A program made the translations under genes and the position numbers. A stretch of DNA of 64,000 nucleotides from Rhodovulum tesquicola (lineage in GTDB: Bacteria > Pseudomonadota > Alphaproteobacteria > Rhodobacterales > Rhodobacteraceae): positions 290,972 through 354,971 of the forward strand of contig NZ_JAMYDV010000001.1 in NCBI RefSeq assembly GCF_024128855.1, in the 5' to 3' direction. Below are positions 1 through 64,000 of the stretch, one piece after another. The notes under the pieces are model-generated. The model had not been told where the DNA came from and did no database searches. It saw only the letters and a program-made list of their open reading frames with translations. Numbering within the stretch: the first letter of the stretch is position 1; each line of letters opens with the position of its first letter.

Positions 1-732
1 CCGCGCGGCAAGGATCCGGTCGCGCAGCTCCGCGTCGGCCGGGCGCCATTTCTCCATGAACGTCTCGAAATCGGTCTCGTAGGTGTCGCGCCGACGGATC
101 ACCTCGATCCGCGTGTCGACATCCTTGGGCGAGACCACCTCGACCGACAGGCCGAAGCGGTCCAGCAATTGCGGGCGCAACTCGCCCTCCTCGGGGTTGC
201 CGGACCCGACGAGCACGAAGCGCGCCGGGTGCCGGATCGACAGCCCTTCCCGTTCCACCACGTTCTCGCCCGACTGGGCGACGTCAAGAAGCAGGTCGAC
301 GATATGATCCTCCAGCAGGTTCACCTCGTCGATATAGAGGTAGCCCCTGTTGGCCCGCGCCAGAAGGCCCGGCTCGAACGCCTTGATGCCCGAGGACAGC
401 GCCTTCTCGATGTCCAGCGCGCCCACGACCCGGTCCTCGGTCACGCCCAGCGGCAGGTCCACCACCGGCGTGGGCCGCGTCACGATCGCGGCCGAGGTCA
501 GATGCGCCCATTCCGGGCACTGATCGCGCGAGGGCGAATTCACCGGACAGCTTTCCACCGCCTGGATCGGCGGCAGAAGGGCTGCCAGCGCGCGGACGGC
601 GGTCGATTTGCCGGTGCCGCGGTCGCCGAACACAAGAACGCCGCCGATCCCCGGGTCGATTGCCGTGAGGATCATCGCCTGCTTCATCTCCTCCTGCCCG
701 ACGATGGCGGAGAAGGGAAAGGGTTGTCTCAT
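1..732 (-). CDS. bchI: Magnesium chelatase ATPase subunit I (partial, C-terminus cut by window edge)
   Basis: AAA+ ATPase subunit of magnesium chelatase. With BchD and BchH it inserts Mg2+ into protoporphyrin IX, the first committed step of bacteriochlorophyll synthesis, in the cytoplasm. The 244 visible residues carry the P-loop GDRGTGKS (36-43), a Walker B YLYIDEV (131-137) and the family stretch SGNPEEGELRPQLLDRFG. Roughly 90-100 C-terminal residues should lie beyond the left edge. The start MRQPFPFSAIVGQ overlaps the crtA stop as ATGA, so bchI is translationally coupled behind crtA, the arrangement of Rhodobacter photosynthesis gene clusters. Its control is likely that of crtA, through the PpsR-type box upstream of that gene. 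No internal defect is seen. Confidence 0.97.
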   Translation of the reverse strand, partial: MRQPFPFSAIVGQEEMKQAMILTAIDPGIGGVLVFGDRGTGKSTAVRALAALLPPIQAVESCPVNSPSRDQCPEWAHLTSAAIVTRPTPVVDLPLGVTEDRVVGALDIEKALSSGIKAFEPGLLARANRGYLYIDEVNLLEDHIVDLLLDVAQSGENVVEREGLSIRHPARFVLVGSGNPEEGELRPQLLDRFGLSVEVVSPKDVDTRIEVIRRRDTYETDFETFMEKWRPADAELRDRILAAR

Positions 733-1538
733 GCAGTCTCTTTCGATTTCCTGGGCGCCTTGGACTTGCCCGGCGCCGCCTTGTCCGTCGATGTCTCGGC
801 CTTGGGTTGGGCCTTGGTCTCGGGCGCCGGCTTCGGTGCATCCAGCCGCTTCAGCGGGCTCCCGCCTTCCCAACTACCCTCTTCTTCGAGGATGTTGAAG
901 CGCGCATACAGCTCTTCCTTGAACCAGTTGCCTTCACGGACATGCTGCACCGCGCGGCCATGCGGACAATCGCCATGGGCAAAGGATGTCATCTCGCGCT
1001 TGTCGTTCCACAGCGAGAAGGTCACCTGCTGCACCCAGGGCACCTCGGCCATGCCGATATGGAAGGCGCAGTTCGGGTGTTCGGCCACCAGCGACTGGAT
1101 CTGCGGCACCTCGGCCCAGAATTTCAGCGCGATGGGCAGCTTGACGGTGGCGCGCGTCAGCACCGCCATCTTGCCGTTTGCGTCGGGCTTTTCGGTGACC
1201 CGCAGCGGCTCGACGCCGGACCACAACCCCTTGGCCGAGATCGGCGTCAGGTAGATCGTGTAGGTCTCGCAGGAATGGCTGCGCAGCATGCGATGGGTGA
1301 TGCTTTCCTTCAGCCCCTTCTTCGCGGTCGCCATGTCCGGCCAGACGCACAGGATCGCGTTCACGTCGACATTGGGCTTGGGGTTGAAACCCGCGTCCGA
1401 ACCCGTGCCGAGCATCTTGAAAAATTCCAGCCCCGGCACATTCTTCAGCGCGAAGCGGCCGCGCGCCATCTGGCTGAGCGCCTCGAGTCGGGACGCCCAG
1501 TTGTTGTAACGGAAGAAGCTGATGGTGACGACTTGCAT
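729..1538 (-). CDS. crtA: Spheroidene monooxygenase CrtA
   Basis: Oxygen-dependent monooxygenase that turns spheroidene into spheroidenone, the last step of the purple-bacterial carotenoid path. The first part (MQVVTISFFRYNN, then KMLGTGSDAGFNPKPN) and the W-rich middle match the CrtA family from memory. The last 40 or so residues are a Lys/Ala/Pro-rich tail (KAPRKSKETA at the end) that looks disordered and is probably variable. The start has AAGGAG eight bases upstream. It is first in a crtA-bchI unit, ends in an ATGA overlap with bchI, and is divergent from crtI. Presence of crtA predicts keto-carotenoid pigment when the cells see oxygen. Confidence 0.95.
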   Translation of the reverse strand: MQVVTISFFRYNNWASRLEALSQMARGRFALKNVPGLEFFKMLGTGSDAGFNPKPNVDVNAILCVWPDMATAKKGLKESITHRMLRSHSCETYTIYLTPISAKGLWSGVEPLRVTEKPDANGKMAVLTRATVKLPIALKFWAEVPQIQSLVAEHPNCAFHIGMAEVPWVQQVTFSLWNDKREMTSFAHGDCPHGRAVQHVREGNWFKEELYARFNILEEEGSWEGGSPLKRLDAPKPAPETKAQPKAETSTDKAAPGKSKAPRKSKETA

Positions 1539-1558
1539 TGGCGATTCTCCTTCGCAGC

Positions 1559-1576
1559 TGTCGTTCGTCTATGTCA
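1559..1576. promoter_or_regulatory. Imperfect second PpsR/CrtJ-type half-pair
   Basis: TGT-N12-TCA, one base off the TGT-N12-ACA rule, 21 bases before the crtA start codon. PpsR boxes often come in pairs, and this one would cover the region from which crtA is transcribed. Alone it would not be convincing; it gains weight only from the perfect box about 60 bases away. Confidence 0.35.
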
Positions 1577-1632
1577 GTTCGAGGTGCGACCGAAAGGGAC
1601 ATGACGCACCCGGCGCGCATCCGGTAGAAGCA

Positions 1633-1661
1633 TTGTAAACTAAACTAGACAGGTTTAACCT
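1633..1661 (+). promoter_or_regulatory. Candidate crtI promoter
   Basis: TTGTAA, 17 bases, TAACCT. The -10 keeps the key T, A and final T. It ends seven bases before the crtI ATG and there is no Shine-Dalgarno in between, so the crtI message may be leaderless. The PpsR-type box lies over the -35 and spacer, where a repressor would block polymerase. Confidence 0.45.
1634..1651. promoter_or_regulatory. PpsR/CrtJ-type box between crtA and crtI
   Basis: A perfect TGT-N12-ACA element with an AT-rich centre in an otherwise GC-rich region, in the 129-base gap between divergent crtA and crtI. PpsR/CrtJ is the redox- and light-responsive repressor of bch and crt genes in Rhodobacter. The motif is short and would occur a few times by chance in this window, so the call rests on its position. 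Confidence 0.75.
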
Positions 1662-1667
1662 AGCGAC

Positions 1668-3236
1668 ATGATGACACGAGTTGATCCCGCCCTGGCGGAG
1701 GAAGCAGTCCGGGCCGCTGGTCCGCATGCGGTCGTGATCGGGGCGGGGCTTGGCGGTCTCGCCGCGGCCATGCGCCTTGGCGCCAAGGGCTATCGCGTCA
1801 CAGTGATCGACAAGCTCGACGTGCCCGGCGGGCGCGGCTCGGCGGTCTGGCAGGACGGCCATCGCTTCGACCTTGGCCCGACCATCGTGACGGTCCCGCA
1901 GATCTTCCGCTCGCTCTGGGAGGTTTGCGGGCGCGATTTCGACAAGGACGTCAAGCTGGTCCCGATGGATCCGTTCTACGAGATCGTCTTCCCCGACGGC
2001 GAACGATTCCGCGCGCAGCAGGATACCGACGGCATGCGCGCCGAGGTGGCCCGCCTGTCGCCCTCGGACCTGGCGGGCTATGACCAGTTCCTGAAGGACA
2101 GCGAGAAACGCTACTGGTTCGGCTTCGAGAATCTCGGCCGCAAACCGATGCACAAGTGGATGGACCTGGTGAAGGTGTTGCATATCTTCGGGATGCTGCG
2201 CGCCGACAAGTCGGTCTATGCCCATGCCGCCAGCCGGGTAAAGGACGAACGCCTGCGCATGGCGCTGTCCTTCCATCCGCTGTTCATCGGCGGCGATCCG
2301 TTCAACGTGACCTCGATGTATATCCTCGTCAGCTACCTCGAGAAGGAATTCGGGGTGCATTACGCGATGGGTGGCGTTGCCGCGATTGCCAAGGCCATGG
2401 CCGATGTGATCGAGGGGCAGGGCGGACTCATGCGCCTTGGCACCGAGGTGGACGAGATCCTTGTCGAACGGCAGCCTTACGCGCACAAGGTCACGGGCGT
2501 GCGCCTCGCCTCGGGCGAGGTGGTCAAGGCCGATATCGTGGTCTCGAACGCCGATTCGGGGTTCACCTACAACACGCTTCTCAGAAACCACCGCCGCTGG
2601 CGCTGGACCGACGAATCGCTGGCGAAGAAACGCTGGTCGATGGGCCTGTTCGTCTGGTATTTCGGGACGAAGGGAACGCGGGGGATGTGGAAGGACGTGG
2701 GCCATCACACGGTTCTGAACGGCCCGCGCTACAAGGGCCTCGTCAAGGACATCTTCTTCCACCAGGAAAAGCTGTGCGATGACATGAGCCTTTACATCCA
2801 CCGGCCCAGCGTCACCGACCCCAGCGCCGCGCCCGAGGGCGACGACACCTTCTATGCGCTCTCGCCGGTGCCCAACCTGCATACCGACAGCCCCGTCGAC
2901 TGGAAGGCCAATGGCGAACGCTATCGCCAGGCGGTGCAGGATTTCATGGAAGACAAGCTGATGCCGGGACTGGGCAAGCATGTCTCCACCAGCCTGTTCT
3001 TCACGCCCGAGGATTTCCGCGACCGCTACCTCTCGCCCTATGGCGCGGGCTTCTCGCTGGAGCCGCGCATCTTCCAGAGCGCGAATTTCCGCCCCCACAA
3101 CATCTCGGAGGAGGTCGACGGCCTTTACATGGTCGGTGCCGGCACCCATCCCGGCGCGGGCCTGCCCAGCGTGATCACCTCGGCCGAGGTGATGGCCGGG
3201 CTGGTGCCGGACGCCGCCCCCGTGACGGCAGGCTGA
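1668..3236 (+). CDS. crtI: Phytoene desaturase CrtI
   Basis: FAD-dependent desaturase that converts phytoene to neurosporene or lycopene at the membrane. There are 522 residues, the usual length. The FAD dinucleotide motif GAGLGG is at 25-30, followed by a typical PGGRGSAV stretch, and the C-terminus has the carotenoid-oxidoreductase signature (GLYMVGAGTHPGAGLPSV, near 484-501). Two ATG codons lie in tandem; the first sits seven bases after a candidate -10, and neither has a Shine-Dalgarno. crtB follows after one base, so the two are one transcription unit. Likely repressed by PpsR through the box upstream. Confidence 0.97.
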   Translation: MMTRVDPALAEEAVRAAGPHAVVIGAGLGGLAAAMRLGAKGYRVTVIDKLDVPGGRGSAVWQDGHRFDLGPTIVTVPQIFRSLWEVCGRDFDKDVKLVPMDPFYEIVFPDGERFRAQQDTDGMRAEVARLSPSDLAGYDQFLKDSEKRYWFGFENLGRKPMHKWMDLVKVLHIFGMLRADKSVYAHAASRVKDERLRMALSFHPLFIGGDPFNVTSMYILVSYLEKEFGVHYAMGGVAAIAKAMADVIEGQGGLMRLGTEVDEILVERQPYAHKVTGVRLASGEVVKADIVVSNADSGFTYNTLLRNHRRWRWTDESLAKKRWSMGLFVWYFGTKGTRGMWKDVGHHTVLNGPRYKGLVKDIFFHQEKLCDDMSLYIHRPSVTDPSAAPEGDDTFYALSPVPNLHTDSPVDWKANGERYRQAVQDFMEDKLMPGLGKHVSTSLFFTPEDFRDRYLSPYGAGFSLEPRIFQSANFRPHNISEEVDGLYMVGAGTHPGAGLPSVITSAEVMAGLVPDAAPVTAG

Positions 3237-3237
3237 G

Positions 3238-4293
3238 ATGATCGACCCCGCGGATCTTGCGCATTGCGAAGCCTCGATCCGGACGGGTTCGTATTCCTTC
3301 CACGCCGCGTCCCGGCTCTTGCCCGACCGCGTGCGCAACCCTGCGCTCGCGCTCTATGCCTTTTGCCGGATGACCGACGATTCGGTGGACCTGACGCAGG
3401 ACAAGGCCGCCGCGGTGCTGACCCTGGGCGAACGGCTGGAGCTGATCTATCGCGGCACGCCGCGCAACGCGCCCGCCGACCGCGCCTTTGCCGCCGTGGT
3501 CGAGGAATTCCAGATGCCGCGCACCCTGCCCGAGGCGCTGCTGGAAGGCATGGCCTGGGACGCGATGGGCAAGCGCTATGCCACGCTGTCGGATGTCTAT
3601 GCCTATTCCGCGCGGGTGGCGGCGGCGGTCGGCGTGATGATGACGGTGCTGATGCGCGTGCGCTGCCCGCATGCGCTGGCGCGCGCCTGCGATCTGGGCG
3701 TCGCGATGCAGTTGTCGAACATCTCGCGCGATGTGGGCGAGGATGCGCGCGAGGGGCGCTTCTACCTGCCGACCGACTGGATGGACGAGTTCGGCGTCGA
3801 TCTGGATGCCTTCCTCGCCGATCCGCAGCCCATCAAGCCGATCCGCCGCATGGTCAAGCACCTGCTGTCCGACGCCACCCGGCTTTATTTCCGGTCCGAA
3901 CCCGGCGTGGCCGAATTGCCCTTCGCCTGTCGGCCCGGCATCTATGCCGCGCGCCACATCTATTGCGGCATCGGGCGCGAGATCGCGCGGGCGGATTACG
4001 ACAGCATCACCCGCCGCGCCTTTACCTCCAAGGGGCAGAAGATCGGCTGGCTGATCCTCTCCTCGATGCAGGCGGTGGCCGCCTCGGCCATGCCGCGCTC
4101 GGCGGTTCTGTATGGCAAGCCGCTTCCCGAATGCGCCTATCTCGTCGAGGCCGCAGCCGACCGCCTGCCCTCCGGCAACCCTTGGGGCGAGGGCCGCGCG
4201 GGCGAGGTCATCGCGGTGCTCGCCCAACTCAAGGCGCGCGAGGCAGCAAGGCACCGTGCCGCATTGGCCGAGGACCGAAAGCGCGCTATCTGA
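3238..4293 (+). CDS. crtB: Phytoene synthase CrtB
   Basis: Condenses two geranylgeranyl diphosphates to phytoene, the entry into carotenoid synthesis. Both Mg2+-binding aspartate motifs are present: DDSVD at 47-51 after YAFCRMT, and DVGED at 165-169 inside NISRDVGED. At 351 residues it has normal length. Its ATG lies one base after the crtI stop, so translation is probably coupled. No crtC, crtD, crtE or crtF follows in this window, so the other carotenoid genes must be elsewhere. Confidence 0.97.
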   Translation: MIDPADLAHCEASIRTGSYSFHAASRLLPDRVRNPALALYAFCRMTDDSVDLTQDKAAAVLTLGERLELIYRGTPRNAPADRAFAAVVEEFQMPRTLPEALLEGMAWDAMGKRYATLSDVYAYSARVAAAVGVMMTVLMRVRCPHALARACDLGVAMQLSNISRDVGEDAREGRFYLPTDWMDEFGVDLDAFLADPQPIKPIRRMVKHLLSDATRLYFRSEPGVAELPFACRPGIYAARHIYCGIGREIARADYDSITRRAFTSKGQKIGWLILSSMQAVAASAMPRSAVLYGKPLPECAYLVEAAADRLPSGNPWGEGRAGEVIAVLAQLKAREAARHRAALAEDRKRAI

Positions 4294-4298
4294 CACGC

Positions 4299-4784
4299 AT
4301 GATGATCGACTGGCCGCTCTTCGCCGTGTTCCTCGCAACCGCCTTCGCGGCGGGATCGACGGGCGCATTCTTTTCGCCGGGCCGCTGGTACGAGGCGCTG
4401 TCCAAACCCCCTTGGACGCCGCCCAACTGGCTGTTCCCGCTGGCCTGGTTCGTCCTCTACATCTCCATGGCCTATGCCGCGATGCGGATCGCGCTGTCGG
4501 GCCATCCGGAAATGGCCTTCGCACTGGCGATCTGGGGCCTGCAGATCGTGTTCAACACGCTCTGGTCGCCGATCTTCTTCGGCTTGCACCGCCTGTTCCC
4601 GGCGCTGATCGTGCTCTTCGGAATGTGGGCCTCGGTCCTGGCAATGGTCGTCGCCTTCTGGCGGATCGACCTCTTCGCCGGGCTTCTGGTCGCGCCCTAT
4701 CTGGTCTGGACAAGCGTCGCCTTCGCGCTGAATTTCTCGATCTGGCGGCGCAACCCGGATGCCGCGCAGATGGCCGGGGCGTGA
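4299..4784 (+). CDS. tspO: Tryptophan-rich sensory protein TspO/MBR family
   Basis: Small five-helix membrane protein of the translocator/peripheral benzodiazepine receptor family; in Rhodobacter it affects expression of pigment genes and binds porphyrins. The conserved PPWTPPNWLFPLAW stretch and the NTLWSPIFFG segment are plain, and the 161 residues match the family. The start is one of two tandem ATGs (MMIDWPLF). It lies five bases after crtB, the place it has in Rhodobacter clusters, where it was once called crtK. It is probably co-transcribed with crtIB. Confidence 0.93.
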   Translation: MMIDWPLFAVFLATAFAAGSTGAFFSPGRWYEALSKPPWTPPNWLFPLAWFVLYISMAYAAMRIALSGHPEMAFALAIWGLQIVFNTLWSPIFFGLHRLFPALIVLFGMWASVLAMVVAFWRIDLFAGLLVAPYLVWTSVAFALNFSIWRRNPDAAQMAGA

Positions 4785-4822
4785 CGGCGCCCGCCTGAAC
4801 GCTAACAAACGGGGCAGGGCGG

Positions 4823-5275
4823 ATGCGGATCGACTACGCCGAAATGGCCGCTCGGCTTGCCGCACTCACCGAGGGCGAAACCGATATCGTGGCGCTGATG
4901 GCCACCATGGCCTGCGAATTGCACCATGCCGATGACCGATTCGACTGGACCGGCTTCTACCGCCATGTCGGGAACGAAACGCTGAAGATCGGCCCCTACC
5001 AGGGCGGCCATGGCTGCCTGACGATCCCCTTCTCGCGCGGCGTCTGCGGGGCCGCGGCCCGCACCGGCCAGGTGCAGCTGGTGCCCGATGTCGACGCCTT
5101 TCCCGGCCATATCGCCTGCGCGGCGACGACGCGGTCGGAAATCGTGCTGCCCGTCTGGAACGCGCGTGGCGATCTTCTGGGCGTGCTCGACATCGACAGC
5201 AACCGGCCCGCCGCCTTCGATCAGGACGACGCCACGGGCCTTGCGGCGCTGCTGGCCCGGACCTTCGCCCGCTAA
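4823..5275 (+). CDS. msrC: Free methionine-R-sulfoxide reductase (GAF domain)
   Basis: Single GAF-domain enzyme that reduces free methionine-R-sulfoxide in the cytoplasm. The three cysteines of the family are at 65 (GCLTIPF), 75 (RGVCGAA) and 99 (HIACAA). The spacings of 10 and 24 equal those I recall for the E. coli enzyme, which supports catalysis and not mere ligand sensing. The end GVLDIDSNRPAAF is also typical. It lies 38 bases after tspO on the same strand and could be a distal gene of the crtIB unit, adding a repair step for oxidised methionine to a pigment operon that works under light and oxygen. Confidence 0.88.
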   Translation: MRIDYAEMAARLAALTEGETDIVALMATMACELHHADDRFDWTGFYRHVGNETLKIGPYQGGHGCLTIPFSRGVCGAAARTGQVQLVPDVDAFPGHIACAATTRSEIVLPVWNARGDLLGVLDIDSNRPAAFDQDDATGLAALLARTFAR

Positions 5276-5318
5276 GCCCGGTTGCACGGCGGGCCTGAAC
5301 CCGCTACCGCCCGGGCAT

Positions 5319-5966
5319 ATGAGCGAAGATTACGCCCCCCCCGATACCCCGCTCGAGGTGATCCACCTCGATCACGCGCTTCTTGTCGTGAACAAGCCGC
5401 ATGGCCTGTTGTCGGTGCCGGGCAAGGGCGCGCATCTGGCCGATTGCCTGCTCTCGCGCGTTCAGGCCGCCTTTCCCGACGCGCTCCTGGTCCACCGGCT
5501 GGACCGCGACACTTCGGGCGTGGTGATCTTTGCCCTGACGCCCCAGGCCCAGCGCCATCTCGGCCTGCAATTCGAGAAGCGGCAGACCAAGAAGACCTAT
5601 GTCGCGCGGCTCTGGGGCCTGCTCGAACCCAAGACCGGAACAGTCGATCTGCCGCTGATCGTCGACTGGCCGAACCGCCCGCTGCAGATGGTCGACCACG
5701 CGAATGGCAAGCAGGCGATCACCGACTGGCGCGTGCTGCGCCACGAGGGCGGAACGACCCGCGTGCGCCTGTTCCCCAGGACCGGGCGCAGCCACCAGCT
5801 TCGCGTCCACATGCGCGAGATCGGCCACCCGATCCTCGGCGATCCCTTCTATGCCGACGGTCCGGCGCGCGAGGCGCCAAGGATGATGCTGCATGCCGAG
5901 GAACTGCGCCTGCGCCATCCCGAGGGCGGACAGGGCATGGCGTTCCGCGCCGACTGCCCGTTCTGA
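5319..5966 (+). CDS. rluA: RluA-family pseudouridine synthase
   Basis: Makes pseudouridine in rRNA and/or tRNA. The catalytic-aspartate motif HRLDRDTSG is clear, as are NKPHGLLSVPGKG at the N-terminus and GRSHQLRVHM near the end. With 215 residues and no S4 domain it fits the short RluA subgroup (23S position 746 and tRNA position 32 in E. coli), more than RluC or RluD. The ATG was chosen because the upstream frame lacks family similarity. It is convergent with the aldehyde dehydrogenase gene. Confidence 0.85.
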   Translation: MSEDYAPPDTPLEVIHLDHALLVVNKPHGLLSVPGKGAHLADCLLSRVQAAFPDALLVHRLDRDTSGVVIFALTPQAQRHLGLQFEKRQTKKTYVARLWGLLEPKTGTVDLPLIVDWPNRPLQMVDHANGKQAITDWRVLRHEGGTTRVRLFPRTGRSHQLRVHMREIGHPILGDPFYADGPAREAPRMMLHAEELRLRHPEGGQGMAFRADCPF

Positions 5967-6004
5967 CCGGGCCGGCCCCGCGGGCCGGTGCTCCTGCGGC
6001 GGGC

Positions 6005-6057
6005 GGGTATTCCTGCCAGGAAGAAAACCCATGGGCTTCTTCTTGGTCCAAATACCC
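6005..6057. repeat. Rhodobacter-type intergenic palindrome at convergent gene ends
   Basis: An imperfect 53-base inverted repeat bounded by GGGTATT and AATACCC, with AAGAAAACCC facing GGGCTTCTTCTTGG in the middle. It fills the gap between convergent rluA and the aldehyde dehydrogenase and could serve as a two-way terminator. A related half (CTTCTTCTGGCGTCAAATAT) occurs after serB at 17.9 kb. I recall such elements as scattered through Rhodobacteraceae genomes. Confidence 0.6.
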
Positions 6058-6111
6058 GAACCGCGCCCGCAAGGGCGCCAACAAAAAAGGCGTGCGCCGC
6101 AGGCGCTCGAT

Positions 6112-7593
6112 TCAGCAGCAGTCGCAGCCGCCATGCCCGTGGGTATGGCAAGCGGCTTCCTCGTGCCAGCCGCTGACGGCCTTGACCTCGCAGAATTCCT
6201 CCAGCCCCCAGATGCCGCCCTCGCGTCCGTTGCCCGACCGTTTCACGCCGCCGAACGGACTGCCCACGCCGCGCGAGGCGCCGTTCATCTCGACCATGCC
6301 CGCGCGCAGGTGCCGGGCCAGCCGGTTGCAGCGCGCGCCGTCCTGGGACTGCACATAGTTGGTCAGCCCGTATTCGGTGTCATTGGCGATCGCGACCGCC
6401 TCCTCCTCGGTGTCGAAGGGGATGATCGACAGGACGGGGCCGAAGATCTCCTCGCGCGCGATGGTCATGGCGTCGGTCACATCGGCAAAGACCGTGGGCC
6501 GCACGAAATACCCCCGGTTGACGCCCTCGGGCCGTCCCGGCCCGCCCGCGACCAGCCGCGCGCCCTCGTCGATGCCGGTCTGGATCAGCGCCTGCACCTT
6601 GTCGAACTGCGCCGCGCTGACCAGCGGGCCGATATGGCGGCCCTCGCGGTCGGCCGGGCCGACCTCCATCGTTTCGGCGACGGCGCGGGCGGTTTCCACG
6701 GCCGCGTCATAGACCGCCCGCTCGACCAGCATCCGCGTCGGCGCGTTGCAGGACTGCCCGGTATTCTGGAAGCAATGCAGCACGCCGCGCTTTACCGCCG
6801 TGTCGTCGGCATCGGCAAAGATCAGGTTCGCGCCCTTGCCGCCCAGTTCCAGATGCACCCGCTTCAGCGTGTCGGCGGCGTTCTTCGAGATCGCGATGCC
6901 CGCCCGGGTCGAGCCGGTGAACGAGATCATGTCGATATCGGGATGGTCCGACAGCTGCGTGCCCACCCCCGGCCCGTCGCCGTTCACCAGGTTGAAGACA
7001 CCCGGCGGCACGCCCGCCTCATTCAGGATCTCGGCAAAGATTACCGCCGAGAGCGGCGCGATTTCCGACGGTTTCAGAACCATCGTGCAGCCCGTGGCCA
7101 GCGCCGGGATCACCTTGAGCGTGATCTGGTTCATCGGCCAGTTCCAGGGCGTGATCATGCCCACGACCCCCACCGGATCCATCAGGATGCGGTCGCCGGG
7201 CGCGTGCGATCCCAGCGGGCGGTCGAACTCGAACATGTCCAGCGCGTGGATGAAGCCCTTGATATGCCAGGCCCCCGCCCCGACCTGGCTGGTGCGGGCA
7301 AAGTCGATGGGGGCGCCCATCTCGCGGCTCATCGCCTGCGCCAGATCCTCGGCGCGCGCCTTGTAGAGCCTGAGGATGCGCGCCAGCAGATCGCAACGCT
7401 CGGCCTTGGACGTTGCGGCCCAGCCCGGCTGCGCGGCGCGGGCGGCGGCCACGGCGGCGTCGGTATCGGCCTGCCCGCCCAGCGAGATCACCGCGAACGG
7501 CTCCTCGGTCGAGGGGTCGATCACCTCGCATGGCTGGCCCGCCCGCGGCGCCACCCAGGCCCCGTCGATATAGAAATTCCTGCGTTCGATCAT
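6112..7593 (-). CDS. NAD(P)-dependent aldehyde dehydrogenase with Cys/His-rich tail
   Basis: Oxidises an aldehyde to its acid; the substrate cannot be read from sequence. 493 residues. The catalytic cysteine is in FQNTGQSCNAPTRM, the general-base glutamate in HLELGGKGANLIF, and the PWNWPMNQ cofactor segment is present. The start MIERRNFYIDGAW is preceded by GGAGGGGAAG, so an upstream in-frame ATG was not used. Unusual is the extreme C-terminus, CHTHGHGGCDCC, with four Cys and three His in twelve residues, which looks like a metal-binding tail. It follows pnp on the same strand but beyond a strong terminator, so it is probably its own unit. Confidence 0.88.
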   Translation of the reverse strand: MIERRNFYIDGAWVAPRAGQPCEVIDPSTEEPFAVISLGGQADTDAAVAAARAAQPGWAATSKAERCDLLARILRLYKARAEDLAQAMSREMGAPIDFARTSQVGAGAWHIKGFIHALDMFEFDRPLGSHAPGDRILMDPVGVVGMITPWNWPMNQITLKVIPALATGCTMVLKPSEIAPLSAVIFAEILNEAGVPPGVFNLVNGDGPGVGTQLSDHPDIDMISFTGSTRAGIAISKNAADTLKRVHLELGGKGANLIFADADDTAVKRGVLHCFQNTGQSCNAPTRMLVERAVYDAAVETARAVAETMEVGPADREGRHIGPLVSAAQFDKVQALIQTGIDEGARLVAGGPGRPEGVNRGYFVRPTVFADVTDAMTIAREEIFGPVLSIIPFDTEEEAVAIANDTEYGLTNYVQSQDGARCNRLARHLRAGMVEMNGASRGVGSPFGGVKRSGNGREGGIWGLEEFCEVKAVSGWHEEAACHTHGHGGCDCC

Positions 7594-7678
7594 GTCTTCC
7601 CCTCCGGCGCCTCCTTCCGGACCTTCTCCGGCCATCCGCCGGAAGGCAAGGGCATTTCCCCTTTGTCCATGGGCGCAC

Positions 7679-7707
7679 GAAAAAGGCCCCGGACATCCGG
7701 GGCCTTC
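7679..7707 (-). terminator. Rho-independent terminator after pnp
   Basis: Read on the minus strand: AAGGCCCCGG, a four-base loop, CCGGGGCCTT, then a T run. The perfect 10-bp stem begins 25 bases after the pnp stop. Confidence 0.9.
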
Positions 7708-7731
7708 CGTTTCGACAGCGGAAAGGGTCGA

Positions 7732-9870
7732 TTACTCCTCGACTTCTTCCTTCTCGCGCTTGAGTTCCTCGCCGGTCTCCTGGTCGACCATCTTCATCGA
7801 CAGCCGCACCTTGCCGCGGTCGTCAAAGCCCAGCAGCTTGACCCAGACCTCCTGGCCTTCCTTCAGCTCATCGGACGGATGGTTCAGCCGCTTGCCGCAG
7901 ATCTGGCTGACATGGACCAGCCCGTCGCGCTTGCCGAAGAAGTTCACGAAGGCGCCGAAATCGACCAGCTTGACGACCTTGCCCTTGTAGATCTTGCCCT
8001 CTTCCGGCTCGGCCACGATCGAATAGATCATGTCATAGGCCTTCTGGATCGCCTCACCATTGGGCGAGGCGATCTTGATGGTGCCGTCGTCGTTGATGTC
8101 GACCTTGGCGCCCGACATCTCGACGATCTCGCGGATCACCTTGCCGCCCGAGCCGATCACTTCGCGGATCTTGTCGGTCGGGATCTGCATGGTCTCGATC
8201 CGCGGCGCATGCACCGAGAATTCGCCAGCCGAGGTCAGCGCCTTGGACATCTCGCCCAGGATGTGCAACCGGCCCTCTTTCGCCTGGGCCAGCGCCTTTT
8301 CCATGATCTCGGGCGTGATGCCCGCGACCTTGATGTCCATCTGCAGCGAGGTGATACCCTTCTCGGTGCCCGCGACCTTGAAGTCCATGTCGCCCAGGTG
8401 ATCCTCGTCGCCCAGGATATCGGTCAGCACCGCGAAGGATCCGTCCTCCTCCAGCACCAGGCCCATCGCGACGCCCGCCACCGGCGCCTTGAGCGGCACG
8501 CCCGCATCCATCATCGACAGCGACCCGCCGCAGACAGACGCCATCGAGGACGAGCCGTTCGATTCCGTGATCTCGGAGACAACGCGGATCGTGTAGGGAA
8601 AGTCGGTCGGCGCCGGCAGAACCGCCTGCAGCGCGCGCCAGGCCAGCTTGCCATGGCCGATCTCGCGCCGTCCGGGGGGACCGACGCGCCCGGCCTCGCC
8701 CACCGAATAGGGCGGGAAGTTGTAATGCAGCAGGAAGTTCGAGCGCGAATTGCCGTGCAGCGCGTCGATGATCTGTTCATCGTCGCCCGTGCCCAGCGTG
8801 GTCACGACCAGGCCCTGCGTCTCGCCGCGGGTGAACAGCGCCGAGCCATGGGTCCGGGGCAGAAGGCCCACCTCGCATTCGATCGGGCGCACCTTGTCCA
8901 GCGCGCGGCCGTCGATCCGGCGGCCGTGTTTCACCACGTCGCCGCGCAGCACCGCCGATTCCAGCTTCTTGATCGCCGCGTCGAGATTGGGATCCTCAAG
9001 CTGCTCTTCGCTCAGGCCTGCCTTGATATCCGCCTTGGCGGCGGCAAGGGCGGTGACACGCTCCTGCTTGTCGGTGATCGCATAGGCGGCACGCATCTTG
9101 TCTTCGCCCAGACCCTTCACGATCTCGTAAAGCGCCGAGTAATCCGGCGGCTGGAAGTCGAAGGGCTCCTTCGCGGCATCCTCGGCAAGGCTCACGATCA
9201 GGTCGATCACCGGCTTGATCTGCTCATGCGCGAAGGTCACCGCGCCCAGCATTTCGGCCTCGGTCAGTTCGTAGGCTTCGGATTCGACCATCATCACCGC
9301 GTCGCGGGTGCCGGCCACCACGAGGTCCAGCCGCTGGTCGGGATTGTTGCGCAGATCCTGCATGTCCTCGACTTCGGGGTTCAGGATGTATTCGCCATCC
9401 ACGAAACCCACCCGGCAGCCCGCGATCGGCCCCATGAAGGGCACACCCGAAATCGTCAGCGCGGCCGAGGTCGCGATCATCGCCACGATGTCGGGATCGT
9501 TGACCAGATCGTGAGACAGCACCGTGCACATCACCAGCACTTCGTTCTTGAAGCCCGGCGCGAACAGCGGCCGGATCGGCCGGTCGATCAGCCGCGCGGT
9601 CAGCGTTTCCTTTTCCGAAGGACGCGCCTCGCGCTTGAAGAAGCCGCCGGGCACCTTGCCCGCCGCATAGTATTTTTCCTGGTAATGGACGGTCAGCGGA
9701 AAGAAATCCTGACCGGGCTTCGCCACCTTGGCGAAGGTCACGTTGGCCATGACGCTCGTCTCGCCCAGCGTGGCAATGACCGAGCCGTCGGCCTGACGGG
9801 CAACCTTGCCCGTTTCGAGGGTGAGGGTCTCTTGCCCCCACTGCATGCTTTTCGTCGTTACGTTGAACAT
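7732..9870 (-). CDS. pnp: Polyribonucleotide nucleotidyltransferase (PNPase)
   Basis: Phosphorolytic 3'-5' exoribonuclease of the degradosome. 712 residues in the usual order: two RNase PH domains with a helical linker, a KH domain ([20 protein letters not shown]) and an S1 domain ([15 protein letters not shown]) with an acidic end. Of two tandem ATGs the second ([11 protein letters not shown]) has the better distance to AGGA. It lies downstream of rpsO, the classic order, but the strong hairpin between them and a 286-base gap mean pnp needs read-through or its own promoter. Confidence 0.97.
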
Positions 9871-10103
9871 CATCGTATCCTGTGTGGGAGCGCTCCCGGG
9901 CGTATCCCGGGTCTCCCGTTGAAATGGCGGCCCCATTGCCGCCGACCCCTTCCACCATCCCGAGCGCCGGGGTCCGGGCGCAACGTCTCAGATAGCGCGG
10001 GCCATACAGGTTTTTGACCCTGTTGGAAAGCTTTCAAAGCTTAACGATTCGCTCGCCTGGTCCCGCCCGTGGCATGGCCCTGCCGCAGTCGCGCCGTCGG
10101 AAC

Positions 10104-10135
10104 GAAAAACGCCCGCCGATTGGGCGGGCGTTTCG
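10104..10135 (-). terminator. Rho-independent terminator after rpsO
   Basis: On the minus strand CGCCCGCC, a short AATC-type loop, GGCGGGCG, then five T. It begins about 20 bases after the rpsO stop and will separate rpsO from pnp at least in part. Between it and the pnp start there is an AT-rich patch with the palindrome GAAAGCTTTC but no promoter I would defend. Confidence 0.9.
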
Positions 10136-10156
10136 GTCGATGCGGTCCGGGCCGGA

Positions 10157-10426
10157 TCAGCGGCGGATGCCGAGGCGCTGGATCAGGTTCTGATAACGGG
10201 CCTCGTCCTTGCCCTTGACATAGTCCAGCAGCTTGCGGCGCTGGGCGACCATCATCAGAAGGCCACGACGCGAGTGGTTGTCCTTCTTGTGGGTCTTGAA
10301 ATGCTCGGTGAGCGTGGCAATGCGGCTGGTCAGGATCGCGACCTGCACTTCGGGCGAACCGGTATCGCCTTCCTTGGTGGCGAATTCCTTGACCAGACGG
10401 GTCTTTTCTTCGGCGGTGATCGACAT
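10157..10426 (-). CDS. rpsO: 30S ribosomal protein S15
   Basis: Binds the three-way junction of 16S rRNA early in small-subunit assembly. 89 residues, the exact family length, with the hallmark segments [33 protein letters not shown] and [18 protein letters not shown] lies seven bases before the ATG. Upstream of pnp and with an 85-base leader behind a good promoter, it may regulate its own translation as S15 does in other bacteria. Confidence 0.98.
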
Positions 10427-10522
10427 CGGGGCCTCCTATGCAAGGGATTGACGGCACAAGCCGGGATGTCGTCCAGCAGGGCCCTTGGAGAAATCCGTCC
10501 GGCGGGCGGAACGGATGCGGGC

Positions 10523-10551
10523 GTATAGGGGATTCCCCCTCGCCTTGTAAA
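10523..10551 (-). promoter_or_regulatory. Candidate rpsO promoter
   Basis: On the minus strand TTTACA, 17 bases, CTATAC (or TATACG with 18). The spacer holds the small palindrome GGGGAATCCCC. It would start transcription some 90 bases before rpsO, giving a leader long enough for the self-regulation known for S15. Confidence 0.6.
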
Positions 10552-10561
10552 GGGCCGGGTG

Positions 10562-10861
10562 TCAGGGGGCGGCGCTTTCCTGGATCTCCCGGGCGACCTG
10601 GCCCGCCCATTCGCCGATGACCGGGATGAAGTCGATCTGGCTGAGCGAATAGGCGATGATCGAGACCAGCGCGGTCGCACCGACGACCGTGCCAAAGCCC
10701 ATCGCAAGCCCGCGCAGGAACTGCACCGCCAGGATCCGGCGCACCGAGCCGTGGATCACGAAGAAGCGTTGGCCGTTAAGGGCCTGCACCTCGCGCCGCA
10801 GGGCGGCCACCTCGCTGGCAAGGTCGGTATCCGGGCGGGGCGCTGGGGTCGGGTCAGGCAT
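10562..10861 (-). CDS. Small membrane protein, DUF5665-like
   Basis: 99 residues. A charged N-terminus (Ala, Pro, Asp, Arg) runs into a short coiled-coil-like stretch (LASEVAALRREVQAL), then FLRGLAMGFGTVVGATALVS begins one long hydrophobic segment, and IPVIGEWA lies near the end. This order, with the FLRG...GFGT and PVIGEW motifs, is what I remember of DUF5665 proteins, whose role is unknown. Probably inner-membrane, N-terminus in the cytoplasm. It sits upstream of rpsO on the same strand, across the promoter of rpsO. Confidence 0.75.
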   Translation of the reverse strand: MPDPTPAPRPDTDLASEVAALRREVQALNGQRFFVIHGSVRRILAVQFLRGLAMGFGTVVGATALVSIIAYSLSQIDFIPVIGEWAGQVAREIQESAAP

Positions 10862-10934
10862 CGGGGCTCGCTGGCGGCTTCGGCGGGTGGGGTCAGCCTA
10901 GCCAAGGCGGCGGCCAGCGCCAAGCCCGGCGCCG

Positions 10935-11492
10935 TCAGGCTCCGGCGGCCAGCGCGGCAGGGAATTGCGCCGCCGGCACAAGGCTGACCATCGACAGGTC
11001 CAGACCGGCCCCGCCGCTGACCACGGCAAGCGGCATCCCGTCCAGCAGGATCGTCGCGTCTTCCGCCCCGGTATCCGAGGGGCCGACCGACAGCACCGGA
11101 TCGGGATGCGCCTCGGCGTCGTAGACGACGAACAGCGCGTCCTCCGCCTCGTCATAGGTGTCGATCAGGGTGGGCGCGCCGCTGGTCATGGCCAGCCAGT
11201 CGTCAAGGCTCGACCCGGCGGATGCGGCGGCGTCATGCGCGCCTTCGGCCACCGCGTCGCAGGCGGCCTCATCCGCCAGATAATGTGCAAGATCGGCCTC
11301 GGATTCCGCGAGTTCATCCGTCGAGACCGCGTGACGCAGCAGATCCTCGAACCCGAAGCCGAAGGCCGGCGTCTCGCCGTCAGGCTCACCGGCTTCGTCA
11401 TCGGGCGCGTCGTCCTCCGAGTCGAGGACACCGCCGAAATCGACGGTGGAACTGACCATCATCAGGCCCAGCAGAGTTGCAAAAGTAATCAT
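10935..11492 (-). CDS. Acidic hypothetical protein with one N-terminal hydrophobic segment
   Basis: 185 residues, very rich in Asp, Glu and Ala. An N-terminal hydrophobic stretch (MITFATLLGLMMVSS) is followed by an acidic linker (DSEDDAPDDEAGEPDGE). The last 65 residues (VVYDAEAHPDP, then ILLDGMPLAVVSGGAGLDL) resemble a domain I have seen in other Rhodobacteraceae surface or calcium-binding proteins. No enzyme motif. AAGGA stands eight bases before the start. Function unknown; membrane-anchored or exported is the likeliest placing. Confidence 0.7.
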   Translation of the reverse strand: MITFATLLGLMMVSSTVDFGGVLDSEDDAPDDEAGEPDGETPAFGFGFEDLLRHAVSTDELAESEADLAHYLADEAACDAVAEGAHDAAASAGSSLDDWLAMTSGAPTLIDTYDEAEDALFVVYDAEAHPDPVLSVGPSDTGAEDATILLDGMPLAVVSGGAGLDLSMVSLVPAAQFPAALAAGA

Positions 11493-11736
11493 CGTCCGAT
11501 CCTTCGCAATTTCCTACTCGCCGCCCATCATGGACGCCACCCGTTTCGACCATACTCCTGGCAAGGCGGCGGCAGTAAGGCGGCGCGGTTAACTGGTAAA
11601 CGGATCCGCGGCATTTCCCGCCCCATGCGGCCATCGCCGCGCATCGCCGCGTCCGACAGGGGGCGCAAGGCACTGAAACGGCGGGTTTTTCAGGCGTTCA
11701 ACTTTCGCGTGTCATGGTTAATGCGGCTGCTTGGGC

Positions 11737-12645
11737 TCACCCGTCTCGGCCCCGCCCCTCGAAGAAGGGCAGAAAGCTGTCCAGAACCGCGCCGGGGTTC
11801 TCTTCCATCGCGAAATGCCCCGACCGGCATGCGGCGTCGCGCACATCGCCCGCCCAGGCGCGCCAGATCTCGGCGGGCCGCCCGGTGCGCGCGGGAAAGC
11901 CCGTCTCGGCCCATAGGAACATCACCGGCGCCGCGATGCGCGCGCCCGCCGCGCGGTCGGCCTCGTCGATGCGACGGTCGGTCGTGGCCCCCGCGCGGTA
12001 ATCGGCGCACATCGCGGCGATCCGGGCGGGGTCGGCGGCCTGCCTGCGATAGGCCGCCAGTGCGGCGGGCGGGAACACGTCCAGAGATTTCGCCAGCGTC
12101 CAGCTTGCCAGCGTGTGCTCGACATAGCCCACGGGATCGGCGCCGATCATCCGCTCGGGCCAGGGCGCGGGCTGGGCAAGGAAGGTCCAGTGATAGGCCC
12201 TGAGCGCCAGATCGGCATTCCACGCAGCCCAGAAATCGCCCGTCGGCACGATCTCGATGATCCCCAGCCGGTCCACCCGCTCCGGCGCGTCCAGCGCCAG
12301 CCGATAGGCCACCCGCGCGCCCCGGTCATGGCCCAGCAGATGCGCCCGGCCGATCCCCAGCGCATCCATCAGCCCGGTGATGTCGCGCGCCATCTCGCGC
12401 TTGGAATAGACATTGTGGGCCACGTCATCAGGCGGCGCGTCGCTGTCGCCATAGCCGCGCAGGTCGGGCACGATCACATGGAACCGCTCGGCCAGCGCGG
12501 GCGCCACGTTCAGCCAGCACATGTGGTTCTGCGGATAGCCATGCAGCAGGATCAGCGGCGCGCCCCGCCCCGCCCGATGCACCGACAGCGTGATGCCGTT
12601 GGTGGCGATCCGTTCGCATGTGAAACCCGGCAGGTCCGATGTCAT
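11737..12645 (-). CDS. Alpha/beta hydrolase of the haloacetate (fluoroacetate) dehalogenase type
   Basis: 302 residues with clear similarity, from memory, to fluoroacetate dehalogenase. The nucleophile elbow is GHDRGAR with Asp107; Arg108 and Arg111 are the carboxylate-binding pair, His152-Trp153 (YHWTFLAQPAP) the halide site, and His277 (RSGHFAMEE) the catalytic base. Where the known enzymes have a third catalytic Asp (DILPT) this protein has Glu131 (EIVPT). It may therefore be a dehalogenase with an altered triad or an epoxide-hydrolase-like relative. It stands alone, with about 240 bases to the next gene downstream, so context does not name a substrate. Confidence 0.8.
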   Translation of the reverse strand: MTSDLPGFTCERIATNGITLSVHRAGRGAPLILLHGYPQNHMCWLNVAPALAERFHVIVPDLRGYGDSDAPPDDVAHNVYSKREMARDITGLMDALGIGRAHLLGHDRGARVAYRLALDAPERVDRLGIIEIVPTGDFWAAWNADLALRAYHWTFLAQPAPWPERMIGADPVGYVEHTLASWTLAKSLDVFPPAALAAYRRQAADPARIAAMCADYRAGATTDRRIDEADRAAGARIAAPVMFLWAETGFPARTGRPAEIWRAWAGDVRDAACRSGHFAMEENPGAVLDSFLPFFEGRGRDG

Positions 12646-12684
12646 GGCGCGCCCTCCCGGGCGCAGCCTAGGACCGGGCCGCCG

Positions 12685-13191
12685 TCACGTCCACAACTCC
12701 GGTTGCTGCGCATAACCGATGTAAAGCGGGTGTTTCGGCTGGCCGTCCCTTGTCAGCCCCAGATGGAACAGCGGCCGCCCGGTCGCGCGCAACAACCGCT
12801 CGACCGCCCGGCCGCGGTCCAGATGCGCGCCATGGCTGCCCCAGGCGCAAACGATCCGGTCGGCCCAGGGCGCGCTGTCGCGGATCGCGGCATCGTTTGC
12901 CGGGCCGATGGGGTCGGCGGCGGCGCGCATCACCCTGGGGTCGGTGGCCCGGAAGGCAAAGATGTTGGTCACCCGGAACGCGCCGAAGCCCAGCGCGCGG
13001 GCGCGCCGCTCGCAGCGTTCCACGGTCGGGTCGTTCTGCAGCTCGGTCGCGGTCGAGGGGTTCAGCATCACGAACAGCGCCTTCGGCCCGGCCGGATCCC
13101 AGATGCGGGTCAAGAGGTAGCGATAGGTTTCGCAGGGGGAATAGACCGCCTCGGACGCGGCATCGCCCTTCTGGTGGGTGCGGGTTATCAC
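12685..13191 (-). CDS. DUF1643 protein
   Basis: 168 residues of a family without known activity. The recognisable parts are the N-terminal YRYLLTRIWD, the ALFVMLNPSTA motif and NDPTVERCERRAR, followed by VTNIFAFRATDP and a CAWGSHG stretch. No membrane segment or signal. Its ATG overlaps the stop of the phosphatase gene by four bases, so the two are made together. A link to phosphatase action cannot be inferred beyond that. Confidence 0.85.
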   Translation of the reverse strand: MITRTHQKGDAASEAVYSPCETYRYLLTRIWDPAGPKALFVMLNPSTATELQNDPTVERCERRARALGFGAFRVTNIFAFRATDPRVMRAAADPIGPANDAAIRDSAPWADRIVCAWGSHGAHLDRGRAVERLLRATGRPLFHLGLTRDGQPKHPLYIGYAQQPELWT

Positions 13192-13934
13192 CGGCCGGCC
13201 CGTGGCGTGACTGGCAGGCGGCCTTCGGGGGTCAGCAGGAAGACCTCGCGCCCCTCGATCACCACTGCCGAGACCGGCCCGCCATAGCCCGCGCCGGTAT
13301 CCAGATCGACGCGGTTGCCGAAATGCGTGACGCGGTCGACGGGGGTATGGCCATGCACGACCAGCACGCCATGGTCGCGCGGGTCGTCCAGGAACTCGCC
13401 CCGGATCCAGATCAGATCGTCCTCGACCTGATCCTCAAGCGGCACGCCGGGACGGATGCCCGCATGGCAGAAGAACACCTCGCCCCGCCGATGGAAGGGC
13501 AAGAGCGAGTCCAGCAACGCCTTGTGACTGTCGGGCACCGCGCGCACCGCCGCGGCGTGCAGGGCGGCGCGGTCGGGATGCATCCCCGTCTCGACCCCGT
13601 AGGAGGTCAGCGTCTCGCGCCCGCCGACGCTGGGCAAAAGCCAGTCCAGATCGGGCCGCGCCGGTTCGGGCGGACAGCCAGGGCGCAGGAAATACTGCAT
13701 GAAGCGGTCGTGATTGCCGCGCAACAGGATCCACGGCTCGCCCGCCGCAAGCCCCTGCACCAGATGCTCCAGCACGCCGCGGCAATTGGGGCCGCGGTCG
13801 ACATAATCGCCCAGATGCACCACCGGTGCCGCATCGTCGCCCACCCGCGCCCGGTCGGCCGCGATCAGCGCATGGGCCGCCTCAAGCCGGACAAGCTGGC
13901 CGTGAATGTCGCCGATGGCATAGCTGCGCAGCAT
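13188..13934 (-). CDS. Serine/threonine (PPP-family) metallophosphoesterase
   Basis: 248 residues with the metal-binding signature of calcineurin-like PPP phosphatases: GDIHG (8-12), GDYVDRGPN, RGNHDRF, and later histidines in FCHAGIRPGV and VVHGHTPV. Related bacterial enzymes act on phosphoproteins or on dinucleoside tetraphosphates; which applies here is open. The start MLRSYAIGDIHG was chosen over an upstream in-frame ATG because GGAAGG precedes it and the family starts there. Coupled by ATGA to the DUF1643 gene. Confidence 0.88.
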   Translation of the reverse strand: MLRSYAIGDIHGQLVRLEAAHALIAADRARVGDDAAPVVHLGDYVDRGPNCRGVLEHLVQGLAAGEPWILLRGNHDRFMQYFLRPGCPPEPARPDLDWLLPSVGGRETLTSYGVETGMHPDRAALHAAAVRAVPDSHKALLDSLLPFHRRGEVFFCHAGIRPGVPLEDQVEDDLIWIRGEFLDDPRDHGVLVVHGHTPVDRVTHFGNRVDLDTGAGYGGPVSAVVIEGREVFLLTPEGRLPVTPRAGR

Positions 13935-13955
13935 GTCGGGGCCTTCCGGAAAGGG

Positions 13956-13994
13956 AAAAGGGGCCCGTCGCATATCCCGCGACGGGCCCCCTTT
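13956..13994 (-). terminator. Rho-independent terminator after serA
   Basis: On the minus strand GGGGCCCGTCGC, loop, GCGACGGGCCCC, then TTTT. A 12-bp perfect stem 17 bases after the serA stop. It ends the serC-serA unit just before the phosphatase gene. Confidence 0.9.
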
Positions 13995-14010
13995 GTCAAA
14001 CCGGCCGCTT

Positions 14011-15606
14011 TCAGCCGACCTCGAATTCCAGCGGGCGGACCTGCTGGAACAGGCCCGTGGCCTTCAACTCGTCCACCACCACCTGCGGGATCGGGTCGTC
14101 GAGGTAAAGGATCGCGATGGCGTTCTCGCCCGGCCCGGTGCGGCCCAGCGTGAAGTTCGCGATGTTCACGCCATGGGCGCCCATCGTGGCGCCCAGCGCG
14201 CCGATGATGCCGGGCACGTCCTTGTTGGTGGTGTAAAGCATGTGCTCGCCGATCTCGGCGTCGATATTGATGCCCTTGATCTGGATGAAGCGCGGCTTGC
14301 CATCCGAGAACACGGTGCCCGCGATCGAGCGTTCGCGCTTCTCGGTCACCACGGTCAACTTGATGTAGCCGTCGAACACGCCCGACTTGCCCTGAGTCGT
14401 GGTGGACACGGCGATGCCGCGTTCCTTGGCGACGATGGGGGCCGAGACCATGTTGATCGACGGGTTCGCCTCCTTCAGCACACCGGCGATGGCGGCGCAG
14501 TTCAGGGCCTCGATGTTCATCCCGGCGGCAAGACCGTCATGCAGGATGTTGATCGCCTTGATCGGCTCGTCGGTCATCTGACCGGCAAAGCTGCCCAGAT
14601 GGCCCGCCAGTGCGATCCACGGCCCCATCACCTTGGCTTCCTCGGCGGTGATGGACGGCATGTTGATCGCGTTGGTCACCGCACCCGTCAGCAGATAGTC
14701 CGCCATCTGCTCGGCCACCTGAAGCGCCACGTTTTCCTGCGCCTCGGTGGTGGACGCGCCCAGATGCGGCGTGCAGACCACGTTGGGCAGGTTGAACAGC
14801 ACGTTCTCCTTGGCCGGCTCCTCGGCGAAGACGTCGAAGGCCGCGCCCGCGACATGGCCCGATTTCAGCATCTCGGCCAGCGCCGCCTCGTCGACCAGCC
14901 CGCCGCGGGCGCAGTTGACGATGCGCACGCCCTTCCTGGTCTTGGCCAGGTTCTCGCGCGACAGGATGTTCGCCGTCTTCTCGGTCATCGGAACGTGCAG
15001 GGTGATGAAATCCGCCCGGTGCAGCAGCTCGTCCAGCTCGACCTTGTGCACGCCCAGCTTGTCGGCGCGTTCCTCGGACAGGAACGGGTCATAGGCCAGC
15101 ACCTTCATCTTCAGCCCGATGGCCCGGTCGGCCACGATCGAGCCGATATTGCCGCAGCCGATCAGGCCCAGCGTCTTGGCGGTCAGTTCGACGCCCATGA
15201 AGCGGGACTTTTCCCACTTGCCCGCATGGGTCGAGGCGTTGGCCTCGGGGATCTGGCGGGCGACCGCCATCATCATGGAAATCGCGTGTTCCGCTGTGGT
15301 GATCGAGTTGCCGAAAGGCGTGTTCATCACGATCACGCCCTTCTTGGACGCGGCGTGGATGTCCACATTGTCCACCCCGATCCCGGCGCGCCCGATGACC
15401 TTGAGGTTGGTGGCGGCCTCCAGCACCTTTTCGGTGACCTTGGTGGCCGAGCGGATGGCCAGCCCGTCATACTGGCCGATGGCCGCGATCAGCGCATCCT
15501 TGTCCTTGCCCAGTTCGGGGCGGAAATCGACCTCGATCCCGTGGTCACGGAAGATCTGGACAGCGGTTTCGGACAGCGCGTCGGAAACGAGAACCTTGGG
15601 AGCCAT
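14011..15606 (-). CDS. serA: D-3-phosphoglycerate dehydrogenase
   Basis: Oxidises 3-phosphoglycerate to phosphohydroxypyruvate with NAD, the first step of serine synthesis. 531 residues, the long form: substrate domain, NAD domain (GLIGCGNIGSIVADRAIGL), catalytic segments NCARGGLVDEAAL and CTPHLGAST, intervening domain, and a C-terminal ACT domain (TTNKDVPGIIGALGATMG) for serine feedback. The start MAPKVLVSDALSE has AAAGGA nearby; the longer upstream frame has no family similarity. Second gene of serC-serA, with two hairpins in the 96-base gap. Confidence 0.96.
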   Translation of the reverse strand: MAPKVLVSDALSETAVQIFRDHGIEVDFRPELGKDKDALIAAIGQYDGLAIRSATKVTEKVLEAATNLKVIGRAGIGVDNVDIHAASKKGVIVMNTPFGNSITTAEHAISMMMAVARQIPEANASTHAGKWEKSRFMGVELTAKTLGLIGCGNIGSIVADRAIGLKMKVLAYDPFLSEERADKLGVHKVELDELLHRADFITLHVPMTEKTANILSRENLAKTRKGVRIVNCARGGLVDEAALAEMLKSGHVAGAAFDVFAEEPAKENVLFNLPNVVCTPHLGASTTEAQENVALQVAEQMADYLLTGAVTNAINMPSITAEEAKVMGPWIALAGHLGSFAGQMTDEPIKAINILHDGLAAGMNIEALNCAAIAGVLKEANPSINMVSAPIVAKERGIAVSTTTQGKSGVFDGYIKLTVVTEKRERSIAGTVFSDGKPRFIQIKGINIDAEIGEHMLYTTNKDVPGIIGALGATMGAHGVNIANFTLGRTGPGENAIAILYLDDPIPQVVVDELKATGLFQQVRPLEFEVG

Positions 15607-15640
15607 TTTCGTGGTCCTTTGCAGAATGTCTGGGGAAAGA

Positions 15641-15693
15641 GGGTGGGGGTGCCCCCACCCTTCAATGCGGTCTGTAGGGTGGGTGAAACCCAC
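15641..15693 (-). promoter_or_regulatory. Two hairpins between serC and serA
   Basis: Two perfect short inverted repeats: GGTGGGTTTCACCCACC, then GGGTGGGGGCACCCCCACCC followed by TCTTTCC (minus-strand reading). They fill the gap between serC and serA. They could slow polymerase, protect an mRNA end, or set the serC:serA ratio. No long T run, so not a full terminator. Confidence 0.5.
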
Positions 15694-15702
15694 CGTCCCG
15701 GC

Positions 15703-16857
15703 TCAGGCGGCGGCGGCCTGCGCGGCGATCTCGGCCTCGAAGGCCCATTCGATCCAGGGCATCAGGGCCGCGACATCCGCCGTTTCCACGGTGGCGCCGC
15801 ACCAGATCCGCAGGCCCGCAGGCGCATCCCGATAGGCCCCGATATCCAGCGCCACGCCTTCCTTCTCCAGCCGCTTGGCGATGGCCTTGGCAAAGGCCGC
15901 GCCGTCCGCGATGCGCGGGTCGGTGAATTTCAGGCAGACGCTGGTGTTCGAGCGCGTGGCCGGGTCCACCGCCAGGTTCTCGATCCAGGGCTTGCTGTCG
16001 ACAAAGGACTGCACGGCGGCGAAATTCGCGTTCGACCGCGCGATCAGCGCGGGCAGCCCGCCGATGGATTTGCCCCAGGCCAGCGCCACAAGGTAATCCT
16101 CGACCGCCAGCATCGAGGGCGTGTTGATCGTCTCGCCCTCGAAGATCCCCTCGATCAGCTTGCCGCCCTTGGTCATGCGAAAGATCTTCGGCAGCGGCCA
16201 GGCGGGCTTGTAGCTTTCCAGCCGCTCGACCGCGCGCGGCGACAGGATCAGCATGCCATGCGCACCCTCGCCGCCCATCACCTTCTGCCAGCTGAAGGTC
16301 GTCACATCCAGCTTGTCCCAGGGCAGGTCCATCGCAAAGGCGGCGCTGGTCGCGTCGCAGATCGTCAGGCCCTGACGGTCCGCCGGGATCGCGTCGCCAT
16401 TCGGCACGCGCACGCCCGAGGTGGTGCCGTTCCAGGTAAAGACGACGTCCTTGTCGAAATCGACCTGCGCGAAATCCACGATCTCGCCATAGGGCGCCTC
16501 GCGCACCACGGCATCCAGCTTCAGCTGCTTGACGACATCCGTGACCCAGCCCGCACCGAAGCTTTCCCAGGCCAGCATCTCGACACCGCGCGCACCCAGC
16601 AGCGACCACATCGCCATTTCAACGGCGCCGGTGTCCGAGCCGGGCACGATCCCGATGCGGTACTCGGCGGGGATCCCGAGGATCGCGCGGGTCTCCTCGA
16701 TCGCGGCCTTCAGCCTGGCCTTGCCGATGGCGGCACGGTGCGAGCGCCCCAGGGGCGCGTCTGCCAGCATGTCGAGGGAAAAACCGGGGAGTTTGGCGCA
16801 GGGGCCAGAGGAAAAACGCGGGTTTGCCGGCCGCGCAGCCGGAGTCTCGATGACCAT
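15703..16857 (-). CDS. serC: Phosphoserine aminotransferase
   Basis: PLP enzyme that transaminates phosphohydroxypyruvate to phosphoserine; also used in pyridoxal phosphate synthesis. 384 residues of the alphaproteobacterial subtype ([15 protein letters not shown] near the start, [32 protein letters not shown]). The PLP lysine lies in [15 protein letters not shown]. The start [13 protein letters not shown] has AAGGA eight bases upstream, and that Shine-Dalgarno is itself inside a hairpin (see the leader). First gene of serC-serA, divergent from serB. Confidence 0.95.
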
Positions 16858-16950
16858 CGATGCTATCCTTCCAGATAAGCGCCCCTCGTTGGGGAGGGGT
16901 GTCCCACCGCCGCCATTACGCCCCTTCCCCCTCTGGCGCAAGGGGCAAAG
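16858..16950 (-). ncRNA. serC leader RNA (alphaproteobacterial serC motif)
   Basis: Three hairpins in tandem on the serC side: GCCCCTT...AAGGGGC, CCCCTC...GAGGGG, and GCTTATC...GATAGC whose loop and arm contain the AAGGA of serC. This agrees with the published serC motif of alphaproteobacteria, described as upstream of serC-serA with its last stem covering the ribosome binding site. It probably controls translation of serC. The ligand or effector is not known to me. Confidence 0.75.
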
Positions 16951-17013
16951 CTGCGCTATTGCGCCGCTTCAACGCCCAATCGCGACACGCGCGCAGCCGA
17001 ACGGACCCCACCC

Positions 17014-17889
17014 ATGCATGTCATCACCCTGCTGACCGCGCCCGCCCGTCCGGCGCTCGACCCTGCGGCACTCGAGGCGCTGCGCAATGTTTGGGGCGGG
17101 GGGGCGGTGCTCTGGCTGGCGCCCGGTGTGGCCGCCGAATTCCCGGTCGAGACGCTCCCCGGCAATTTCCGCGACATCTGGGCCGAGTTCCAGGCGCTGG
17201 GCGTCGATCTCGTGGCCCAGCCCGCCGAGGGGCGCCGGAAACGCATGCTGATCGCCGACATGGATTCCACCATGATCGGGCAGGAATGCATCGACGAACT
17301 CGCCGACGAGGCGGGAGTCGGCCCGCATGTGGCCGAGATCACCGCCCGCGCGATGAATGGCGAGCTCGATTTCGAAGGGGCGCTGCGCGAGCGCGTGGCC
17401 CTGCTCGCGGGCCTGCCTTCCGATGTGATCGACAAGGTTCTGTCCACCCGCATCACCCACACGCCCGGCGGCCGCGAGCTTGTCGCCACGATGAAGGCGA
17501 ATGGCGCGCATTGCGTGCTGGTCTCGGGCGGCTTCACCAGCTTCGCCGCGCGCGTCGCCGCCGATCTGGGCTTCGACGAATACCGGGCCAACACGCTTCT
17601 GGTCGAGGACGGAAAGCTCACCGGCAAGGTCGCCGAGCCGATCCTCGGCCGCGCGGCCAAGGTCTCGGCGCTCACCGGGATCTCCGCCCGGCTCGGGATC
17701 GGACCCGACCAGGTGATGGCCGTCGGCGACGGCGCGAACGATCTCGGCATGCTGGGGATCGCCGGGGCAGGCGTGGCGCTGCACGCCAAGCCCGCGGTCG
17801 CCGCGCAATGCGACATCCGCATCAACCATGGCGACCTGACCGCGCTGCTCCATATCCAGGGCTATGCAAAGGACGATTTCGCCGCCTGA
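17014..17889 (+). CDS. serB: Phosphoserine phosphatase
   Basis: HAD-family phosphatase that makes serine from phosphoserine, the last step of the pathway. 291 residues: an N-terminal ACT-like part, then the HAD core with DMDST (82-86, Asp82 the nucleophile), LVSGGFTSFA, a Lys in RAAKVSALT, and GDGANDLGML. With serC and serA on the other strand the whole route from 3-phosphoglycerate to serine lies in 4 kb. The divergent gap of 156 bases holds the serC leader and must also hold the serB start signals. Confidence 0.95.
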   Translation: MHVITLLTAPARPALDPAALEALRNVWGGGAVLWLAPGVAAEFPVETLPGNFRDIWAEFQALGVDLVAQPAEGRRKRMLIADMDSTMIGQECIDELADEAGVGPHVAEITARAMNGELDFEGALRERVALLAGLPSDVIDKVLSTRITHTPGGRELVATMKANGAHCVLVSGGFTSFAARVAADLGFDEYRANTLLVEDGKLTGKVAEPILGRAAKVSALTGISARLGIGPDQVMAVGDGANDLGMLGIAGAGVALHAKPAVAAQCDIRINHGDLTALLHIQGYAKDDFAA

Positions 17890-17920
17890 CCGGCCGGAAA
17901 GGCGCCAAGCCAAGCCGCCC

Positions 17921-18000
17921 CTGCCTTCTTCTGGCGTCAAATATCCCGGGGGTCCGGGGGCAGCGCCCCCCCCGGGTCGCCCTGGCGCCAGCCAGGGCGA
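17921..18000. repeat. Rhodobacter-type intergenic repeat with GC-rich hairpins
   Basis: Between convergent serB and arfB. It starts with CTTCTTCTGGCGTCAAATAT, continues with CCCGGGGGTCCGGGGGCAGC and GCCCCC (hairpin GGGGGC...GCCCCC), and ends with CGCCCTGG...CCAGGGCG. The first part matches the 3' half of the palindrome at 6.0 kb. Probably a scattered element acting as a two-way transcription end. Confidence 0.6.
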
Positions 18001-18021
18001 AACCCCTCCCGCACCCCGCGC

Positions 18022-18444
18022 TTAATCCTCCGGCGATACCCGCCCGCGCAGCGTCTTGACCTCGCCGCGCTCCTTCTTGGCCTTCACGCGGCGGCGCTTC
18101 GACCCCAGGCTGGGCCGCGTCGGCACCCGGCGTTTCGGCGGGTCCAGTGCCGTGCGGATCAGCTCGGCCAGCCGTTCGCGGGCAATCTCGCGGTTGCGCG
18201 CCTGGCTGCGGGTCTCTTCCACCCGGATCAGCACAGCCCCCTCCAGCGTCCAGCGCCGCCCGGCCAGCCGTTTCAGCCGCGCCTTGACCGGATCGGGCAG
18301 GTTCGGCGAGCGCGCCGCCTCGAAGCGCAGATCGACCGCGGTCGAGACCTTGTTCACGTTCTGCCCGCCCGGCCCCGACGCGCGCGAGAAGACCTCGGTC
18401 AGTTCCCAATCCTCGATCGCGATGTCGTCGGTGATGCGCAGCAT
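18022..18444 (-). CDS. arfB: Alternative ribosome-rescue factor B (peptidyl-tRNA hydrolase)
   Basis: Frees ribosomes stalled without a stop codon by hydrolysing peptidyl-tRNA. 140 residues. The catalytic GGQ is at 26-28 in FSRASGPGGQNVNKV, and the basic C-terminal tail that enters the mRNA channel is present (KRRRVKAKKERGEVKTLRGR). The start MLRITDDIAIEDWEL is the family start; the upstream in-frame extension has no similarity and crosses a terminator hairpin. Confidence 0.93.
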   Translation of the reverse strand: MLRITDDIAIEDWELTEVFSRASGPGGQNVNKVSTAVDLRFEAARSPNLPDPVKARLKRLAGRRWTLEGAVLIRVEETRSQARNREIARERLAELIRTALDPPKRRVPTRPSLGSKRRRVKAKKERGEVKTLRGRVSPED

Positions 18445-18475
18445 GCGGCAAGAGTGGGGCAGATCCCCGGAATTG

Positions 18476-18502
18476 GAAAGGGCCGCCCTTGCAGGCGGCC
18501 CC
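18476..18502 (-). terminator. Terminator of the small element upstream of arfB
   Basis: On the minus strand GGGCCGCC, six-base loop, GGCGGCCC, TTTCC. An 8-bp perfect stem with a short T run, 33 bases before arfB. It closes the unit that contains the 18-codon ORF, or attenuates transcription into arfB. Confidence 0.65.
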
Positions 18503-18509
18503 GAGAGCC

Positions 18510-18642
18510 AAGGAGATGGGCCGGTTAGAGCGACAGGCCCAATCGGAAGCGTCCAGCCTTCGGGGCTGCCCTCAGGCCACGGCCCTCCCGACTGTTCCAA
18601 CACCTCTCTCCAATCTCACTCTAGACACTGGACCACCTCCTT
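18510..18642 (-). promoter_or_regulatory. Shine-Dalgarno / anti-Shine-Dalgarno pair around the tiny ORF
   Basis: The ribosome site AAGGAGGTGG (18633-18642) is complementary over ten positions, one of them a G-U pair, to CCATCTCCTT (18510-18519) downstream of the same small ORF. The intervening RNA also forms local stems (CAGCC...GGCTG and GGGCC...GGCCC). The arrangement would let the RNA hide its own ribosome site. Confidence 0.5.
18572..18628 (-). CDS. Tiny ORF (18 codons) with a perfect Shine-Dalgarno
   Basis: A GTG start seven bases after AAAGGAGG, the best ribosome site in the whole window, opens an 18-residue basic peptide (VSRVRLERGVGTVGRAVA, first residue read as Met) and then TGA. 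It lies 70 bases after the transporter gene and before a terminator hairpin. Too short for homology by eye. It may be a leader peptide whose translation governs the downstream structure, a small protein, or part of a dual-function small RNA. The start, ribosome site and stop are read directly; the role is inference. Confidence 0.45.
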   Translation of the reverse strand: MSRVRLERGVGTVGRAVA

Positions 18643-18697
18643 TCTGCTGTTGCCGTTGAGACCAGCCTGCCACAGATTTGGTGTATGTCCAGTTAAT

Positions 18698-19324
18698 TCA
18701 CGCAACCTGTGCCGTCAGCCGCCCAACAATAAGGCGGAACGGGACCAATGCGATCAAGGCGAGGGCAAGTTTGACAGCCCAATCCGCCACCGCAAGCGAC
18801 ATCCAGAGCGGAACGACCGGCCCAAGCCCCAGCAGCGGCAGCGCCTCGTTCGCCCAGCCGACATCGTTCGCGGGCTCGATCACGCTCAGCCAGGCCGAGA
18901 AGGCGATGGTGAAGAACAGCGCCGTGTCCACGGTCGAGCCGATCAGCGTCGAGGCCAGCGGCGCACGCCACCAGCGCCCCTCGCGCAGCCGGTCGAACAC
19001 CGCCACGTCCAGAAGCTGCGCGGTCAGGAAGGCCAGGCCCGAGCCCAGCGCGATGCGCAGCGTCACCAGCGGGCCGAACTCGCCGGTGATCTGGGTGCCG
19101 ACAAACGAACAGGCCACCCCCACGACGAACCCCGTGAACACCACGCGCCGCGCCGCCGCCACCCCGTAGACGCGGTTCATCACGTCGGTGACAAGGAAGG
19201 CCAGCGGGTAGGTGAACGCACCCCAGGTCAGCCATTGGCCGAACAGGAATTGCACGAGGATGTTCGAGGCCACCACGATGGCGGCCATGGCAAGGATGCC
19301 GGGAAGCAGGCGGGTCATGGGCAT
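18698..19324 (-). CDS. Queuosine precursor transporter (VUT/YhhQ family)
   Basis: Inner-membrane protein that takes up queuosine precursors (7-cyano-7-deazaguanine) in E. coli YhhQ. 208 residues, about six hydrophobic segments, with the family parts PLAFLVTDVMNRVYG, GTQITGEFGPLVTLRIALGS and APLASTLIGSTVDTALFFT. The ATG for MPMTRLL has GGA five bases upstream; a second ATG two codons later is possible. The longer frame upstream has no similarity. Confidence 0.88.
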   Translation of the reverse strand: MPMTRLLPGILAMAAIVVASNILVQFLFGQWLTWGAFTYPLAFLVTDVMNRVYGVAAARRVVFTGFVVGVACSFVGTQITGEFGPLVTLRIALGSGLAFLTAQLLDVAVFDRLREGRWWRAPLASTLIGSTVDTALFFTIAFSAWLSVIEPANDVGWANEALPLLGLGPVVPLWMSLAVADWAVKLALALIALVPFRLIVGRLTAQVA

Positions 19325-19816
19325 GTGTTCCGTTTTGGCAAGGTCGCGGAGACTTGGCCCGCCGGTCTGCGGCGGACGCGGTTTCCTAGCCCTCTTCCGG
19401 CGCTCTGACAATCCGGTATTCGAAGATCTCGTTGCGCCGAAGGGCAAGGCCGGTGCGTCGGCCACCAGCGCCAGCCGGGCCGCACCACCCGCGCGCCCAG
19501 GCCGAAAGAGCTTTCTTGCCGACCCGCCGATATCTCCGGCAGCACCGCCTCGCTGCGAAACCTGATCGGTGCCGCGGCCCCCCTTTCGAGAAGGTGGAAC
19601 CGGCCACCCGGTCCGAAGCCCGCCGCGACGGGATTGACCCGGTCGCGCGCGATCAGGCTGAAGGAATGCACCCGGCCTTTGCCCGCATGCGCGTCCACCG
19701 CAGTTCCGTGCCTCCCGATCCGCGGCGGCGGCACGAAGCGGCAAACCGGCCCGCCACCCGCATCGACAATCGCCCCTGCCAGCCCACAAGGCGCAGCAAT
19801 GGCCCCGGCGCCGGGC
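19325..19816. other. Gene-poor stretch, possible decayed coding sequence on the minus strand
   Basis: A 492-base stretch between mepA and the transporter. On the minus strand one frame (about 19740 down to 19540) has gene-like third-position GC and reads DAHAGKGRVHSFSLIARDRV onward. Another frame ends the region as LRRNEIFEYRIVRAPEEG, then stop near 19386. The two are joined only by a shift of frame. I do not recognise either. It may be a frameshifted pseudogene or chance open frames; no RNA gene is seen. Confidence 0.3.
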
Positions 19817-20710
19817 TCAGTCCGCGGCCAGAACGCTGCGGCACTGGGCGGGCAGGTCGGCCATGGTGAACTCGCGCGGGTGGCGCTCTTTCGGGGCAGG
19901 GGGTGGTTTCGTGCCGGGCCGCGCCTTGGGCGGGTCGAGATATTCTGTCACCCACCATGTCAGCGTCTCGTCGCAGCCGTTCCCGCCCCTGGACAGGTCA
20001 GCTACCGTGGGGCGCTGGGTTTCGCAATGCCGATCCCCCGCGGGGCATTTCAGGCGGACGTGGAAATGGGTGTCATGCCCGTAAAGCGGCCGGATCTTCT
20101 GAAGCCAGGGGGTATCGGCCCGGGTCGCGGTCTTGCACAGCTCGATCTTGACGGGGGGCGTCACGAAGATGCGGTCCACCGCCGGATCCATCGCCGCGGC
20201 CCGCAGGATCGCCGCATGCGCGCGGGTATAGTTCCCGTTCACCCGGCGCTGATCCTGGCTGCGCACCGAGATCGAGGATATCTTCTCACGCTCGGCCCGG
20301 CTCAGGTTCAGCCGCCGGGGTGGCAGCATCCAGATGTCGATATCCAGCCCGATCTGGTGCGAGGAATGGCCCGATGTCATCGGCCCGCCGCGCGGCTGGC
20401 TGATATCGCCGATGTAAAGCCCCGGCCAGCCGTAGCGCGTGGCCTCGGCGCTGAACCGGCGGATGAAGGCGATGGTTTCGGGATGGCCCCAGTTGCGGTT
20501 GCGCGACAGCCGCATCGCCTGCCATGTCGGCCCCGTCTCGGGCAGTTCGACCAGCCCGGCCGCACAGCCCCGCGCATAGCTGCCGATTGCGGCGGGCTGC
20601 TGCGCCGAAGGGCGCGCCTTTGCGCCGAACAGCGCGCTTGCATTGGGCTCGGCCGCGGCCGGGGCTGCCAGCGCCAGCCCCAGGATCAGCCCGGTCAGGA
20701 TGCGTGCCAT
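19817..20710 (-). CDS. mepA: Penicillin-insensitive murein endopeptidase MepA
   Basis: Periplasmic LAS metallopeptidase that cuts D-Ala-mDAP crosslinks in peptidoglycan. 297 residues. A signal peptide (MARILTGLILGLALAAPAAA) precedes the domain. Zinc ligands fall in SGHSSHQIGLDIDIW and YGHDTHFHVRLKCP, with several paired cysteines typical of the family. GGGAGG lies before the ATG. It overlaps the end of the MFS gene by 16 bases and is therefore co-expressed with it. This raises the possibility that the permease handles wall fragments, but that is only inference. Confidence 0.93.
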   Translation of the reverse strand: MARILTGLILGLALAAPAAAEPNASALFGAKARPSAQQPAAIGSYARGCAAGLVELPETGPTWQAMRLSRNRNWGHPETIAFIRRFSAEATRYGWPGLYIGDISQPRGGPMTSGHSSHQIGLDIDIWMLPPRRLNLSRAEREKISSISVRSQDQRRVNGNYTRAHAAILRAAAMDPAVDRIFVTPPVKIELCKTATRADTPWLQKIRPLYGHDTHFHVRLKCPAGDRHCETQRPTVADLSRGGNGCDETLTWWVTEYLDPPKARPGTKPPPAPKERHPREFTMADLPAQCRSVLAAD

Positions 20711-22047
20711 CTGTCCTCCCGTTCGCCATCTGCCCGCACGAAGACTAGCAGACCGAGGCCGATCAGGAAAAGCACAACCAGGGGTGTAATGCCCGCCTGC
20801 TGGCTTCCGGTCAGGTCCGTCGTGATCCCGATGGCCAGCGGCGCAACGAAGGCGGTCGCCTTGCCCGCCAGTGCGTAAAGGCCGAAGGACTCGGTCATCC
20901 GCGCCGGGTTCGCCTGCAGAACCATCATCGTGCGGCTGGCCGCCTGCAAGGCCCCGCCCGACGCCCCGATGATCGCCCCCAGCACATAGAAGGCGATGTC
21001 GGGCAGGTTCGAGCCGGGCGGCACGGCAATGCCGAAAACGCTCTCGCGCGAGATCAGGATCACCCCGATCGCGACCAGCGTCAGCAGGACCACGTTGAAA
21101 CCGATCACGGGTTTCGGCCCGAAGCGTTGATCGGCAACGCCCCCCACCCATGAGAACACCGCTGCCGAGATCACGGCCAGGATGCCGAATATCCCGACAT
21201 CGACCACCGACCAGCCCAGCACCCCCGCCGCATAGATGCCGCCAAAGACATAGATGCCGTTCAGCGCGTCGCGGTAGAACATCGACGAGCCCAGATAGGC
21301 CAGAAGGCTGGGCGTGCGCGGCAGGTGCATCAGCGTCCTGCGCAACTCGGGCAGGCAGCTGGCCAGCGATTCGCGCAGCGTGGCCACGGGCGGGGTGCGC
21401 GGCACCCGGACCCACAGGAAGAACGGCACCATGAACAGGGCATACCACAGCGCCACGAACGGCCCGACAAAGCGCGTGCCCTCGCGCGTCTCGGGATCGA
21501 GCCCCAGGATGGGCGCCTGCCCCAGCAGCGTCCTGCCCTCGGCATTCTCGGCGAACAGCGCCAGCATCGCGACCAGCGCAAGCAGCCCGCCGACATAGCC
21601 GAACGCCCAGCCGGTGCCCGAGATGCGGCCAAGCTGGTTGCGCGGCCCCAGATCGGGCAGCAACGCGTTGGTGAAGATCGTCGCGAACTCCATCCCCACA
21701 AGGCCAAGCCCGAACAGGAACAGGATCAGCGGCAGGCTGAAGGTCTCGGGATGGGCCAGCCACAGCCCCCCCGCGCCCAGGACATAACAGGCCGAGAACA
21801 GCAGGATCCAGGGCATCCGGTGCCCGCTCTTGTCGGCGATCGCGCCCAGGATCGGGGCCAGCACCGCGATCACGATGCCCGCCGCGCCGACGCCATAGCC
21901 CCAGGCCGCCTGCGCCGCGCTGCCGTCGCCCAGCAATTCCTTGACATAGGGCGCGAATATGAAGGTCAGCAGCAGCGTCGCATAGGGCTGCGAGGCCCAG
22001 TCGAAGAACCACCAGCCCCAGATCCGCCGCCTTGCCGCGCCATCCAT
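20695..22047 (-). CDS. MFS permease of the UMF1 (YxiO/Atg22-like) type
   Basis: Inner-membrane transporter with about 12 helices. 450 residues. Family cues are the start IWGWWFFDWASQPY, APYVKELLG, GAIADKSGHRMPW as the A-motif-like loop, and NALLPDLGPRNQLGRISG. Substrate unknown. Its stop lies inside the mepA start region, so the two form one unit with the permease first. Confidence 0.88.
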   Translation of the reverse strand: MDGAARRRIWGWWFFDWASQPYATLLLTFIFAPYVKELLGDGSAAQAAWGYGVGAAGIVIAVLAPILGAIADKSGHRMPWILLFSACYVLGAGGLWLAHPETFSLPLILFLFGLGLVGMEFATIFTNALLPDLGPRNQLGRISGTGWAFGYVGGLLALVAMLALFAENAEGRTLLGQAPILGLDPETREGTRFVGPFVALWYALFMVPFFLWVRVPRTPPVATLRESLASCLPELRRTLMHLPRTPSLLAYLGSSMFYRDALNGIYVFGGIYAAGVLGWSVVDVGIFGILAVISAAVFSWVGGVADQRFGPKPVIGFNVVLLTLVAIGVILISRESVFGIAVPPGSNLPDIAFYVLGAIIGASGGALQAASRTMMVLQANPARMTESFGLYALAGKATAFVAPLAIGITTDLTGSQQAGITPLVVLFLIGLGLLVFVRADGEREDRWHAS

Positions 22048-22122
22048 ACGCCTGCCCCCGTCCTGCGATTTTCCGCATAAGACAGGGGAAATGACGGGTG
22101 CGCAACTCTGCTGCGGGTTGCC

Positions 22123-22656
22123 TCAGTCAGCCATCGGCGGCCAGGGGCGATGTGCCTCGGCGGCGATCCACTCCGACACCCAGCCCGGCAGCGGCGGCGA
22201 AGCGGTCACCCGCCCCATCGCCTCCATCACGCGCGCGGGCGCCACGATGCCCTTCGCATCCGTCACGGCCGAGCGGTAAAGCGCGTGATTGCAGCATTCC
22301 TCGCCGCGCCACATGCCCTGTTCGATATAGATGAACCGCGCATCCCAGCCGACGCAGCGGCTGCGAATCTGGAAGCGGTCGAACATCCGGACGCGCCGCC
22401 GGTAGCGCACCGTCACCCCCGCCATGGTCAGCCCCCAGCCCTGTTCGCGCAGCGCCCCGATCAACCCCACCCGTTTCGCCAGCGGCAGCCGCCCCAGATC
22501 CAGCAGCGTCAGCGTGCGCCCGTTGTTCAGCTCCATCCACGGGTCCAGATCCCAGGGCCAGCACATGTGATGCGAGACATGGGTGCCCGTCAGCGGCAGC
22601 GGCGCCGCGTTGCGGTGAACGTGGAATTGCTTGGCGAGACGCAGAAAGGGATACAT
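22123..22656 (-). CDS. Thioesterase-like (hotdog) protein
   Basis: 177 residues with the pattern of acyl-CoA thioesterase-like proteins of the THEM6/DSCD75 group: DLDPWMELNNGRTLTLLDLG near residue 60, GVTVRYRRRVRMFDRF, and DARFIYIEQGMWRGEECC. The MELNNGR motif is in the place of the usual hotdog MNNA. It probably hydrolyses or binds an acyl-thioester; the substrate cannot be told. The start MYPFLRLAKQFH was preferred although the ribosome site is weak. Confidence 0.78.
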   Translation of the reverse strand: MYPFLRLAKQFHVHRNAAPLPLTGTHVSHHMCWPWDLDPWMELNNGRTLTLLDLGRLPLAKRVGLIGALREQGWGLTMAGVTVRYRRRVRMFDRFQIRSRCVGWDARFIYIEQGMWRGEECCNHALYRSAVTDAKGIVAPARVMEAMGRVTASPPLPGWVSEWIAAEAHRPWPPMAD

Positions 22657-22791
22657 CGGCAGGCTCCGGTCGGGCGGGGGCTGCCTCGCGCGGCGGGCGC
22701 CGGGCGTCAAGGGAAAACGCGGCGTCATGGCGGTTGCGCCGGGCGCCCGCCCGGATTACCTGTCGGAAAACCCGATCCGGAAGGCCCTGAC

Positions 22792-23085
22792 ATGGTGATG
22801 GCGATCTTTGCGTTGTTGAAACTGATCCTGGACGTCGTGTTCTTCATCATGATCGTCCACATCATCCTCAGCTGGCTGATCTCGTTTCAGGTGCTCAACA
22901 CGCGCCAGCCGGTGGTGATGCAGATCTGGGACGGGCTGTCGCGCCTGCTTGAACCGGTCTATGGCCCGATCCGGCGCATCCTGCCCAATACCGGCGCGCT
23001 CGACCTGTCGCCGCTGGTCGTCTTCGTGATCGTGATCGCGCTGCGCGACATCCTTCTGCCCACGCTCGCCTCGGCCTTCTATTAA
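22792..23085 (+). CDS. YggT-family membrane protein
   Basis: 97 residues, two YggT-type hydrophobic segments with the conserved IILSWLISFQVLNTRQP and LLEPVYGPIRRILPNTGALD, then a last helix (LSPLVVFVIVIALRDILLP). In other bacteria the family is tied to cell shape, division or osmotic tolerance, without a settled function. It stands 90 bases before recQ on the same strand. Confidence 0.88.
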   Translation: MVMAIFALLKLILDVVFFIMIVHIILSWLISFQVLNTRQPVVMQIWDGLSRLLEPVYGPIRRILPNTGALDLSPLVVFVIVIALRDILLPTLASAFY

Positions 23086-23175
23086 GGCCGCGCCGCGCCC
23101 TTGGGCTTGTCCCGGCCGCCCCGCTATGGGAAGGTCGGGCAAAACGAGCGGTAATCCGAGCATCCCAAGGGGACA

Positions 23176-25221
23176 ATGGCCTCAGCCCACGACCTTCTGT
23201 CGTCCGTGTTCGGATTCGACGCCTTCCGGCCGGGCCAGCAAGAGATCGTGGCCGCCGTCGCGGCGGGGCGGAACACGCTGGCGATCATGCCGACCGGCGG
23301 GGGCAAGTCGCTCTGCTTCCAGTTGCCCGCGCTGCTGCGCGAGGGCGTGACGGTCGTCATCTCGCCGCTGATCGCGCTGATGCGCGACCAGGTGCGCGGG
23401 CTGGCCGAGGCGGGCGTGGCCGCGGGCGCGCTGACCTCCGGCAATACCGAGGACGAAACCCGCGAGGTCTTTGCCGCGCTGGATGCCGGGGCGCTGAAAC
23501 TTCTCTACATGGCGCCCGAACGGCTGGCCTCGGCCGGCACGGTCAACCTGTTGCGGCGGATCGGCGTGGGGCTGATCGCGGTGGACGAGGCGCATTGCGT
23601 CAGCCAGTGGGGCCATGATTTCCGCCCCGACTACCTGCGCATCGGCGAGTTGCGCCGCGCGCTGGGCGTGCCGCTGGCGGCCTTTACCGCGACGGCGGAT
23701 GCCGAAACCCGCGACGAGATCGTGGCGCGGCTGTTCGACGGGGTTGCACCGCAGACCTTCCTGCGCGGCTTCGACCGGCCGAACATCCACCTCGCCTTTG
23801 CCCCCAAGGACCAGCCGCGCCGCCAGATCCTGGCCTTTGCCGCCGCCCGCCGCGGCCAGTCGGGCATCGTCTATTGCGCGACCCGCGCCAAGACCGAAAG
23901 CCTGGCCGCCGCGCTGGCGCAGGCGGGACATGCCGCCTGCGCCTATCACGGCGGGATGGAGGCCGGGCCGCGCCGGGATGTCGAGGCGCGGTTCCAGACC
24001 GAGGACGGGCTGATCGTGGTGGCCACCGTCGCCTTCGGCATGGGTATCGACAAGCCCGATATCCGCTGGGTGGCCCATGCAGACCTGCCGAAATCCATCG
24101 AATCCTACTACCAGGAAATCGGCCGCGCGGGCCGCGACGGTGCCCCGGCCGAGACGCTGACGCTGTATGGCGCCGACGACATCCGCCTGCGCCGCACCCA
24201 GATCGACGAAAGCCCCGCGCCGCCCGAACGCCGCGCCGCCGATCACGCCCGGCTGAACGCGCTTCTGGGTCTGGCCGAGGCACCGTTCTGCCGCCGCCAG
24301 ACGCTGCTGCGCTATTTCGGCGAGGCCGCGCTGGAACCCTGCGGCCATTGCGACCTCTGCGACAGCCCGCCCGAGCGGTTCGACGCCACCGAGGCCGTGC
24401 GCAAGGCGCTGTCGGCGATGCTGCGCACGGGCGAAAGCTTCGGCACCCAGCACCTGATCGACATCCTGACAGGGACCGCAACCGACAAGATCCGCGCCCG
24501 CGGCCATGACCGGTTGCCCACCTTCGGCGTGGGGCGCGAATTCGACCGCCGCGGCTGGCAGGCGGTGTTCCGCCAGATGATGGGCCGCGATCTGGTCCGC
24601 CCCGATCCCGATCGCCACGGCGCGCTGCGCATGATGGACGCCGCCCGCCCGATCCTGAAGGGCGAGGCCGCGATCGAGCTGCGCCGCGACACCATCGCCG
24701 CCGAGAAATCGCGTCCCGCGGTCAAGGCGCTGGTCTCCGACGAGGACGCGCCGCTTCTGTCCGCGCTCAAGGCGAAACGCCGCGCGCTGGCCGAGGCCGC
24801 AGGCGTGCCCGCCTATATCATCTTCACCGACCGCACCCTGATCGAGATGGCCGAGAAACGCCCCGAAACGCTGGACGCGATGGCGCGGATCGGCGGCGTG
24901 GGCGCGACCAAGCTCGACCGCTACGGCGCGGCATTCCTCGAGGTGATCGCCGGGGCGGCCGAACGGCCCCATCCGGCACGGCTGCGGCTGGCGGGGCGCG
25001 AAGCGGGCGAAATCTTCGACCGGCTGATGGAGGTGCAGCGCGATCTGAGCCGCGGCGCGGACGGCACCGGGAAATTCCTGTCCTGCCCCCACACCACGCT
25101 GCGCCACATCGCCGAACGCCGCCCCGCCAGCATCGAGGACATGGCCCGCCTGCCCGGCATGGGTCCGGCCAAGGCCGACCGCTTCGGCCCCGCCTTCCTT
25201 CAGGTGCTGGCCGGGGAGTAA
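23176..25221 (+). CDS. recQ: ATP-dependent DNA helicase RecQ with two HRDC domains
   Basis: 3'-5' superfamily 2 helicase in recombination and fork repair. 681 residues. Walker A PTGGGKS has Lys44, DEAH is at 137-140 in VDEAHCVSQWGHDFRPDY, motif VI is in QEIGRAGRDG, and the zinc-binding cysteines are in CRRQTLLRYF...CGHCDLC near 372-395. After the winged-helix part there are two HRDC-like repeats, about 518-595 and 606-680, each ending with a similar helix-hairpin (GGVGATKLDRYG and PGMGPAKADRFG). E. coli RecQ has one; tandem copies occur in some other bacteria. Confidence 0.95.
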   Translation: MASAHDLLSSVFGFDAFRPGQQEIVAAVAAGRNTLAIMPTGGGKSLCFQLPALLREGVTVVISPLIALMRDQVRGLAEAGVAAGALTSGNTEDETREVFAALDAGALKLLYMAPERLASAGTVNLLRRIGVGLIAVDEAHCVSQWGHDFRPDYLRIGELRRALGVPLAAFTATADAETRDEIVARLFDGVAPQTFLRGFDRPNIHLAFAPKDQPRRQILAFAAARRGQSGIVYCATRAKTESLAAALAQAGHAACAYHGGMEAGPRRDVEARFQTEDGLIVVATVAFGMGIDKPDIRWVAHADLPKSIESYYQEIGRAGRDGAPAETLTLYGADDIRLRRTQIDESPAPPERRAADHARLNALLGLAEAPFCRRQTLLRYFGEAALEPCGHCDLCDSPPERFDATEAVRKALSAMLRTGESFGTQHLIDILTGTATDKIRARGHDRLPTFGVGREFDRRGWQAVFRQMMGRDLVRPDPDRHGALRMMDAARPILKGEAAIELRRDTIAAEKSRPAVKALVSDEDAPLLSALKAKRRALAEAAGVPAYIIFTDRTLIEMAEKRPETLDAMARIGGVGATKLDRYGAAFLEVIAGAAERPHPARLRLAGREAGEIFDRLMEVQRDLSRGADGTGKFLSCPHTTLRHIAERRPASIEDMARLPGMGPAKADRFGPAFLQVLAGE

Positions 25222-25279
25222 GGCTGGACGGCACGGGCCCGTCTGCTATCTGTGCTGCCGGTTTCGGAAAAGGCTTCTC

Positions 25280-26056
25280 ATGCTCGTCGTCATATCGCCC
25301 GCGAAACGGCTGGACCCTGCGCCGGTCGGGGGCATCAACCCCACGGCGCCCGCCTTTCAGGAGGACGCGGTGCATCTGGCCGCTGTTGCATCTGCGCTGA
25401 GCCCGGCGGAGCTGACGAAACTGATGCATATCAGCGACAAGCTCGCGCGCCTGAACGCCGACCGTTTCCGCGATTTCGCCGCCGCGCCGCAGCCCGAGGC
25501 GGTCAAGCCCGCGATCCTGATGTTCGCGGGCGACACCTATGCCGGGTTCGAGGCCGCCTCGCTGGATGCGGACGATCTGCGCGTTGCCCAGGACCGGCTG
25601 CGCATCCTGTCGGGGCTTTACGGTCTTCTGCGCCCGCTTGACGCGATCCGGCCGCACCGGCTGGAAATGGGCAGCCGGCTCAGGACCGACAGGGGCGAAA
25701 CCCTCTATGCCTATTGGGGCGACCGGCTGGCCCGCGCCTTGAACGAGGCCGCGCAGGCGGCGGGCACCGACATTCTGGTGAACTGCGCCAGCCAGGAATA
25801 TTTCGGCGCGGTCGACATCGGGGCGCTGCGCCTGCGGGTCATCACGCCCGTCTTCCTCGAGGACCGGCCGGGCGGGCCGAAGATCGTCAGCTTCTTCGCC
25901 AAGAAGGCGCGCGGCGCGATGGCGCGCTTCGTGGTCGAGCGGCGGCTGACCGATCCCGAGGCGCTGCTGGAGTTCGACACGGGCGGCTATCGCCACATCC
26001 CCGATCTGTCCGAACCGGACCGCCCCGTCTTCCTGCGCGGCGAGGTCGACGCCTGA
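25280..26056 (+). CDS. yaaA: Peroxide stress protein YaaA (DUF328)
   Basis: Cytoplasmic DNA-binding protein that in E. coli lowers free iron during hydrogen peroxide stress. 258 residues with the family signatures MLVVISPAKRLD, FAGDTYAGF, LSGLYGLLRPLD, YRLEMGSR-like HRLEMGSRL, NCASQEYFGAV and FFAKKARGAMARFV. Downstream of recQ on the same strand with a 58-base gap. Confidence 0.93.
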   Translation: MLVVISPAKRLDPAPVGGINPTAPAFQEDAVHLAAVASALSPAELTKLMHISDKLARLNADRFRDFAAAPQPEAVKPAILMFAGDTYAGFEAASLDADDLRVAQDRLRILSGLYGLLRPLDAIRPHRLEMGSRLRTDRGETLYAYWGDRLARALNEAAQAAGTDILVNCASQEYFGAVDIGALRLRVITPVFLEDRPGGPKIVSFFAKKARGAMARFVVERRLTDPEALLEFDTGGYRHIPDLSEPDRPVFLRGEVDA

Positions 26057-26084
26057 CCCGCGCGCAAGGCGTCGCCCGTGCCCG

Positions 26085-26249
26085 TCAGCCCCGCGGCTTG
26101 CCGCTCGAGGCGATGAAATCCCAGGCCACCAGCGCCACGGTCACGCCGATGACCAGCCACAGGTCGAGCCGGGGCACGCCCATCGCGAGGATCCCCAGGA
26201 AACCCGCGAAGACGGCGAAGGCGAAAATCGCAAGCAGGCGGTCGATCAT
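26085..26249 (-). CDS. Small two-helix membrane protein (54 residues)
   Basis: A complete short gene reading MIDRLLAIFAFAVFAGFLG and on to a second hydrophobic helix (LWLVIGVTVALVAWDF), ending SSGKPRG. AAAGGA lies eight bases before the ATG. It follows the amidase gene by 22 bases on the same strand and may be the last gene of that TRAP-amidase unit. No family recognised; the helix-turn-helix layout with a basic tail suggests an inner-membrane protein of accessory type. Confidence 0.65.
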   Translation of the reverse strand: MIDRLLAIFAFAVFAGFLGILAMGVPRLDLWLVIGVTVALVAWDFIASSGKPRG

Positions 26250-26271
26250 GGCCGGTCCTTTCCGTCGTCAG

Positions 26272-27627
26272 TTATGCATCGGCCCAGTCGCAGAGCCATT
26301 GCGCGGTCCGTAACAGCCGCGCGTCATTGCCGATCTGTCCGACAAGCTGCACGCCCATCGGCAACCCGTTTCCGGCGGTCATCAGCGGCACCGTGACCGC
26401 GGGCGTGCCGCATAGCGTCCAGAGCCCGTTGAAGATCGCGCTGCCGGTCGAGCCCAGCCCCTCGGGCGCGGGGCCAAGGGCGGCGGGGCAGAGGATCGCG
26501 TCGCAGCGCTCGAAGATCTCGGCCAGCGCGGCATTCAGCACCGGTTTCCAGTCGAGCGCGGCCAGGTAGTCGCGCGCGGAAATGGCGTTGCCCTCGTCCA
26601 GCGCGGCGCGGGTTTCCTCGGCCAGCAGGTCGGGGTCGCGGCCGTAGCGATGATAGTAGCGCGCCATCTCGGCGAAATTGATGCGCCGCCGCTCGGGCTC
26701 GGCACCCGCAAAGGCGGGCGGCAGATCGACCTCGAAGACCTGATCGCCAAGCGCCTCGACCAGTTCGGCAAGACCCGCCTGCATCTCGGGATGGGCGTCG
26801 TCCCAGCCGGGCGGGCGGACGAAGGCGAAGACCGGCCTGACCGGCGGGGCGGCGCGCGCGACCTCGAACAGGCGGGGATGGGGGGCGGGCGCGGTGGCCG
26901 GGTCGGCGGCGTCATGGCCGAACAGCGCCTCGGCCAGCAGCGCGGCGCCCAGCGGGTCGTCGGCAAAGACGCCCAGCGTATCCAGGCTGGGCGATTGCAT
27001 CAGCACGCCGCGCCGCGGGATCGCGCCGAAGCTGGGCTTGAACCCCGTCACCCCGCAGAAGGACGCGGGCCGGATCACCGAGCCGCCGGTCTGCGTGCCC
27101 ACCGCCAGCGGCACCATGCCCGCCGCCACCGCCGCGGCCGAGCCCGAGGAGGACCCGCCGGGCGTGTGCCCCGGGTTGTGCGGATTGCGCGTCTTGCCCG
27201 GATGCAGGAAGGCCAGTTCGGTCGTCACCGTCTTGCCCATCACGATGGCACCCGCCGCGCGCAGCCGTTCCACCAGAAAGGCATCGCGCTGCGGCACCCG
27301 GCCCCGGTCCAGCGCGGCGCCGTTCTCGGTGGGGATCTTGGCGGTGTCGATGACATCCTTCAGCCCCACCGGCAGCCCGTGCAGCGGCCCGATGGCGCGG
27401 CCGGTTTCGCGGTGGCGGTCCAGCGCCTCGGCCTGCGCCATCGCGTGATCGCCGTCGAGCCAGGCCCAGGCCTGCACCTCGGGTTCGGCCGCGGCGATGC
27501 GGGCAAGGCTGGCCTCGACCAGATCGGCGGCGCGGAACTCGCCCGCGGCCAGCCTGTCGCGGATCGCGACCGCGCCCAGCGACAGGGCCGCCGCGGCCGA
27601 CCGTGCGCGCGGGTTCGCCTTATCCAT
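26272..27627 (-). CDS. Amidase-signature hydrolase
   Basis: Hydrolyses an amide bond; substrate open. 451 residues with the full Ser-cisSer-Lys triad: Lys90 (GLKDVIDT), Ser159 (PGGSSSGS) and Ser183 (TQTGGSVIRP), spaced 69 and 24 as in malonamidase E2. The gene overlaps the stop of the TRAP large permease by eight bases, so it is translationally coupled with the transporter. The simplest reading is that the imported compound, or a product of it, is an amide. GatA is an unlikely alternative, since GatA is longer and stands with gatB/gatC. Confidence 0.9.
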   Translation of the reverse strand: MDKANPRARSAAAALSLGAVAIRDRLAAGEFRAADLVEASLARIAAAEPEVQAWAWLDGDHAMAQAEALDRHRETGRAIGPLHGLPVGLKDVIDTAKIPTENGAALDRGRVPQRDAFLVERLRAAGAIVMGKTVTTELAFLHPGKTRNPHNPGHTPGGSSSGSAAAVAAGMVPLAVGTQTGGSVIRPASFCGVTGFKPSFGAIPRRGVLMQSPSLDTLGVFADDPLGAALLAEALFGHDAADPATAPAPHPRLFEVARAAPPVRPVFAFVRPPGWDDAHPEMQAGLAELVEALGDQVFEVDLPPAFAGAEPERRRINFAEMARYYHRYGRDPDLLAEETRAALDEGNAISARDYLAALDWKPVLNAALAEIFERCDAILCPAALGPAPEGLGSTGSAIFNGLWTLCGTPAVTVPLMTAGNGLPMGVQLVGQIGNDARLLRTAQWLCDWADA

Positions 27628-29035
27628 AGAACAGCCTCGGCAGGTAGTAGACGATATCGGGATAGATATACATCAGCGCCATCGCCAGGATCACGCAGAA
27701 CAGGAACGGCATCACCCCGCGGAAGATCGCCGTCAGCTGCACCGATGGCGGCGCGATGCCCTTCAGGTAATAGGCCGACATCGCCATCGGTGGTGTCAGG
27801 AAGCTGGTCTGAAGGTTCAGCGCCACCAGCACGCCGAAGAACAGCGGGTCGATCTCGAAGAACTTCAACAGCGGCAGGAAGATCGGCACGAAGATGATGA
27901 TGATCTCGGACCATTCCAGCGGCCAGCCCAGCAGGAAGATGATGAGCTGCGCAAGGATCAGGAATTGCAGCGGCGTCAGGTTCATGCCCTGCACGAATTC
28001 CGAGATCAGATGCTCGCCCCCCAGATAGGAGAACACCGCCGAGAAGGTGTAGGACCCGACGAACAGCCAGCACACCATCGCCGTCGTGCGCACCGTCAGA
28101 TAGACGCTTTCGCGCAGCCGCTTGAAGCTCATCGCCCGGTAGATCACCGCCAGCAGCATGCCCCCCAGCGCGCCGATCGCGGCCGCCTCGGTCGGGGTGG
28201 CCAGACCGAACAGGATCGAGCCCAGAACCGACGCGATCAGGAAGGCCAGCGGCAGGAACGAGGTGACGATCATCACCGCCAGCTTGCCGAAGGGCACCCT
28301 CGGCACCTCCTCCTCGGTGGGCCGCGGCGCGACCGACGGTTGCAGGATCGCCCGGCCCATGACGTAGATCAGGTAAAGCCCGACCAGCGTCAGTCCCGGC
28401 AACAGCGCCGCGGCATAAAGCCGGACGATGGACACGCCCGAGGCCGCGGCATAGACGATCAGCATGATCGAGGGCGGGATCAGGATGCCCAGCGTGCCGC
28501 CCGCGCAGATGATGCCGCTGGCAAAGGACGGGCTGTAGCGCGCCTTGAGCATGGCGGGCAGCGCCAGCAGGCCCATCAGCGTCACCACCGCGCCGACGAT
28601 GCCGGTCGCCGTGGCGAACAGCGCGCAGGTGATCAGCGCCGCAACCCCCATCGAGCCGGGCACGTTGCGCGCGGCGATGTTCAGCGTGCCGAACAGCCGG
28701 TCCACGATATTCGCGCGCTCGACGATATAGCCCATGAACAGGAACAGCGGCACCGCGGTCAGCACCTCGTTCGACATCACCGTATAGGTCTGGTTCACGA
28801 ACAGGTCGAAGATGCGGTTGTTGAACACCCCCTCGATCCAGGTGGTCCACCGCTCCCACATGTCGGCGTCCTCGCCGAGGCGGTTGAAGCTTCGCCACAT
28901 CCGGCCCGCGTCGAAATAGGCGTAATAGCCAAAGCCGATGCCCATCGCCATCAGCGTGAAGGCGATCGGAAAGCCCAGGAAGACGAAGACGATGAACAGC
29001 CCCAGCATCATCAGGGCGATTTGGGGGTCCGTCAT
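27620..29035 (-). CDS. TRAP transporter large permease (TakM/DctM type)
   Basis: The ion-coupled translocation subunit of a TRAP importer. 471 residues, about 12 helices, somewhat longer than standard DctM, as in the TakM or mannitol/chloroaromatic-compound subfamily. Family stretches: GFPIAFTLMAMG, FMGYIVERANIVDRLF, GTLGILIPPSIMLIVYA and TPPMAMSAYYLKG. Start MTDPQIALMMLG overlaps the small-permease stop as ATGA. It is followed by the overlapping amidase gene. Confidence 0.92.
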   Translation of the reverse strand: MTDPQIALMMLGLFIVFVFLGFPIAFTLMAMGIGFGYYAYFDAGRMWRSFNRLGEDADMWERWTTWIEGVFNNRIFDLFVNQTYTVMSNEVLTAVPLFLFMGYIVERANIVDRLFGTLNIAARNVPGSMGVAALITCALFATATGIVGAVVTLMGLLALPAMLKARYSPSFASGIICAGGTLGILIPPSIMLIVYAAASGVSIVRLYAAALLPGLTLVGLYLIYVMGRAILQPSVAPRPTEEEVPRVPFGKLAVMIVTSFLPLAFLIASVLGSILFGLATPTEAAAIGALGGMLLAVIYRAMSFKRLRESVYLTVRTTAMVCWLFVGSYTFSAVFSYLGGEHLISEFVQGMNLTPLQFLILAQLIIFLLGWPLEWSEIIIIFVPIFLPLLKFFEIDPLFFGVLVALNLQTSFLTPPMAMSAYYLKGIAPPSVQLTAIFRGVMPFLFCVILAMALMYIYPDIVYYLPRLFYG

Positions 29036-29622
29036 ATGTGATGATCCCTCTCGGCCTTGTCGGCCTCTCGTATCAGGATGTCCTCGGTCTCGAACACGTC
29101 CTCTTCGGCCAGAAGCCATTCATTGGTGCGGATCGCCAGGATGCAGCGGCAGACCTGCGCGATGCCCTGCACGAACAGCAACAGCCCCGCCGCCACCAGC
29201 ACCGATTTGAACTGGTAGATCGGAATGCCCGCCGGGCTGTTGATCGAAACCTCGGTATAGCTCCAGGAGCGCGAGGCATATTTCCAGCCCGCGAAGATCA
29301 GCGCCAGGATGCCGGGGAAGAAGAACAGGATATACAGCACCAGATCGACCTTGGCCTGGGTTCTGGGCTGCCACAGCCGATACAGGAAGTCGCCCCGCAC
29401 ATGCCCGCCCCGCGACAGCGTGTAGGCGCCGCCCATCATGAACAGCGTGCCATACATGATGAAGGACACGTCCAGTGCCCAGGGCGTCGGGTTGTTCATG
29501 ACGTAGCGCACGAAGACCTCGTAGCCCGTGCCCACGGCCATCAGGATGATCAGCCAGGCGAATGCCCTGCCGAACCAGGCCGACAGGTTGTCGGCGAAAC
29601 GGATGAATCCGACCACGACCAT
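29032..29622 (-). CDS. TRAP transporter small permease (TakQ/DctQ type)
   Basis: Four-helix partner of the large permease. 196 residues, with GYEVFVRYVMNNPTPWALDVSF and YTLSRGGHVRGDFLY in the usual places, and a charged C-terminal tail (EEDVFETEDILIREADKAER) that is longer than in most small permeases. Translationally coupled to the large permease through ATGA; 67 bases after the binding-protein gene. Confidence 0.9.
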   Translation of the reverse strand: MVVVGFIRFADNLSAWFGRAFAWLIILMAVGTGYEVFVRYVMNNPTPWALDVSFIMYGTLFMMGGAYTLSRGGHVRGDFLYRLWQPRTQAKVDLVLYILFFFPGILALIFAGWKYASRSWSYTEVSINSPAGIPIYQFKSVLVAAGLLLFVQGIAQVCRCILAIRTNEWLLAEEDVFETEDILIREADKAERDHHI

Positions 29623-29689
29623 TCCCCCTTGTCGCGCGACGAACCCCGGCGGCTGCGGCCGCCGGGGTCTTTCAGCTCTTGCCGATGGG

Positions 29690-30820
29690 TCAGAGGTTCA
29701 GGCGGCCCGGGAAGAAATGCTCGTAGGCGAGCGTCAGGTCCGGGGAAGCCATCAGTTCGAAATAGGCGACCTTTTCCACCCATGCGCGCTGGCTGTCCAT
29801 GATCCGCTTGTTCAGGTCGTCCTTTTCCAGATCGGCGATGATCTGGTCCCAGGCTTCCAGCTGGGCCGCCAGGATTTCCTTCGAGGTGCGGTGCACGGTG
29901 ACGCCGAACTCCTCGCGGATGCGCTCCAGGTCGTTGGAATATTCGCGCAGCGACAGCGCGGTGTTCGAGGTGGAGGCCGCCTCGACCCCGTATTTCAGGA
30001 TCGCCTGCAGATCCTCGTCCAGATCGTCGAAGAAATCCTTGTTGAACACGAACTCGAAGGATTCGGACGCCTGGTGATAGGACGACAGGTAGTAGTTCTT
30101 GGCCACGTCCGGCGCGCCGAAGCGCAAGTCCGAGGACGGGTTGTTGAACTCGAAGGCGTCGATCACGCCGCGTTCCATCGCCGGGACGATCTCGCCGCCC
30201 GGAAGCTGCGCAACGCTCATCCCCATGGCCTGCAGCAGGTCGGCCGCCAGCCCCACGGTGCGATACTTGAAGCCCTGAAGGTCGGCCGGGGCGTTCACCT
30301 CGCCCTTGAACCAGCCAAAGGGCTGGGCGGGCATCGGGAAGCCCATGAAGCCATAGACGTTCAGCCGCAGCACGTCCTGCGTCAGTTCGCGGTAAAGTTC
30401 CGCGCCGCCACCCTGGTAGAACCAGCCCAGCATCGTGTTGGCATTGCCGCCAAAGACCGGGCCGGTGCCGAAGAACGACGCCGCCTTGTGCTTGCCATAC
30501 CAGTAGACGGGCACCGTATGCGTGGCGTCGATCACGCCGTCATGCACCGCATCCATCACCTGGAACGCGCCGACGACCGCACCCGCGGGCAGCAGGTCGA
30601 CCCGCAGGCGGCCGCCCGACATTTCCTCGACCCGGGTGACGTATTGCCTGGCGAAATCCATCCAGATGTCCGAGGCGGGCCAGGATGTCTGCATCTTGAC
30701 CACCAGTGGCGACTGGGCCAGCACGGCGGGTGCTGCCAGCGCGGTTCCGGCGGCGGCCCCGCCCATCAGCGCCGATTTCTTCAGGAACGAGCGGCGGTCG
30801 AGCGATTTCTGTTCGGACAT
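29690..30820 (-). CDS. TRAP substrate-binding protein (TakP-like), Tat-exported
   Basis: Periplasmic solute-binding protein. 376 residues. The N-terminus has a twin-arginine signal (DRRSFLKKS, then a short hydrophobic stretch ending APAVLAQ). The core resembles TakP, the 2-oxoacid-binding protein of Rhodobacter, with THTVPVYWYGKH, MGFPMPAQPFGWF and the GFKYRTVG segment whose arginine would bind a carboxylate. The start MSEQKSLDRRS has GGAGG upstream. First gene of a TRAP-amidase unit. A 2-oxoacid or related carboxylate is the likely class of substrate, an inference from similarity only. Confidence 0.9.
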   Translation of the reverse strand: MSEQKSLDRRSFLKKSALMGGAAAGTALAAPAVLAQSPLVVKMQTSWPASDIWMDFARQYVTRVEEMSGGRLRVDLLPAGAVVGAFQVMDAVHDGVIDATHTVPVYWYGKHKAASFFGTGPVFGGNANTMLGWFYQGGGAELYRELTQDVLRLNVYGFMGFPMPAQPFGWFKGEVNAPADLQGFKYRTVGLAADLLQAMGMSVAQLPGGEIVPAMERGVIDAFEFNNPSSDLRFGAPDVAKNYYLSSYHQASESFEFVFNKDFFDDLDEDLQAILKYGVEAASTSNTALSLREYSNDLERIREEFGVTVHRTSKEILAAQLEAWDQIIADLEKDDLNKRIMDSQRAWVEKVAYFELMASPDLTLAYEHFFPGRLNL

Positions 30821-30893
30821 GTCTTTCCTCCCAAGCCCCTTCAGGGGCGTTAATTGTTCCCGCGGATGCGGGAAATTCGGCAAGTGGCCCAGA

Positions 30894-30921
30894 TCTATAG
30901 CAGCCGTATTGCAGAGAGCAA
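30894..30921 (-). promoter_or_regulatory. Candidate promoter of the TakPQM-amidase unit
   Basis: On the minus strand TTGCTC, 16 bases, TATAGA, in an AT-richer patch about 75 bases before the binding-protein gene. The 5' leader that follows holds a GCCCC-TGAA-GGGGC hairpin at 30835-30848, right against the Shine-Dalgarno. Confidence 0.6.
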
Positions 30922-30954
30922 CCTATCCAAGCCGCTAGGGTTGGCAACCCGCGA

Positions 30955-32190
30955 TCAGCGCAGCCGCCGCAACAACTCTGCCGAGGGCTGTCCGGTGACC
31001 GGCAGGCCCGCCCGTTGCTGATAGCCGCGGATCGCGGCTTCGGTGCGGGCGCCGATCACCCCGTCGGCGCCGCCGGTGTCAAGACCCGCCGCGGTCAGGC
31101 GGCGCTGCAACTCCTTGCGGTCGTCCAGCGTCAGGCCAGTGGCATCCGGCGGAAAGCGTCCCCGGATCGGCGGCCGCCCCAGCAGCCGGTCGGACAGGTG
31201 GCCCACCCCGATCGCGTAGTTCTGGGCGTTGTTGTAGCGCAGGATCACGTCGAAGTTGCGGAACAGCGCAAAGGCCGGGCCGCCCGGCCCCGCGGGCACC
31301 AGAATCGCCGTCGGCCCATGATCGGGCAGGGGGCGGCCGTTCATGTCCCGCACCCCCATCGCCGACCAGGCGCCCGCCTCGCGCCGGTTGCCCCGCCCCG
31401 CGCGCGCGGCGTCGAAACCGGGCGGCAGTTGCACCTCCATCCCCCAGGGCCGCCCCGCCTGCCAGCCCGACCGGCCCAGATAGGCCGCCGCCGAGGCCAG
31501 CGCGTCGGCGGGATCGTCCGACCAGATATCGGCCCGCCCGTCGCCGTCGAAATCCACCGCATAGGCCAGATACGAGGTCGGGATGAACTGGGTATGCCCC
31601 ATCGCGCCCGCCCAGCTTCCGGTCATCCGTTCCGGGGTCACGTCGCCGCGTTGAAGGATCCGCAGCGCCGCGATCAGTTGCTGCTCGAAGAACGCCCCGC
31701 GCCGCCCGTCGAAGGCCAGCGTCGAGGTCGAGGCGACGACCGGGATATCCCCCCGCCTCTCGCCATACATGCTTTCCAGCCCCCAGATCGCGGTCACCAC
31801 TTCGGGCGGCACGCCATGGCGCGCCTCGATGGCCCGCAGCACCGCCTGCCGCCGCGCAAGCTGGGCCCGGCCCTTGGCGATCCGCTCGTCCGAGGCGGCG
31901 ATCGCCAGGTAGTCCTCCAGCGTGCGGGTGAACTCGGTCTGGCTGCGGTCGCGCTCGACCACATCGGGCAGGAACCCCGCGGTCCTCAGCGCGCGGTCCA
32001 GCGTGGCGGGCGCAATGCCCTGCATCGCGGCGCGCTGGCGGAACCCGGCCAGCCAGGCGTCATAGGCCGGATTCGCCACCGGCCGCGCCGTCGCGCGGCT
32101 GGCGGGCGGCGGGCTGCCGACCCCGCCCGAACAGGCCGCCAGCGCCGAGATCCCAAGCCATGCCGTCAGACTGCGTCGCGTGATCCTCAT
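30955..32190 (-). CDS. Lytic murein transglycosylase, MltB family lipoprotein
   Basis: Cleaves peptidoglycan glycan strands with formation of anhydro-muropeptides. 411 residues. A lipobox (LAAC, Cys20) marks a lipoprotein; the catalytic glutamate is Glu139 in IWGLESMYGE; SWAGAMGHTQFIPTSYL and DFDGDGRADIW are MltB signatures. A peptidoglycan-binding domain closes the protein (LQRRLTAAG, then GVIGARTEAAIRGYQ). Divergent from the DctB gene across 152 bases, in which I see no clear promoter. Confidence 0.93.
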   Translation of the reverse strand: MRITRRSLTAWLGISALAACSGGVGSPPPASRATARPVANPAYDAWLAGFRQRAAMQGIAPATLDRALRTAGFLPDVVERDRSQTEFTRTLEDYLAIAASDERIAKGRAQLARRQAVLRAIEARHGVPPEVVTAIWGLESMYGERRGDIPVVASTSTLAFDGRRGAFFEQQLIAALRILQRGDVTPERMTGSWAGAMGHTQFIPTSYLAYAVDFDGDGRADIWSDDPADALASAAAYLGRSGWQAGRPWGMEVQLPPGFDAARAGRGNRREAGAWSAMGVRDMNGRPLPDHGPTAILVPAGPGGPAFALFRNFDVILRYNNAQNYAIGVGHLSDRLLGRPPIRGRFPPDATGLTLDDRKELQRRLTAAGLDTGGADGVIGARTEAAIRGYQQRAGLPVTGQPSAELLRRLR

Positions 32191-32342
32191 CGGTTCCTCC
32201 CTTGCCGGCCCGTGACCTGCATAAGCGATCCGCCCCGCCCCGGCAAAGCCCGACCGCCGCCCCGGCGGGCGGGTTTGCCCGCGTCAGTCCGGCATGCTAG
32301 CGTCGCGCGGTCTTGGACAGCGAGAAAGGGACCGGGACCGAC

Positions 32343-34193
32343 ATGCCCGAACGGATCGCCGCAGCGACGGCCCGCGGCAGGCACGCCGCGCAGGGGGCGC
32401 TTGCGCTTTTCGGGCTGCTGGTCGTGCTGCTGGCCGGGGTCTTCGTGCATGCCCAGGCCCAGCGCGTCTTTCTGGACGATACCGCGCGGCGGGGCGACAC
32501 CACGCTGCGGCTGGCGGTCTCGACGCTCACCGCGCAGCTCGACCGGTTCCAGCGGCTGCCCCGGCTGGTCGCCGAACAGCCGGTGATCCGGGCGCTGGCC
32601 GCCCATCCCCATGATCCCGCCCGCATCGCCGCCGCGAACCTGACGCTGCGCCATATCGCGGTGACGCTGGGCGCGTCGGACATCTATTTCATGGACCCGG
32701 GCGGGATCACCCGCGCGGCGTCGAATTTCGACCAGCCGACCTCCTTCATCGGCGGCAATTTCGCCTTCCGCCCCTATTTCACGCAGGCGCTGGCGGGCGG
32801 CGAGGGGCGGTTCTTCGCGCTGGGCACGACCTCGGGCAAGCGCGGCTATTATTTCGGCGCACCGGTGCGGGTGGATGACCGGATCGCGGGGGTGATGGTC
32901 GTCAAGATCGACCTCGACGCGATCGAGGACACCTGGCGCGGCGGCGATGACGAGGTGTTGGTCACCGATCCCGAGAACATCATCTTCCTGTCCTCGCGGC
33001 CCGACTGGCTGTTCCGCCCCTATGTCCGGCCGGATGCCGATGCGGCGGCCCGCACCCGGGCGACCCGGCGCTATGCCGACCTCGCGATCACGGGCGCGCC
33101 GCTGCTCACCGGCCTGCCGGGCCCGGACGGGCTGGCCCGGCCCGGGACGGGCGGCGCGATGCTGGCGCTGTCCGAACGGATGGAGACGGCGGGCTGGAAG
33201 GTGACCGTCCTTCTGGACACCGCTCTGGCCAGGCGCCAGGCCATCGTCTTCACGCTGGCGGTCATGCTGGCGCTGGGGCTTCTGATGGCGCTTGCCGCCG
33301 CGCTCTGGCAGCGGCGGGCGCGGCTGCGCGACCGCCTCGCCATGCAGGCCGCCGCCCGGGCCGAGCTCGAGCGCCGCGTGGCCGCGCGCACCGCCGAACT
33401 GGCCGCCCTGAACGCCCGGCTGGGCGCCGAGGTGGCCGAACGCGCCGCCGCCGAGGCCAACCTGCGCCAGGCCCAGGCCGACCTGATCCAGGCGGCCAAG
33501 CTGGCGGCGCTGGGCCAGATGTCGGCGGCGCTCAGCCACGAGTTCAACCAGCCGCTGGCCGCCGTGCGCAACTATGCCGAGACCCTGCCGACGCTGGTGG
33601 AGCGCGGCCGCACCGACGAGGCGCGGCGCAATGCCGGGCGCATCCTCGCCCTGGTCGACCGGATGGCGGCGCTGGGCCGCGACCTGCGCAACTTCGCCCG
33701 CACGCCCGAACGCGGCGTGGGCCGGGCCTCGCTGCCCGAGGTGATCCGCGCGGCCTCCGAGATCGCGGGCCCGCGCCTGCGCGCGGCGGGCGCGGATCTG
33801 GCCGTGACGCTTGCCCCCGACCTGCCCGCGGTGGCCGGCGGCCCGCTCCGGCTGGAACAGGTGCTGGTCAATGTCATCACCAATGCCGCGGATGCGGTCG
33901 ACGGGCGGGCCGACCGCCGCATCCTGCTGACCGCCGAACCGACGGCAACGGGCGCCCGCATCCGGGTCCGCGATTTCGGCCCCGGCGTGCCGGACGCGCT
34001 GCGCGAACGCATCTTCGATCCGTTCTTCACTACCAAGGGCGTCGGTCGCGGGCTGGGGCTGGGCTTGTCGATTTCCTACAACATCGTCCAGGATTTCGGC
34101 GGCGAACTGACGCTGGTCGATCCCGAGGGCGGCGGCGCCGAGTTCCGGATCGACCTGCGGCGCGCCGCGGACGAAGGGATACAGGCGGCGTGA
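32343..34193 (+). CDS. dctB: DctB-type sensor histidine kinase
   Basis: Membrane kinase that senses an outside organic acid and phosphorylates the DctD-type regulator. 616 residues from the ATG for MPERIAAAT: helix near 20-40, a periplasmic double-Cache sensor (FRPYFTQALAGGEGRFFALG, then GYYFGAPVRVD), a second helix near 300-320, a coiled coil, then HisKA with His399 (ALSHEFNQPLAAVRNYAE) and HATPase with N, G1 and G2 boxes (NVITNAADAVDG, DFGPGVP, GLGLGLSISYNIV). Its stop overlaps the GTG start of dctD. Confidence 0.92.
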   Translation: MPERIAAATARGRHAAQGALALFGLLVVLLAGVFVHAQAQRVFLDDTARRGDTTLRLAVSTLTAQLDRFQRLPRLVAEQPVIRALAAHPHDPARIAAANLTLRHIAVTLGASDIYFMDPGGITRAASNFDQPTSFIGGNFAFRPYFTQALAGGEGRFFALGTTSGKRGYYFGAPVRVDDRIAGVMVVKIDLDAIEDTWRGGDDEVLVTDPENIIFLSSRPDWLFRPYVRPDADAAARTRATRRYADLAITGAPLLTGLPGPDGLARPGTGGAMLALSERMETAGWKVTVLLDTALARRQAIVFTLAVMLALGLLMALAAALWQRRARLRDRLAMQAAARAELERRVAARTAELAALNARLGAEVAERAAAEANLRQAQADLIQAAKLAALGQMSAALSHEFNQPLAAVRNYAETLPTLVERGRTDEARRNAGRILALVDRMAALGRDLRNFARTPERGVGRASLPEVIRAASEIAGPRLRAAGADLAVTLAPDLPAVAGGPLRLEQVLVNVITNAADAVDGRADRRILLTAEPTATGARIRVRDFGPGVPDALRERIFDPFFTTKGVGRGLGLGLSISYNIVQDFGGELTLVDPEGGGAEFRIDLRRAADEGIQAA

Positions 34194-35539
34194 GCGGGGC
34201 GCGCGTTCTTCTGGTCGATGACGAGCCCGACCTGCGCACCTCGACCGCGCAGGCGCTGGATCTCGAAGGCTTTGCCGTGCAGGAACTGGCCGAGGCGGGC
34301 CGGGTGCTGGATCTGGTCAGCTTCGGCTTTCCCGGCGTCGTCGTGACCGACATCCGCATGCCCGGCATGGACGGGCTGACGCTGATGAACCGCATCCACG
34401 AGATCGACCGCGACATTCCCGTGATCCTCGTGACCGGCCATGGCGATGTGCAGCTTGCCGTCCGGGCCATGCGCGACGGCGCCTACGATTTCGTGGAAAA
34501 GCCCTTTTCCGCCTCGCAACTGGCCGAGATCGTGGCCCGCGCCGCCGATTACCGGCGGCTGGTGGTCGAGAACCGCGTGCTGCGCGCCGCGGCCGGTCAG
34601 GCCGACGACCTCGAGGCCCGGCTGGTCGGCCGCTCGACCGCGATGATCGACCTGCGGCGGCGGATCCGGACCATCGGCCCGTCCGAGGCGGATGTGCTCG
34701 TCATCGGCGAGACCGGCACCGGCAAGGACCTGGTCGCCCGTGCGCTGCACGATCTGTCGCCGCGCGCGCAACGCCCCTTTGTCGCCATCGACTGCGCCGC
34801 GCTGCCGCCCGCCCTGATCGAAAGCGAACTGTTCGGCCATGAGGCGGGCGCCTTTGCCGGGGCGTTGCGGCCGCGGGTGGGCAAGCTGGAACATGCCCGC
34901 GGCGGCACGGTGCTGCTGGACGACATCGCCTCTATGCCGATAGAGACGCAGGGGACGCTGTTGCATGTGATCGAGCGGCGCGAGATCACACGGCTCGGCT
35001 CGAACGAGGCGGTGCCGCTCGATCTGCGCTTCATGGCGACCAGCCGGATGCCGCTGGAGGAGGAGGTGGCGGCGGGCCGGTTCCGGGCCGATCTGCTTTA
35101 CCGGCTGAACGTGGTCACGCTGACCGTGCCGCCGCTGGCCGCGCGGCCCGAGGATGTGGCGCCGCTGTTCCTGCGGCTGGTGGCCGAGGCCGCGCAACGC
35201 CACCGGGTCGAGCCGCCCGCCCCGCCGCCCGCGCTGGTCGCGGCGGTGGCGGCGCGCGACTGGCCGGGCAATGTCCGCGAACTCAGGAACGCCGCCGACC
35301 GCTATGCGCTGGGGCTGGGCATCGCCGAGATGCCGGGCGAGACCGAGTCGCCCTCGCGCCTGGCCGCCCGCGTCGCGGCCTTCGAGAAGCGCGAGATCGA
35401 GGCCGCGCTGGCGGCCCACAAGGGCGCGATCCGGCCGGTCTACGAGGCGCTGGGCCTGTCGCGCAAGACGCTGTGGGAGAAGATGCAGAAGCACGGCATC
35501 GACAAGACCGCCTTCGGCGCCGCGGACGACGACGAGTAA
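34190..35539 (+). CDS. dctD: DctD-type response regulator with altered AAA+ motifs
   Basis: NtrC-family regulator. 449 residues: receiver domain with phospho-acceptor Asp54, AAA+ domain with Walker A GETGTGKD (173-180), and a Fis-type helix-turn-helix at the end (KGAIRPVYEALGLSRKTLWE). Two key places differ from the norm: the sigma54-contact loop GAFTGA reads GAFAGA (220-225), and Walker B, usually LDE, reads LLDDI (242-246). Either could weaken sigma54 activation; a sigma70-dependent mode, as in Rhodobacter NtrC, is possible. Starts with GTG, coupled to dctB. The TAXI-TRAP genes downstream are the natural target. Confidence 0.9.
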   Translation: MSGARVLLVDDEPDLRTSTAQALDLEGFAVQELAEAGRVLDLVSFGFPGVVVTDIRMPGMDGLTLMNRIHEIDRDIPVILVTGHGDVQLAVRAMRDGAYDFVEKPFSASQLAEIVARAADYRRLVVENRVLRAAAGQADDLEARLVGRSTAMIDLRRRIRTIGPSEADVLVIGETGTGKDLVARALHDLSPRAQRPFVAIDCAALPPALIESELFGHEAGAFAGALRPRVGKLEHARGGTVLLDDIASMPIETQGTLLHVIERREITRLGSNEAVPLDLRFMATSRMPLEEEVAAGRFRADLLYRLNVVTLTVPPLAARPEDVAPLFLRLVAEAAQRHRVEPPAPPPALVAAVAARDWPGNVRELRNAADRYALGLGIAEMPGETESPSRLAARVAAFEKREIEAALAAHKGAIRPVYEALGLSRKTLWEKMQKHGIDKTAFGAADDDE

Positions 35540-35543
35540 ACGG

Positions 35544-35563
35544 ATGGGGGGAATTCCCCCCAT
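35544..35563. terminator. Perfect 20-base palindrome after dctD
   Basis: ATGGGGGG-AATT-CCCCCCAT, five bases after the dctD stop. As RNA a short, very stable hairpin, but without a T run on either strand. It may end or pause dctBD transcription, or be a binding site. The rest of the 204-base gap to the TAXI gene shows no sigma54 promoter I would accept. Confidence 0.5.
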
Positions 35564-35743
35564 GCCCCGGCGGCCGATGTTACGAAATCCACACATTTCG
35601 CGCAGCATGCGGCGGTTTTCTTCCCCCGATCGCATCTGCAAGGTTGCACAGCGGCGCCCGTCGCCCCCTGATATGCCGCGTGCTCCGGCGGGGCGGCTGC
35701 CTGCCGCGCCGGAATCGCCAACCAGGTTCATGGGAGGACCCCA

Positions 35744-36712
35744 ATGTTGATGACCCGTATCGCGGCCCTTGCGGTCGCCGCCACGCTTGCCCTGCCCGCC
35801 GCCGCCGAGGATCGTGCGGACTGGCCCAACAGCCTGACCATCGGCACCGCCAGCCAGGGCGGCACCTATTTCGTCTATGGCAACGGCTTTGCCAGCTTCA
35901 TCTCCGAGCAACTCGGCGTGAACGCCACGGGCGAGGTGACCGGCGGCCCGGTGCAGAACGTGACGCTGGTGGAAACCGGCGACCACCTCATGGGCCTTGT
36001 GACCATGGGCCCGGCCTATGACGCCTGGATGGGCAAGTCGGAACTGGCGCCGGGGCTGGAACACCGCTCGATCCGCGCGCTGTTCCCGATGTACCAGACG
36101 CCGTTCCAGGTCGTCGCGCTGCGCTCGTCGGGCATCACCTCGGTGTCCGATCTGGACGGCAAGCGCGTTTCGGTCGGCCCGGCGGGCGGCACGCCCGGCA
36201 CCTACTGGCCGCTGTTCATGGAGGCGCTCGGCGTGAATGCCCGCGTCTCGAATGCCGGTGCCGCGGATGCCGCGGGCCAGCTTCAGGACGGTCTGATCGA
36301 CGCCTTCGCCTTTGCCGCGGGCGTGCCGATCTCGGCCTTCGCGGAACTCGCGGCCAGCCAGGACGTGGTGATGTTCGGCTTCAACGAGGAAGAGATGCCG
36401 AAGGTCCTCGAGGCGTTCCCGGCGATGGCGCCCCTGACGATCCCGGCGGGCACCTATGCGGGCCATGACTACGACCAGCCCACCGTCGCGCTGTGGAACT
36501 TCGCCGTCGCGCATTCGGACATGCCCGATAGCCTGGCCTACGAGATCACCAAGCTGGCGATGGAAAACCATGACCGCATGCTGCAGATCCATGCCGCGGC
36601 CAGCGAGACGCTGATCGAGAACTGGGACAAGAACACCTTCATGCCGTTCCATCCCGGCGCCGTGCGCTTCTACGAGGAAGCGGGCATCGAGATTCCCGAC
36701 GATCTGAAGTAA
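35744..36712 (+). CDS. TAXI-family TRAP substrate-binding protein
   Basis: Periplasmic binding protein of the TRAP-associated extracytoplasmic immunogenic group. 322 residues. Sec signal peptide ending LALPAAA before EDRADW; the TAXI start of the mature domain is SLTIGTASQGGTYFVYGNG. The DLDGKRVSVGPAGGTPG segment is the ligand loop. GGGAGG stands before the first of two near ATGs. Followed by a fused permease, the rule for TAXI systems. Substrate not predictable; glutamate, glutamine or 2-oxoglutarate are known for some members. Confidence 0.92.
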   Translation: MLMTRIAALAVAATLALPAAAEDRADWPNSLTIGTASQGGTYFVYGNGFASFISEQLGVNATGEVTGGPVQNVTLVETGDHLMGLVTMGPAYDAWMGKSELAPGLEHRSIRALFPMYQTPFQVVALRSSGITSVSDLDGKRVSVGPAGGTPGTYWPLFMEALGVNARVSNAGAADAAGQLQDGLIDAFAFAAGVPISAFAELAASQDVVMFGFNEEEMPKVLEAFPAMAPLTIPAGTYAGHDYDQPTVALWNFAVAHSDMPDSLAYEITKLAMENHDRMLQIHAAASETLIENWDKNTFMPFHPGAVRFYEEAGIEIPDDLK

Positions 36713-36728
36713 GCTGACCCGGTCCCGG

Positions 36729-36749
36729 GCCCGCCTTGCAAGGGCGGGC
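36729..36749 (+). promoter_or_regulatory. Intercistronic hairpin between TAXI protein and permease
   Basis: GCCCGCC, seven-base loop, GGCGGGC, 17 bases after the binding-protein stop and without a T run. Probably protects the 3' end of the binding-protein message, so that it exceeds the permease. Confidence 0.5.
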
Positions 36750-36880
36750 GCGGGCCTGGGAGCCGCGATCCGGTCCGCGCGCGATGCGGGCCGGACGTCT
36801 CGTGCAAAGAACACCAGAGGCGCGGACCACCTGACCCGGTCGGGTCGGCAACCGCTCCAGCCGACCGAGGGGGGAAGGCC

Positions 36881-39058
36881 ATGCAATCCAATCCGACGGC
36901 CGCCGCGGCGGACGAGGCGGGGCCCGATATCGCAAGGGGCGTCGACGCCGAAACCTATGCGTCGAACCAGCGGCGCCCCGGATACCTGCTCGGTCGATTG
37001 CTGGCGCTGATCTGCGCGGGCTACACGATCTTCCATGTCGGCGTGCTCTACCTTTACCCGCTGGAGCCCTGGGTTTACCGGCTGATCCATGTCGGCGGCG
37101 GGCTGGCCATCGGCTTCCTGCTGTTCTCGACCGCCACCTTCGGCGAGGAGCCCGGGCCGCGCGGGCTGAACCGGCTGCGCCTTGCGCTGATCGCGCCCGG
37201 GGCCGCGGCCATCACGGCGGCCTTCCTTCAGGCGGTGGGCTTTCAGTTCGGCATCGGCGGGGTCGATCAGGCGGCGGCGCGCGATGCGATGGTGCTGTCC
37301 TTCGGCTGGCCGCTGCTGCTGGGCTCGATCTGGCTGGTGGGGCTGGGCTGGTTCATGCCCGACCGCAGCCGCGAGCGGCTGGACCTTGCGGATGTCTTCC
37401 TGGCCGTCGCCGCGATCACGGTCGCGCTCTACATCATCCACCACGCGCCCTTCCTGCGGCTGCGCGCGGGCACCGCGCTGGCCAAGCAGGCGGACATGTT
37501 CGCCGCCGCGGCGGGCGTTCTGCTGATCCTCGAACTGACGCGGCGGCTGGCCGGGCTGGCGCTGGTGGTGATCGCGGGGATCTTCGTGATCTATGCCTTT
37601 GTCGGGCCATGGCTGCCCGGCATCCTGGAACATCGCGGCTATTCGGCGACGCGCTTCTTCACCTATGTCTATACCGACCAGGGCATCCTCGGCCCGACCA
37701 CGGCGATTTCCTCGACCTACATCATCCTGTTCGTGACCTTTGCCGCCTTCCTTCAGGCCAGCCGCGTGGGCGAGTATTTCGTCAATTTCGCCTTTGCCGC
37801 GGCCGGGCATCTGCGCGGCGGACCCGCCAAGGTGGCGGTGTTCGGCTCGGGCCTGATGGGCATGATCAACGGCACCTCGGCGGGCAACGTGGTGGCCACC
37901 GGGTCGTTGACCATCCCGCTGATGAAGAAGGTGGGCTACAAGCCCCAGACCGCCGGCGCGATCGAGGCCGCGGCCTCCTCGGGCGGGCAGATCCTGCCGC
38001 CGATCATGGGGGCGGGCGCCTTCATCATGTCCGAGATCACGGGCATCGCCTATACCGAGATCGTGATCGCGGCGATCATCCCCGCGCTGCTCTACTTTGC
38101 CTGCGTGCTGTTCAATGTCGATCTGGCCGCGCGCAAATACGGCATGAAGGGCCTGCCGCGCGAGGAATTGCCGCGCTTCGACGTGCTGGCGCGCAAGGCG
38201 TTCCTGTTCCTGCCGATCATCATCCTGATCGCCACGCTGTTCGCGGGCTATTCGGTCATCCGGGCGGGCGTCTGGGCGATGGCGGCGGCCACGGTGGTCA
38301 GCTGGCTGACGCCCTATCGCATGGGGCCGGTCGCGATCCTGCGCGCGTTCGAGCTGGCCGCCAAGATGAGCCTGCAACTGATCGCGGTCTGCGCCGCGGC
38401 GGGCATCATCGTGGGGGTGATCGCGCTGACCGGCATCGGCACGCGGTTCTCGGGGCTGTTGCTGGGGCTGGCCGGGCAAAGCCAGCTTGTCGCGCTGTTC
38501 TTCGCGATGATCGTGGCGATCATCCTCGGCATGGGGATGCCGACAACGGCGGCCTATGCGGTGGCGGCCTCGGTCATCGCGCCGGGGCTGGTGCAGATGG
38601 GCATCCAGCCGCTTCTGGCGCATTTCTTCATCTTCTACTTCGCGGTGATGTCGGCGATCACGCCGCCCGTGGCGCTGGCCGCCTATGCGGGGGCGGCAAT
38701 CGCGCAATCCGATCCGATGAAGACCAGCGTCGAGGCGTTCAAGTTCGGGCTGGCGGCCTTTGTCGTGCCGTTCATGATCTTCGCTTCGCCCGCGCTCTTG
38801 ATGCAGGGGCACTGGACCGAGGTCGTGCATGTCACCGCCTCGGCCGCCTTCGGGGTGTTCCTGCTGTCGGCGGCGGTGCAAGGCTGGTTCATGGGCACGC
38901 TGAACCCGGCATTGCGCCTGTTCGTTGGCGCCGCGGCGCTTGCGATGATCGACGGCGGCTGGCTGACCGATGGCATCGGGCTTGGCGCGGCGCTGATCGT
39001 CTGGCTGCTTCAGCGTCGGCAGGTCTCCGCCCGCGACATCGCCCGCGGCGCGGACTGA
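36881..39058 (+). CDS. Fused TRAP permease (4TM/12TM)
   Basis: 725 residues: the small-permease part (roughly 45-230) and the large-permease part joined in one chain, as in TAXI-type TRAP systems. Family cues are GLMGMINGTSAGNVVATGS, EAAASSGGQILPPIMGAGAF, GMGMPTTAAYAVAASV and SAITPPVALAAYAGAAIAQS. The N-terminus is a polar cytoplasmic tail. A last hydrophobic part after 650 forms extra helices. Co-directional with the TAXI binding protein, 168 bases downstream of it. Confidence 0.93.
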   Translation: MQSNPTAAAADEAGPDIARGVDAETYASNQRRPGYLLGRLLALICAGYTIFHVGVLYLYPLEPWVYRLIHVGGGLAIGFLLFSTATFGEEPGPRGLNRLRLALIAPGAAAITAAFLQAVGFQFGIGGVDQAAARDAMVLSFGWPLLLGSIWLVGLGWFMPDRSRERLDLADVFLAVAAITVALYIIHHAPFLRLRAGTALAKQADMFAAAAGVLLILELTRRLAGLALVVIAGIFVIYAFVGPWLPGILEHRGYSATRFFTYVYTDQGILGPTTAISSTYIILFVTFAAFLQASRVGEYFVNFAFAAAGHLRGGPAKVAVFGSGLMGMINGTSAGNVVATGSLTIPLMKKVGYKPQTAGAIEAAASSGGQILPPIMGAGAFIMSEITGIAYTEIVIAAIIPALLYFACVLFNVDLAARKYGMKGLPREELPRFDVLARKAFLFLPIIILIATLFAGYSVIRAGVWAMAAATVVSWLTPYRMGPVAILRAFELAAKMSLQLIAVCAAAGIIVGVIALTGIGTRFSGLLLGLAGQSQLVALFFAMIVAIILGMGMPTTAAYAVAASVIAPGLVQMGIQPLLAHFFIFYFAVMSAITPPVALAAYAGAAIAQSDPMKTSVEAFKFGLAAFVVPFMIFASPALLMQGHWTEVVHVTASAAFGVFLLSAAVQGWFMGTLNPALRLFVGAAALAMIDGGWLTDGIGLGAALIVWLLQRRQVSARDIARGAD

Positions 39059-39140
39059 GCGGGCAGAGCGCGGGCTGCCGCTTGGCGCGGCCCGCGCCCT
39101 CCGCTAGGAAGGCCGTCCAACCGCAGACAAGGATCTTGCC

Positions 39141-41441
39141 GTGACGACCGCCCAGGACCGCATCACCCGTACCATCGCCACCGAGATCGCCGCCGCGCCC
39201 GCGCAGGTTCAGGCCGCGGTCCAGTTGCTGGACGGGGGCGCGACCGTGCCCTTCGTGGCGCGCTACCGCAAGGAGGTGACCGGCGGGCTGGACGATACCC
39301 AGTTGCGCCTGCTGGCCGACCGGCTGGCCTATCTGCGCGAGATGGAGGCGCGGCGCGAAACGATCCTGAACTCGATCCGCGAGCAGGGCAAGCTGACCGA
39401 CGCGCTGGCCCGCGCCATCGCCGGGGCCGAGACCAAGGCCACGCTCGAAGACATCTACCTGCCCTTCAAGCCCAAGCGCCGCACCAAGGCGATGATCGCC
39501 CGCGAGAACGGGCTGGAGCCGCTGCTGCGCGCGATCATCGACGACCGCGGCGCGGCGCCCGAGACGCTGGCCGCGGGCTATCTGTCGGACGCCGTGCCCG
39601 ACACCAAGGCCGCGCTGGCGGGCGCACGCGACATCCTGGCCGAGCAACTGGCCGAGAATGCGGATCTTCTGGGCCGACTGCGCGCCTTCATGCAGCACGA
39701 GGCGTTCATCGCCGCCCGCGTCGTGCCCGGCAAGGAGGTCGCGGGCGCCAAGTTCTCGGATTATTTCGACCATCGCGAGAAATGGGCCACGATCCCCGCG
39801 CACCGGGCGCTGGCGATCCTGCGCGCCTCCAAGGAAGAGGTCGTGACCATCGAGATCGCCCCCGACCCCGAGACCGGCGCCCCGCGTGCCATCGGCATGG
39901 TCGCCGCCGAGATCGGGATCGCGGGCGACGGCCCGGGCGATGCCTGGCTGCGTGAGGCGGCGGGCTGGACCTGGCGGGTCAAGCTGGGCCTGACGATGTA
40001 TATGGACCTTCTGGCCGAGCTGCGCCGCCGCGCCCATGAAGAGGCCATCGCGGTCTTTTCCCGCAACCTGCGCGACCTGCTGCTGGCCGCGCCTGCGGGT
40101 GCGCGCCCGACGCTGGGGCTGGACCCGGGCATCCGCACCGGCGTCAAGGCCGCGGTGGTGGACGCCACCGGCAAGCTGGTCGAGACGGCGACGCTTTATC
40201 CCTTTCAGCCCAGGAACGACCTGCGCGGGGCGATGGCGACGGTGCTGGAACTGGTGCGCCGCCATGGCGTCGAACTGATCGCCATCGGCAACGGCACCGC
40301 CAGCCGCGAGACCGAGCGTTTCGTGGCCGAGGCGCTGCGCCTTCTGCCCGACGCCGGGCCGCGCCCGGTCAAGGTGGTGGTGTCCGAGGCGGGCGCGTCC
40401 GTCTATTCCGCCTCGGAACTGGCGGCGCGCGAATTCCCCGATCTGGACGTTTCCTTGCGCGGCGCCGTGTCCATCGCGCGGCGGCTCCAGGATCCACTGG
40501 CCGAACTGGTCAAGATCGAGCCGAAATCCATCGGCGTCGGCCAGTATCAGCATGACGTGGACCAGCGCCGCCTGGCCCAGACGCTGGAGGCGGTGGTCGA
40601 GGACGCGGTGAACGCCGTGGGGGTGGATCTGAACACCGCGTCGGCGCCGCTGCTGGCCCATGTCGCGGGGCTGGGTCCGTCGCTGGCGCAGGCCATCGTC
40701 GCCCATCGCGATGCGAATGGCGCCTTCCCCTCGCGCAAGGCGTTGCTCAAGGTCGGCGGGCTGGGGCCGAAGGCGTTCGAACAGGCGGCGGGCTTCCTGC
40801 GCATCCAGGGCGGCGCCGAGCCGCTGGATGCCTCCTCCGTCCACCCCGAGGCCTATGGTGTGGCCCGCCGGATCGTCGCCGCCTGCGGCCGCGACCTGCG
40901 CGAGATCATGGGCAACGGCGCGGCGCTGAAGGGGCTGAAACCCGAGCAATTCGTCGATGACCGTTTCGGCCTGCCCACGGTGCGCGACATCCTCGCCGAG
41001 CTGGAAAAACCCGGCCGCGACCCGCGCCCCGAATTCCGCACCGCCGCCTTTGCCGACGGGGTCGAGGACATCAAGGATCTGAAACCCGGCATGATGCTGG
41101 AAGGCACCGTGACCAACGTGGCCGCCTTCGGCGCCTTCGTCGATATCGGCGTGCATCAGGACGGGCTGGTGCATGTCAGCCAGCTGGCCGACCGCTTCGT
41201 GCGTGACCCGCACGAGGTCGTCAAGGCGGGCGATGTGGTCAAGGTGCGCGTGGTCGAGATCGACATTCCCCGCAAGCGCATCGGCCTGTCGATGCGCAAG
41301 GAAGCCGCCGCCGACCCGCGCCCCGCCAGCCCCGCGCGCCCCAGGGGCACGGGCAAGCCGCGCGCGGCGCGCGCGCCCGAAGGGTCCGGCCGGGGCGCGC
41401 TGGGCGATGCGCTCAGGGCGGCGATGACGCGCAAGGAGTGA
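39141..41441 (+). CDS. tex: RNA-binding transcription accessory protein Tex
   Basis: 766 residues. N-terminal helical part (VPFVARYRKEVTGGLDD), a YqgF/RNase H-like domain (LGLDPGIRTGVKAAVVD), a helix-hairpin-helix part (VDLNTASAPLLAHVAGLG) and a C-terminal S1 domain (GMMLEGTVTNVAAFGAFVD) with a basic, Pro/Arg-rich tail. GTG start with AAGGA eight bases before it. Tex binds RNA and affects transcription and virulence genes in several species. Its TGA is directly followed by the complement of the next gene's stop (TGATCA), so the convergent genes share no spacer. Confidence 0.95.
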   Translation: MTTAQDRITRTIATEIAAAPAQVQAAVQLLDGGATVPFVARYRKEVTGGLDDTQLRLLADRLAYLREMEARRETILNSIREQGKLTDALARAIAGAETKATLEDIYLPFKPKRRTKAMIARENGLEPLLRAIIDDRGAAPETLAAGYLSDAVPDTKAALAGARDILAEQLAENADLLGRLRAFMQHEAFIAARVVPGKEVAGAKFSDYFDHREKWATIPAHRALAILRASKEEVVTIEIAPDPETGAPRAIGMVAAEIGIAGDGPGDAWLREAAGWTWRVKLGLTMYMDLLAELRRRAHEEAIAVFSRNLRDLLLAAPAGARPTLGLDPGIRTGVKAAVVDATGKLVETATLYPFQPRNDLRGAMATVLELVRRHGVELIAIGNGTASRETERFVAEALRLLPDAGPRPVKVVVSEAGASVYSASELAAREFPDLDVSLRGAVSIARRLQDPLAELVKIEPKSIGVGQYQHDVDQRRLAQTLEAVVEDAVNAVGVDLNTASAPLLAHVAGLGPSLAQAIVAHRDANGAFPSRKALLKVGGLGPKAFEQAAGFLRIQGGAEPLDASSVHPEAYGVARRIVAACGRDLREIMGNGAALKGLKPEQFVDDRFGLPTVRDILAELEKPGRDPRPEFRTAAFADGVEDIKDLKPGMMLEGTVTNVAAFGAFVDIGVHQDGLVHVSQLADRFVRDPHEVVKAGDVVKVRVVEIDIPRKRIGLSMRKEAAADPRPASPARPRGTGKPRAARAPEGSGRGALGDALRAAMTRKE

Positions 41442-42773
41442 TCAGCGCAGCATCCCCACCAGCGTCAGCGACAATGCGGGCAGGGCGGCGATCGCCGCCA
41501 GCCCCAGAAGGCTTGCGATCAGGAAGGGCAGGGCGCCCCGCGCGATCCGCTCGATCGACAGGCGCGTGACATTCGCCGCGACGTAAAGGTTGATGCCCAC
41601 CGGCGGCGTGAACAGCCCGATGGCCAGGTTCACCATCACCACCACCCCGAACCAGACCGGATCCCAGCCCATTTCCCGCATCACCGGCAGGAAGATCGGC
41701 AGCGAGATGAACATCACCGTCACCGGGTCCATGAACATCCCCGCGACCAGCAGCACGACCATGATGACCAGCAGGATCACCCATTCATTGCCGCTCAGAC
41801 CCAGCAGCGCGCCGGAATAGCTGCCGATCAGATCCTCGACATTGACCACCCAGCCGAACAGCCCCGCATAGGCCACCACCAGCATCACCACCGCAGAGGA
41901 TGCGGCCGCATTGGCCAGCGCCTCGTAAAGCCCGCGCAAGGTCAGCGTGCGATAGGCCAGCGCGCCGACGCCCAGCGCATAGACGGTCGCGACCAGCGCC
42001 GCCTCGGTGGGGGTGAAGATGCCCGAATAGATCCCGCCCAGGATCACCAGCGGCGTCAGAAGGCCCCAGAACGCCTCGCGGAAGGACAGCCACAGCCGCC
42101 GGCCATAGGGCAGCGCGGCATGCGGCATCGGGCTCAGCGCGTCCAGCGCGGGGCTTGCGGCAGGCCCTTCGCGCCGGGCGAAGGGCAGGGTGGCCAGCAT
42201 CATCAGCCCCATGAACAGGCCGGGGATGATCGCCGCGATGAACAGCTGCGAGATCGAGGTTTCCGCGATCACGCCATAGATCACCAGCCCGATCGAGGGC
42301 GGGATCACGATGGACAGCGCCGCCCCGGTGCAGACCAGCCCCGCCGCATAGGCGCGGGAATAGCCGTCCTCCTCCATCCCCTTGACGATCATCGGCCCGA
42401 TGGCCGCGACCGAGGCCGGACCGGATCCGCTGACCGCGCCCCAGAACAGGCAGACCACCGTCCCCACAACCCCCATGCCGCCGGGGGTGGACCCGATCAG
42501 CACGCGGAAGAAGCGGATCATGCGTTCCGCAATCCCCGTCGTGCCCATCAGCGTGCCCGCAAGGATGAAGAACGGGATCGCCAGAAGCGAGAACTTGGTG
42601 ACGCCCGCCGCGATCAGGTCGCCCGCAAGCTCCAGCCCGAATCCGATCTGCCACATCGCATGGATCGCCGACAGGCCCAGCGCAAAGGCCACCGGCACGC
42701 GCAGCGCCATCAGCAGGAAGAACAGGATCACCATCCCGGTGCCCGCGCCGAGGCCGGGGAACAGATCAGGCAT
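41442..42773 (-). CDS. dctM: TRAP transporter large permease (DctM type)
   Basis: 443 residues, about 12 helices, standard DctM length. Signatures are GTLMGTTGIAERMIRF, LFWGAVSGSGPASVAAIGPM, GAALSIVIPPSIGLVIYG and FTPPVGINLYVAANV. Start MPDLFPGLGAG, chosen because it lies in the small-permease overlap of eight bases. Third gene of a DctPQM unit. Confidence 0.93.
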   Translation of the reverse strand: MPDLFPGLGAGTGMVILFFLLMALRVPVAFALGLSAIHAMWQIGFGLELAGDLIAAGVTKFSLLAIPFFILAGTLMGTTGIAERMIRFFRVLIGSTPGGMGVVGTVVCLFWGAVSGSGPASVAAIGPMIVKGMEEDGYSRAYAAGLVCTGAALSIVIPPSIGLVIYGVIAETSISQLFIAAIIPGLFMGLMMLATLPFARREGPAASPALDALSPMPHAALPYGRRLWLSFREAFWGLLTPLVILGGIYSGIFTPTEAALVATVYALGVGALAYRTLTLRGLYEALANAAASSAVVMLVVAYAGLFGWVVNVEDLIGSYSGALLGLSGNEWVILLVIMVVLLVAGMFMDPVTVMFISLPIFLPVMREMGWDPVWFGVVVMVNLAIGLFTPPVGINLYVAANVTRLSIERIARGALPFLIASLLGLAAIAALPALSLTLVGMLR

Positions 42774-43248
42774 CGGATCCCCCGTCGCCCGTGCCGCGCA
42801 GCACATCCCGCGCGTGTTGCAGATAGCGGATCAGGATCAGCGCAAAGCCGAACGGAACCGCCGCCTGGTAATACCACGCGGGCAGGCCCAGCGCGTAGGA
42901 CCGGATGCCGCTGGACAACTGGTTGGTCAGGGTCTGCCACGAGAACCAGGCCGACAGCGCCAGCAGCAGCACGGACAGCGCGGCGGCCAGCACGAAAAGC
43001 GGCTTGCGCAAGGCGCGCGGCAGCAGGTCATGGACCAGCGTCACCGACAGATGCTCGCCCCGCCGCGCGGCGATGGCGGCGCCGAACACGGTCAGCAGCA
43101 GGAAGCCGTTGGTCAGCAATTCCTCGGTGGCGGCCAGCGAGTAATTGGTGCCGTAGCGCACCACCACATTGGCAAAGCCGATTGCGGTCATGCCCAGGAA
43201 CAGGACCGCGCAGACGATCTTTTCCGCCTCGTCGAGAAGGAAACGCAT
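42766..43248 (-). CDS. dctQ: TRAP transporter small permease (DctQ type)
   Basis: 160 residues, four helices, with VVVRYGTNYSLAATEELLTN and AIAARRGEHLSVTLVHD in the usual places. Overlaps the large permease by eight bases and follows the binding protein by 66 bases. Confidence 0.9.
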   Translation of the reverse strand: MRFLLDEAEKIVCAVLFLGMTAIGFANVVVRYGTNYSLAATEELLTNGFLLLTVFGAAIAARRGEHLSVTLVHDLLPRALRKPLFVLAAALSVLLLALSAWFSWQTLTNQLSSGIRSYALGLPAWYYQAAVPFGFALILIRYLQHARDVLRGTGDGGSDA

Positions 43249-43314
43249 CGGGCTTTCCCGCTATGGCGAACGAAGGGCAGGCCCGCGTCGGGCGGACCTG
43301 CCGGGGGTTGAAAC

Positions 43315-44319
43315 CTACTGCGCTTCCGCGATGGCAGAGCGGAACGCCTCGACGATCTCGGGGCCGACCTTGGCAGCCCAGGCGTCAAACGCAGGTTGCG
43401 TCGCCGTGCGGAAGGCATCCAGCTGCTCGGGGGTCAGTTCGGTGACCTCCATCCCCTTTTCGCGCAGGAAGTCGATGCCGCTGGCGGTGCCGTCGCGGGT
43501 GATCTGGCGCTGATATTCCATCGCCTCGATGGCGGCGGTCCGCAGCTTGTCCTGCATCCCGGCATCATAGCTGTCCCACTTGGCCTTCGAGATGCCAAGG
43601 AAGATCGGGTCATAGGAATAATGCCAGGTCGTCAGGTATTTCTGCATCTCGTAGACCTGCTGCGGGATGATGACCGCGCCGATCGGGTTTTCCTGCCCGT
43701 CGACCACGCCCTGTTGCAGCGCGGTCAGAGTTTCCGACCACTGCATCTGCTGCGGATTGGCGCCCAGCGCGTTCATCACGTCGATATACATCGGCCCCGC
43801 GACGCGCATGTTCAGCCCCTTCATGTCGTCGGGGCTGGTGATCGGGCGGGTGTTGTTGGTGATCTCGCGAAAGCCGTTCTCGCCCCAGGCCAGCACGACG
43901 ATGCCCTTTTCCAGAAGGATGTCCGCCATCATCTGGCCGGGCGCGCCCTGCGTGGTCGCGTCGACCTCGTCATAGGAGGAATAGAGATAGGGCAGCGAGA
44001 ACACCGCCATTTCGGGCACCAGCGGCGTGACGTTGATCGCCGAGGTCAGCACCAGGTCCAGCGCGCCGCGGCCGATCATCTCGGCCTGCTTCATCTGGTC
44101 GCCGCCCGAAAGCTGGGCATTGGGGAAGACCCGCACCGAGATGTCGCCGCCGGTCGCCTCGGAGATCAGTTCGCCGAACTTCTCGGCGCCCTTGTGCCAG
44201 GTGGTGGTGTCGCCGACATTGTGCGACAGCCGCAGCGTCTCGGCCGAGGCCGTGCCCAGCATCATCGCGCCCGCGACCAGGGCGGCGAACGCGCCCCTGC
44301 CCAGAGTGATCGCCTTCAT
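43315..44319 (-). CDS. dctP: TRAP substrate-binding protein (DctP type)
   Basis: Periplasmic binding protein of 334 residues. Signal peptide ends LGTASA before ETLRLSHN. The core has WHKGAEKFGELISEATGG, VFPNAQLSGGDQMKQAEMIG and the carboxylate-binding segment GLNMRVAGPMY with its conserved arginine, then QMQWSETLTALQQGVVDGQE. The best guess is a C4-dicarboxylate or sugar acid. First gene of its unit; GAGGAG lies seven bases before the ATG. Confidence 0.92.
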   Translation of the reverse strand: MKAITLGRGAFAALVAGAMMLGTASAETLRLSHNVGDTTTWHKGAEKFGELISEATGGDISVRVFPNAQLSGGDQMKQAEMIGRGALDLVLTSAINVTPLVPEMAVFSLPYLYSSYDEVDATTQGAPGQMMADILLEKGIVVLAWGENGFREITNNTRPITSPDDMKGLNMRVAGPMYIDVMNALGANPQQMQWSETLTALQQGVVDGQENPIGAVIIPQQVYEMQKYLTTWHYSYDPIFLGISKAKWDSYDAGMQDKLRTAAIEAMEYQRQITRDGTASGIDFLREKGMEVTELTPEQLDAFRTATQPAFDAWAAKVGPEIVEAFRSAIAEAQ

Positions 44320-44453
44320 GGAACTCCTCCGTCTTGTCCGTTCGCCCTTGCCGGGCGGATTCTGCGAGGCACGCCACGCCGCCCCGTGGCCGGTATCAAG
44401 ACCAGATGCAAGGCCCGGGCACAAGACGCGATGCGCCTTGCATCCCGCCGATG

Positions 44454-45404
44454 TCAGAACGGAAAGGCAACGCCCAGTTGCAGGTATCGCGTCTCGAAAT
44501 CGCCGTTACGTTCCAGATAGACCCCCAGATTGGCCATGCCGCCCCCCTGCATCTGGCGCGCAAGGCCCAGGCCCAAGACCGCGGTATTGGCCTCGGGATA
44601 GCGGTCGGGAATATTCGCCAGCTGGTCGGAAAACAGGGTGAACGCGTTCCCCGGCGCAAAGCCCGTCACCAGCGCCGAGGGCCGTTGCGGCGGGCGTTTC
44701 CCGAACTCGTGCACCAGCGCGACAAAGGCCCATGGGGTGATCGTCCGGCCCTGCCCGATCGCGACCTCGCCCGAAACGTCGATCCCGTAGAACAGGCTCC
44801 GGCTGACCCGGGTCTCCCGGTCGAGCATCGTGGCGAATTGCGTATGCGCCTCCTGCGTCAGGCCAAGGATCTGGCCGCCGCCGAAATGGCCCACGCTCAG
44901 CCCCGGCTGGCGGACCAGCGGGGCATGGATCCGCGCGTGGATCTCGACCATGTGGCCGTCCCATCGGTCGATATTGCCCAGAAAGCTGTTGCGGAACCGC
45001 TGGCCGCTGACGCTGAAGCCGACCTGCGCGACATAAGTCTCGCGGATCTGGAACAGATCGACACCGAACCCCAGGCTGTCGGCGCGAAGATCCTGAAAAA
45101 TCTGCTGATACTCGACATCGGACCGCCCGGCCGCAAGGCGGAACACCAGGCGCCGGTCGTCCCGCGGGCGGGTCATCAGGGCAAGATCGACCCCCGTCAG
45201 CGTGACCTCGGCATCCGTGGCAAGCGCCGTGTTGCGCGGATCGGTTGCCGCGCCAAGGCCCCGGAATGTCAGCGCCCGCTCCTGCCCCGCGGCCAGATCC
45301 TGCACCCCCAGCGCCGGACCCGCCAGCCAGTCCGGCCCGGCGCGCGCAGGGGCCGCGCAGGCCATGCCGAAAGCGACAAGAACGGCCGGGAAAATGCGGA
45401 TCAT
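44454..45404 (-). CDS. Outer-membrane beta-barrel-like protein
   Basis: 316 residues, no family name found. Sec signal peptide (MIRIFPAVLVAFGMACAAPA, cleaved after ARA). The rest alternates short polar and hydrophobic stretches as in barrel strands (YVAQVGFSVSGQRF, TPWAFVALVHEFG, TAVLGLGLARQM), and the last residues LQLGVAFPF end in Phe, the usual mark for insertion by BamA. It resembles autotransporter-type barrels without a passenger. AAAGGA is eight bases upstream. Divergent from the giant two-gene operon, sharing a 245-base regulatory gap, so a working link is possible but unproven. Confidence 0.7.
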   Translation of the reverse strand: MIRIFPAVLVAFGMACAAPARAGPDWLAGPALGVQDLAAGQERALTFRGLGAATDPRNTALATDAEVTLTGVDLALMTRPRDDRRLVFRLAAGRSDVEYQQIFQDLRADSLGFGVDLFQIRETYVAQVGFSVSGQRFRNSFLGNIDRWDGHMVEIHARIHAPLVRQPGLSVGHFGGGQILGLTQEAHTQFATMLDRETRVSRSLFYGIDVSGEVAIGQGRTITPWAFVALVHEFGKRPPQRPSALVTGFAPGNAFTLFSDQLANIPDRYPEANTAVLGLGLARQMQGGGMANLGVYLERNGDFETRYLQLGVAFPF

Positions 45405-45442
45405 TGCGGCGGTCCTTTCCGGGCGCAAGGGAGCGGGCAACT

Positions 45443-45473
45443 CCCTTGACTTGTGCCAAGGGCTCCGTATCCT
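45443..45473 (+). promoter_or_regulatory. Candidate promoter and overlapping operator of the giant operon
   Basis: TTGACT, 16 bases, TATCCT, about 175 bases before the first giant gene. The -35 box lies within the dyad CCCTTG-N8-CAAGGG (45443-45462), so a repressor or activator at the dyad would meet polymerase directly. It is one of the best sigma70-type promoters in the window. Confidence 0.6.
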
Positions 45474-45649
45474 TTCCATAGATTGTTCCTCGCAGGCCGA
45501 ATTCGCAAGATAATTGCGTCTTTGGGGGGATTGACGACACGCCCGCAAAGGGCGGGGCGCGTGCTTTTCCTGTTGCCCAGGTTTCCTGTCCGTCACACCT
45601 GCCCCGGATGCCGGTCCGCCGCGCCCCGGGCCTTCGAGGGAGGGCGAAG

Positions 45650-48600
45650 GTGAAGCTCGCGGTCGCCTTCTGGGAACAACGTGCCCCCAAATCCTATTTC
45701 TACCTGCTGACGCCGGACGGGGTCGTGCCGCGGACGGGGGGCTGGTTCGGGATCTTCATCCATACCCCCGCGCCGCAGGATACCACGCGGCTGGCCTATC
45801 TCTCGCATAACCTCAAGATGCTCCAGAACCCGATGCTCTACTTCGTGCAGAGCTTCGTCTTCTTCGAGACCGGGCTGGGCGAGGGCGAGATCAAGGATAT
45901 CGTCGCGGGACTCGAAGCCTGTGACTGGTCCGCCATCGGCGCGGCATCGCTGGCCTGGGTGCCCGACACCGCGCCGGTCGCCGCCCTGCCGATGGTGCCG
46001 CTTGTCGACCGCCGGACCAAACGCTTCGCCGTTCTGCTGGACGCGCCCGAGACCCGCCCGCTGGTCCTGCTGGAGGACGGCGCGCAACCGGCCTCGCTGC
46101 GGCTGGCGGCCGGGGCGCGCGCGAAGATCGAGGTAGACGCCAACGCCGCCGATGACGGCCTCGTGCTGAGTTGCGACGCCGGTTTCGGCCTGCTGCGCGG
46201 CACGCCCAAGGGCAAGCCCGCGCCGCCCCTGTTCCGCGTGCCGCCCGGCACCGCGGTCCAGATCGACGCGCAGGGCGCCGCGGCGGGCTGCCTGCGGGCG
46301 GTGGGCGCGCTGGCCATGCCGGTTTCCGATCTTGTGGTCGGGTTCCGCTACGAGCTTGGCGCGCGCGGGCCGCTGGCCGCTCCGGCGCTGAACGCGCCCG
46401 ACGGGCTGGACGGGCATGCGGCCACGCTCTGCCTCTCGCCCAACGCGGTGCTCGACCCCGCGCGCAGCGGGTTCGCGCTGGACCCGGCCGGGGCGGGGTT
46501 CGCGTCGGCCTTCCGCACCCGGGGCGGCGGCACCATCGCCCTTGCCCCCGATCCCGGGGGCGGCAGTCGGCTTGTCTTCAACCGCGGCAACGGGGCCATG
46601 CGCTACCTCACGCTTGACGGCCCGTTCGTCGCTTCGCCGCCCCCGGGGGCGGGCGACAGCGCGTTCCTGTGCGGGCTGTCGGGCGTCGAATACATCGCGC
46701 TGGAGGCGGGCGACCGCATGGCCTTTTCCGCCGGTCAGCCCGCCGCGATCACCGTCTCGCCCGGCAGCGCCGACCCGGTCTTTGCCGCGGATCCGGCCGG
46801 GGCCGCGACCACCGCGCAGATGACGATCCGCGCCGACACGGCCCCCCGCGCCTATGTCAGCGAACCCGACAATTCGCCCTTCTTCGCCCCCGGATCGGCG
46901 GGGTCCGATCCGCTTCAACTGGGCTATCTGCCGCTCAGCCGGATCGCGCTGGCCCCGGGCGCGGCCTCGGCCTTCTTTCCCGCCCTGCCCTACGCGGCGA
47001 TGCCGGGGCTCGGCGCCGCGCAGGATCCCGCGCTGGTCCGCGCGTTCGAGCTGCACCACCTCAACCCCGCGCGCCGCGCCGCGATCGCCGCCGCGGCGAC
47101 GGGACAGGCCGCCACGATGGCCGGGGCCACCACCTGCGCGGTGACGCCGCAGGGCCACAAGGCGACGTTCCGGAACGGGCAATGGACCGCGCTTGACGTG
47201 GCCGCGATGCAGGGCCCCGAGACCCAGGTCGCGATCCGGTTCGAGGCAGACCCGGGCAAGGCGCTGCCCGATGCCTTGCAGGACGCGTTCCTGACCAACC
47301 AGCAATTCGTGGTGATGACGCAGGACCGCGGCAATCTCGGCCGCTTCACCCCGAAAATCCGGATGAGCGGCTGGGAATTCGACCTGGATCTGTCGGTCAA
47401 CACCACGATCGGCAGCTATCGCAACGTGCTGATCTTCAAGTCGGCCAGCGCCTCGCTCGCGCAACTGGCCGCCACGCCGGACCTCTGGACCGGAACCGCG
47501 GCCTTCAACAGCGAGGCCGATCCCGAGGGCGCCTATCTCTCGGCCTGGCTGACCGCCTATCTGGACGAGGCACGCCGGATCCATGACGGCGGGCGCGGCG
47601 TGGCAAGCCTTGGCGCCTTCTGCGCGTTGATCGACGATCCGGACTGGAACGGGGTGCTGGCGCTGAACGTGGGCGTCGATCCCGCCGCCCTCGCCCCCGA
47701 GATCGAGGCGCTGCTGGCCGGCATCGACGACAGCCTGTTCGCCGCGCATCATATCGGCAACCTCGTCAACCATGTGGCCCCCAAGGCAGGCGGCGACTTC
47801 GCGCTGAACAGTTCGGTCTTCGGGCTGATCCGCTATACCGACCCGGCCTATCGCGGGGCGCAGGACGACATCGCCTATCTGCCCACGCCGGACGATTTCG
47901 ATTTCCGCGTGCTGACGCTGGAAGCGGTGTTCGAGGATGCGCGGCTGACGCATTTCTCGAACCGCTCGCTGATCGTCGCGAACCGGCTGTTCGGCGACCG
48001 GGTGCTGGCCGCCGCCCCGGACGGCCAGACCGCCCGCAACACGCTGATACTGATCGGCACCTACAGGACGACGAACGGCGTTCCCAGCTACACCTTCGCC
48101 ACCGCGCCGGGCAGCGCGGGCCAGTTCTTCCTGTCCGGCAATGCGCTGGACCGCGTGACCGTGACAAAGGCCACGATGGCGGTCACATCGCAGCCCGGCG
48201 CGGGTTATGTCGCGCGGTTCGGGATGTGGGGCAGTCTCGGCCTGCTGGCGGACCCGGCTTTCGACCTTCTGTCCTTCGAACGGCTGGCCTTCCAGAACCT
48301 CGCCATCGAGATGCGCCTGACCCCCGCCCCCGCGCAGCCCCCGGGCGGCAAGACCGTGTTCGACCGCAGCTTTGCCTTCCGCACCGACGGGCTGGTATTC
48401 GAGGATCTGGGGCTCAGGCAGATCGACGCCGGGCAGGCCGCGGACACGGATGAAAACCTCGTGCGCACCGGCTCGCTGCTGGCGGCCTTTCCGCTCCGGA
48501 TCAAGGGCTTCCGCTCGGGCGCGGCGACCGCCCCGCCCGAAAGCCTTGGCTACCGGGTGCTGCACACCACCGCCCCCGCGGGCGTGTCGGCGGCCGATCT

Positions 48601-49033
48601 GGATAGCGGGCCATGGCACGCGCTGGCCTTCGAGATGACGCTTGGCGCAAGCGGCGCGCTGGCGGGCAAGGCGGTGATCGCGGCCGAATTGCTGCTGGCC
48701 TGGCAACCCGATGGCGCAGGGCAGCCCGATATCGCGCCGCTTTTCCGGCTGTCGGGACCGGACGGCATCGCGCTGAGCTTCGACATCGAGGGCGTGGTGA
48801 AATTCGGCGCGCGGGACGTTCTGCTGAACCGGATCCGGCGCAGCGACGCCTCGCCCGAGTCCGACCTGTTCGTGATGATCTTCGAAAGCATCGGGCTGTC
48901 GGTGCTGATGCTGTCCTTCCCGCCCGCGGGCACCACCAATGTCTACCTGATGGGCGGGACCAGCACGGGCGAGGCGGTCAATCCGATCCTGGGCTGGGTC
49001 GGCGGCTACCAGGCGCGCGAGGCGGGCAAATGA
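45650..49033 (+). CDS. Giant hypothetical protein 1 (1127 residues)
   Basis: No family recognised. The GTG start (MKLAVAFWEQRAPKSYFY) is chosen because GGGAGG stands six bases before it; an ATG 14 codons upstream has no ribosome site. There is no signal peptide, no convincing membrane helix, few cysteines (about seven), and much Ala, Gly, Pro and Leu. Long parts look like beta strands with turns. Two more structured spots are SGWEFDLDLSVNTTIGSYRN (about 583-602) and the C-terminal VNPILGWVGGYQ. Codon choice matches the neighbours, so it is not a recent arrival. Its TGA overlaps the ATG of the second giant gene, a sign of strict co-production. Confidence 0.85.
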   Translation: MKLAVAFWEQRAPKSYFYLLTPDGVVPRTGGWFGIFIHTPAPQDTTRLAYLSHNLKMLQNPMLYFVQSFVFFETGLGEGEIKDIVAGLEACDWSAIGAASLAWVPDTAPVAALPMVPLVDRRTKRFAVLLDAPETRPLVLLEDGAQPASLRLAAGARAKIEVDANAADDGLVLSCDAGFGLLRGTPKGKPAPPLFRVPPGTAVQIDAQGAAAGCLRAVGALAMPVSDLVVGFRYELGARGPLAAPALNAPDGLDGHAATLCLSPNAVLDPARSGFALDPAGAGFASAFRTRGGGTIALAPDPGGGSRLVFNRGNGAMRYLTLDGPFVASPPPGAGDSAFLCGLSGVEYIALEAGDRMAFSAGQPAAITVSPGSADPVFAADPAGAATTAQMTIRADTAPRAYVSEPDNSPFFAPGSAGSDPLQLGYLPLSRIALAPGAASAFFPALPYAAMPGLGAAQDPALVRAFELHHLNPARRAAIAAAATGQAATMAGATTCAVTPQGHKATFRNGQWTALDVAAMQGPETQVAIRFEADPGKALPDALQDAFLTNQQFVVMTQDRGNLGRFTPKIRMSGWEFDLDLSVNTTIGSYRNVLIFKSASASLAQLAATPDLWTGTAAFNSEADPEGAYLSAWLTAYLDEARRIHDGGRGVASLGAFCALIDDPDWNGVLALNVGVDPAALAPEIEALLAGIDDSLFAAHHIGNLVNHVAPKAGGDFALNSSVFGLIRYTDPAYRGAQDDIAYLPTPDDFDFRVLTLEAVFEDARLTHFSNRSLIVANRLFGDRVLAAAPDGQTARNTLILIGTYRTTNGVPSYTFATAPGSAGQFFLSGNALDRVTVTKATMAVTSQPGAGYVARFGMWGSLGLLADPAFDLLSFERLAFQNLAIEMRLTPAPAQPPGGKTVFDRSFAFRTDGLVFEDLGLRQIDAGQAADTDENLVRTGSLLAAFPLRIKGFRSGAATAPPESLGYRVLHTTAPAGVSAADLDSGPWHALAFEMTLGASGALAGKAVIAAELLLAWQPDGAGQPDIAPLFRLSGPDGIALSFDIEGVVKFGARDVLLNRIRRSDASPESDLFVMIFESIGLSVLMLSFPPAGTTNVYLMGGTSTGEAVNPILGWVGGYQAREAGK

Positions 49034-52000
49034 GCACGGGGTTCGAGGACGACATCCGGGCCGCGATCCAGACCGGCCGCGCGCTCGCGCTGGATTTCGA
49101 CAGGCTCATCAAGATCGCCAAGGATCCCAAGGCCGAGAAAACCGAGGTCGAGGTCACGCTGGGGCTGGAGCTGTCCTCGGTCTACCAGCTTGCCGGGATC
49201 GTGCAGGGCGCCGATCTGCTGGGCCTGCTGCCCCCCGGCCTGCTGCCACCCCCCGCCCCGCAACCGCACACGCCCTATGTCACGCTTGAAACGGTCACGA
49301 TCACGCTGTTGACCAGGACCAGGACCATCGGCGCTGTGACCTGCGCGCTTGGCTTCGGGGCCAAGTCCGGCACGGCCTTCGACGGGTTGCACTGGACCAT
49401 CGCCCGGATCGGGACCGAAAACTTTACGGTCGGGATCACCGGGCTGAATGTGGGCCTCGACAAGCCGACCGGCCCCGACCGCAGCCTGATCGCAAGCTCG
49501 GCGGGCGCGGTCGATATCGCGAAACTGGCCCTCGACGTGACCGGCAGCTATCCCGACGGCCGGATCGAGATCGCCCAGCCCGCAGGCAAGACGCTGGTGC
49601 TGGCCGATTTCCTGACGGATTTCGGGCTGCACGCGCAGGATTTCCTGAACAGCCTCACGCTGAAGGATCTGGATTTCGTAGTCGTGGTGCCGACGAAATC
49701 GGGCTCGATCAAGGCCAAGCTGGTCACCCAGACCGGCGCGGCGCTGGTGCTGGTGCAGGGCGACGGCGCCAGGGCGCTGCTGTCCCTGGCCGAGGCCAGC
49801 CTTGACTGCGCCTATTCCGCGACCCGGACCGATGTCGCGATCAAGGGCCAGTTCCTGGTGATGGAGGCGCTGAGCTTCGACATCGCCGCCAGCTACAAGG
49901 ACGACCGCCAGAAACCCAAGGGCAAGGCGGCGGCCCCGGGCAGCACCTGGGTCTTTGCCGGTGCGATCAACGTGGCCGATACATGGCAACGCCTGCATCC
50001 CGGCCAGACGCCGCCGCCCCTGCCGCTGATCGGGATCGCCGATCTGGCCGAACTGTTCGTGCCCGGCAGCGCCGCCCGCCTCCCCGACGAGATCGGCCAT
50101 CTGTCGGTCGCCGAGCTTTCTGCCCGCTACACCCGCGACGGTCAGGGCGCCACGGCCTACCGGCTCAAGGGCGCGTTCGACGGCACATGGCAACTGGCGG
50201 GCGGACTCCGCGCAACCCTGTCCATCGACCTGACCGAGAAGCACAAGCTGTTCACCGCCACGTTCGACATGGACGGCTTCCATTTCGACCTCTCGCTTGA
50301 CCTGACCGAGGGCAAGGACGCGCAACAGGCCTATACCATCCGCGCCCGCATCGACGCGATCATCGACCGCCAACCGCTCAAGATCGCCGGCAGCTATGAC
50401 AGCACCGGCAAGCTGGCGCTGACGCTGGAGGCCGAGGTGAACCTTGCGATGATGATCGCCTGGTTCGTCGGCTCGGCCACCGGACAACGCTACTACGTCG
50501 TGCCCGAACCTTGGGACGACATCCTCAAACAGATCAGGCTGCCCAAGGACCTCGCGCTTGCGATGGATACCAAGACCGGCGCGGTCACGCTGACGCTGGG
50601 CCAGATCGGCCTCGATTTCCTCGCCTTCAGGATCGACGGCATCTCGCTGGTCTATACCCGCGCGGCGGCCACGGGCGGCAAGAGCGGGATCACCATCGAA
50701 CTGACCGGCCGGCTGCCCGGCGGCAGCGCGCTCGCCTGGGATCCCGCGACCGAAACCCCGCCCGAGATCCCCGGAAAGGGCGGCGCGCTGGTCGAGATCC
50801 GCACCGCCGCCGCGGGCCAGCATTTCGCCTTCGACACCGTGCCCAGCGGTATCGCCGATGCCGTCGGGACGGTCGGCAAGTCGCTGGCCGCCTCGTCCTG
50901 GACCGGCCCGCCCGCGCTTATGCATTTCGACCCGAACGCGGGCTGGCTGTTCGCGGCGCATGCCCGGATCCTCGGCCAGGCCGACCTCGAATTCGTGTTC
51001 AACGACCCCGACATCTACGGCGTCCTGATCACTGTCACCAAGGGCAAGAACGACAAGCTGAACGTCCTCGACGGGCTTTATGCCGAGGTGCTCTATCGCA
51101 AGGTCACCGACGCGGTCGGCGTCTACGAGGGCACGCTGACCCTTCCGAAAAGCATCCAGAGCATCAATTTCGGCGCGTTCGAGATGACGCTGCCGTCCTT
51201 CTACCTCGCGATCTACACCAATGGCGATTTCAAGATCGACGTGGGCTTCCCCCATGACCTCGATTTCTCGAAATCCCTGTCGCTGACGGTCGAGATCTAT
51301 TCGGGCGCGGCCGGGTTCTACTACGCGAAACTCGACGGGCTCGACCCCAAGGGCCTGCCGCAGGTGCCACAGGACAAGGGCATCTTCAGCCCGGTCACCG
51401 AGATCGGCATCGGGCTTCAGGTCGGCATCCAGAAGGGGTTCGAAAGCGGGCCGCTCAGCGCGCGGTTCGCGGTGATGGTGCAGGGCCTGTTCCAGGGCAC
51501 CTTCGCCACCTATCACGACTTCGCCAGCGGCCAGACGGACGAGTTCTACGACGTGCGCGCGACGGTCGCGGTCTTCGGCCAGCTTGTCGGGGCGATCGAC
51601 TTCGCCATCATCAAGGCCACGCTCGAAGTCCGGATCTTCGTGCGCGCCGACATGCGCATCATCGCGCATCGCGCGACCGAGGTTGCCTTTGCCGCGGGCG
51701 TCGATGTCCGGGTGACGGTGGTCATCAACCTGTTCCTGTTCCGGATCTCGATCCACCTGTCGTTCAGCATGGTGGTCCACGGCTCGGCGACATTCGGACA
51801 GGATACCCATGCCCTCTGGGACGATGCGTTGACGCTGGAAATGTTCGCCCTGTCCGGCACCGCCCCGCCCCCCGTCTGGCAGCCGGTCGCGCCGACCGGC
51901 GGGCCGGTGCCGCTGACCGTATATGTCCTTCCGGCCCTCAGCGCGGGGCTGGACTATACCGACGCCGCCCACGCCACGGATCGCTGGATCCAGGTCGCCC

Positions 52001-55000
52001 AGCTTGCGCTGTCGAACCCCATGGCAGCCCCCGGAACCGCCGATGCGGGGGACGGCTCCTACGCCGCCTTCCTGACCGGGCTCATGCGCTGGGGCCTGTT
52101 CGCGGCCTCGGGGCAGGCGCAGCCGGGCGGTGCCGCGGCCGACCAGTCGGTGGTGGACAAGACCACCGTCACGCGCGACGACATCGCCGCGCTGCTGGCC
52201 ACGCTCGCCCGTGGCGACCGGCCCGGCCTGGCCGAGATCCAGGCCCTGTTCAAGGCCGGGTTCGAAACCCGCATCGGCAAGCCGACGACACCCGCCGACG
52301 GCCAGACGCTGGGCGTGGGCTTCTTCCCCGCCCTGCCCGGCATGAAAATCACCCTAACGCTCGGCACCGGGCCCGCGGTTCCCTTGGAACAGACCCCGCG
52401 CGGGACCGCCTCCCCGACCGGGCCGCTGCCGTCCCGAGCGCTGGCCCACCTGGGCGAACCGCTTCCGGCAACCCCGCCCTCCGCGCCGGTCGAGGAGGTG
52501 TTGGCCGACTACGTCACGGTTGCCCTGCGCGCCGGGCTGCAACAGGCCCATGACGCGACCGAGCTGTTCCCCGAAGCCGGGCCGTCCCCGCAGATCGCCG
52601 CGATCCTGTCCCGCCTGTCCCCCGCCCTTGCCGGGATCTCGGGCCTGACCTCGCGCTTCATGCTGCATGGCACGCGCCAGCCCGCGGCGGACGGTTCGCT
52701 ACACCCGCTTTACGCGCTGACGGGCCAGCAGGCGGTTCTGGGCGCGGGCGACATGGCGGCCGATACGCTTGTCCTCGGCGTCGGCCTGCCCGCCGCCGAC
52801 CAGGCGCTGTGGAATGTCCGGATCGAGGGCGGCGGCGAGAGCCTCGCCTTTTCCAGCGCCGATGCCGAACCGCTGGTCAAGGCACCCGCCGCGCTGCCCG
52901 CCGCGCCGGATCTGCCCGACCCGAAACCCGCGCTCACGCTCCAGCCCGCCTTCGATATCAGGCCGCTGCGCTTTGCCCTGCCCGCCGGGATCGCCGCGAC
53001 CGGCGGCGGAACCGTCTGGCGCCTGCCGCCCGCCCTGACCGACCTGCTCTCGCGCGCCCCCACCGCGGCCTTCGGGCTGTTCACGCTGCCCGATGGCGAC
53101 CCCGAGGCCGAGGGCACCCCGGTTCCCGCCGCCGATTTCGACTGGGCGCTCGCCCTCGATTTCGACGTCGCGCGGATCCCGCTGCCCGGCGCGGCCGATC
53201 CGAAATCGCCCGAATACCTTGGCAACACCTATGCGCTGGCCAGCGTGAACCAGAAGGGGCTGGCCCTGCTGCAACGGCTGATTGCCGATCTGTCGGCCCC
53301 GACGCCCACGGCCCGCGTCTCGGCGCTGCGGCTGGGCTATCGCACCGGCCCGGCGGGGCAGGCGGCAAGCCTGACGCTGGGGGATATCGACTTCACCGAT
53401 ACCTTCCTCGTGCAAAGCAATTTCTCGACCGAGACGCGCCCGCCGCAGGTCGTCATGGCGCTGGAAAGCGCGGGCGCCGCGCCCCCCGATCCAAAACAGG
53501 CCCTTGGCTTTCTCGGCAAGCTCTGGAGCGGGGGCGTGACCAATTCGGGCGGCTATTTCCTCTGCCATGCGGGCGACGGAAGCGGCCTGCCCGCGGCGCT
53601 GTTCGGATCCGGCGGGCGGGCCACGCTGACGCTGGTGATCGGGCTCGTACATCCGGGCACGGGGCCCGTGCCACTCGCCCCCTATGTCAACGCGGTGCTG
53701 GGCAGCGGCCTGACGCCCGGCGACGCCCTGTTCGTCGCGTCCGACAGCCTGAACGATGCGCATCCGCTGACCCTGCCCGGCCAACTGGCCATCCAGCTTA
53801 CGCGCAGCAGGCCCGCCGAGCCCGGCGCCGCCGATCTGGGCGCGGCGCTGGACCAGCTTTACAACCTCTACGCGGGCCGGATCACGGCCATCGACGGCAC
53901 GCCCCTGCCCGATGGCGAGGCAACGGTCTTCGGCCCCGACAAGGCCGCGCAGGATGGCGATGATCTGGTCTATCGCCACAGCTTCCCGCTGGTGCCCCAT
54001 GCGGGCAACCTGCATGCCGTGGCCGATGGCGGCGCGCTGCCCGAGGCGGACAACCCCTATGCCGCGATGGGCAAGCGCGTCGATCTCGGCCTTGCCCGCG
54101 TCGATCTGTTCGGCAATCTCTGGGCGGGCTACGACGATGGCGGCACGCTGTCGCCTGCCTATGACGATCCGCTGATCGCCCCGACCCGGCTGCCCTATCT
54201 GTCCTTCAGCTATGCCTTCGAGGGCGGGAAGACGCCCCGTCTGGTGGTGACACCCGTCCTGACCCCGCCGGTCTACCCGGCAGGCGAACCCGCGCAGCAA
54301 CGCAGATCGGCCGACCTCGCGGCCTATGCCGCCGCGTATTACCAGATCGCCGCGATCGAGGGCCGCGAACAGGTTTCGCTGACGCTCGCCACCAGCCTCG
54401 TGCCCGGCGCGGCGCTGCCGGTCGAGGCCGCGACGCTCGCCGCGAACCTGCTGACCGCCTACAAGGCGATCCTCGCCGCCCCCATCCTGACCGCGCCGCC
54501 CGCCGCGCCGCCGCCCGAACAGGTGCTGACCCCCCTTTCGGCGGCCATCGACGTAAAGGGGCTGGCCCCCGACCTCGCGCTGCCCCTGACCGCCAGCCTG
54601 ACCATCGCGCGGTCCGGCCCCTTTGCCCCGGACGTGCCCGCCGACAGCGCGGTGCGCAGCGTCACCGTCCCGCTGCCGCCCCGCACCGATGCGGCGGGCG
54701 CACAGGGTCAACCCGCCGCGCCGCTCTCGCTCGATGCGTTCAAGGCGGGGTTCAACGCCGCCTTCGCCGCACAGGACCGGGTTCTGGCCGCCGGGGCCAA
54801 CCGCACGGCCAGTTCCGCCGACAGCGGCCGCCAGCTCTGGGTGCTGCGCTACGGCAAGACCGGGATCGCGCCGCGTTTCGACACCGCCACGCCGCCCGCC
54901 TGTTTCGCCCCGCGCCCGCTGTCCAACCGGCTGATCTCGCGCAATGTGCAGGTCCCGACGCTTGCCGCCGACGGCACGCTGTCGCCGCCCCCGGGCACGC

Positions 55001-56997
55001 AGGTCGCCGCGCGCGACATCGACATCGACGCGGTGATGCGCCGCGTGCTTGCCGCGCTCGACGGCATGTTCGCGCCACAACTGGCGGTCCCGGTGGCGCT
55101 GGTGAACCGCGAGGCGCTGAACCGGCTTGCCGCGGCCAAGAAGGCCATCGTCGAAAAGCTGGTCGCCTTCGTGACCGAGATCCGCCTCGACGGAACCGAC
55201 ACCGCCCCGGCCGGTGACGCCGCGCTGGCCGCCGCGAAGGACCGCTACCGGCAGGAATGCCTGATCGAGATGGGCAATTTCTACGAGATGGCCTCGGTCG
55301 CGGTGCTGGACCTGAAGACCGCGCTTGGCGGGCTCGCCAGCCCCCAGCCGATGAACCTTTTCGGCCAGCCCTCGCCCGGCACCGGCCCGAAAAACGCGCC
55401 CCCGACAACGGACAATTATTCGCTCACCGGGGGCAAGGCCGCGATGACACCCTCGGGCGGCCCCATGGCCATCGGTCTTTTCGCCCGCAACAAGACGCTC
55501 AGTTCGACCTTCACCGCCGATCTGACCTTCACCATCGGCGCCATCGAGCATGACCTGAGCGAGGTCCGCATCGGCGAGACGGTCTATACCAGCGGCGGCT
55601 GGCTCAGCTTCCTCGACCCGCCCGCGCCGCTGGCCATCGGCGAGGTCGCGTTCCCGATCCCGCTGCGCGCCTTCCCCACGCCGCCCGACCTTGGCCAGCA
55701 ACAGGCCCGCGGCCTGCTTGATCCGGGCGCGCTGCCCAAGACCGCGGCCGAAACGCTGGCGCTGGCCAAGTCCTGGGCGCTGGACGGCAGCTATCGCCAC
55801 GGCTTCGTCGCCCAGGACCGGGTCGAGCTTGAGGTGACGGTCAACCAGGGCAACCGGCAGGGCCTGCTGTTCGCAACCGGCCTCGACGTGATCGACGCGC
55901 TGATCGCCTTCGACCGGCTGCTGCCCGAGCTTCAGGCGCTGTTCGTCGCCCAGGGCCTTGCCGCCATCCGCAGCCCCGACCGCGCGGACAACCCGGTGCT
56001 CAAGGCCGCGCTCGACAGCTTCGCGACACTGGCGCAGGACATCGCCGACAGCGGCTGGTCCCCGATCATGCCCGAGGCGTTTGCCGAGATCGAGGCCACG
56101 GGCCTTGTCCGCCGCAGCCGCCGCTTCGCCATCGAGGACGGGGTGCAGAAGCCGGGCGATCCATGGATGACCCGGATCAGCATCAGCGACAAGGGCGCCG
56201 CGGATCTCGACATCCTGCCGATGATCGGGATCGACGGCTACCGCACGCAGGTCGCGGCAAAGGACGCCAGTTCCGCCAGCTACACCTATCTCGACGCGCA
56301 GACCGGCAAGCCGCTGACCGAGGAGCAGGGCCGCGCGCTGGCCGAACGCCGCGTCATCGTCGCCCCGGCGGACAAGGGCGCTCCCTTCGGCAGCGCGCTG
56401 AACGTGATCGACCGGCAGGACGGCACGATGGCGATGCAGATCCTTCGCAATGCCCGCTTCCAGGAGGCGTTCCGCTACGCGACCGACTGGGTCCGCTATC
56501 CCACCCCGGTCGCCCCGCAACTCGACATCGCCACCCCGATCGACATCGCGGACCTTGCCGGGGCGCCGGGCAAGCCGCGCCCGCTGGCGGCCCATCTTGC
56601 CGCGCTGCACGCCGCGCTGGTCACGGGCAGCGGCACGGGCGAGACGCTGGAGGGCATGGTTCAGCTTGCCGTCGGCTTCGACCTGCCCCTGACCGCCAGC
56701 GGCCCCGCGACGCTTGCCCTGCCGCCGGTGCGGTTGCCGGTGCTCCTGCGCCTGCCCACCGCCGTCACGCTGGGCGCATCGGACCCGGCCCCGCCCGCCT
56801 TCCTCGACGAGGTGGCGCAGGACATCACCCGCTGGCTCGCCGCGATGGACATCACACCCACGACCCGCCCCGATCTCTGGGCCGAGGCGTCGCTTGGCCT
56901 TGATCTGTCGCTGTTCAGCGGCGCGGCGTCCGGCGGCCCGCCGATCCTGCGCCTGCGCAACCTGACCCTCGCCTGCACCGCCATCGCGGCGCCCTGA
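49030..56997 (+). CDS. Giant hypothetical protein 2 (2655 residues)
   Basis: No family recognised. No signal peptide. A helical start is followed by a Pro-rich link (LPPGLLPPPAPQPHTP, about 67-82), then some 850 residues of alternating hydrophobic/polar strands. This part closes with a very hydrophobic strand pair (VDVRVTVVINLFLFRISIHL, about 892-911). The second, longer half mixes strands with helical segments near 2002-2060 (MRRVLAALDGMFAPQLAVP) and 2289-2313. Only about six cysteines. No RTX nonapeptides, no LysM, no nuclease or protease signature seen. A huge beta-rich scaffold, tube or lipid-groove protein would fit, but this is inference. Begins in the ATGA overlap with giant gene 1. 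Confidence 0.85.
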   Translation: MSTGFEDDIRAAIQTGRALALDFDRLIKIAKDPKAEKTEVEVTLGLELSSVYQLAGIVQGADLLGLLPPGLLPPPAPQPHTPYVTLETVTITLLTRTRTIGAVTCALGFGAKSGTAFDGLHWTIARIGTENFTVGITGLNVGLDKPTGPDRSLIASSAGAVDIAKLALDVTGSYPDGRIEIAQPAGKTLVLADFLTDFGLHAQDFLNSLTLKDLDFVVVVPTKSGSIKAKLVTQTGAALVLVQGDGARALLSLAEASLDCAYSATRTDVAIKGQFLVMEALSFDIAASYKDDRQKPKGKAAAPGSTWVFAGAINVADTWQRLHPGQTPPPLPLIGIADLAELFVPGSAARLPDEIGHLSVAELSARYTRDGQGATAYRLKGAFDGTWQLAGGLRATLSIDLTEKHKLFTATFDMDGFHFDLSLDLTEGKDAQQAYTIRARIDAIIDRQPLKIAGSYDSTGKLALTLEAEVNLAMMIAWFVGSATGQRYYVVPEPWDDILKQIRLPKDLALAMDTKTGAVTLTLGQIGLDFLAFRIDGISLVYTRAAATGGKSGITIELTGRLPGGSALAWDPATETPPEIPGKGGALVEIRTAAAGQHFAFDTVPSGIADAVGTVGKSLAASSWTGPPALMHFDPNAGWLFAAHARILGQADLEFVFNDPDIYGVLITVTKGKNDKLNVLDGLYAEVLYRKVTDAVGVYEGTLTLPKSIQSINFGAFEMTLPSFYLAIYTNGDFKIDVGFPHDLDFSKSLSLTVEIYSGAAGFYYAKLDGLDPKGLPQVPQDKGIFSPVTEIGIGLQVGIQKGFESGPLSARFAVMVQGLFQGTFATYHDFASGQTDEFYDVRATVAVFGQLVGAIDFAIIKATLEVRIFVRADMRIIAHRATEVAFAAGVDVRVTVVINLFLFRISIHLSFSMVVHGSATFGQDTHALWDDALTLEMFALSGTAPPPVWQPVAPTGGPVPLTVYVLPALSAGLDYTDAAHATDRWIQVAQLALSNPMAAPGTADAGDGSYAAFLTGLMRWGLFAASGQAQPGGAAADQSVVDKTTVTRDDIAALLATLARGDRPGLAEIQALFKAGFETRIGKPTTPADGQTLGVGFFPALPGMKITLTLGTGPAVPLEQTPRGTASPTGPLPSRALAHLGEPLPATPPSAPVEEVLADYVTVALRAGLQQAHDATELFPEAGPSPQIAAILSRLSPALAGISGLTSRFMLHGTRQPAADGSLHPLYALTGQQAVLGAGDMAADTLVLGVGLPAADQALWNVRIEGGGESLAFSSADAEPLVKAPAALPAAPDLPDPKPALTLQPAFDIRPLRFALPAGIAATGGGTVWRLPPALTDLLSRAPTAAFGLFTLPDGDPEAEGTPVPAADFDWALALDFDVARIPLPGAADPKSPEYLGNTYALASVNQKGLALLQRLIADLSAPTPTARVSALRLGYRTGPAGQAASLTLGDIDFTDTFLVQSNFSTETRPPQVVMALESAGAAPPDPKQALGFLGKLWSGGVTNSGGYFLCHAGDGSGLPAALFGSGGRATLTLVIGLVHPGTGPVPLAPYVNAVLGSGLTPGDALFVASDSLNDAHPLTLPGQLAIQLTRSRPAEPGAADLGAALDQLYNLYAGRITAIDGTPLPDGEATVFGPDKAAQDGDDLVYRHSFPLVPHAGNLHAVADGGALPEADNPYAAMGKRVDLGLARVDLFGNLWAGYDDGGTLSPAYDDPLIAPTRLPYLSFSYAFEGGKTPRLVVTPVLTPPVYPAGEPAQQRRSADLAAYAAAYYQIAAIEGREQVSLTLATSLVPGAALPVEAATLAANLLTAYKAILAAPILTAPPAAPPPEQVLTPLSAAIDVKGLAPDLALPLTASLTIARSGPFAPDVPADSAVRSVTVPLPPRTDAAGAQGQPAAPLSLDAFKAGFNAAFAAQDRVLAAGANRTASSADSGRQLWVLRYGKTGIAPRFDTATPPACFAPRPLSNRLISRNVQVPTLAADGTLSPPPGTQVAARDIDIDAVMRRVLAALDGMFAPQLAVPVALVNREALNRLAAAKKAIVEKLVAFVTEIRLDGTDTAPAGDAALAAAKDRYRQECLIEMGNFYEMASVAVLDLKTALGGLASPQPMNLFGQPSPGTGPKNAPPTTDNYSLTGGKAAMTPSGGPMAIGLFARNKTLSSTFTADLTFTIGAIEHDLSEVRIGETVYTSGGWLSFLDPPAPLAIGEVAFPIPLRAFPTPPDLGQQQARGLLDPGALPKTAAETLALAKSWALDGSYRHGFVAQDRVELEVTVNQGNRQGLLFATGLDVIDALIAFDRLLPELQALFVAQGLAAIRSPDRADNPVLKAALDSFATLAQDIADSGWSPIMPEAFAEIEATGLVRRSRRFAIEDGVQKPGDPWMTRISISDKGAADLDILPMIGIDGYRTQVAAKDASSASYTYLDAQTGKPLTEEQGRALAERRVIVAPADKGAPFGSALNVIDRQDGTMAMQILRNARFQEAFRYATDWVRYPTPVAPQLDIATPIDIADLAGAPGKPRPLAAHLAALHAALVTGSGTGETLEGMVQLAVGFDLPLTASGPATLALPPVRLPVLLRLPTAVTLGASDPAPPAFLDEVAQDITRWLAAMDITPTTRPDLWAEASLGLDLSLFSGAASGGPPILRLRNLTLACTAIAAP

Positions 56998-57057
56998 CCA
57001 TCCCGATCTCCCGGCCCCCCCTTGCCCGCTCTCGCCGGAACACGGTTTCGCGAGGGC

Positions 57058-57084
57058 TGTAACACCCGGGCTCCCCGAGGGTCG
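57058..57084 (+). promoter_or_regulatory. ECF-type promoter candidate before bufA
   Basis: TGTAAC, 17 bases, GTCG, 50 bases before the precursor start. The identical core TGTAAC-N17-GTC recurs before the anti-sigma gene at 60.55 kb. The -35 hexamer agrees with what I remember of SigF-type promoters of Caulobacter, whose regulon includes bufferin genes. Confidence 0.5.
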
Positions 57085-57134
57085 CATCGGCACGGGCCGC
57101 AACCGGCCCGGACTGGTCTGACAAGGAGAGAGAG

Positions 57135-57425
57135 ATGGACATTATGAAACCGACCCTCGGGCTTGGCGCATCGCTGGCCTGTGCGCTGAGCGTGATGGCA
57201 ACCGCCCCGGCCCATGCCCAGGAGATGGAGAAATGCTACGGCGTGTCACTGGCCGGGCAGAACGACTGCGCGGCCGGCCCCGGCACGACCTGCGCGGGCA
57301 CGTCGAAGGTCGATTACCAGGGCAATGCCTGGACGCTGGTGCCCACCGGCACCTGCACCCAGATCGAATTGCCGGGTGATCGCATGGGCGCGCTGGAACC
57401 GCTGACCCGCGACATCCCGTCCTGA
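57135..57425 (+). CDS. bufA: Bufferin-type RiPP precursor (DUF2282)
   Basis: 96 residues. A Sec signal peptide (cleavage after APAHA, about residue 28) is followed by the DUF2282 mature part with four cysteines: Cys34 (MEKCYG), Cys45 ([10 protein letters not shown]), Cys53 (TTCAGTS) and Cys74 (PTGTCTQ). Bufferins are periplasmic copper-handling peptides in which a DUF692/DUF2063 enzyme pair converts some cysteines into thiooxazoles. The order precursor-DUF692-DUF2063-DoxX here is that of the Caulobacter bufferin operon. AAGGAG lies seven bases before the ATG; a second ATG three codons later is possible. Export before folding would place the product in the periplasm. Confidence 0.9.
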
Positions 57426-57430
57426 TCCTG

Positions 57431-57455
57431 CGGGGCGGGTCGCAGGCCCGCCCCG
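57431..57455 (+). terminator. Strong hairpin between bufA and bufB
   Basis: CGGGGCGGG, seven-base loop, CCCGCCCCG, beginning six bases after the bufA stop. A nine-pair perfect stem without a T run. It would act as a partial terminator or a 3' shield and give more precursor message than enzyme message. Confidence 0.6.
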
Positions 57456-57480
57456 TCCATCCCAGCCGCGAGGGTCCGAG

Positions 57481-58332
57481 ATGACCGTTCTCCCCAATGC
57501 CGCCGGTGTCGGCTTCAAGCCGCAGCATTTCGCGGCGATCCGCGAAACCGCCGCCCGCATCGGCTTTTTCGAGGTCCATGCCGAGAACTACATGGGCGCG
57601 GGCGGCCTGCCCCATGCCCAGCTGGCCGCCCTGCGCGCGGATTTTCCGATCTCGCTGCACGGGGTCGGGCTGTCCATCGGCGGGGCCGGGCCGCTCGATG
57701 CCGATCACCTCGCACGCCTGCGGGCACTGATCGACCGCTACCAGCCCGAAAGCTTCTCCGAGCATCTCGCCTGGTCAAGCCACGGGACCGAGTATCTCAA
57801 CGACCTGCTGCCGCTGCCCTATGCCTGGGAAACGCTGGCCATCGTCTGCGACCATGTCGACGCGGTCCAACAGGCGCTGGGGCGGCGCATGCTGCTGGAA
57901 AACCCCGCGACCTGTGTGCTCTTCGCGCAATCGACGATCCCCGAGGTCGACTTCCTGGCCGAGATCAGCCGCCGCACCGGCTGCGGGCTGTTGCTCGACA
58001 TCAACAATGTCTTCGTCTCGGCCAGCAATCACCGCACCGATCCGCGGGCCTATCTTGCCGCCTTCCCGATGGATCGGGTGGGCGAGATCCATCTGGGCGG
58101 CCATGACAGCGAGGATCTGCCCACCGGCCCGCTGCTGATCGACGCCCATGGCAGCCCCGTCGCCGACCCGGTCTGGACGCTTTACGCCGAAGTGATCGCG
58201 CGCATCGGTCCTCGGCCCACGCTGGTCGAATGGGACAACGACCTGCCCGACTGGCCCGTGCTCGCCGCCGAGGCCGACCGGGCGCAGGCGATCCTGGATG
58301 GCGGGGGGCAGGGCCTTGCCCGCGCATCCTGA
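57481..58332 (+). CDS. bufB: DUF692 multinuclear iron enzyme (MbnB/BufB type)
   Basis: TIM-barrel, multi-iron oxidative enzyme that modifies cysteines of the precursor together with its DUF2063 partner. 283 residues. The likely metal ligands are all there: EVHAENY (31-37), His60 (SLHGVGLS), Glu94-His95 (FSEHLAW), Glu140 (LLENP), Asp173 and Asn175 ([11 protein letters not shown]), His204 and His208 (EIHLGGH), Asp221 and His223, Glu250 and Asp252 (VEWDND). 55 bases after bufA and overlapped at its end by bufC. Confidence 0.92.
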
Positions 58333-59125
58333 CTTCACCGCCCGCTTCGCCGCCGGGCTGCGGGACGGCACGCTGCCACCGGGCCTGACCGCCACCCCGC
58401 CGGACGAGGCCGCGCGCCGCTTCGCGGTCTACCGCAACAACGTCGCCGTCGGCCTGATCGACGCGCTGGCCGCCCGCTTCCCGGTGATCCGGCGGCTGCT
58501 GGGCGAAGACTTCTTCCGCGCGATGGCCCGGGTCTTTGCCGAAACCCACCGGCCGCGCTCGCCCGTTCTGCTGGACTGGGGCGCGGAGCTGCCCGGGTTT
58601 CTGGAAACCTTCCCGCCGCTGGCGGCCCATCCCTACCTGGCCGACATCGCCCGGATCGAGCATGCCCGCGGCCGCGCCTTCCATGCCGCCGACCGGCCCC
58701 CCCTGCCGCCCGCGGCGCTGGCCGGGGCCGATCCGTCCCGCCTGCGGCTCTGCCTTCACCCCTCGGTGCAGGTGCTGCGGCTTGCGCATCCGGCGGTGTC
58801 GATCTGGGCCGCGAACCAGCCCGGCCGCGACCCAAGCGGCCCGTTCCCCCCCGCGGCCGAGACCGCCCTGATCCTGCGCGATACCCGCTTCGACGTGCCG
58901 GTCGCCGCCATCTGCCCGGGCGATGCCGCGCTGGTCGAGGCCCTGCGCACCGGCGCCCCGCTGACCGCCGCCGCGCGCCGTGCCGCCACGGCCCAGCAAG
59001 CGCATGACCCCCAGCCCATCCTCGTCCGCCTGATGCAGGCGGGCGCCCTCATCACCCCCGGGAGGACCGACGATGAAACCCCTGATCCGCAGCCTGAACC
59101 GGGCGCTTGCCCATGTTCCGAATGA
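58298..59125 (+). CDS. bufC: DUF2063 partner protein (MbnC/BufC type)
   Basis: 275 residues from the ATG. The N-terminal DUF2063 domain ([20 protein letters not shown] and [20 protein letters not shown]) binds the DUF692 enzyme and presents the precursor. [20 protein letters not shown] follows, then a C-terminal part with VSIWAANQ and LLRTG-like [10 protein letters not shown]. The gene begins 35 bases inside bufB. A TTG six codons later, just after GGGGGGCAGG, is an alternative start that would reduce the overlap. It also runs 53 bases into bufD, so three genes are tightly coupled. Confidence 0.9.
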
Positions 59126-59543
59126 TCTCGTCGCCCTCGGGCTGCGCCTCTTCCCGGCGATGGTCTTCCTGCAATCGGGCCGCACCAAGGTCGACGGGCT
59201 GTTCTCGATCAGGGACTCCACCTGGTTCCTGTTCGAGCATGAATACGCGCTTCCGGTCATCCCGCACGAACTGGCCGCCGTTCTGGCCACCCTCGCCGAG
59301 CATGTGCTGCCGGTCCTGCTGATCCTCGGCCTTTTCACCCGGTTCTCGGCGCTGGGATTGCTGGCCATGACGGCGGTGATCCAGATCTTCGTCTATCCCG
59401 GCGCCTGGATCACCCACGGCCTCTGGGCCGCCGCGCTGCTGGCACTCGTCGCAGGCGGGCCGGGGCGGGCCTCGCTCGACCACCTGCTGGGGCTGGACCC
59501 CGGCAGGCCGCGGCCGCACCCCGCCGCCGCGCAGGCCGCGTGA
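59073..59543 (+). CDS. bufD: DoxX-family membrane protein (BufD type)
   Basis: 156 residues, four hydrophobic segments, with [18 protein letters not shown] and [21 protein letters not shown] of DoxX. Usual fourth gene of bufferin operons; its role is unproven, but a redox function at the membrane has been suggested for DoxX proteins. GGGAGG lies before the ATG, which is inside the end of bufC. The C-terminus is a short Pro/Arg-rich tail. Confidence 0.88.
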
Positions 59544-59578
59544 CGGCCCAACCCGACCGGCGCCGCGCGGAAAGCGGA

Positions 59579-59606
59579 TTGTCCCGACCGCCGCCCTGCC
59601 TATCTT
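59579..59606 (+). promoter_or_regulatory. Candidate promoter of the TetR gene (leaderless)
   Basis: TTGTCC, 16 bases, TATCTT. The -10 ends six bases before the ATG, so the expected first base of the RNA is the A of that ATG, and there is no Shine-Dalgarno. This predicts a leaderless message. Confidence 0.5.
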
Positions 59607-59612
59607 GGCAGG

Positions 59613-60245
59613 ATGGCCCCAGGAGACAGCCCCAGCATCGCAGACCCGCGCCCGCGCGGCCGACCCCGCCAGTTCGACGAGCGCGCGGCGCTTGACGCGG
59701 CGATCCGCGTGTTCTGGGCCGCGGGCTATGACGGCGCCTCGATCGACAGGCTCTGCCGCGCGATGCGGATGCCGCGGGCAAGCCTCTACCATCTCTACGG
59801 CGACAAGCAGGGGCTGTTCCTGGCCGCCATCGGCCAATATGTCGAGACGCGGATCGTGCCGGTGGTGGCCGCTCTGGGGCCCTGTGGCACGCTGGCCGAG
59901 GATCTGGCCGCCTTCTTCGAGCAGGTGATCGCGCTGGCCACGGCCGACCCCGGGACACCCGGCTGCCTGATCTCCTGCGTGCTGGCCGATGCCGCCGGGG
60001 CGAACCCGGCCTTCCGCGCCGAACTGGCCCGGCGCTATGACGGGATGGAGGCCCGGCTGGCGGCCCGCTTCCGCGCCGCCGGATGGGACGAGGCGGGCGA
60101 GACCGGCGCCCCGGCGGCGGCGGGACTGGCCGCCGCCGTCGCCCGCGGCCTGATGCTGCGCGCCCGCTCGGGCGCCGGGGCCGGTGAACTTGCGCCCGTC
60201 GCCCGCGCCGCGCAGGCCGCCCTGCTTCGGCCGGGCGCGCGCTGA
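59613..60245 (+). CDS. TetR/AcrR-family transcription regulator
   Basis: 210 residues. The DNA-binding part is FDERAALDAAIRVFWAAGYD followed by the recognition helix in ASIDRLCRAMRMPRASLYHL YGDK (about 38-61). The ligand part has two cysteines near GCLISCVLADAAG that are common in the subgroup around AcuR or alkylating-agent regulators. Lies after bufD on the same strand. It may regulate itself or the buf genes; no operator dyad was found by eye. Confidence 0.88.
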   Translation: MAPGDSPSIADPRPRGRPRQFDERAALDAAIRVFWAAGYDGASIDRLCRAMRMPRASLYHLYGDKQGLFLAAIGQYVETRIVPVVAALGPCGTLAEDLAAFFEQVIALATADPGTPGCLISCVLADAAGANPAFRAELARRYDGMEARLAARFRAAGWDEAGETGAPAAAGLAAAVARGLMLRARSGAGAGELAPVARAAQAALLRPGAR

Positions 60246-60267
60246 AACCGGCCGGGCCGCCGCGCAT

Positions 60268-60516
60268 TCAGCCCCCCCGGCGCTGATCCGGAAGGCGCGC
60301 AAGGATCGCGGCCAGCCGCGCATCATCGCCCGCATGCGCCGTCCCCTCCCGCAGGGCCGCCTCGGTCAGATCGCGGGTCTGCCGGATCTGGCCGACAAAG
60401 GCGCTGCACCCCCGGCACATCGCCAGATGCAGGCGCATCTGCATGGCCTGCCAACCGCTCAACTCGCCGTCGATCAACGCGCTGGCGCGTGCGGCGACGT
60501 CCTTGCAGTTCAACAT
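60268..60516 (-). CDS. Zinc-type anti-sigma factor
   Basis: 82 residues, soluble, of the ZAS/zf-HC2 group. Metal site: Cys4 (MLNCKDV), His30, Cys34 and Cys37 (LHLAMCRGC). No membrane helix, so it should sense a cytoplasmic signal such as thiol oxidation or metal. It follows the sigma gene on the same strand by 94 bases and has its own TGTAAC-N17-GTC element in that gap. The end of the gene is 22 bases from the convergent TetR gene. Confidence 0.88.
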   Translation of the reverse strand: MLNCKDVAARASALIDGELSGWQAMQMRLHLAMCRGCSAFVGQIRQTRDLTEAALREGTAHAGDDARLAAILARLPDQRRGG

Positions 60517-60552
60517 CGGGCCAGTCCCTGCCTTCCATCCGGTTGCCGGGAA

Positions 60553-60578
60553 GACTCCCGATCCCGCGTTCCGTTACA
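60553..60578 (-). promoter_or_regulatory. ECF-type promoter candidate before the anti-sigma gene
   Basis: On the minus strand TGTAAC, 17 bases, GTC, 37 bases before the anti-sigma start and after the sigma stop. The same core and spacing as before bufA. It would give a direct negative feedback: active sigma makes more anti-sigma. Confidence 0.45.
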
Positions 60579-60610
60579 CGCCATCCCCGACCCGCCCCCG
60601 CAACGGGATG

Positions 60611-61210
60611 CTACAGCAGATCGTCAAGTGCCGCCCGCACCGCCAGCCGCGCGCGATGCAGCAGGACCCGCATGTTCCCTTCGCTGATCCCCAGCGCCGC
60701 GCAGACCTCGGCCGCGTCCAGCCCCTGCTGGCCGCGCAGCACGATGACGGCGCGCTGGGCCGGGGGCAGGGCCTCGATGGCGGCGGTGACATGGTCCAGC
60801 ACCCGGCGCCCGGCCAGTATCCGCTCGGGCGTGACCTCGTCCCAAAGCTCGGGCATGTCCTTCCACCGCCCGCGCCCGTCGAAGGCGGCGGCCAGGCTGT
60901 TCTCCTCGCCGCCCGCGTCGAAGGACACCGACCGTCCGTCCCGCCGCGCACGGCTTTTCGCCTTGTTGAGGACGATGGCGAACATCCATCCGGCCAGCGA
61001 CGCGCGGCCCTCGAACCCGCCGATATTCTGCAGGATCGCGATCCAGCCATCCTGCACGACCTCTTCCGCCGCGGCCCGGTTGCCGACGATCGCGGTGCAG
61101 ACCCGGATCATCGCGCCGTTATGCTGGCGATAAAGCCGCTCGAACGCGGCCCGGTCGCCCGCGGCAAGCAACGTCCGCAGGCGCGTTTCATCCCCGATCC
61201 CGTCCCGCAT
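60611..61210 (-). CDS. ECF-family RNA polymerase sigma factor
   Basis: 199 residues from the ATG for MRDGIGDETRL; an ATG six codons upstream (MRERHA) is the alternative. Region 2 has LYRQHNGAMIRVCTAIVGNR and EEVVQDGWIAILQNIGGF; region 4 has LPPAQRAVIVLRGQQGLDAA and ISEGNMRVLLHRARLAVRA. The linker between them is long and acidic. With the zinc anti-sigma downstream and a bufferin operon nearby it parallels sigma/anti-sigma control of bufferins in Caulobacter. The trigger, perhaps copper, is inference. Confidence 0.92.
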   Translation of the reverse strand: MRDGIGDETRLRTLLAAGDRAAFERLYRQHNGAMIRVCTAIVGNRAAAEEVVQDGWIAILQNIGGFEGRASLAGWMFAIVLNKAKSRARRDGRSVSFDAGGEENSLAAAFDGRGRWKDMPELWDEVTPERILAGRRVLDHVTAAIEALPPAQRAVIVLRGQQGLDAAEVCAALGISEGNMRVLLHRARLAVRAALDDLL

Positions 61211-61228
61211 GGCATGGCGCTCCCGCAT

Positions 61229-61639
61229 GGTCCCGGTCGGATTTAAAAGAACGATCGGTTCAGAAATCGACACGCAATTTCGTGATGCAAACATTCGTGA
61301 ACCCGCGCAGGCATGGCCCCGCGGCCCGCCTGCCCGAGGCCCGTCCCGCGCCGCCGGCCTTCGGGACCGATCTCGCCTTTCCCGTCGCATCGCAGGATGG
61401 CGCCACCGCGTCATCGCCCGACGCGCTCCCAAGGGTCCGAATAAGACGCCGCCGGTCCTCTGCCGCGTCCTCCTCATCCCGCGGAACAGGCCCCCCGCCG
61501 GGCAGCCCGGTCCCGCGCGCGGCTCAGGGCCGATGCCCTGCCGTCGGCATCAGCCGGGGAGCGTCGGCCGTCGGGCGGACGCCCGCAAAAGGTCCGATGA
61601 AAGTCCGATGGAAGTCCGATGATTTTCCGATTTCCCGAA
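61229..61639. other. Gene-free stretch with short tandem repeats
   Basis: About 410 bases upstream of the sigma gene and after the pterin dehydratase. Open frames here are Pro/Arg/Ser-rich and look like noise. At 61586-61631 a 10- to 12-base unit (AAGTCCGATG and variants) is repeated about four times. The AT-rich patch just before the sigma gene (ATTTAAAAGAACGATCGGTT) probably holds its promoter, but I cannot place it. Confidence 0.5.
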
Positions 61640-61658
61640 ACCGGCCCCTCCGGCCGGT
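61640..61658 (-). terminator. Possible terminator after phhB
   Basis: On the minus strand ACCGGCC, five-base loop, GGCCGGT, then TTCGGG. Stem of seven pairs, weak T run, nine bases after the stop. Confidence 0.4.
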
Positions 61659-61666
61659 CCGGACGG

Positions 61667-61969
61667 TCACGCCGTTCCGGCCAGCGCGTCCATCCGGCGG
61701 GCCAGGTCCACGTCCCGCGCGGTCAACCCGCCCGCGTCATGAGTGGTCAGCACCACCTCGACGCGGCGGTAGACATTGCGCCATTCGGGGTGGTGATCCA
61801 GCTTCTCGGCCCAGAGCGCGACCCGCGCCATGAACCCGAACGCCTCGACGAAGTTCTTGAACTCGAACGTCTTTTCAAGGGCATCCCGGCCCTCGTCCAG
61901 CACCCAGCCCGCCGCCAGCAGCGGCGCCAATGCCTGTGTCCGCGCGTCCCCGGTCAGTGTGTCGGTCAT
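61667..61969 (-). CDS. phhB: Pterin-4a-carbinolamine dehydratase
   Basis: Dehydrates 4a-hydroxytetrahydrobiopterin in the aromatic amino-acid hydroxylase cycle, and in some species has other roles. 100 residues. The signature is [20 protein letters not shown] with His59, His60 and later His77. No phenylalanine hydroxylase gene is near, as often in alphaproteobacteria, so the role may lie elsewhere. Its ATG overlaps the stop of the upstream FemAB-like gene. Confidence 0.92.
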
Positions 61970-63180
61970 GTCTCCTCCGTCGTGACCCTGCGAAACGGCC
62001 CGTACTCGGTCAGCACCTCGATCTCCTCCTCGACGGCCTCCCGTTCGGCCCGCAGATATTTGGCAACTGCCCCCCGCAATCCCGGATCCGCGATCCAGTG
62101 CAACGAGTTGGTCGCCACCGGCAAATACCCCCGCGCCAGCTTATGCGCCCCCTGCGCCCCCGCCTCGACGGTGGCAAGGCCCCGGGCGATGGCATGGTCG
62201 ATGGCCTGATAATAGCACAGTTCGAAATGCAGGCAGGGGTGGTCCTCGATGCAGCCCCAGTAGCGCCCGTAAAGCCTTTTGCGGCCAATGAAATTCAGCG
62301 CCCCGGCCACGGGTCGGCCGTCGCGTTCGGCCAGCACCAGCAGCATGTCGTCGCGCAGCGTTTCCTGTGCGTGGTCAAAGAAGGCGCGCGTCAGGTAGGG
62401 GGTGCCCCATTTGCGCGCGCCGGTGTCCTGGTAGAAGCGCCAGAACGCGTCCCAATGCTCGGGCCGGATCGCGTCGCCCGCATAGTGGCGAATTTCTCCG
62501 CCAAAACCCTGCGCCGTCGCGCGTTCCTTGCGGATATTCTTGCGCTTGCGCGACGAGAGGTCGGCGAGGAAGGCATCGAAATCGGCATAACCGCGGTTTT
62601 CCCAGTGGAATTGCTGGGTGACGCGGTGCATCAGGCCCATTTCGGCCCCGGCCATCGCCTCGGCCTCGGTGCAGAAGGTGACATGGACCGAGGACAGCCG
62701 GTTGCGCGCCGCCAGTTCCACCGCGCCCTGCACCAGCGCCGCCATGCCCGTGTGTCCCGCCTCGGGACGCACCAGCAAGCGCCGCCCCGTCGCGGGGGTG
62801 AAGGGCACGGCGATCTGAAGCTTGGGATAATAGCGCCCGCCCGCCCGGTCATAGGCATGGGCCCAGTTGTGGTCGAAGATGTATTCGCCCTGGCTGTGGG
62901 TCTTGGCGTAAAGCGGCGCGACGGCAAGGATCGTGCCGCGCTGCCGGGCCACCAGATACTGGGGATGCCAGCCGGTGCCGGGGCCGACCGAGCCGCTGTC
63001 TTCCAGCGCCTTCAGGAAGCGATGGGTGGTGAACGGATCCTCTGGCCGCCCGCCATCCCCGGTTTCGGGGCAGGCGCAGGCATCCCATTCGGCCGGGGCG
63101 ATCTGCGAGAGCGAGGACACGACCTCGATCTCGATCCGCGCCTCTTCGGTCTGCACGGTGTCAAGCTGCCCTTCGGCCAT
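61966..63180 (-). CDS. GNAT/FemAB-like acyltransferase (DUF482, COG3146)
   Basis: 404 residues of the family once annotated as peptidogalycan biosynthesis protein. Features are [20 protein letters not shown] near the start, [40 protein letters not shown], a Lys/Arg-rich [12 protein letters not shown], and the C-terminal [20 protein letters not shown]. Acyl donor and acceptor are unknown. AGGAGG lies six bases before the ATG. Coupled to phhB by ATGA. Confidence 0.85.
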
Positions 63181-63227
63181 GCGCGCCCTCCTGTCCGCCC
63201 GATCAGATGGGCCGGGCCGGGCGCGGG

Positions 63228-63998
63228 TCAAGCGGCGGGGTGGGTCGCGGCGTAGCCCTCGAAGGTGACGTTCTGCGCAAGCGACCGGGCGATGGCCTCG
63301 TCCTGCGGGCTGCGGATCGTCCAGCACAGGATGGCGGCGCCCTGGGCGCGCAATTCGGCCACCCGCGGCCGGGCCAGATCCGACCAGCGATGCGAGATGA
63401 ACGTGGCGCCGACGCGGTCGAAATCGGGGATTTCCCGCAGCAGCTTGCGCACCGGGCCGGGCAGGCCGGGCCAGCTCGGCCGCTTGTAGGCGCAGGTGGT
63501 GATCCCGCGGGGAATGTCGGGCGCGGCCTCGGCCAGCGCGGCGACCGAATGGGGATTGAAGGACATCACCGCCACCGGCCCGTCATAGCCTGCCAGCGCG
63601 CGGGCGACGGCGCGTTCCAGCGCGCCCACCTCGCGGCCCATGGCGCCGTCCTGATCCTTGATCTCGATCAGCACGGGCACCCGGCCTGCAACCTCGTCCA
63701 GAACCTCGTCCAGCGTGGGGATCGCGCTTGCGCCGCCCAGCAACGGGAACTCGCGCAGTTCGGCCCGGCTGCGCTGGCGGATCGGGCCGGTGCCGCCGGT
63801 CAGCCGCTTGAGGTCATAGTCGTGGAACACCATCGCCGCCCCGTCCGACGAAGGCTGGATGTCGATCTCGATGCCATAGCCCGCCGCCAAGGCGGCGCGC
63901 ACGGCTTCCATCGAGTTCTCGGGACGGCCTGCGCAGCGGTCGTGGAAGGCGCGATGGGCGATGGGCGTGTCCAGGAACGCGCGCGGCAGGGCGGTCAT
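63228..63998 (-). CDS. Glycerophosphodiester phosphodiesterase family protein
   Basis: Splits glycerophosphodiesters into an alcohol and glycerol-3-phosphate. 256 residues. Active-site parts: IAHRAFHDRCAGRPENSMEA (14-33), GIEIDIQPSSDG and VFHDYDL with the second catalytic His, and LIEIKDQDG. No signal peptide, so a cytoplasmic enzyme. 47 bases upstream of the FemAB-like gene on the same strand and perhaps its first partner. Complete; the ATG is two bases from the window edge, so upstream signals are not visible. Confidence 0.92.
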   Translation of the reverse strand: MTALPRAFLDTPIAHRAFHDRCAGRPENSMEAVRAALAAGYGIEIDIQPSSDGAAMVFHDYDLKRLTGGTGPIRQRSRAELREFPLLGGASAIPTLDEVLDEVAGRVPVLIEIKDQDGAMGREVGALERAVARALAGYDGPVAVMSFNPHSVAALAEAAPDIPRGITTCAYKRPSWPGLPGPVRKLLREIPDFDRVGATFISHRWSDLARPRVAELRAQGAAILCWTIRSPQDEAIARSLAQNVTFEGYAATHPAA

Positions 63999-64000
63999 CG

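What the first reader, a model, noticed from the sequence alone, without database searches (positions are those of the whole stretch)
45443..56997. Two giant overlapping genes of unknown function behind one regulated promoter
An 11.3-kb operon encodes proteins of 1127 and 2655 residues, joined by an ATGA overlap, intact, with host-like codon choice and no known domain I can name. Both lack signal peptides and are low in Cys and rich in strand-like segments. Keeping 11 kb of unbroken frames in a compact genome argues for selection. The size, the coupling, the dyad on the promoter and a divergent barrel protein suggest a large assembly (scaffold, tube, surface layer or transfer machine). Function is inference.
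Basis: partly seen in the sequence, partly recalled or inferred. Interest (0 to 1): 0.85.

Follow-up and report, generated by a model that had tools for sequence, protein, structure and literature searches.

The report
Giant paired proteins with swappable enzyme
Two giant bacterial proteins of unknown kind are inherited side by side in very different bacteria, often with a gene for a DNA-cutting-type enzyme between them, which suggests an undescribed mobile system, perhaps for conflict with viruses or other microbes.

Summary
The two giant genes are real: P1, 45650-49033 (+), 1127 aa; P2, 49030-56997 (+), 2655 aa; ATGA overlap. Neither matches Pfam, NCBIfam, PHROGs or PDB sequences at E<=1. 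The pair is an old, mobile, sparse unit. Separate P1 and P2 searches of 72,556 plasmid records return the same 8 records. Of 27 loci with P1, 24 have P2 beside it or one to two genes away, across five phyla; the other 3 hold P1 fragments only. P1 and P2 are fused, wholly or partly, in 2 genomes, and their divergences correlate (r=0.90). In 11 of the 24 loci (7 of 19 lineages) the gene between them is an enzyme: a DNase-I-like EEP protein or a metallo-beta-lactamase-fold (MBL) protein, two unrelated folds in one slot. In the window's genus the slot is empty and the pair travels with a divergent outer-membrane-barrel gene (same 2 of 16 genomes). The promoter hexamers are conserved; the claimed dyad is not above chance. 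Best reading: the core of an undescribed conflict-type system with an exchangeable phosphodiesterase or nuclease. The unit is well supported; the function is inference. The structure models were too poor to use (pLDDT 38-40).

The parts
45650..49033 (+). P1, 1127 aa, GTG start; conserved over most of its length, no known family
   Evidence: most whole relatives align along nearly all of the profile, at 23-67% identity to the window in the 10 aligned
49030..56997 (+). P2, 2655 aa, overlaps P1 by ATGA; no known family
50362..52419 (+). P2 core (aa 445-1130), the most conserved part, with invariant TNG(D/N)F...D.GFP and long alternating strands
   Evidence: 17 sequences; period-2 z=7.0; strands in a low-confidence model
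52597..56997 (+). P2 C-terminal conserved region (aa 1190-2655); wholly or partly a separate gene in several relatives
   Evidence: separate in Paenibacillus L011, Tistrella L015 and its congeners L072/L073, G649 L032 and contig L037
49030..50319 (+). P2 N-terminal 430 aa, mostly unmatched outside R. euryhalinum; no Pfam match
   Evidence: the Embleya blastp match begins at residue 251
44454..45404 (-). Divergent outer-membrane-barrel-like protein, 316 aa, signal-peptide-like start, ends in Phe; cassette member in Rhodovulum
   Evidence: Pfam Autotransporter beta-domain 27.3 bits against cut-off 26; same 2 of 16 genus genomes as P1; one homologous block 44456-56998 against L002 8807-21442
45446..45473 (+). 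Sigma-70-like promoter, TTGACT-16-TATCCT
   Evidence: both hexamers identical in R. euryhalinum
49030..49033 (+). ATGA stop-start overlap between P1 and P2
   Evidence: the same 4-nt overlap in L002

Best explanation
P1 and P2 are the conserved core of an undescribed, horizontally spreading accessory system. Shown: they are one evolutionary unit (together wherever both were found, sometimes fused, co-diverging), and the place between the two genes holds, in many relatives, an interchangeable metal-dependent phosphodiesterase-type enzyme, either a DNase-I-like EEP protein or a ComEC/LmuA-like MBL-fold protein. Inferred: P1 and P2 form one large beta-rich complex that senses or binds a target or carries the enzyme, and the enzyme is the effector that cuts nucleic acid or another phosphodiester. 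The sporadic, often plasmid-borne, cross-phylum spread and the likeness of two tested MBL enzymes to anti-phage MBL models make a biological-conflict role (phage defence or attack on competitors) the likeliest. In the window's Rhodovulum version the slot is empty and an outer-membrane barrel is the cassette partner, so it either uses an enzyme encoded elsewhere or acts by binding or membrane action alone. My estimates: one unit about 0.95; exchangeable enzyme slot about 0.9; conflict function about 0.45. The confidence below is for the whole statement.
For: Unit: tblastn with P2 cores and with P1 in 72,556 plasmid records finds the same 8 records each; 24 of 27 loci with P1 have P2 beside it or one to two genes away; whole fusion in G099 (3327 aa) and P1+P2-core fusion in G649; distance correlation r=0.897 for 18 loci, 0 of 2000 permutations as high. 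Slot: EEP in Pedobacter x3, Nostoc, G263 and A. lipoferum; MBL in Embleya, Tistrella and two congeners, and G697, i.e. 11 of 24 loci. A. lipoferum was looked up after the pattern was seen; its record names the gene endonuclease/exonuclease/phosphatase. Left-out tests with profiles of the other members recover each slot enzyme tested (EEP 1e-4 to 1e-36, MBL 6e-3 to 1e-27), reversed controls at best E=33. Catalytic motifs are whole in all 7 slot MBL proteins (5 loci) and in 3 of 4 slot EEPs checked. Of two MBLs scanned with PADLOC, G697's hits LmuA at 3.5e-12 and Tistrella's hits RTasMBL at 2.4e-5. MBL nucleases recur as anti-phage effectors (PMC12799240, passages read). Mobility: cassette edges at stop codons, 2 of 16 congeners, not found in a relative about 97% identical over a flank; IS elements around it on a conjugative plasmid.
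Against: 13 of 24 loci, the window's included, have no enzyme in the slot. The G263 EEP has all four catalytic motifs altered and no Pfam match. G697's MBL has a lipoprotein-like start and G420's upstream EEP a signal-peptide-like start, which fits an exported role better than an intracellular defence effector. EEP Pfam scores are all below the curated cut-off of 24.5 (23.5 and 22.4; 16.6 for G420; 21.4), and G420's EEP fails the left-out test (E=0.57). P1 and P2 hit no PADLOC model (P1 of the window, P1 and P2 of Lysinibacillus). No assay, no usable fold. Three loci keep only P1 fragments.
Confidence: 0.45

Rival explanations
1. A secreted or lysis-released toxin-like complex: P1-P2 are a giant delivery and binding shell, and EEP, MBL, trypsin-like or papain-like proteins are its catalytic cargo.
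For: Enzyme variety in the clusters: EEP, MBL, a Nal1-like protease upstream in Paenibacillus, a LamG protein with a sub-threshold papain-family match (E=0.099) in Nostoc. LysM in P2 relatives. Large fn3 or LamG proteins beside the pair. Exported-looking enzymes in G697 and G420.
Against: No signal-peptide-like start on the 17 P1/P2 proteins tested from 7 loci; no recurring secretion gene noticed among annotated neighbours; no match of P1 or P2 to a known toxin family in Pfam or NCBIfam.
Confidence: 0.25
2. An envelope-associated beta-groove, a lipid or polymer handling machine, or a surface scaffold (near the first reader's view); the barrel in Rhodovulum is its outer-membrane partner.
For: Long period-2 amphipathic strands in the P2 core; barrel gene tied to the pair in Rhodovulum. 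Generic beta-meander neighbours (LptD, microsomal triglyceride transfer protein, porins) in a Foldseek run whose model is too poor to count.
Against: No export signal by the simple rule; present in Bacillota and Actinomycetota, which by general knowledge lack such an outer membrane; does not explain an EEP/MBL slot; sporadic and often plasmid-borne.
Confidence: 0.15
3. P2 is a very distant branch of DUF6603 (PF20248) giant proteins, and both belong to one larger class.
For: DUF6603 genes also sit in sets of large genes, and in 2 of 7 DUF6603 loci held with wide flanks an MBL gene lies just before them. Weak profile hints, E 0.0027 and 0.009, against 0.17 and 0.032 for reversed controls.
Against: Profile probability 3-11%, not significant over 35 DUF6603-side comparisons; of 17 genomes or records carrying P1 the DUF6603 model rings in one, Embleya, at three places away from the pair.
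Confidence: 0.2

Closest known systems
DUF6603 (Pfam PF20248) giant proteins of Streptomyces, Embleya and Paenibacillus plasmids
   Same: Giant proteins in sets of large genes, in 2 of 7 loci directly after an MBL-fold gene
   Different: No significant profile similarity to P1 or P2; neither P1 nor P2 significant in the DUF6603 loci (best E 0.036)
Anti-phage systems with MBL nuclease effectors (Lamassu, Hachiman, AVAST, DRT; PMC12799240, passages read)
   Same: MBL-fold protein as an exchangeable gene beside an unrelated core; the two MBLs scanned hit LmuA/RTasMBL models
   Different: The core is two giant beta-rich proteins; the window's P1 and P2 have no Pfam match; an EEP protein takes the place in 6 of the 11 loci with an enzyme; no trypsin-MBL pair was seen
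Autotransporter beta-domain proteins (PF03797)
   Same: The divergent barrel gene scores just over the cut-off (27.3 against 26)
   Different: It is a short stand-alone barrel; P1 and P2 match no barrel model and show no signal peptide
Bridge-like/AsmA-type lipid-transfer proteins (recalled, not tested by fold)
   Same: Long amphipathic beta-strand runs
   Different: No match to any Pfam or NCBIfam model

Membership tests
DUF6603 (PF20248) | Match to the curated profile over its cut-off | tested here: not met
   0 Pfam hits at E<=1 for P1 and P2; in 17 genomes/records carrying P1 it rang in one, at three places away from the pair
DUF6603 (PF20248) | Profile-profile similarity of the core region | tested here: inconclusive
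   hhalign probability 3-11%, E 0.0027-0.014
Anti-phage defence systems in PADLOC | Core protein matches a defence-system model | tested here: not met
   P1 of the window, P1 and P2 of Lysinibacillus: 0 hits at E<=0.01; P2 of the window itself was not scanned with PADLOC
Anti-phage defence systems in PADLOC | MBL-type effector related to known defence MBLs | tested here: met
   L036 MBL to LmuA 3.5e-12, L015 MBL to RTasMBL 2.4e-5; in relatives, not in the window
Anti-phage defence systems in PADLOC | Protects against phage | not testable with these tools
   Needs an assay
Phage tail or phage-derived particle | Matches phage protein families or occurs in phages | tested here: not met
   0 PHROGs hits; no match in 50,697 phage records for P1 of the window or the P2 core of Lysinibacillus. 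Viral contigs: none by P1 pattern, one IMG/VR contig by P2 pattern (L037)
EEP superfamily (slot enzyme of relatives) | N, E, GDxN and SDH catalytic motifs | tested here: met
   Whole in L003, L010 and L078 (slot) and L030 (upstream), altered in L029; Pfam scores below the cut-off; motif meanings recalled
MBL fold (slot enzyme of relatives) | HxxxDH and a later HHG motif | tested here: met
   Present in 7 of 7 slot proteins (5 loci) and in the 2 DUF6603-linked ones. Pfam Lactamase_B over the cut-off in 2 of the 6 slot proteins scanned, G697 and L072a; motif meanings recalled
Autotransporter / type V secretion | Signal peptide, passenger and barrel in one protein | tested here: not met
   The barrel protein is 316 aa and matches the barrel only; P1 and P2 match no barrel model and show no signal

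The most novel reading that the evidence does not exclude
P1-P2 is the founding member of a new class of giant two-protein beta-rich carrier or sensor machines, spread by plasmids and other transfer across at least five bacterial phyla, that are loaded with whichever phosphodiesterase (EEP or MBL fold) sits in a dedicated gene slot between the two halves; DUF6603 giant proteins would be a second, parallel branch of the same principle.
Probability: 0.3. Interest if true: 0.88.

Novelty: categorically new. Interest (0 to 1): 0.72.

Why it matters
Two protein families of about 1,100-1,300 and 2,100-4,100 residues, kept together from Bacillota to Bacteroidota, matched no core family model tested here, so some 10-16 kb of coding DNA per carrier is at present blank in annotation. 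The exchange of two unrelated enzymes, EEP and MBL, at one position gives a direct handle on function: it predicts a phosphodiester target and a physical complex, both testable in ordinary laboratory strains. If it is a defence or antagonism system, its core would be unlike the ATPase- or helicase-based ones. The 'new' label rests on missing matches; a good structural model could still place P1 or P2 in a known superfamily.

Tried and rejected
The listed neighbours (a phage host-recognition protein, LptD, porins, MTP) are generic and I use none as evidence.

DUF6603: I recalled that the P2 core reads like DUF6603 and tested it; no significant link, kept only as a rival.

Phage or prophage origin: no PHROG match and no phage record. 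The IMG/VR contig L037 carries the pair, but I did not test whether it is viral.

Empty site: no clean one. The TRAP block ends at window 44437 (to within a base) in three genomes and is followed by different DNA in each; the bufferin block starts at 57040 and is preceded by different DNA in the close relative. The cassette sits between two blocks that are themselves not fixed.

Fused enzyme in P2: EEP and MBL profiles built from the slot enzymes (E<=10) found nothing in the fetched loci beyond the slot, the G420 upstream gene and the DUF6603 loci (circular for the sequences used to build them, hence the left-out tests).

Literature: DUF6603 is in no paper of the library; searches for giant genes or proteins with EEP, MBL, LysM or Azospirillum B510 terms listed no paper that I recognised as describing the pair. 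Of those papers I saw listings only, except passages of PMC12799240 and PMC12419801. The library holds no bioRxiv preprints by its own statement.
Full report
Observation. The window holds two long overlapping frames on the + strand. P1 (45650-49033, 1127 aa from the GTG) and P2 (49030-56997, 2655 aa) share ATGA. Neither matches any model of Pfam, NCBIfam or PHROGs, nor any PDB sequence, at E<=1. Profiles of P1 and of the P2 core find only weak matches among PDB sequences (best E 0.15 and 0.45: a bleomycin-resistance protein and a designed protein), which I take as chance. The frames are under purifying selection against Rhodovulum euryhalinum (dN/dS 0.39 and 0.35, about 67% amino-acid identity).

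A mobile cassette. The window's genus is represented by 16 genomes. P1 occurs in 2 of them, the other being R. euryhalinum, and the divergent barrel gene (44454-45404, minus) in the same 2 of 16. Between these two species one block aligns, window 44456-56998 to L002 8807-21442, 72% identical, with edges at the stop codons of the barrel gene and of P2; the rest of the 23-kb stretch held does not align. A relative that is 97% identical over the flanking TRAP block and 96% over the bufferin block has no match to P1 or the barrel. The cassette is thus barrel plus P1 plus P2. It is more diverged between the two species (72%) than the neighbouring TRAP block (86.7%), which fits separate gain or faster change.

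The pair as a unit elsewhere. Frequencies are low: 5 of 295 genomes of the family (single-sequence query), 6 of 398 of the phylum, 3 of 296 in the Pedobacter phylum, 5 of 385 of the class. Each count includes the genome at the centre, and the samples overlap, so they are not summed. In 72,556 plasmid records the P2 cores of the window and of Lysinibacillus each hit 8 records, and P1 of Lysinibacillus hits the same 8: Azospirillum B510 and A. lipoferum, Tistrella, Paenibacillus, Nostoc, Embleya, Mycetohabitans, Lysinibacillus (the window's P1 at a stricter limit finds 7 of them). None in 50,697 phage records. In all I hold 27 distinct loci with P1 (the window; L002-L005; L010-L016; L026-L037; L072, L073; L078); 24 have P2 beside it or one to two genes away. 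The other three (G379, G588, G525; L031, L033, L034) are P1 fragments without P2 in the 20 kb held, probably decayed. P1 and P2 are one 3327-aa frame in G099, P1 and the P2 core one 1731-aa frame in G649, while P2 is cut into separate genes in Paenibacillus, Tistrella, Mycetohabitans and contig L037. Pairwise distances of P1 and of the P2 core correlate at r=0.897 over 18 loci (0 of 2000 permutations as high; 0.862 without R. euryhalinum). That is strong evidence that the two act together.

The enzyme slot. Between P1 and P2 an extra gene often lies on the same strand. It is an EEP (DNase-I-like) protein in Pedobacter (three genomes), Nostoc, A. lipoferum and G263, and an MBL-fold protein in Embleya, in Tistrella mobilis and two genomes that I infer to be its congeners (two copies each), and in G697: 11 of 24 loci, or 7 of 19 lineages when Pedobacter, Tistrella and Rhodovulum are each counted once. 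The A. lipoferum case was looked up after the pattern had been noticed, and its record names an endonuclease/exonuclease/phosphatase protein. Family scores are modest. EEP: 23.5 (Pedobacter), 22.4 (Nostoc) and 21.4 bits (A. lipoferum) against a cut-off of 24.5, none for G263. Lactamase_B: 32.0 (G697), 23.8 (one congener copy) and 17.4 (Embleya) against 22.7, none for the Tistrella L015 protein or for L072b and L073b; L073a was not scanned. Profiles built without each group recover it all the same: Pedobacter 1e-35, G263 1e-14, A. lipoferum 7e-13, Nostoc 1e-4; Embleya 1e-27, Tistrella group 1e-13 to 2e-9, G697 0.006; reversed controls at best 33. The four motifs of EEP enzymes are whole in Pedobacter L003, Nostoc and A. 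lipoferum and altered in G263; both MBL motifs are whole in all 7 slot proteins (motif meanings recalled). A further EEP-like gene with a signal-peptide-like start lies upstream in G420 (16.6 bits); its motifs are whole but it fails the left-out test (E=0.57). The two MBL proteins scanned resemble those of anti-phage systems (LmuA 3.5e-12, RTasMBL 2.4e-5; and a below-cut-off 6A-MBL match). Two unrelated folds with the same general chemistry in one place is the most informative fact found.

Other neighbours. A family U of 220-290 aa with an internal repeat, in my guess two beta-sandwiches, lies upstream of P1 in 5 of 24 loci (Azospirillum B510, Mycetohabitans, G213, G067, G783), in two copies in three of them. 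Large fn3 or LamG proteins sharing a C-terminal domain lie upstream in Nostoc, Embleya and Tistrella, with a stand-alone form of the domain in G420. Paenibacillus has a gene with a Nal1 C-terminal domain upstream, a protease type. Of six loci whose P2 was scanned, four carry LysM: Paenibacillus, Azospirillum B510, Mycetohabitans and, just under the cut-off (20.8 against 20.9), Tistrella; Nostoc and Lysinibacillus do not, nor does the window.

Structure. Independently of any model, the family-averaged hydropathy of the P2 core alternates with period two far above block shuffles (z=7.0), that of P1 weakly (z=2.0), so the P2 core is very likely an amphipathic beta protein.

Mechanism. Shown: unit, mobility, enzyme slot, beta character of the P2 core. 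Inferred: P1 and P2 assemble into one large complex; the slot enzyme is its effector; the system serves conflict, against phages or competitors. For conflict speak the sporadic, often plasmid-borne spread over five phyla (Pseudomonadota, Bacteroidota, Cyanobacteriota, Bacillota, Actinomycetota), the recurrent MBL effectors known from antiviral systems (PMC12799240, passages read), and the exchange of enzymes. Against it speak the 13 loci without a slot enzyme, the altered G263 copy and the exported-looking enzymes of G697 and G420, which would suit a released toxin-like complex. In Rhodovulum the enzyme is absent and the barrel is the only partner found, so the window itself is the least informative version of the system.

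Comparison. P1-P2 is not a member of DUF6603 by profile tests, though DUF6603 loci show a similar habit, an MBL gene before a giant gene, in 2 of 7 loci. It is not a PADLOC system by its core (P2 of the window not scanned) and not an autotransporter. I found no description in the papers searched. Because neither protein, nor the arrangement, falls in a known kind by these tests, I mark it categorically new, with the warning that a good structure could change this.

Noticed in passing
57135-57425 (+) and following genes to about 59125: DUF2282 gene (Pfam, 91 bits) followed by a 283-aa protein that I take, from recall, for a DUF692-type partner: a bufferin-like operon. The 283-aa gene is in 9 of 16 genus genomes; not part of the cassette.
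   Followed up: partly
16858-16909 (-): serC leader RNA (RF00517), 74 bits.
   Followed up: no
L029 10980-12302 (-): EEP-like protein between P1 and P2 in G263 (blastp to the Pedobacter one 9e-19) with all four catalytic motifs altered: a likely pseudoenzyme kept at full length.
   Followed up: yes
L041 6627-7769 with 7727-12490; L044 6979-8760 with 8789-13030: MBL-fold gene directly before a DUF6603 giant gene in Embleya and Streptomyces clavuligerus; may be a parallel, also undescribed, system.
   Followed up: partly
L013 17426-18106 and 16525-17346; L016 389-1147; L027 4174-4905 and 3085-3948; L028 2970-3632 and 1990-2799; L035 16947-17672: Unnamed family U (220-290 aa, internal repeat) upstream of P1 in 5 of 24 loci.
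   Followed up: partly
L036 15924-16337 and 16377-16799 (-): Two similar small proteins (137 and 140 aa) with a Gly-Gly-like site early in the sequence, upstream of P1 in G697 (by eye).
   Followed up: no
L037 (IMGVR_UViG_2541047519_000001): A contig filed as viral carries the P1-P2 pair, with P2 split in two; whether it is viral was not tested.
   Followed up: no
L031, L033, L034: P1 fragments (901, 290, 254 aa) without P2 in G379, G588 and G525: remnants or domesticated pieces.
   Followed up: partly
45540-45554: Short inverted repeat CGCCC-N5-GGGCG in the leader before P1, present also in R. euryhalinum (read from the alignment).
   Followed up: no
44437: The TRAP-transporter block ends at the same place (within a base) in three Rhodovulum genomes and is followed by DNA in each that does not align with the others.
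   Followed up: partly
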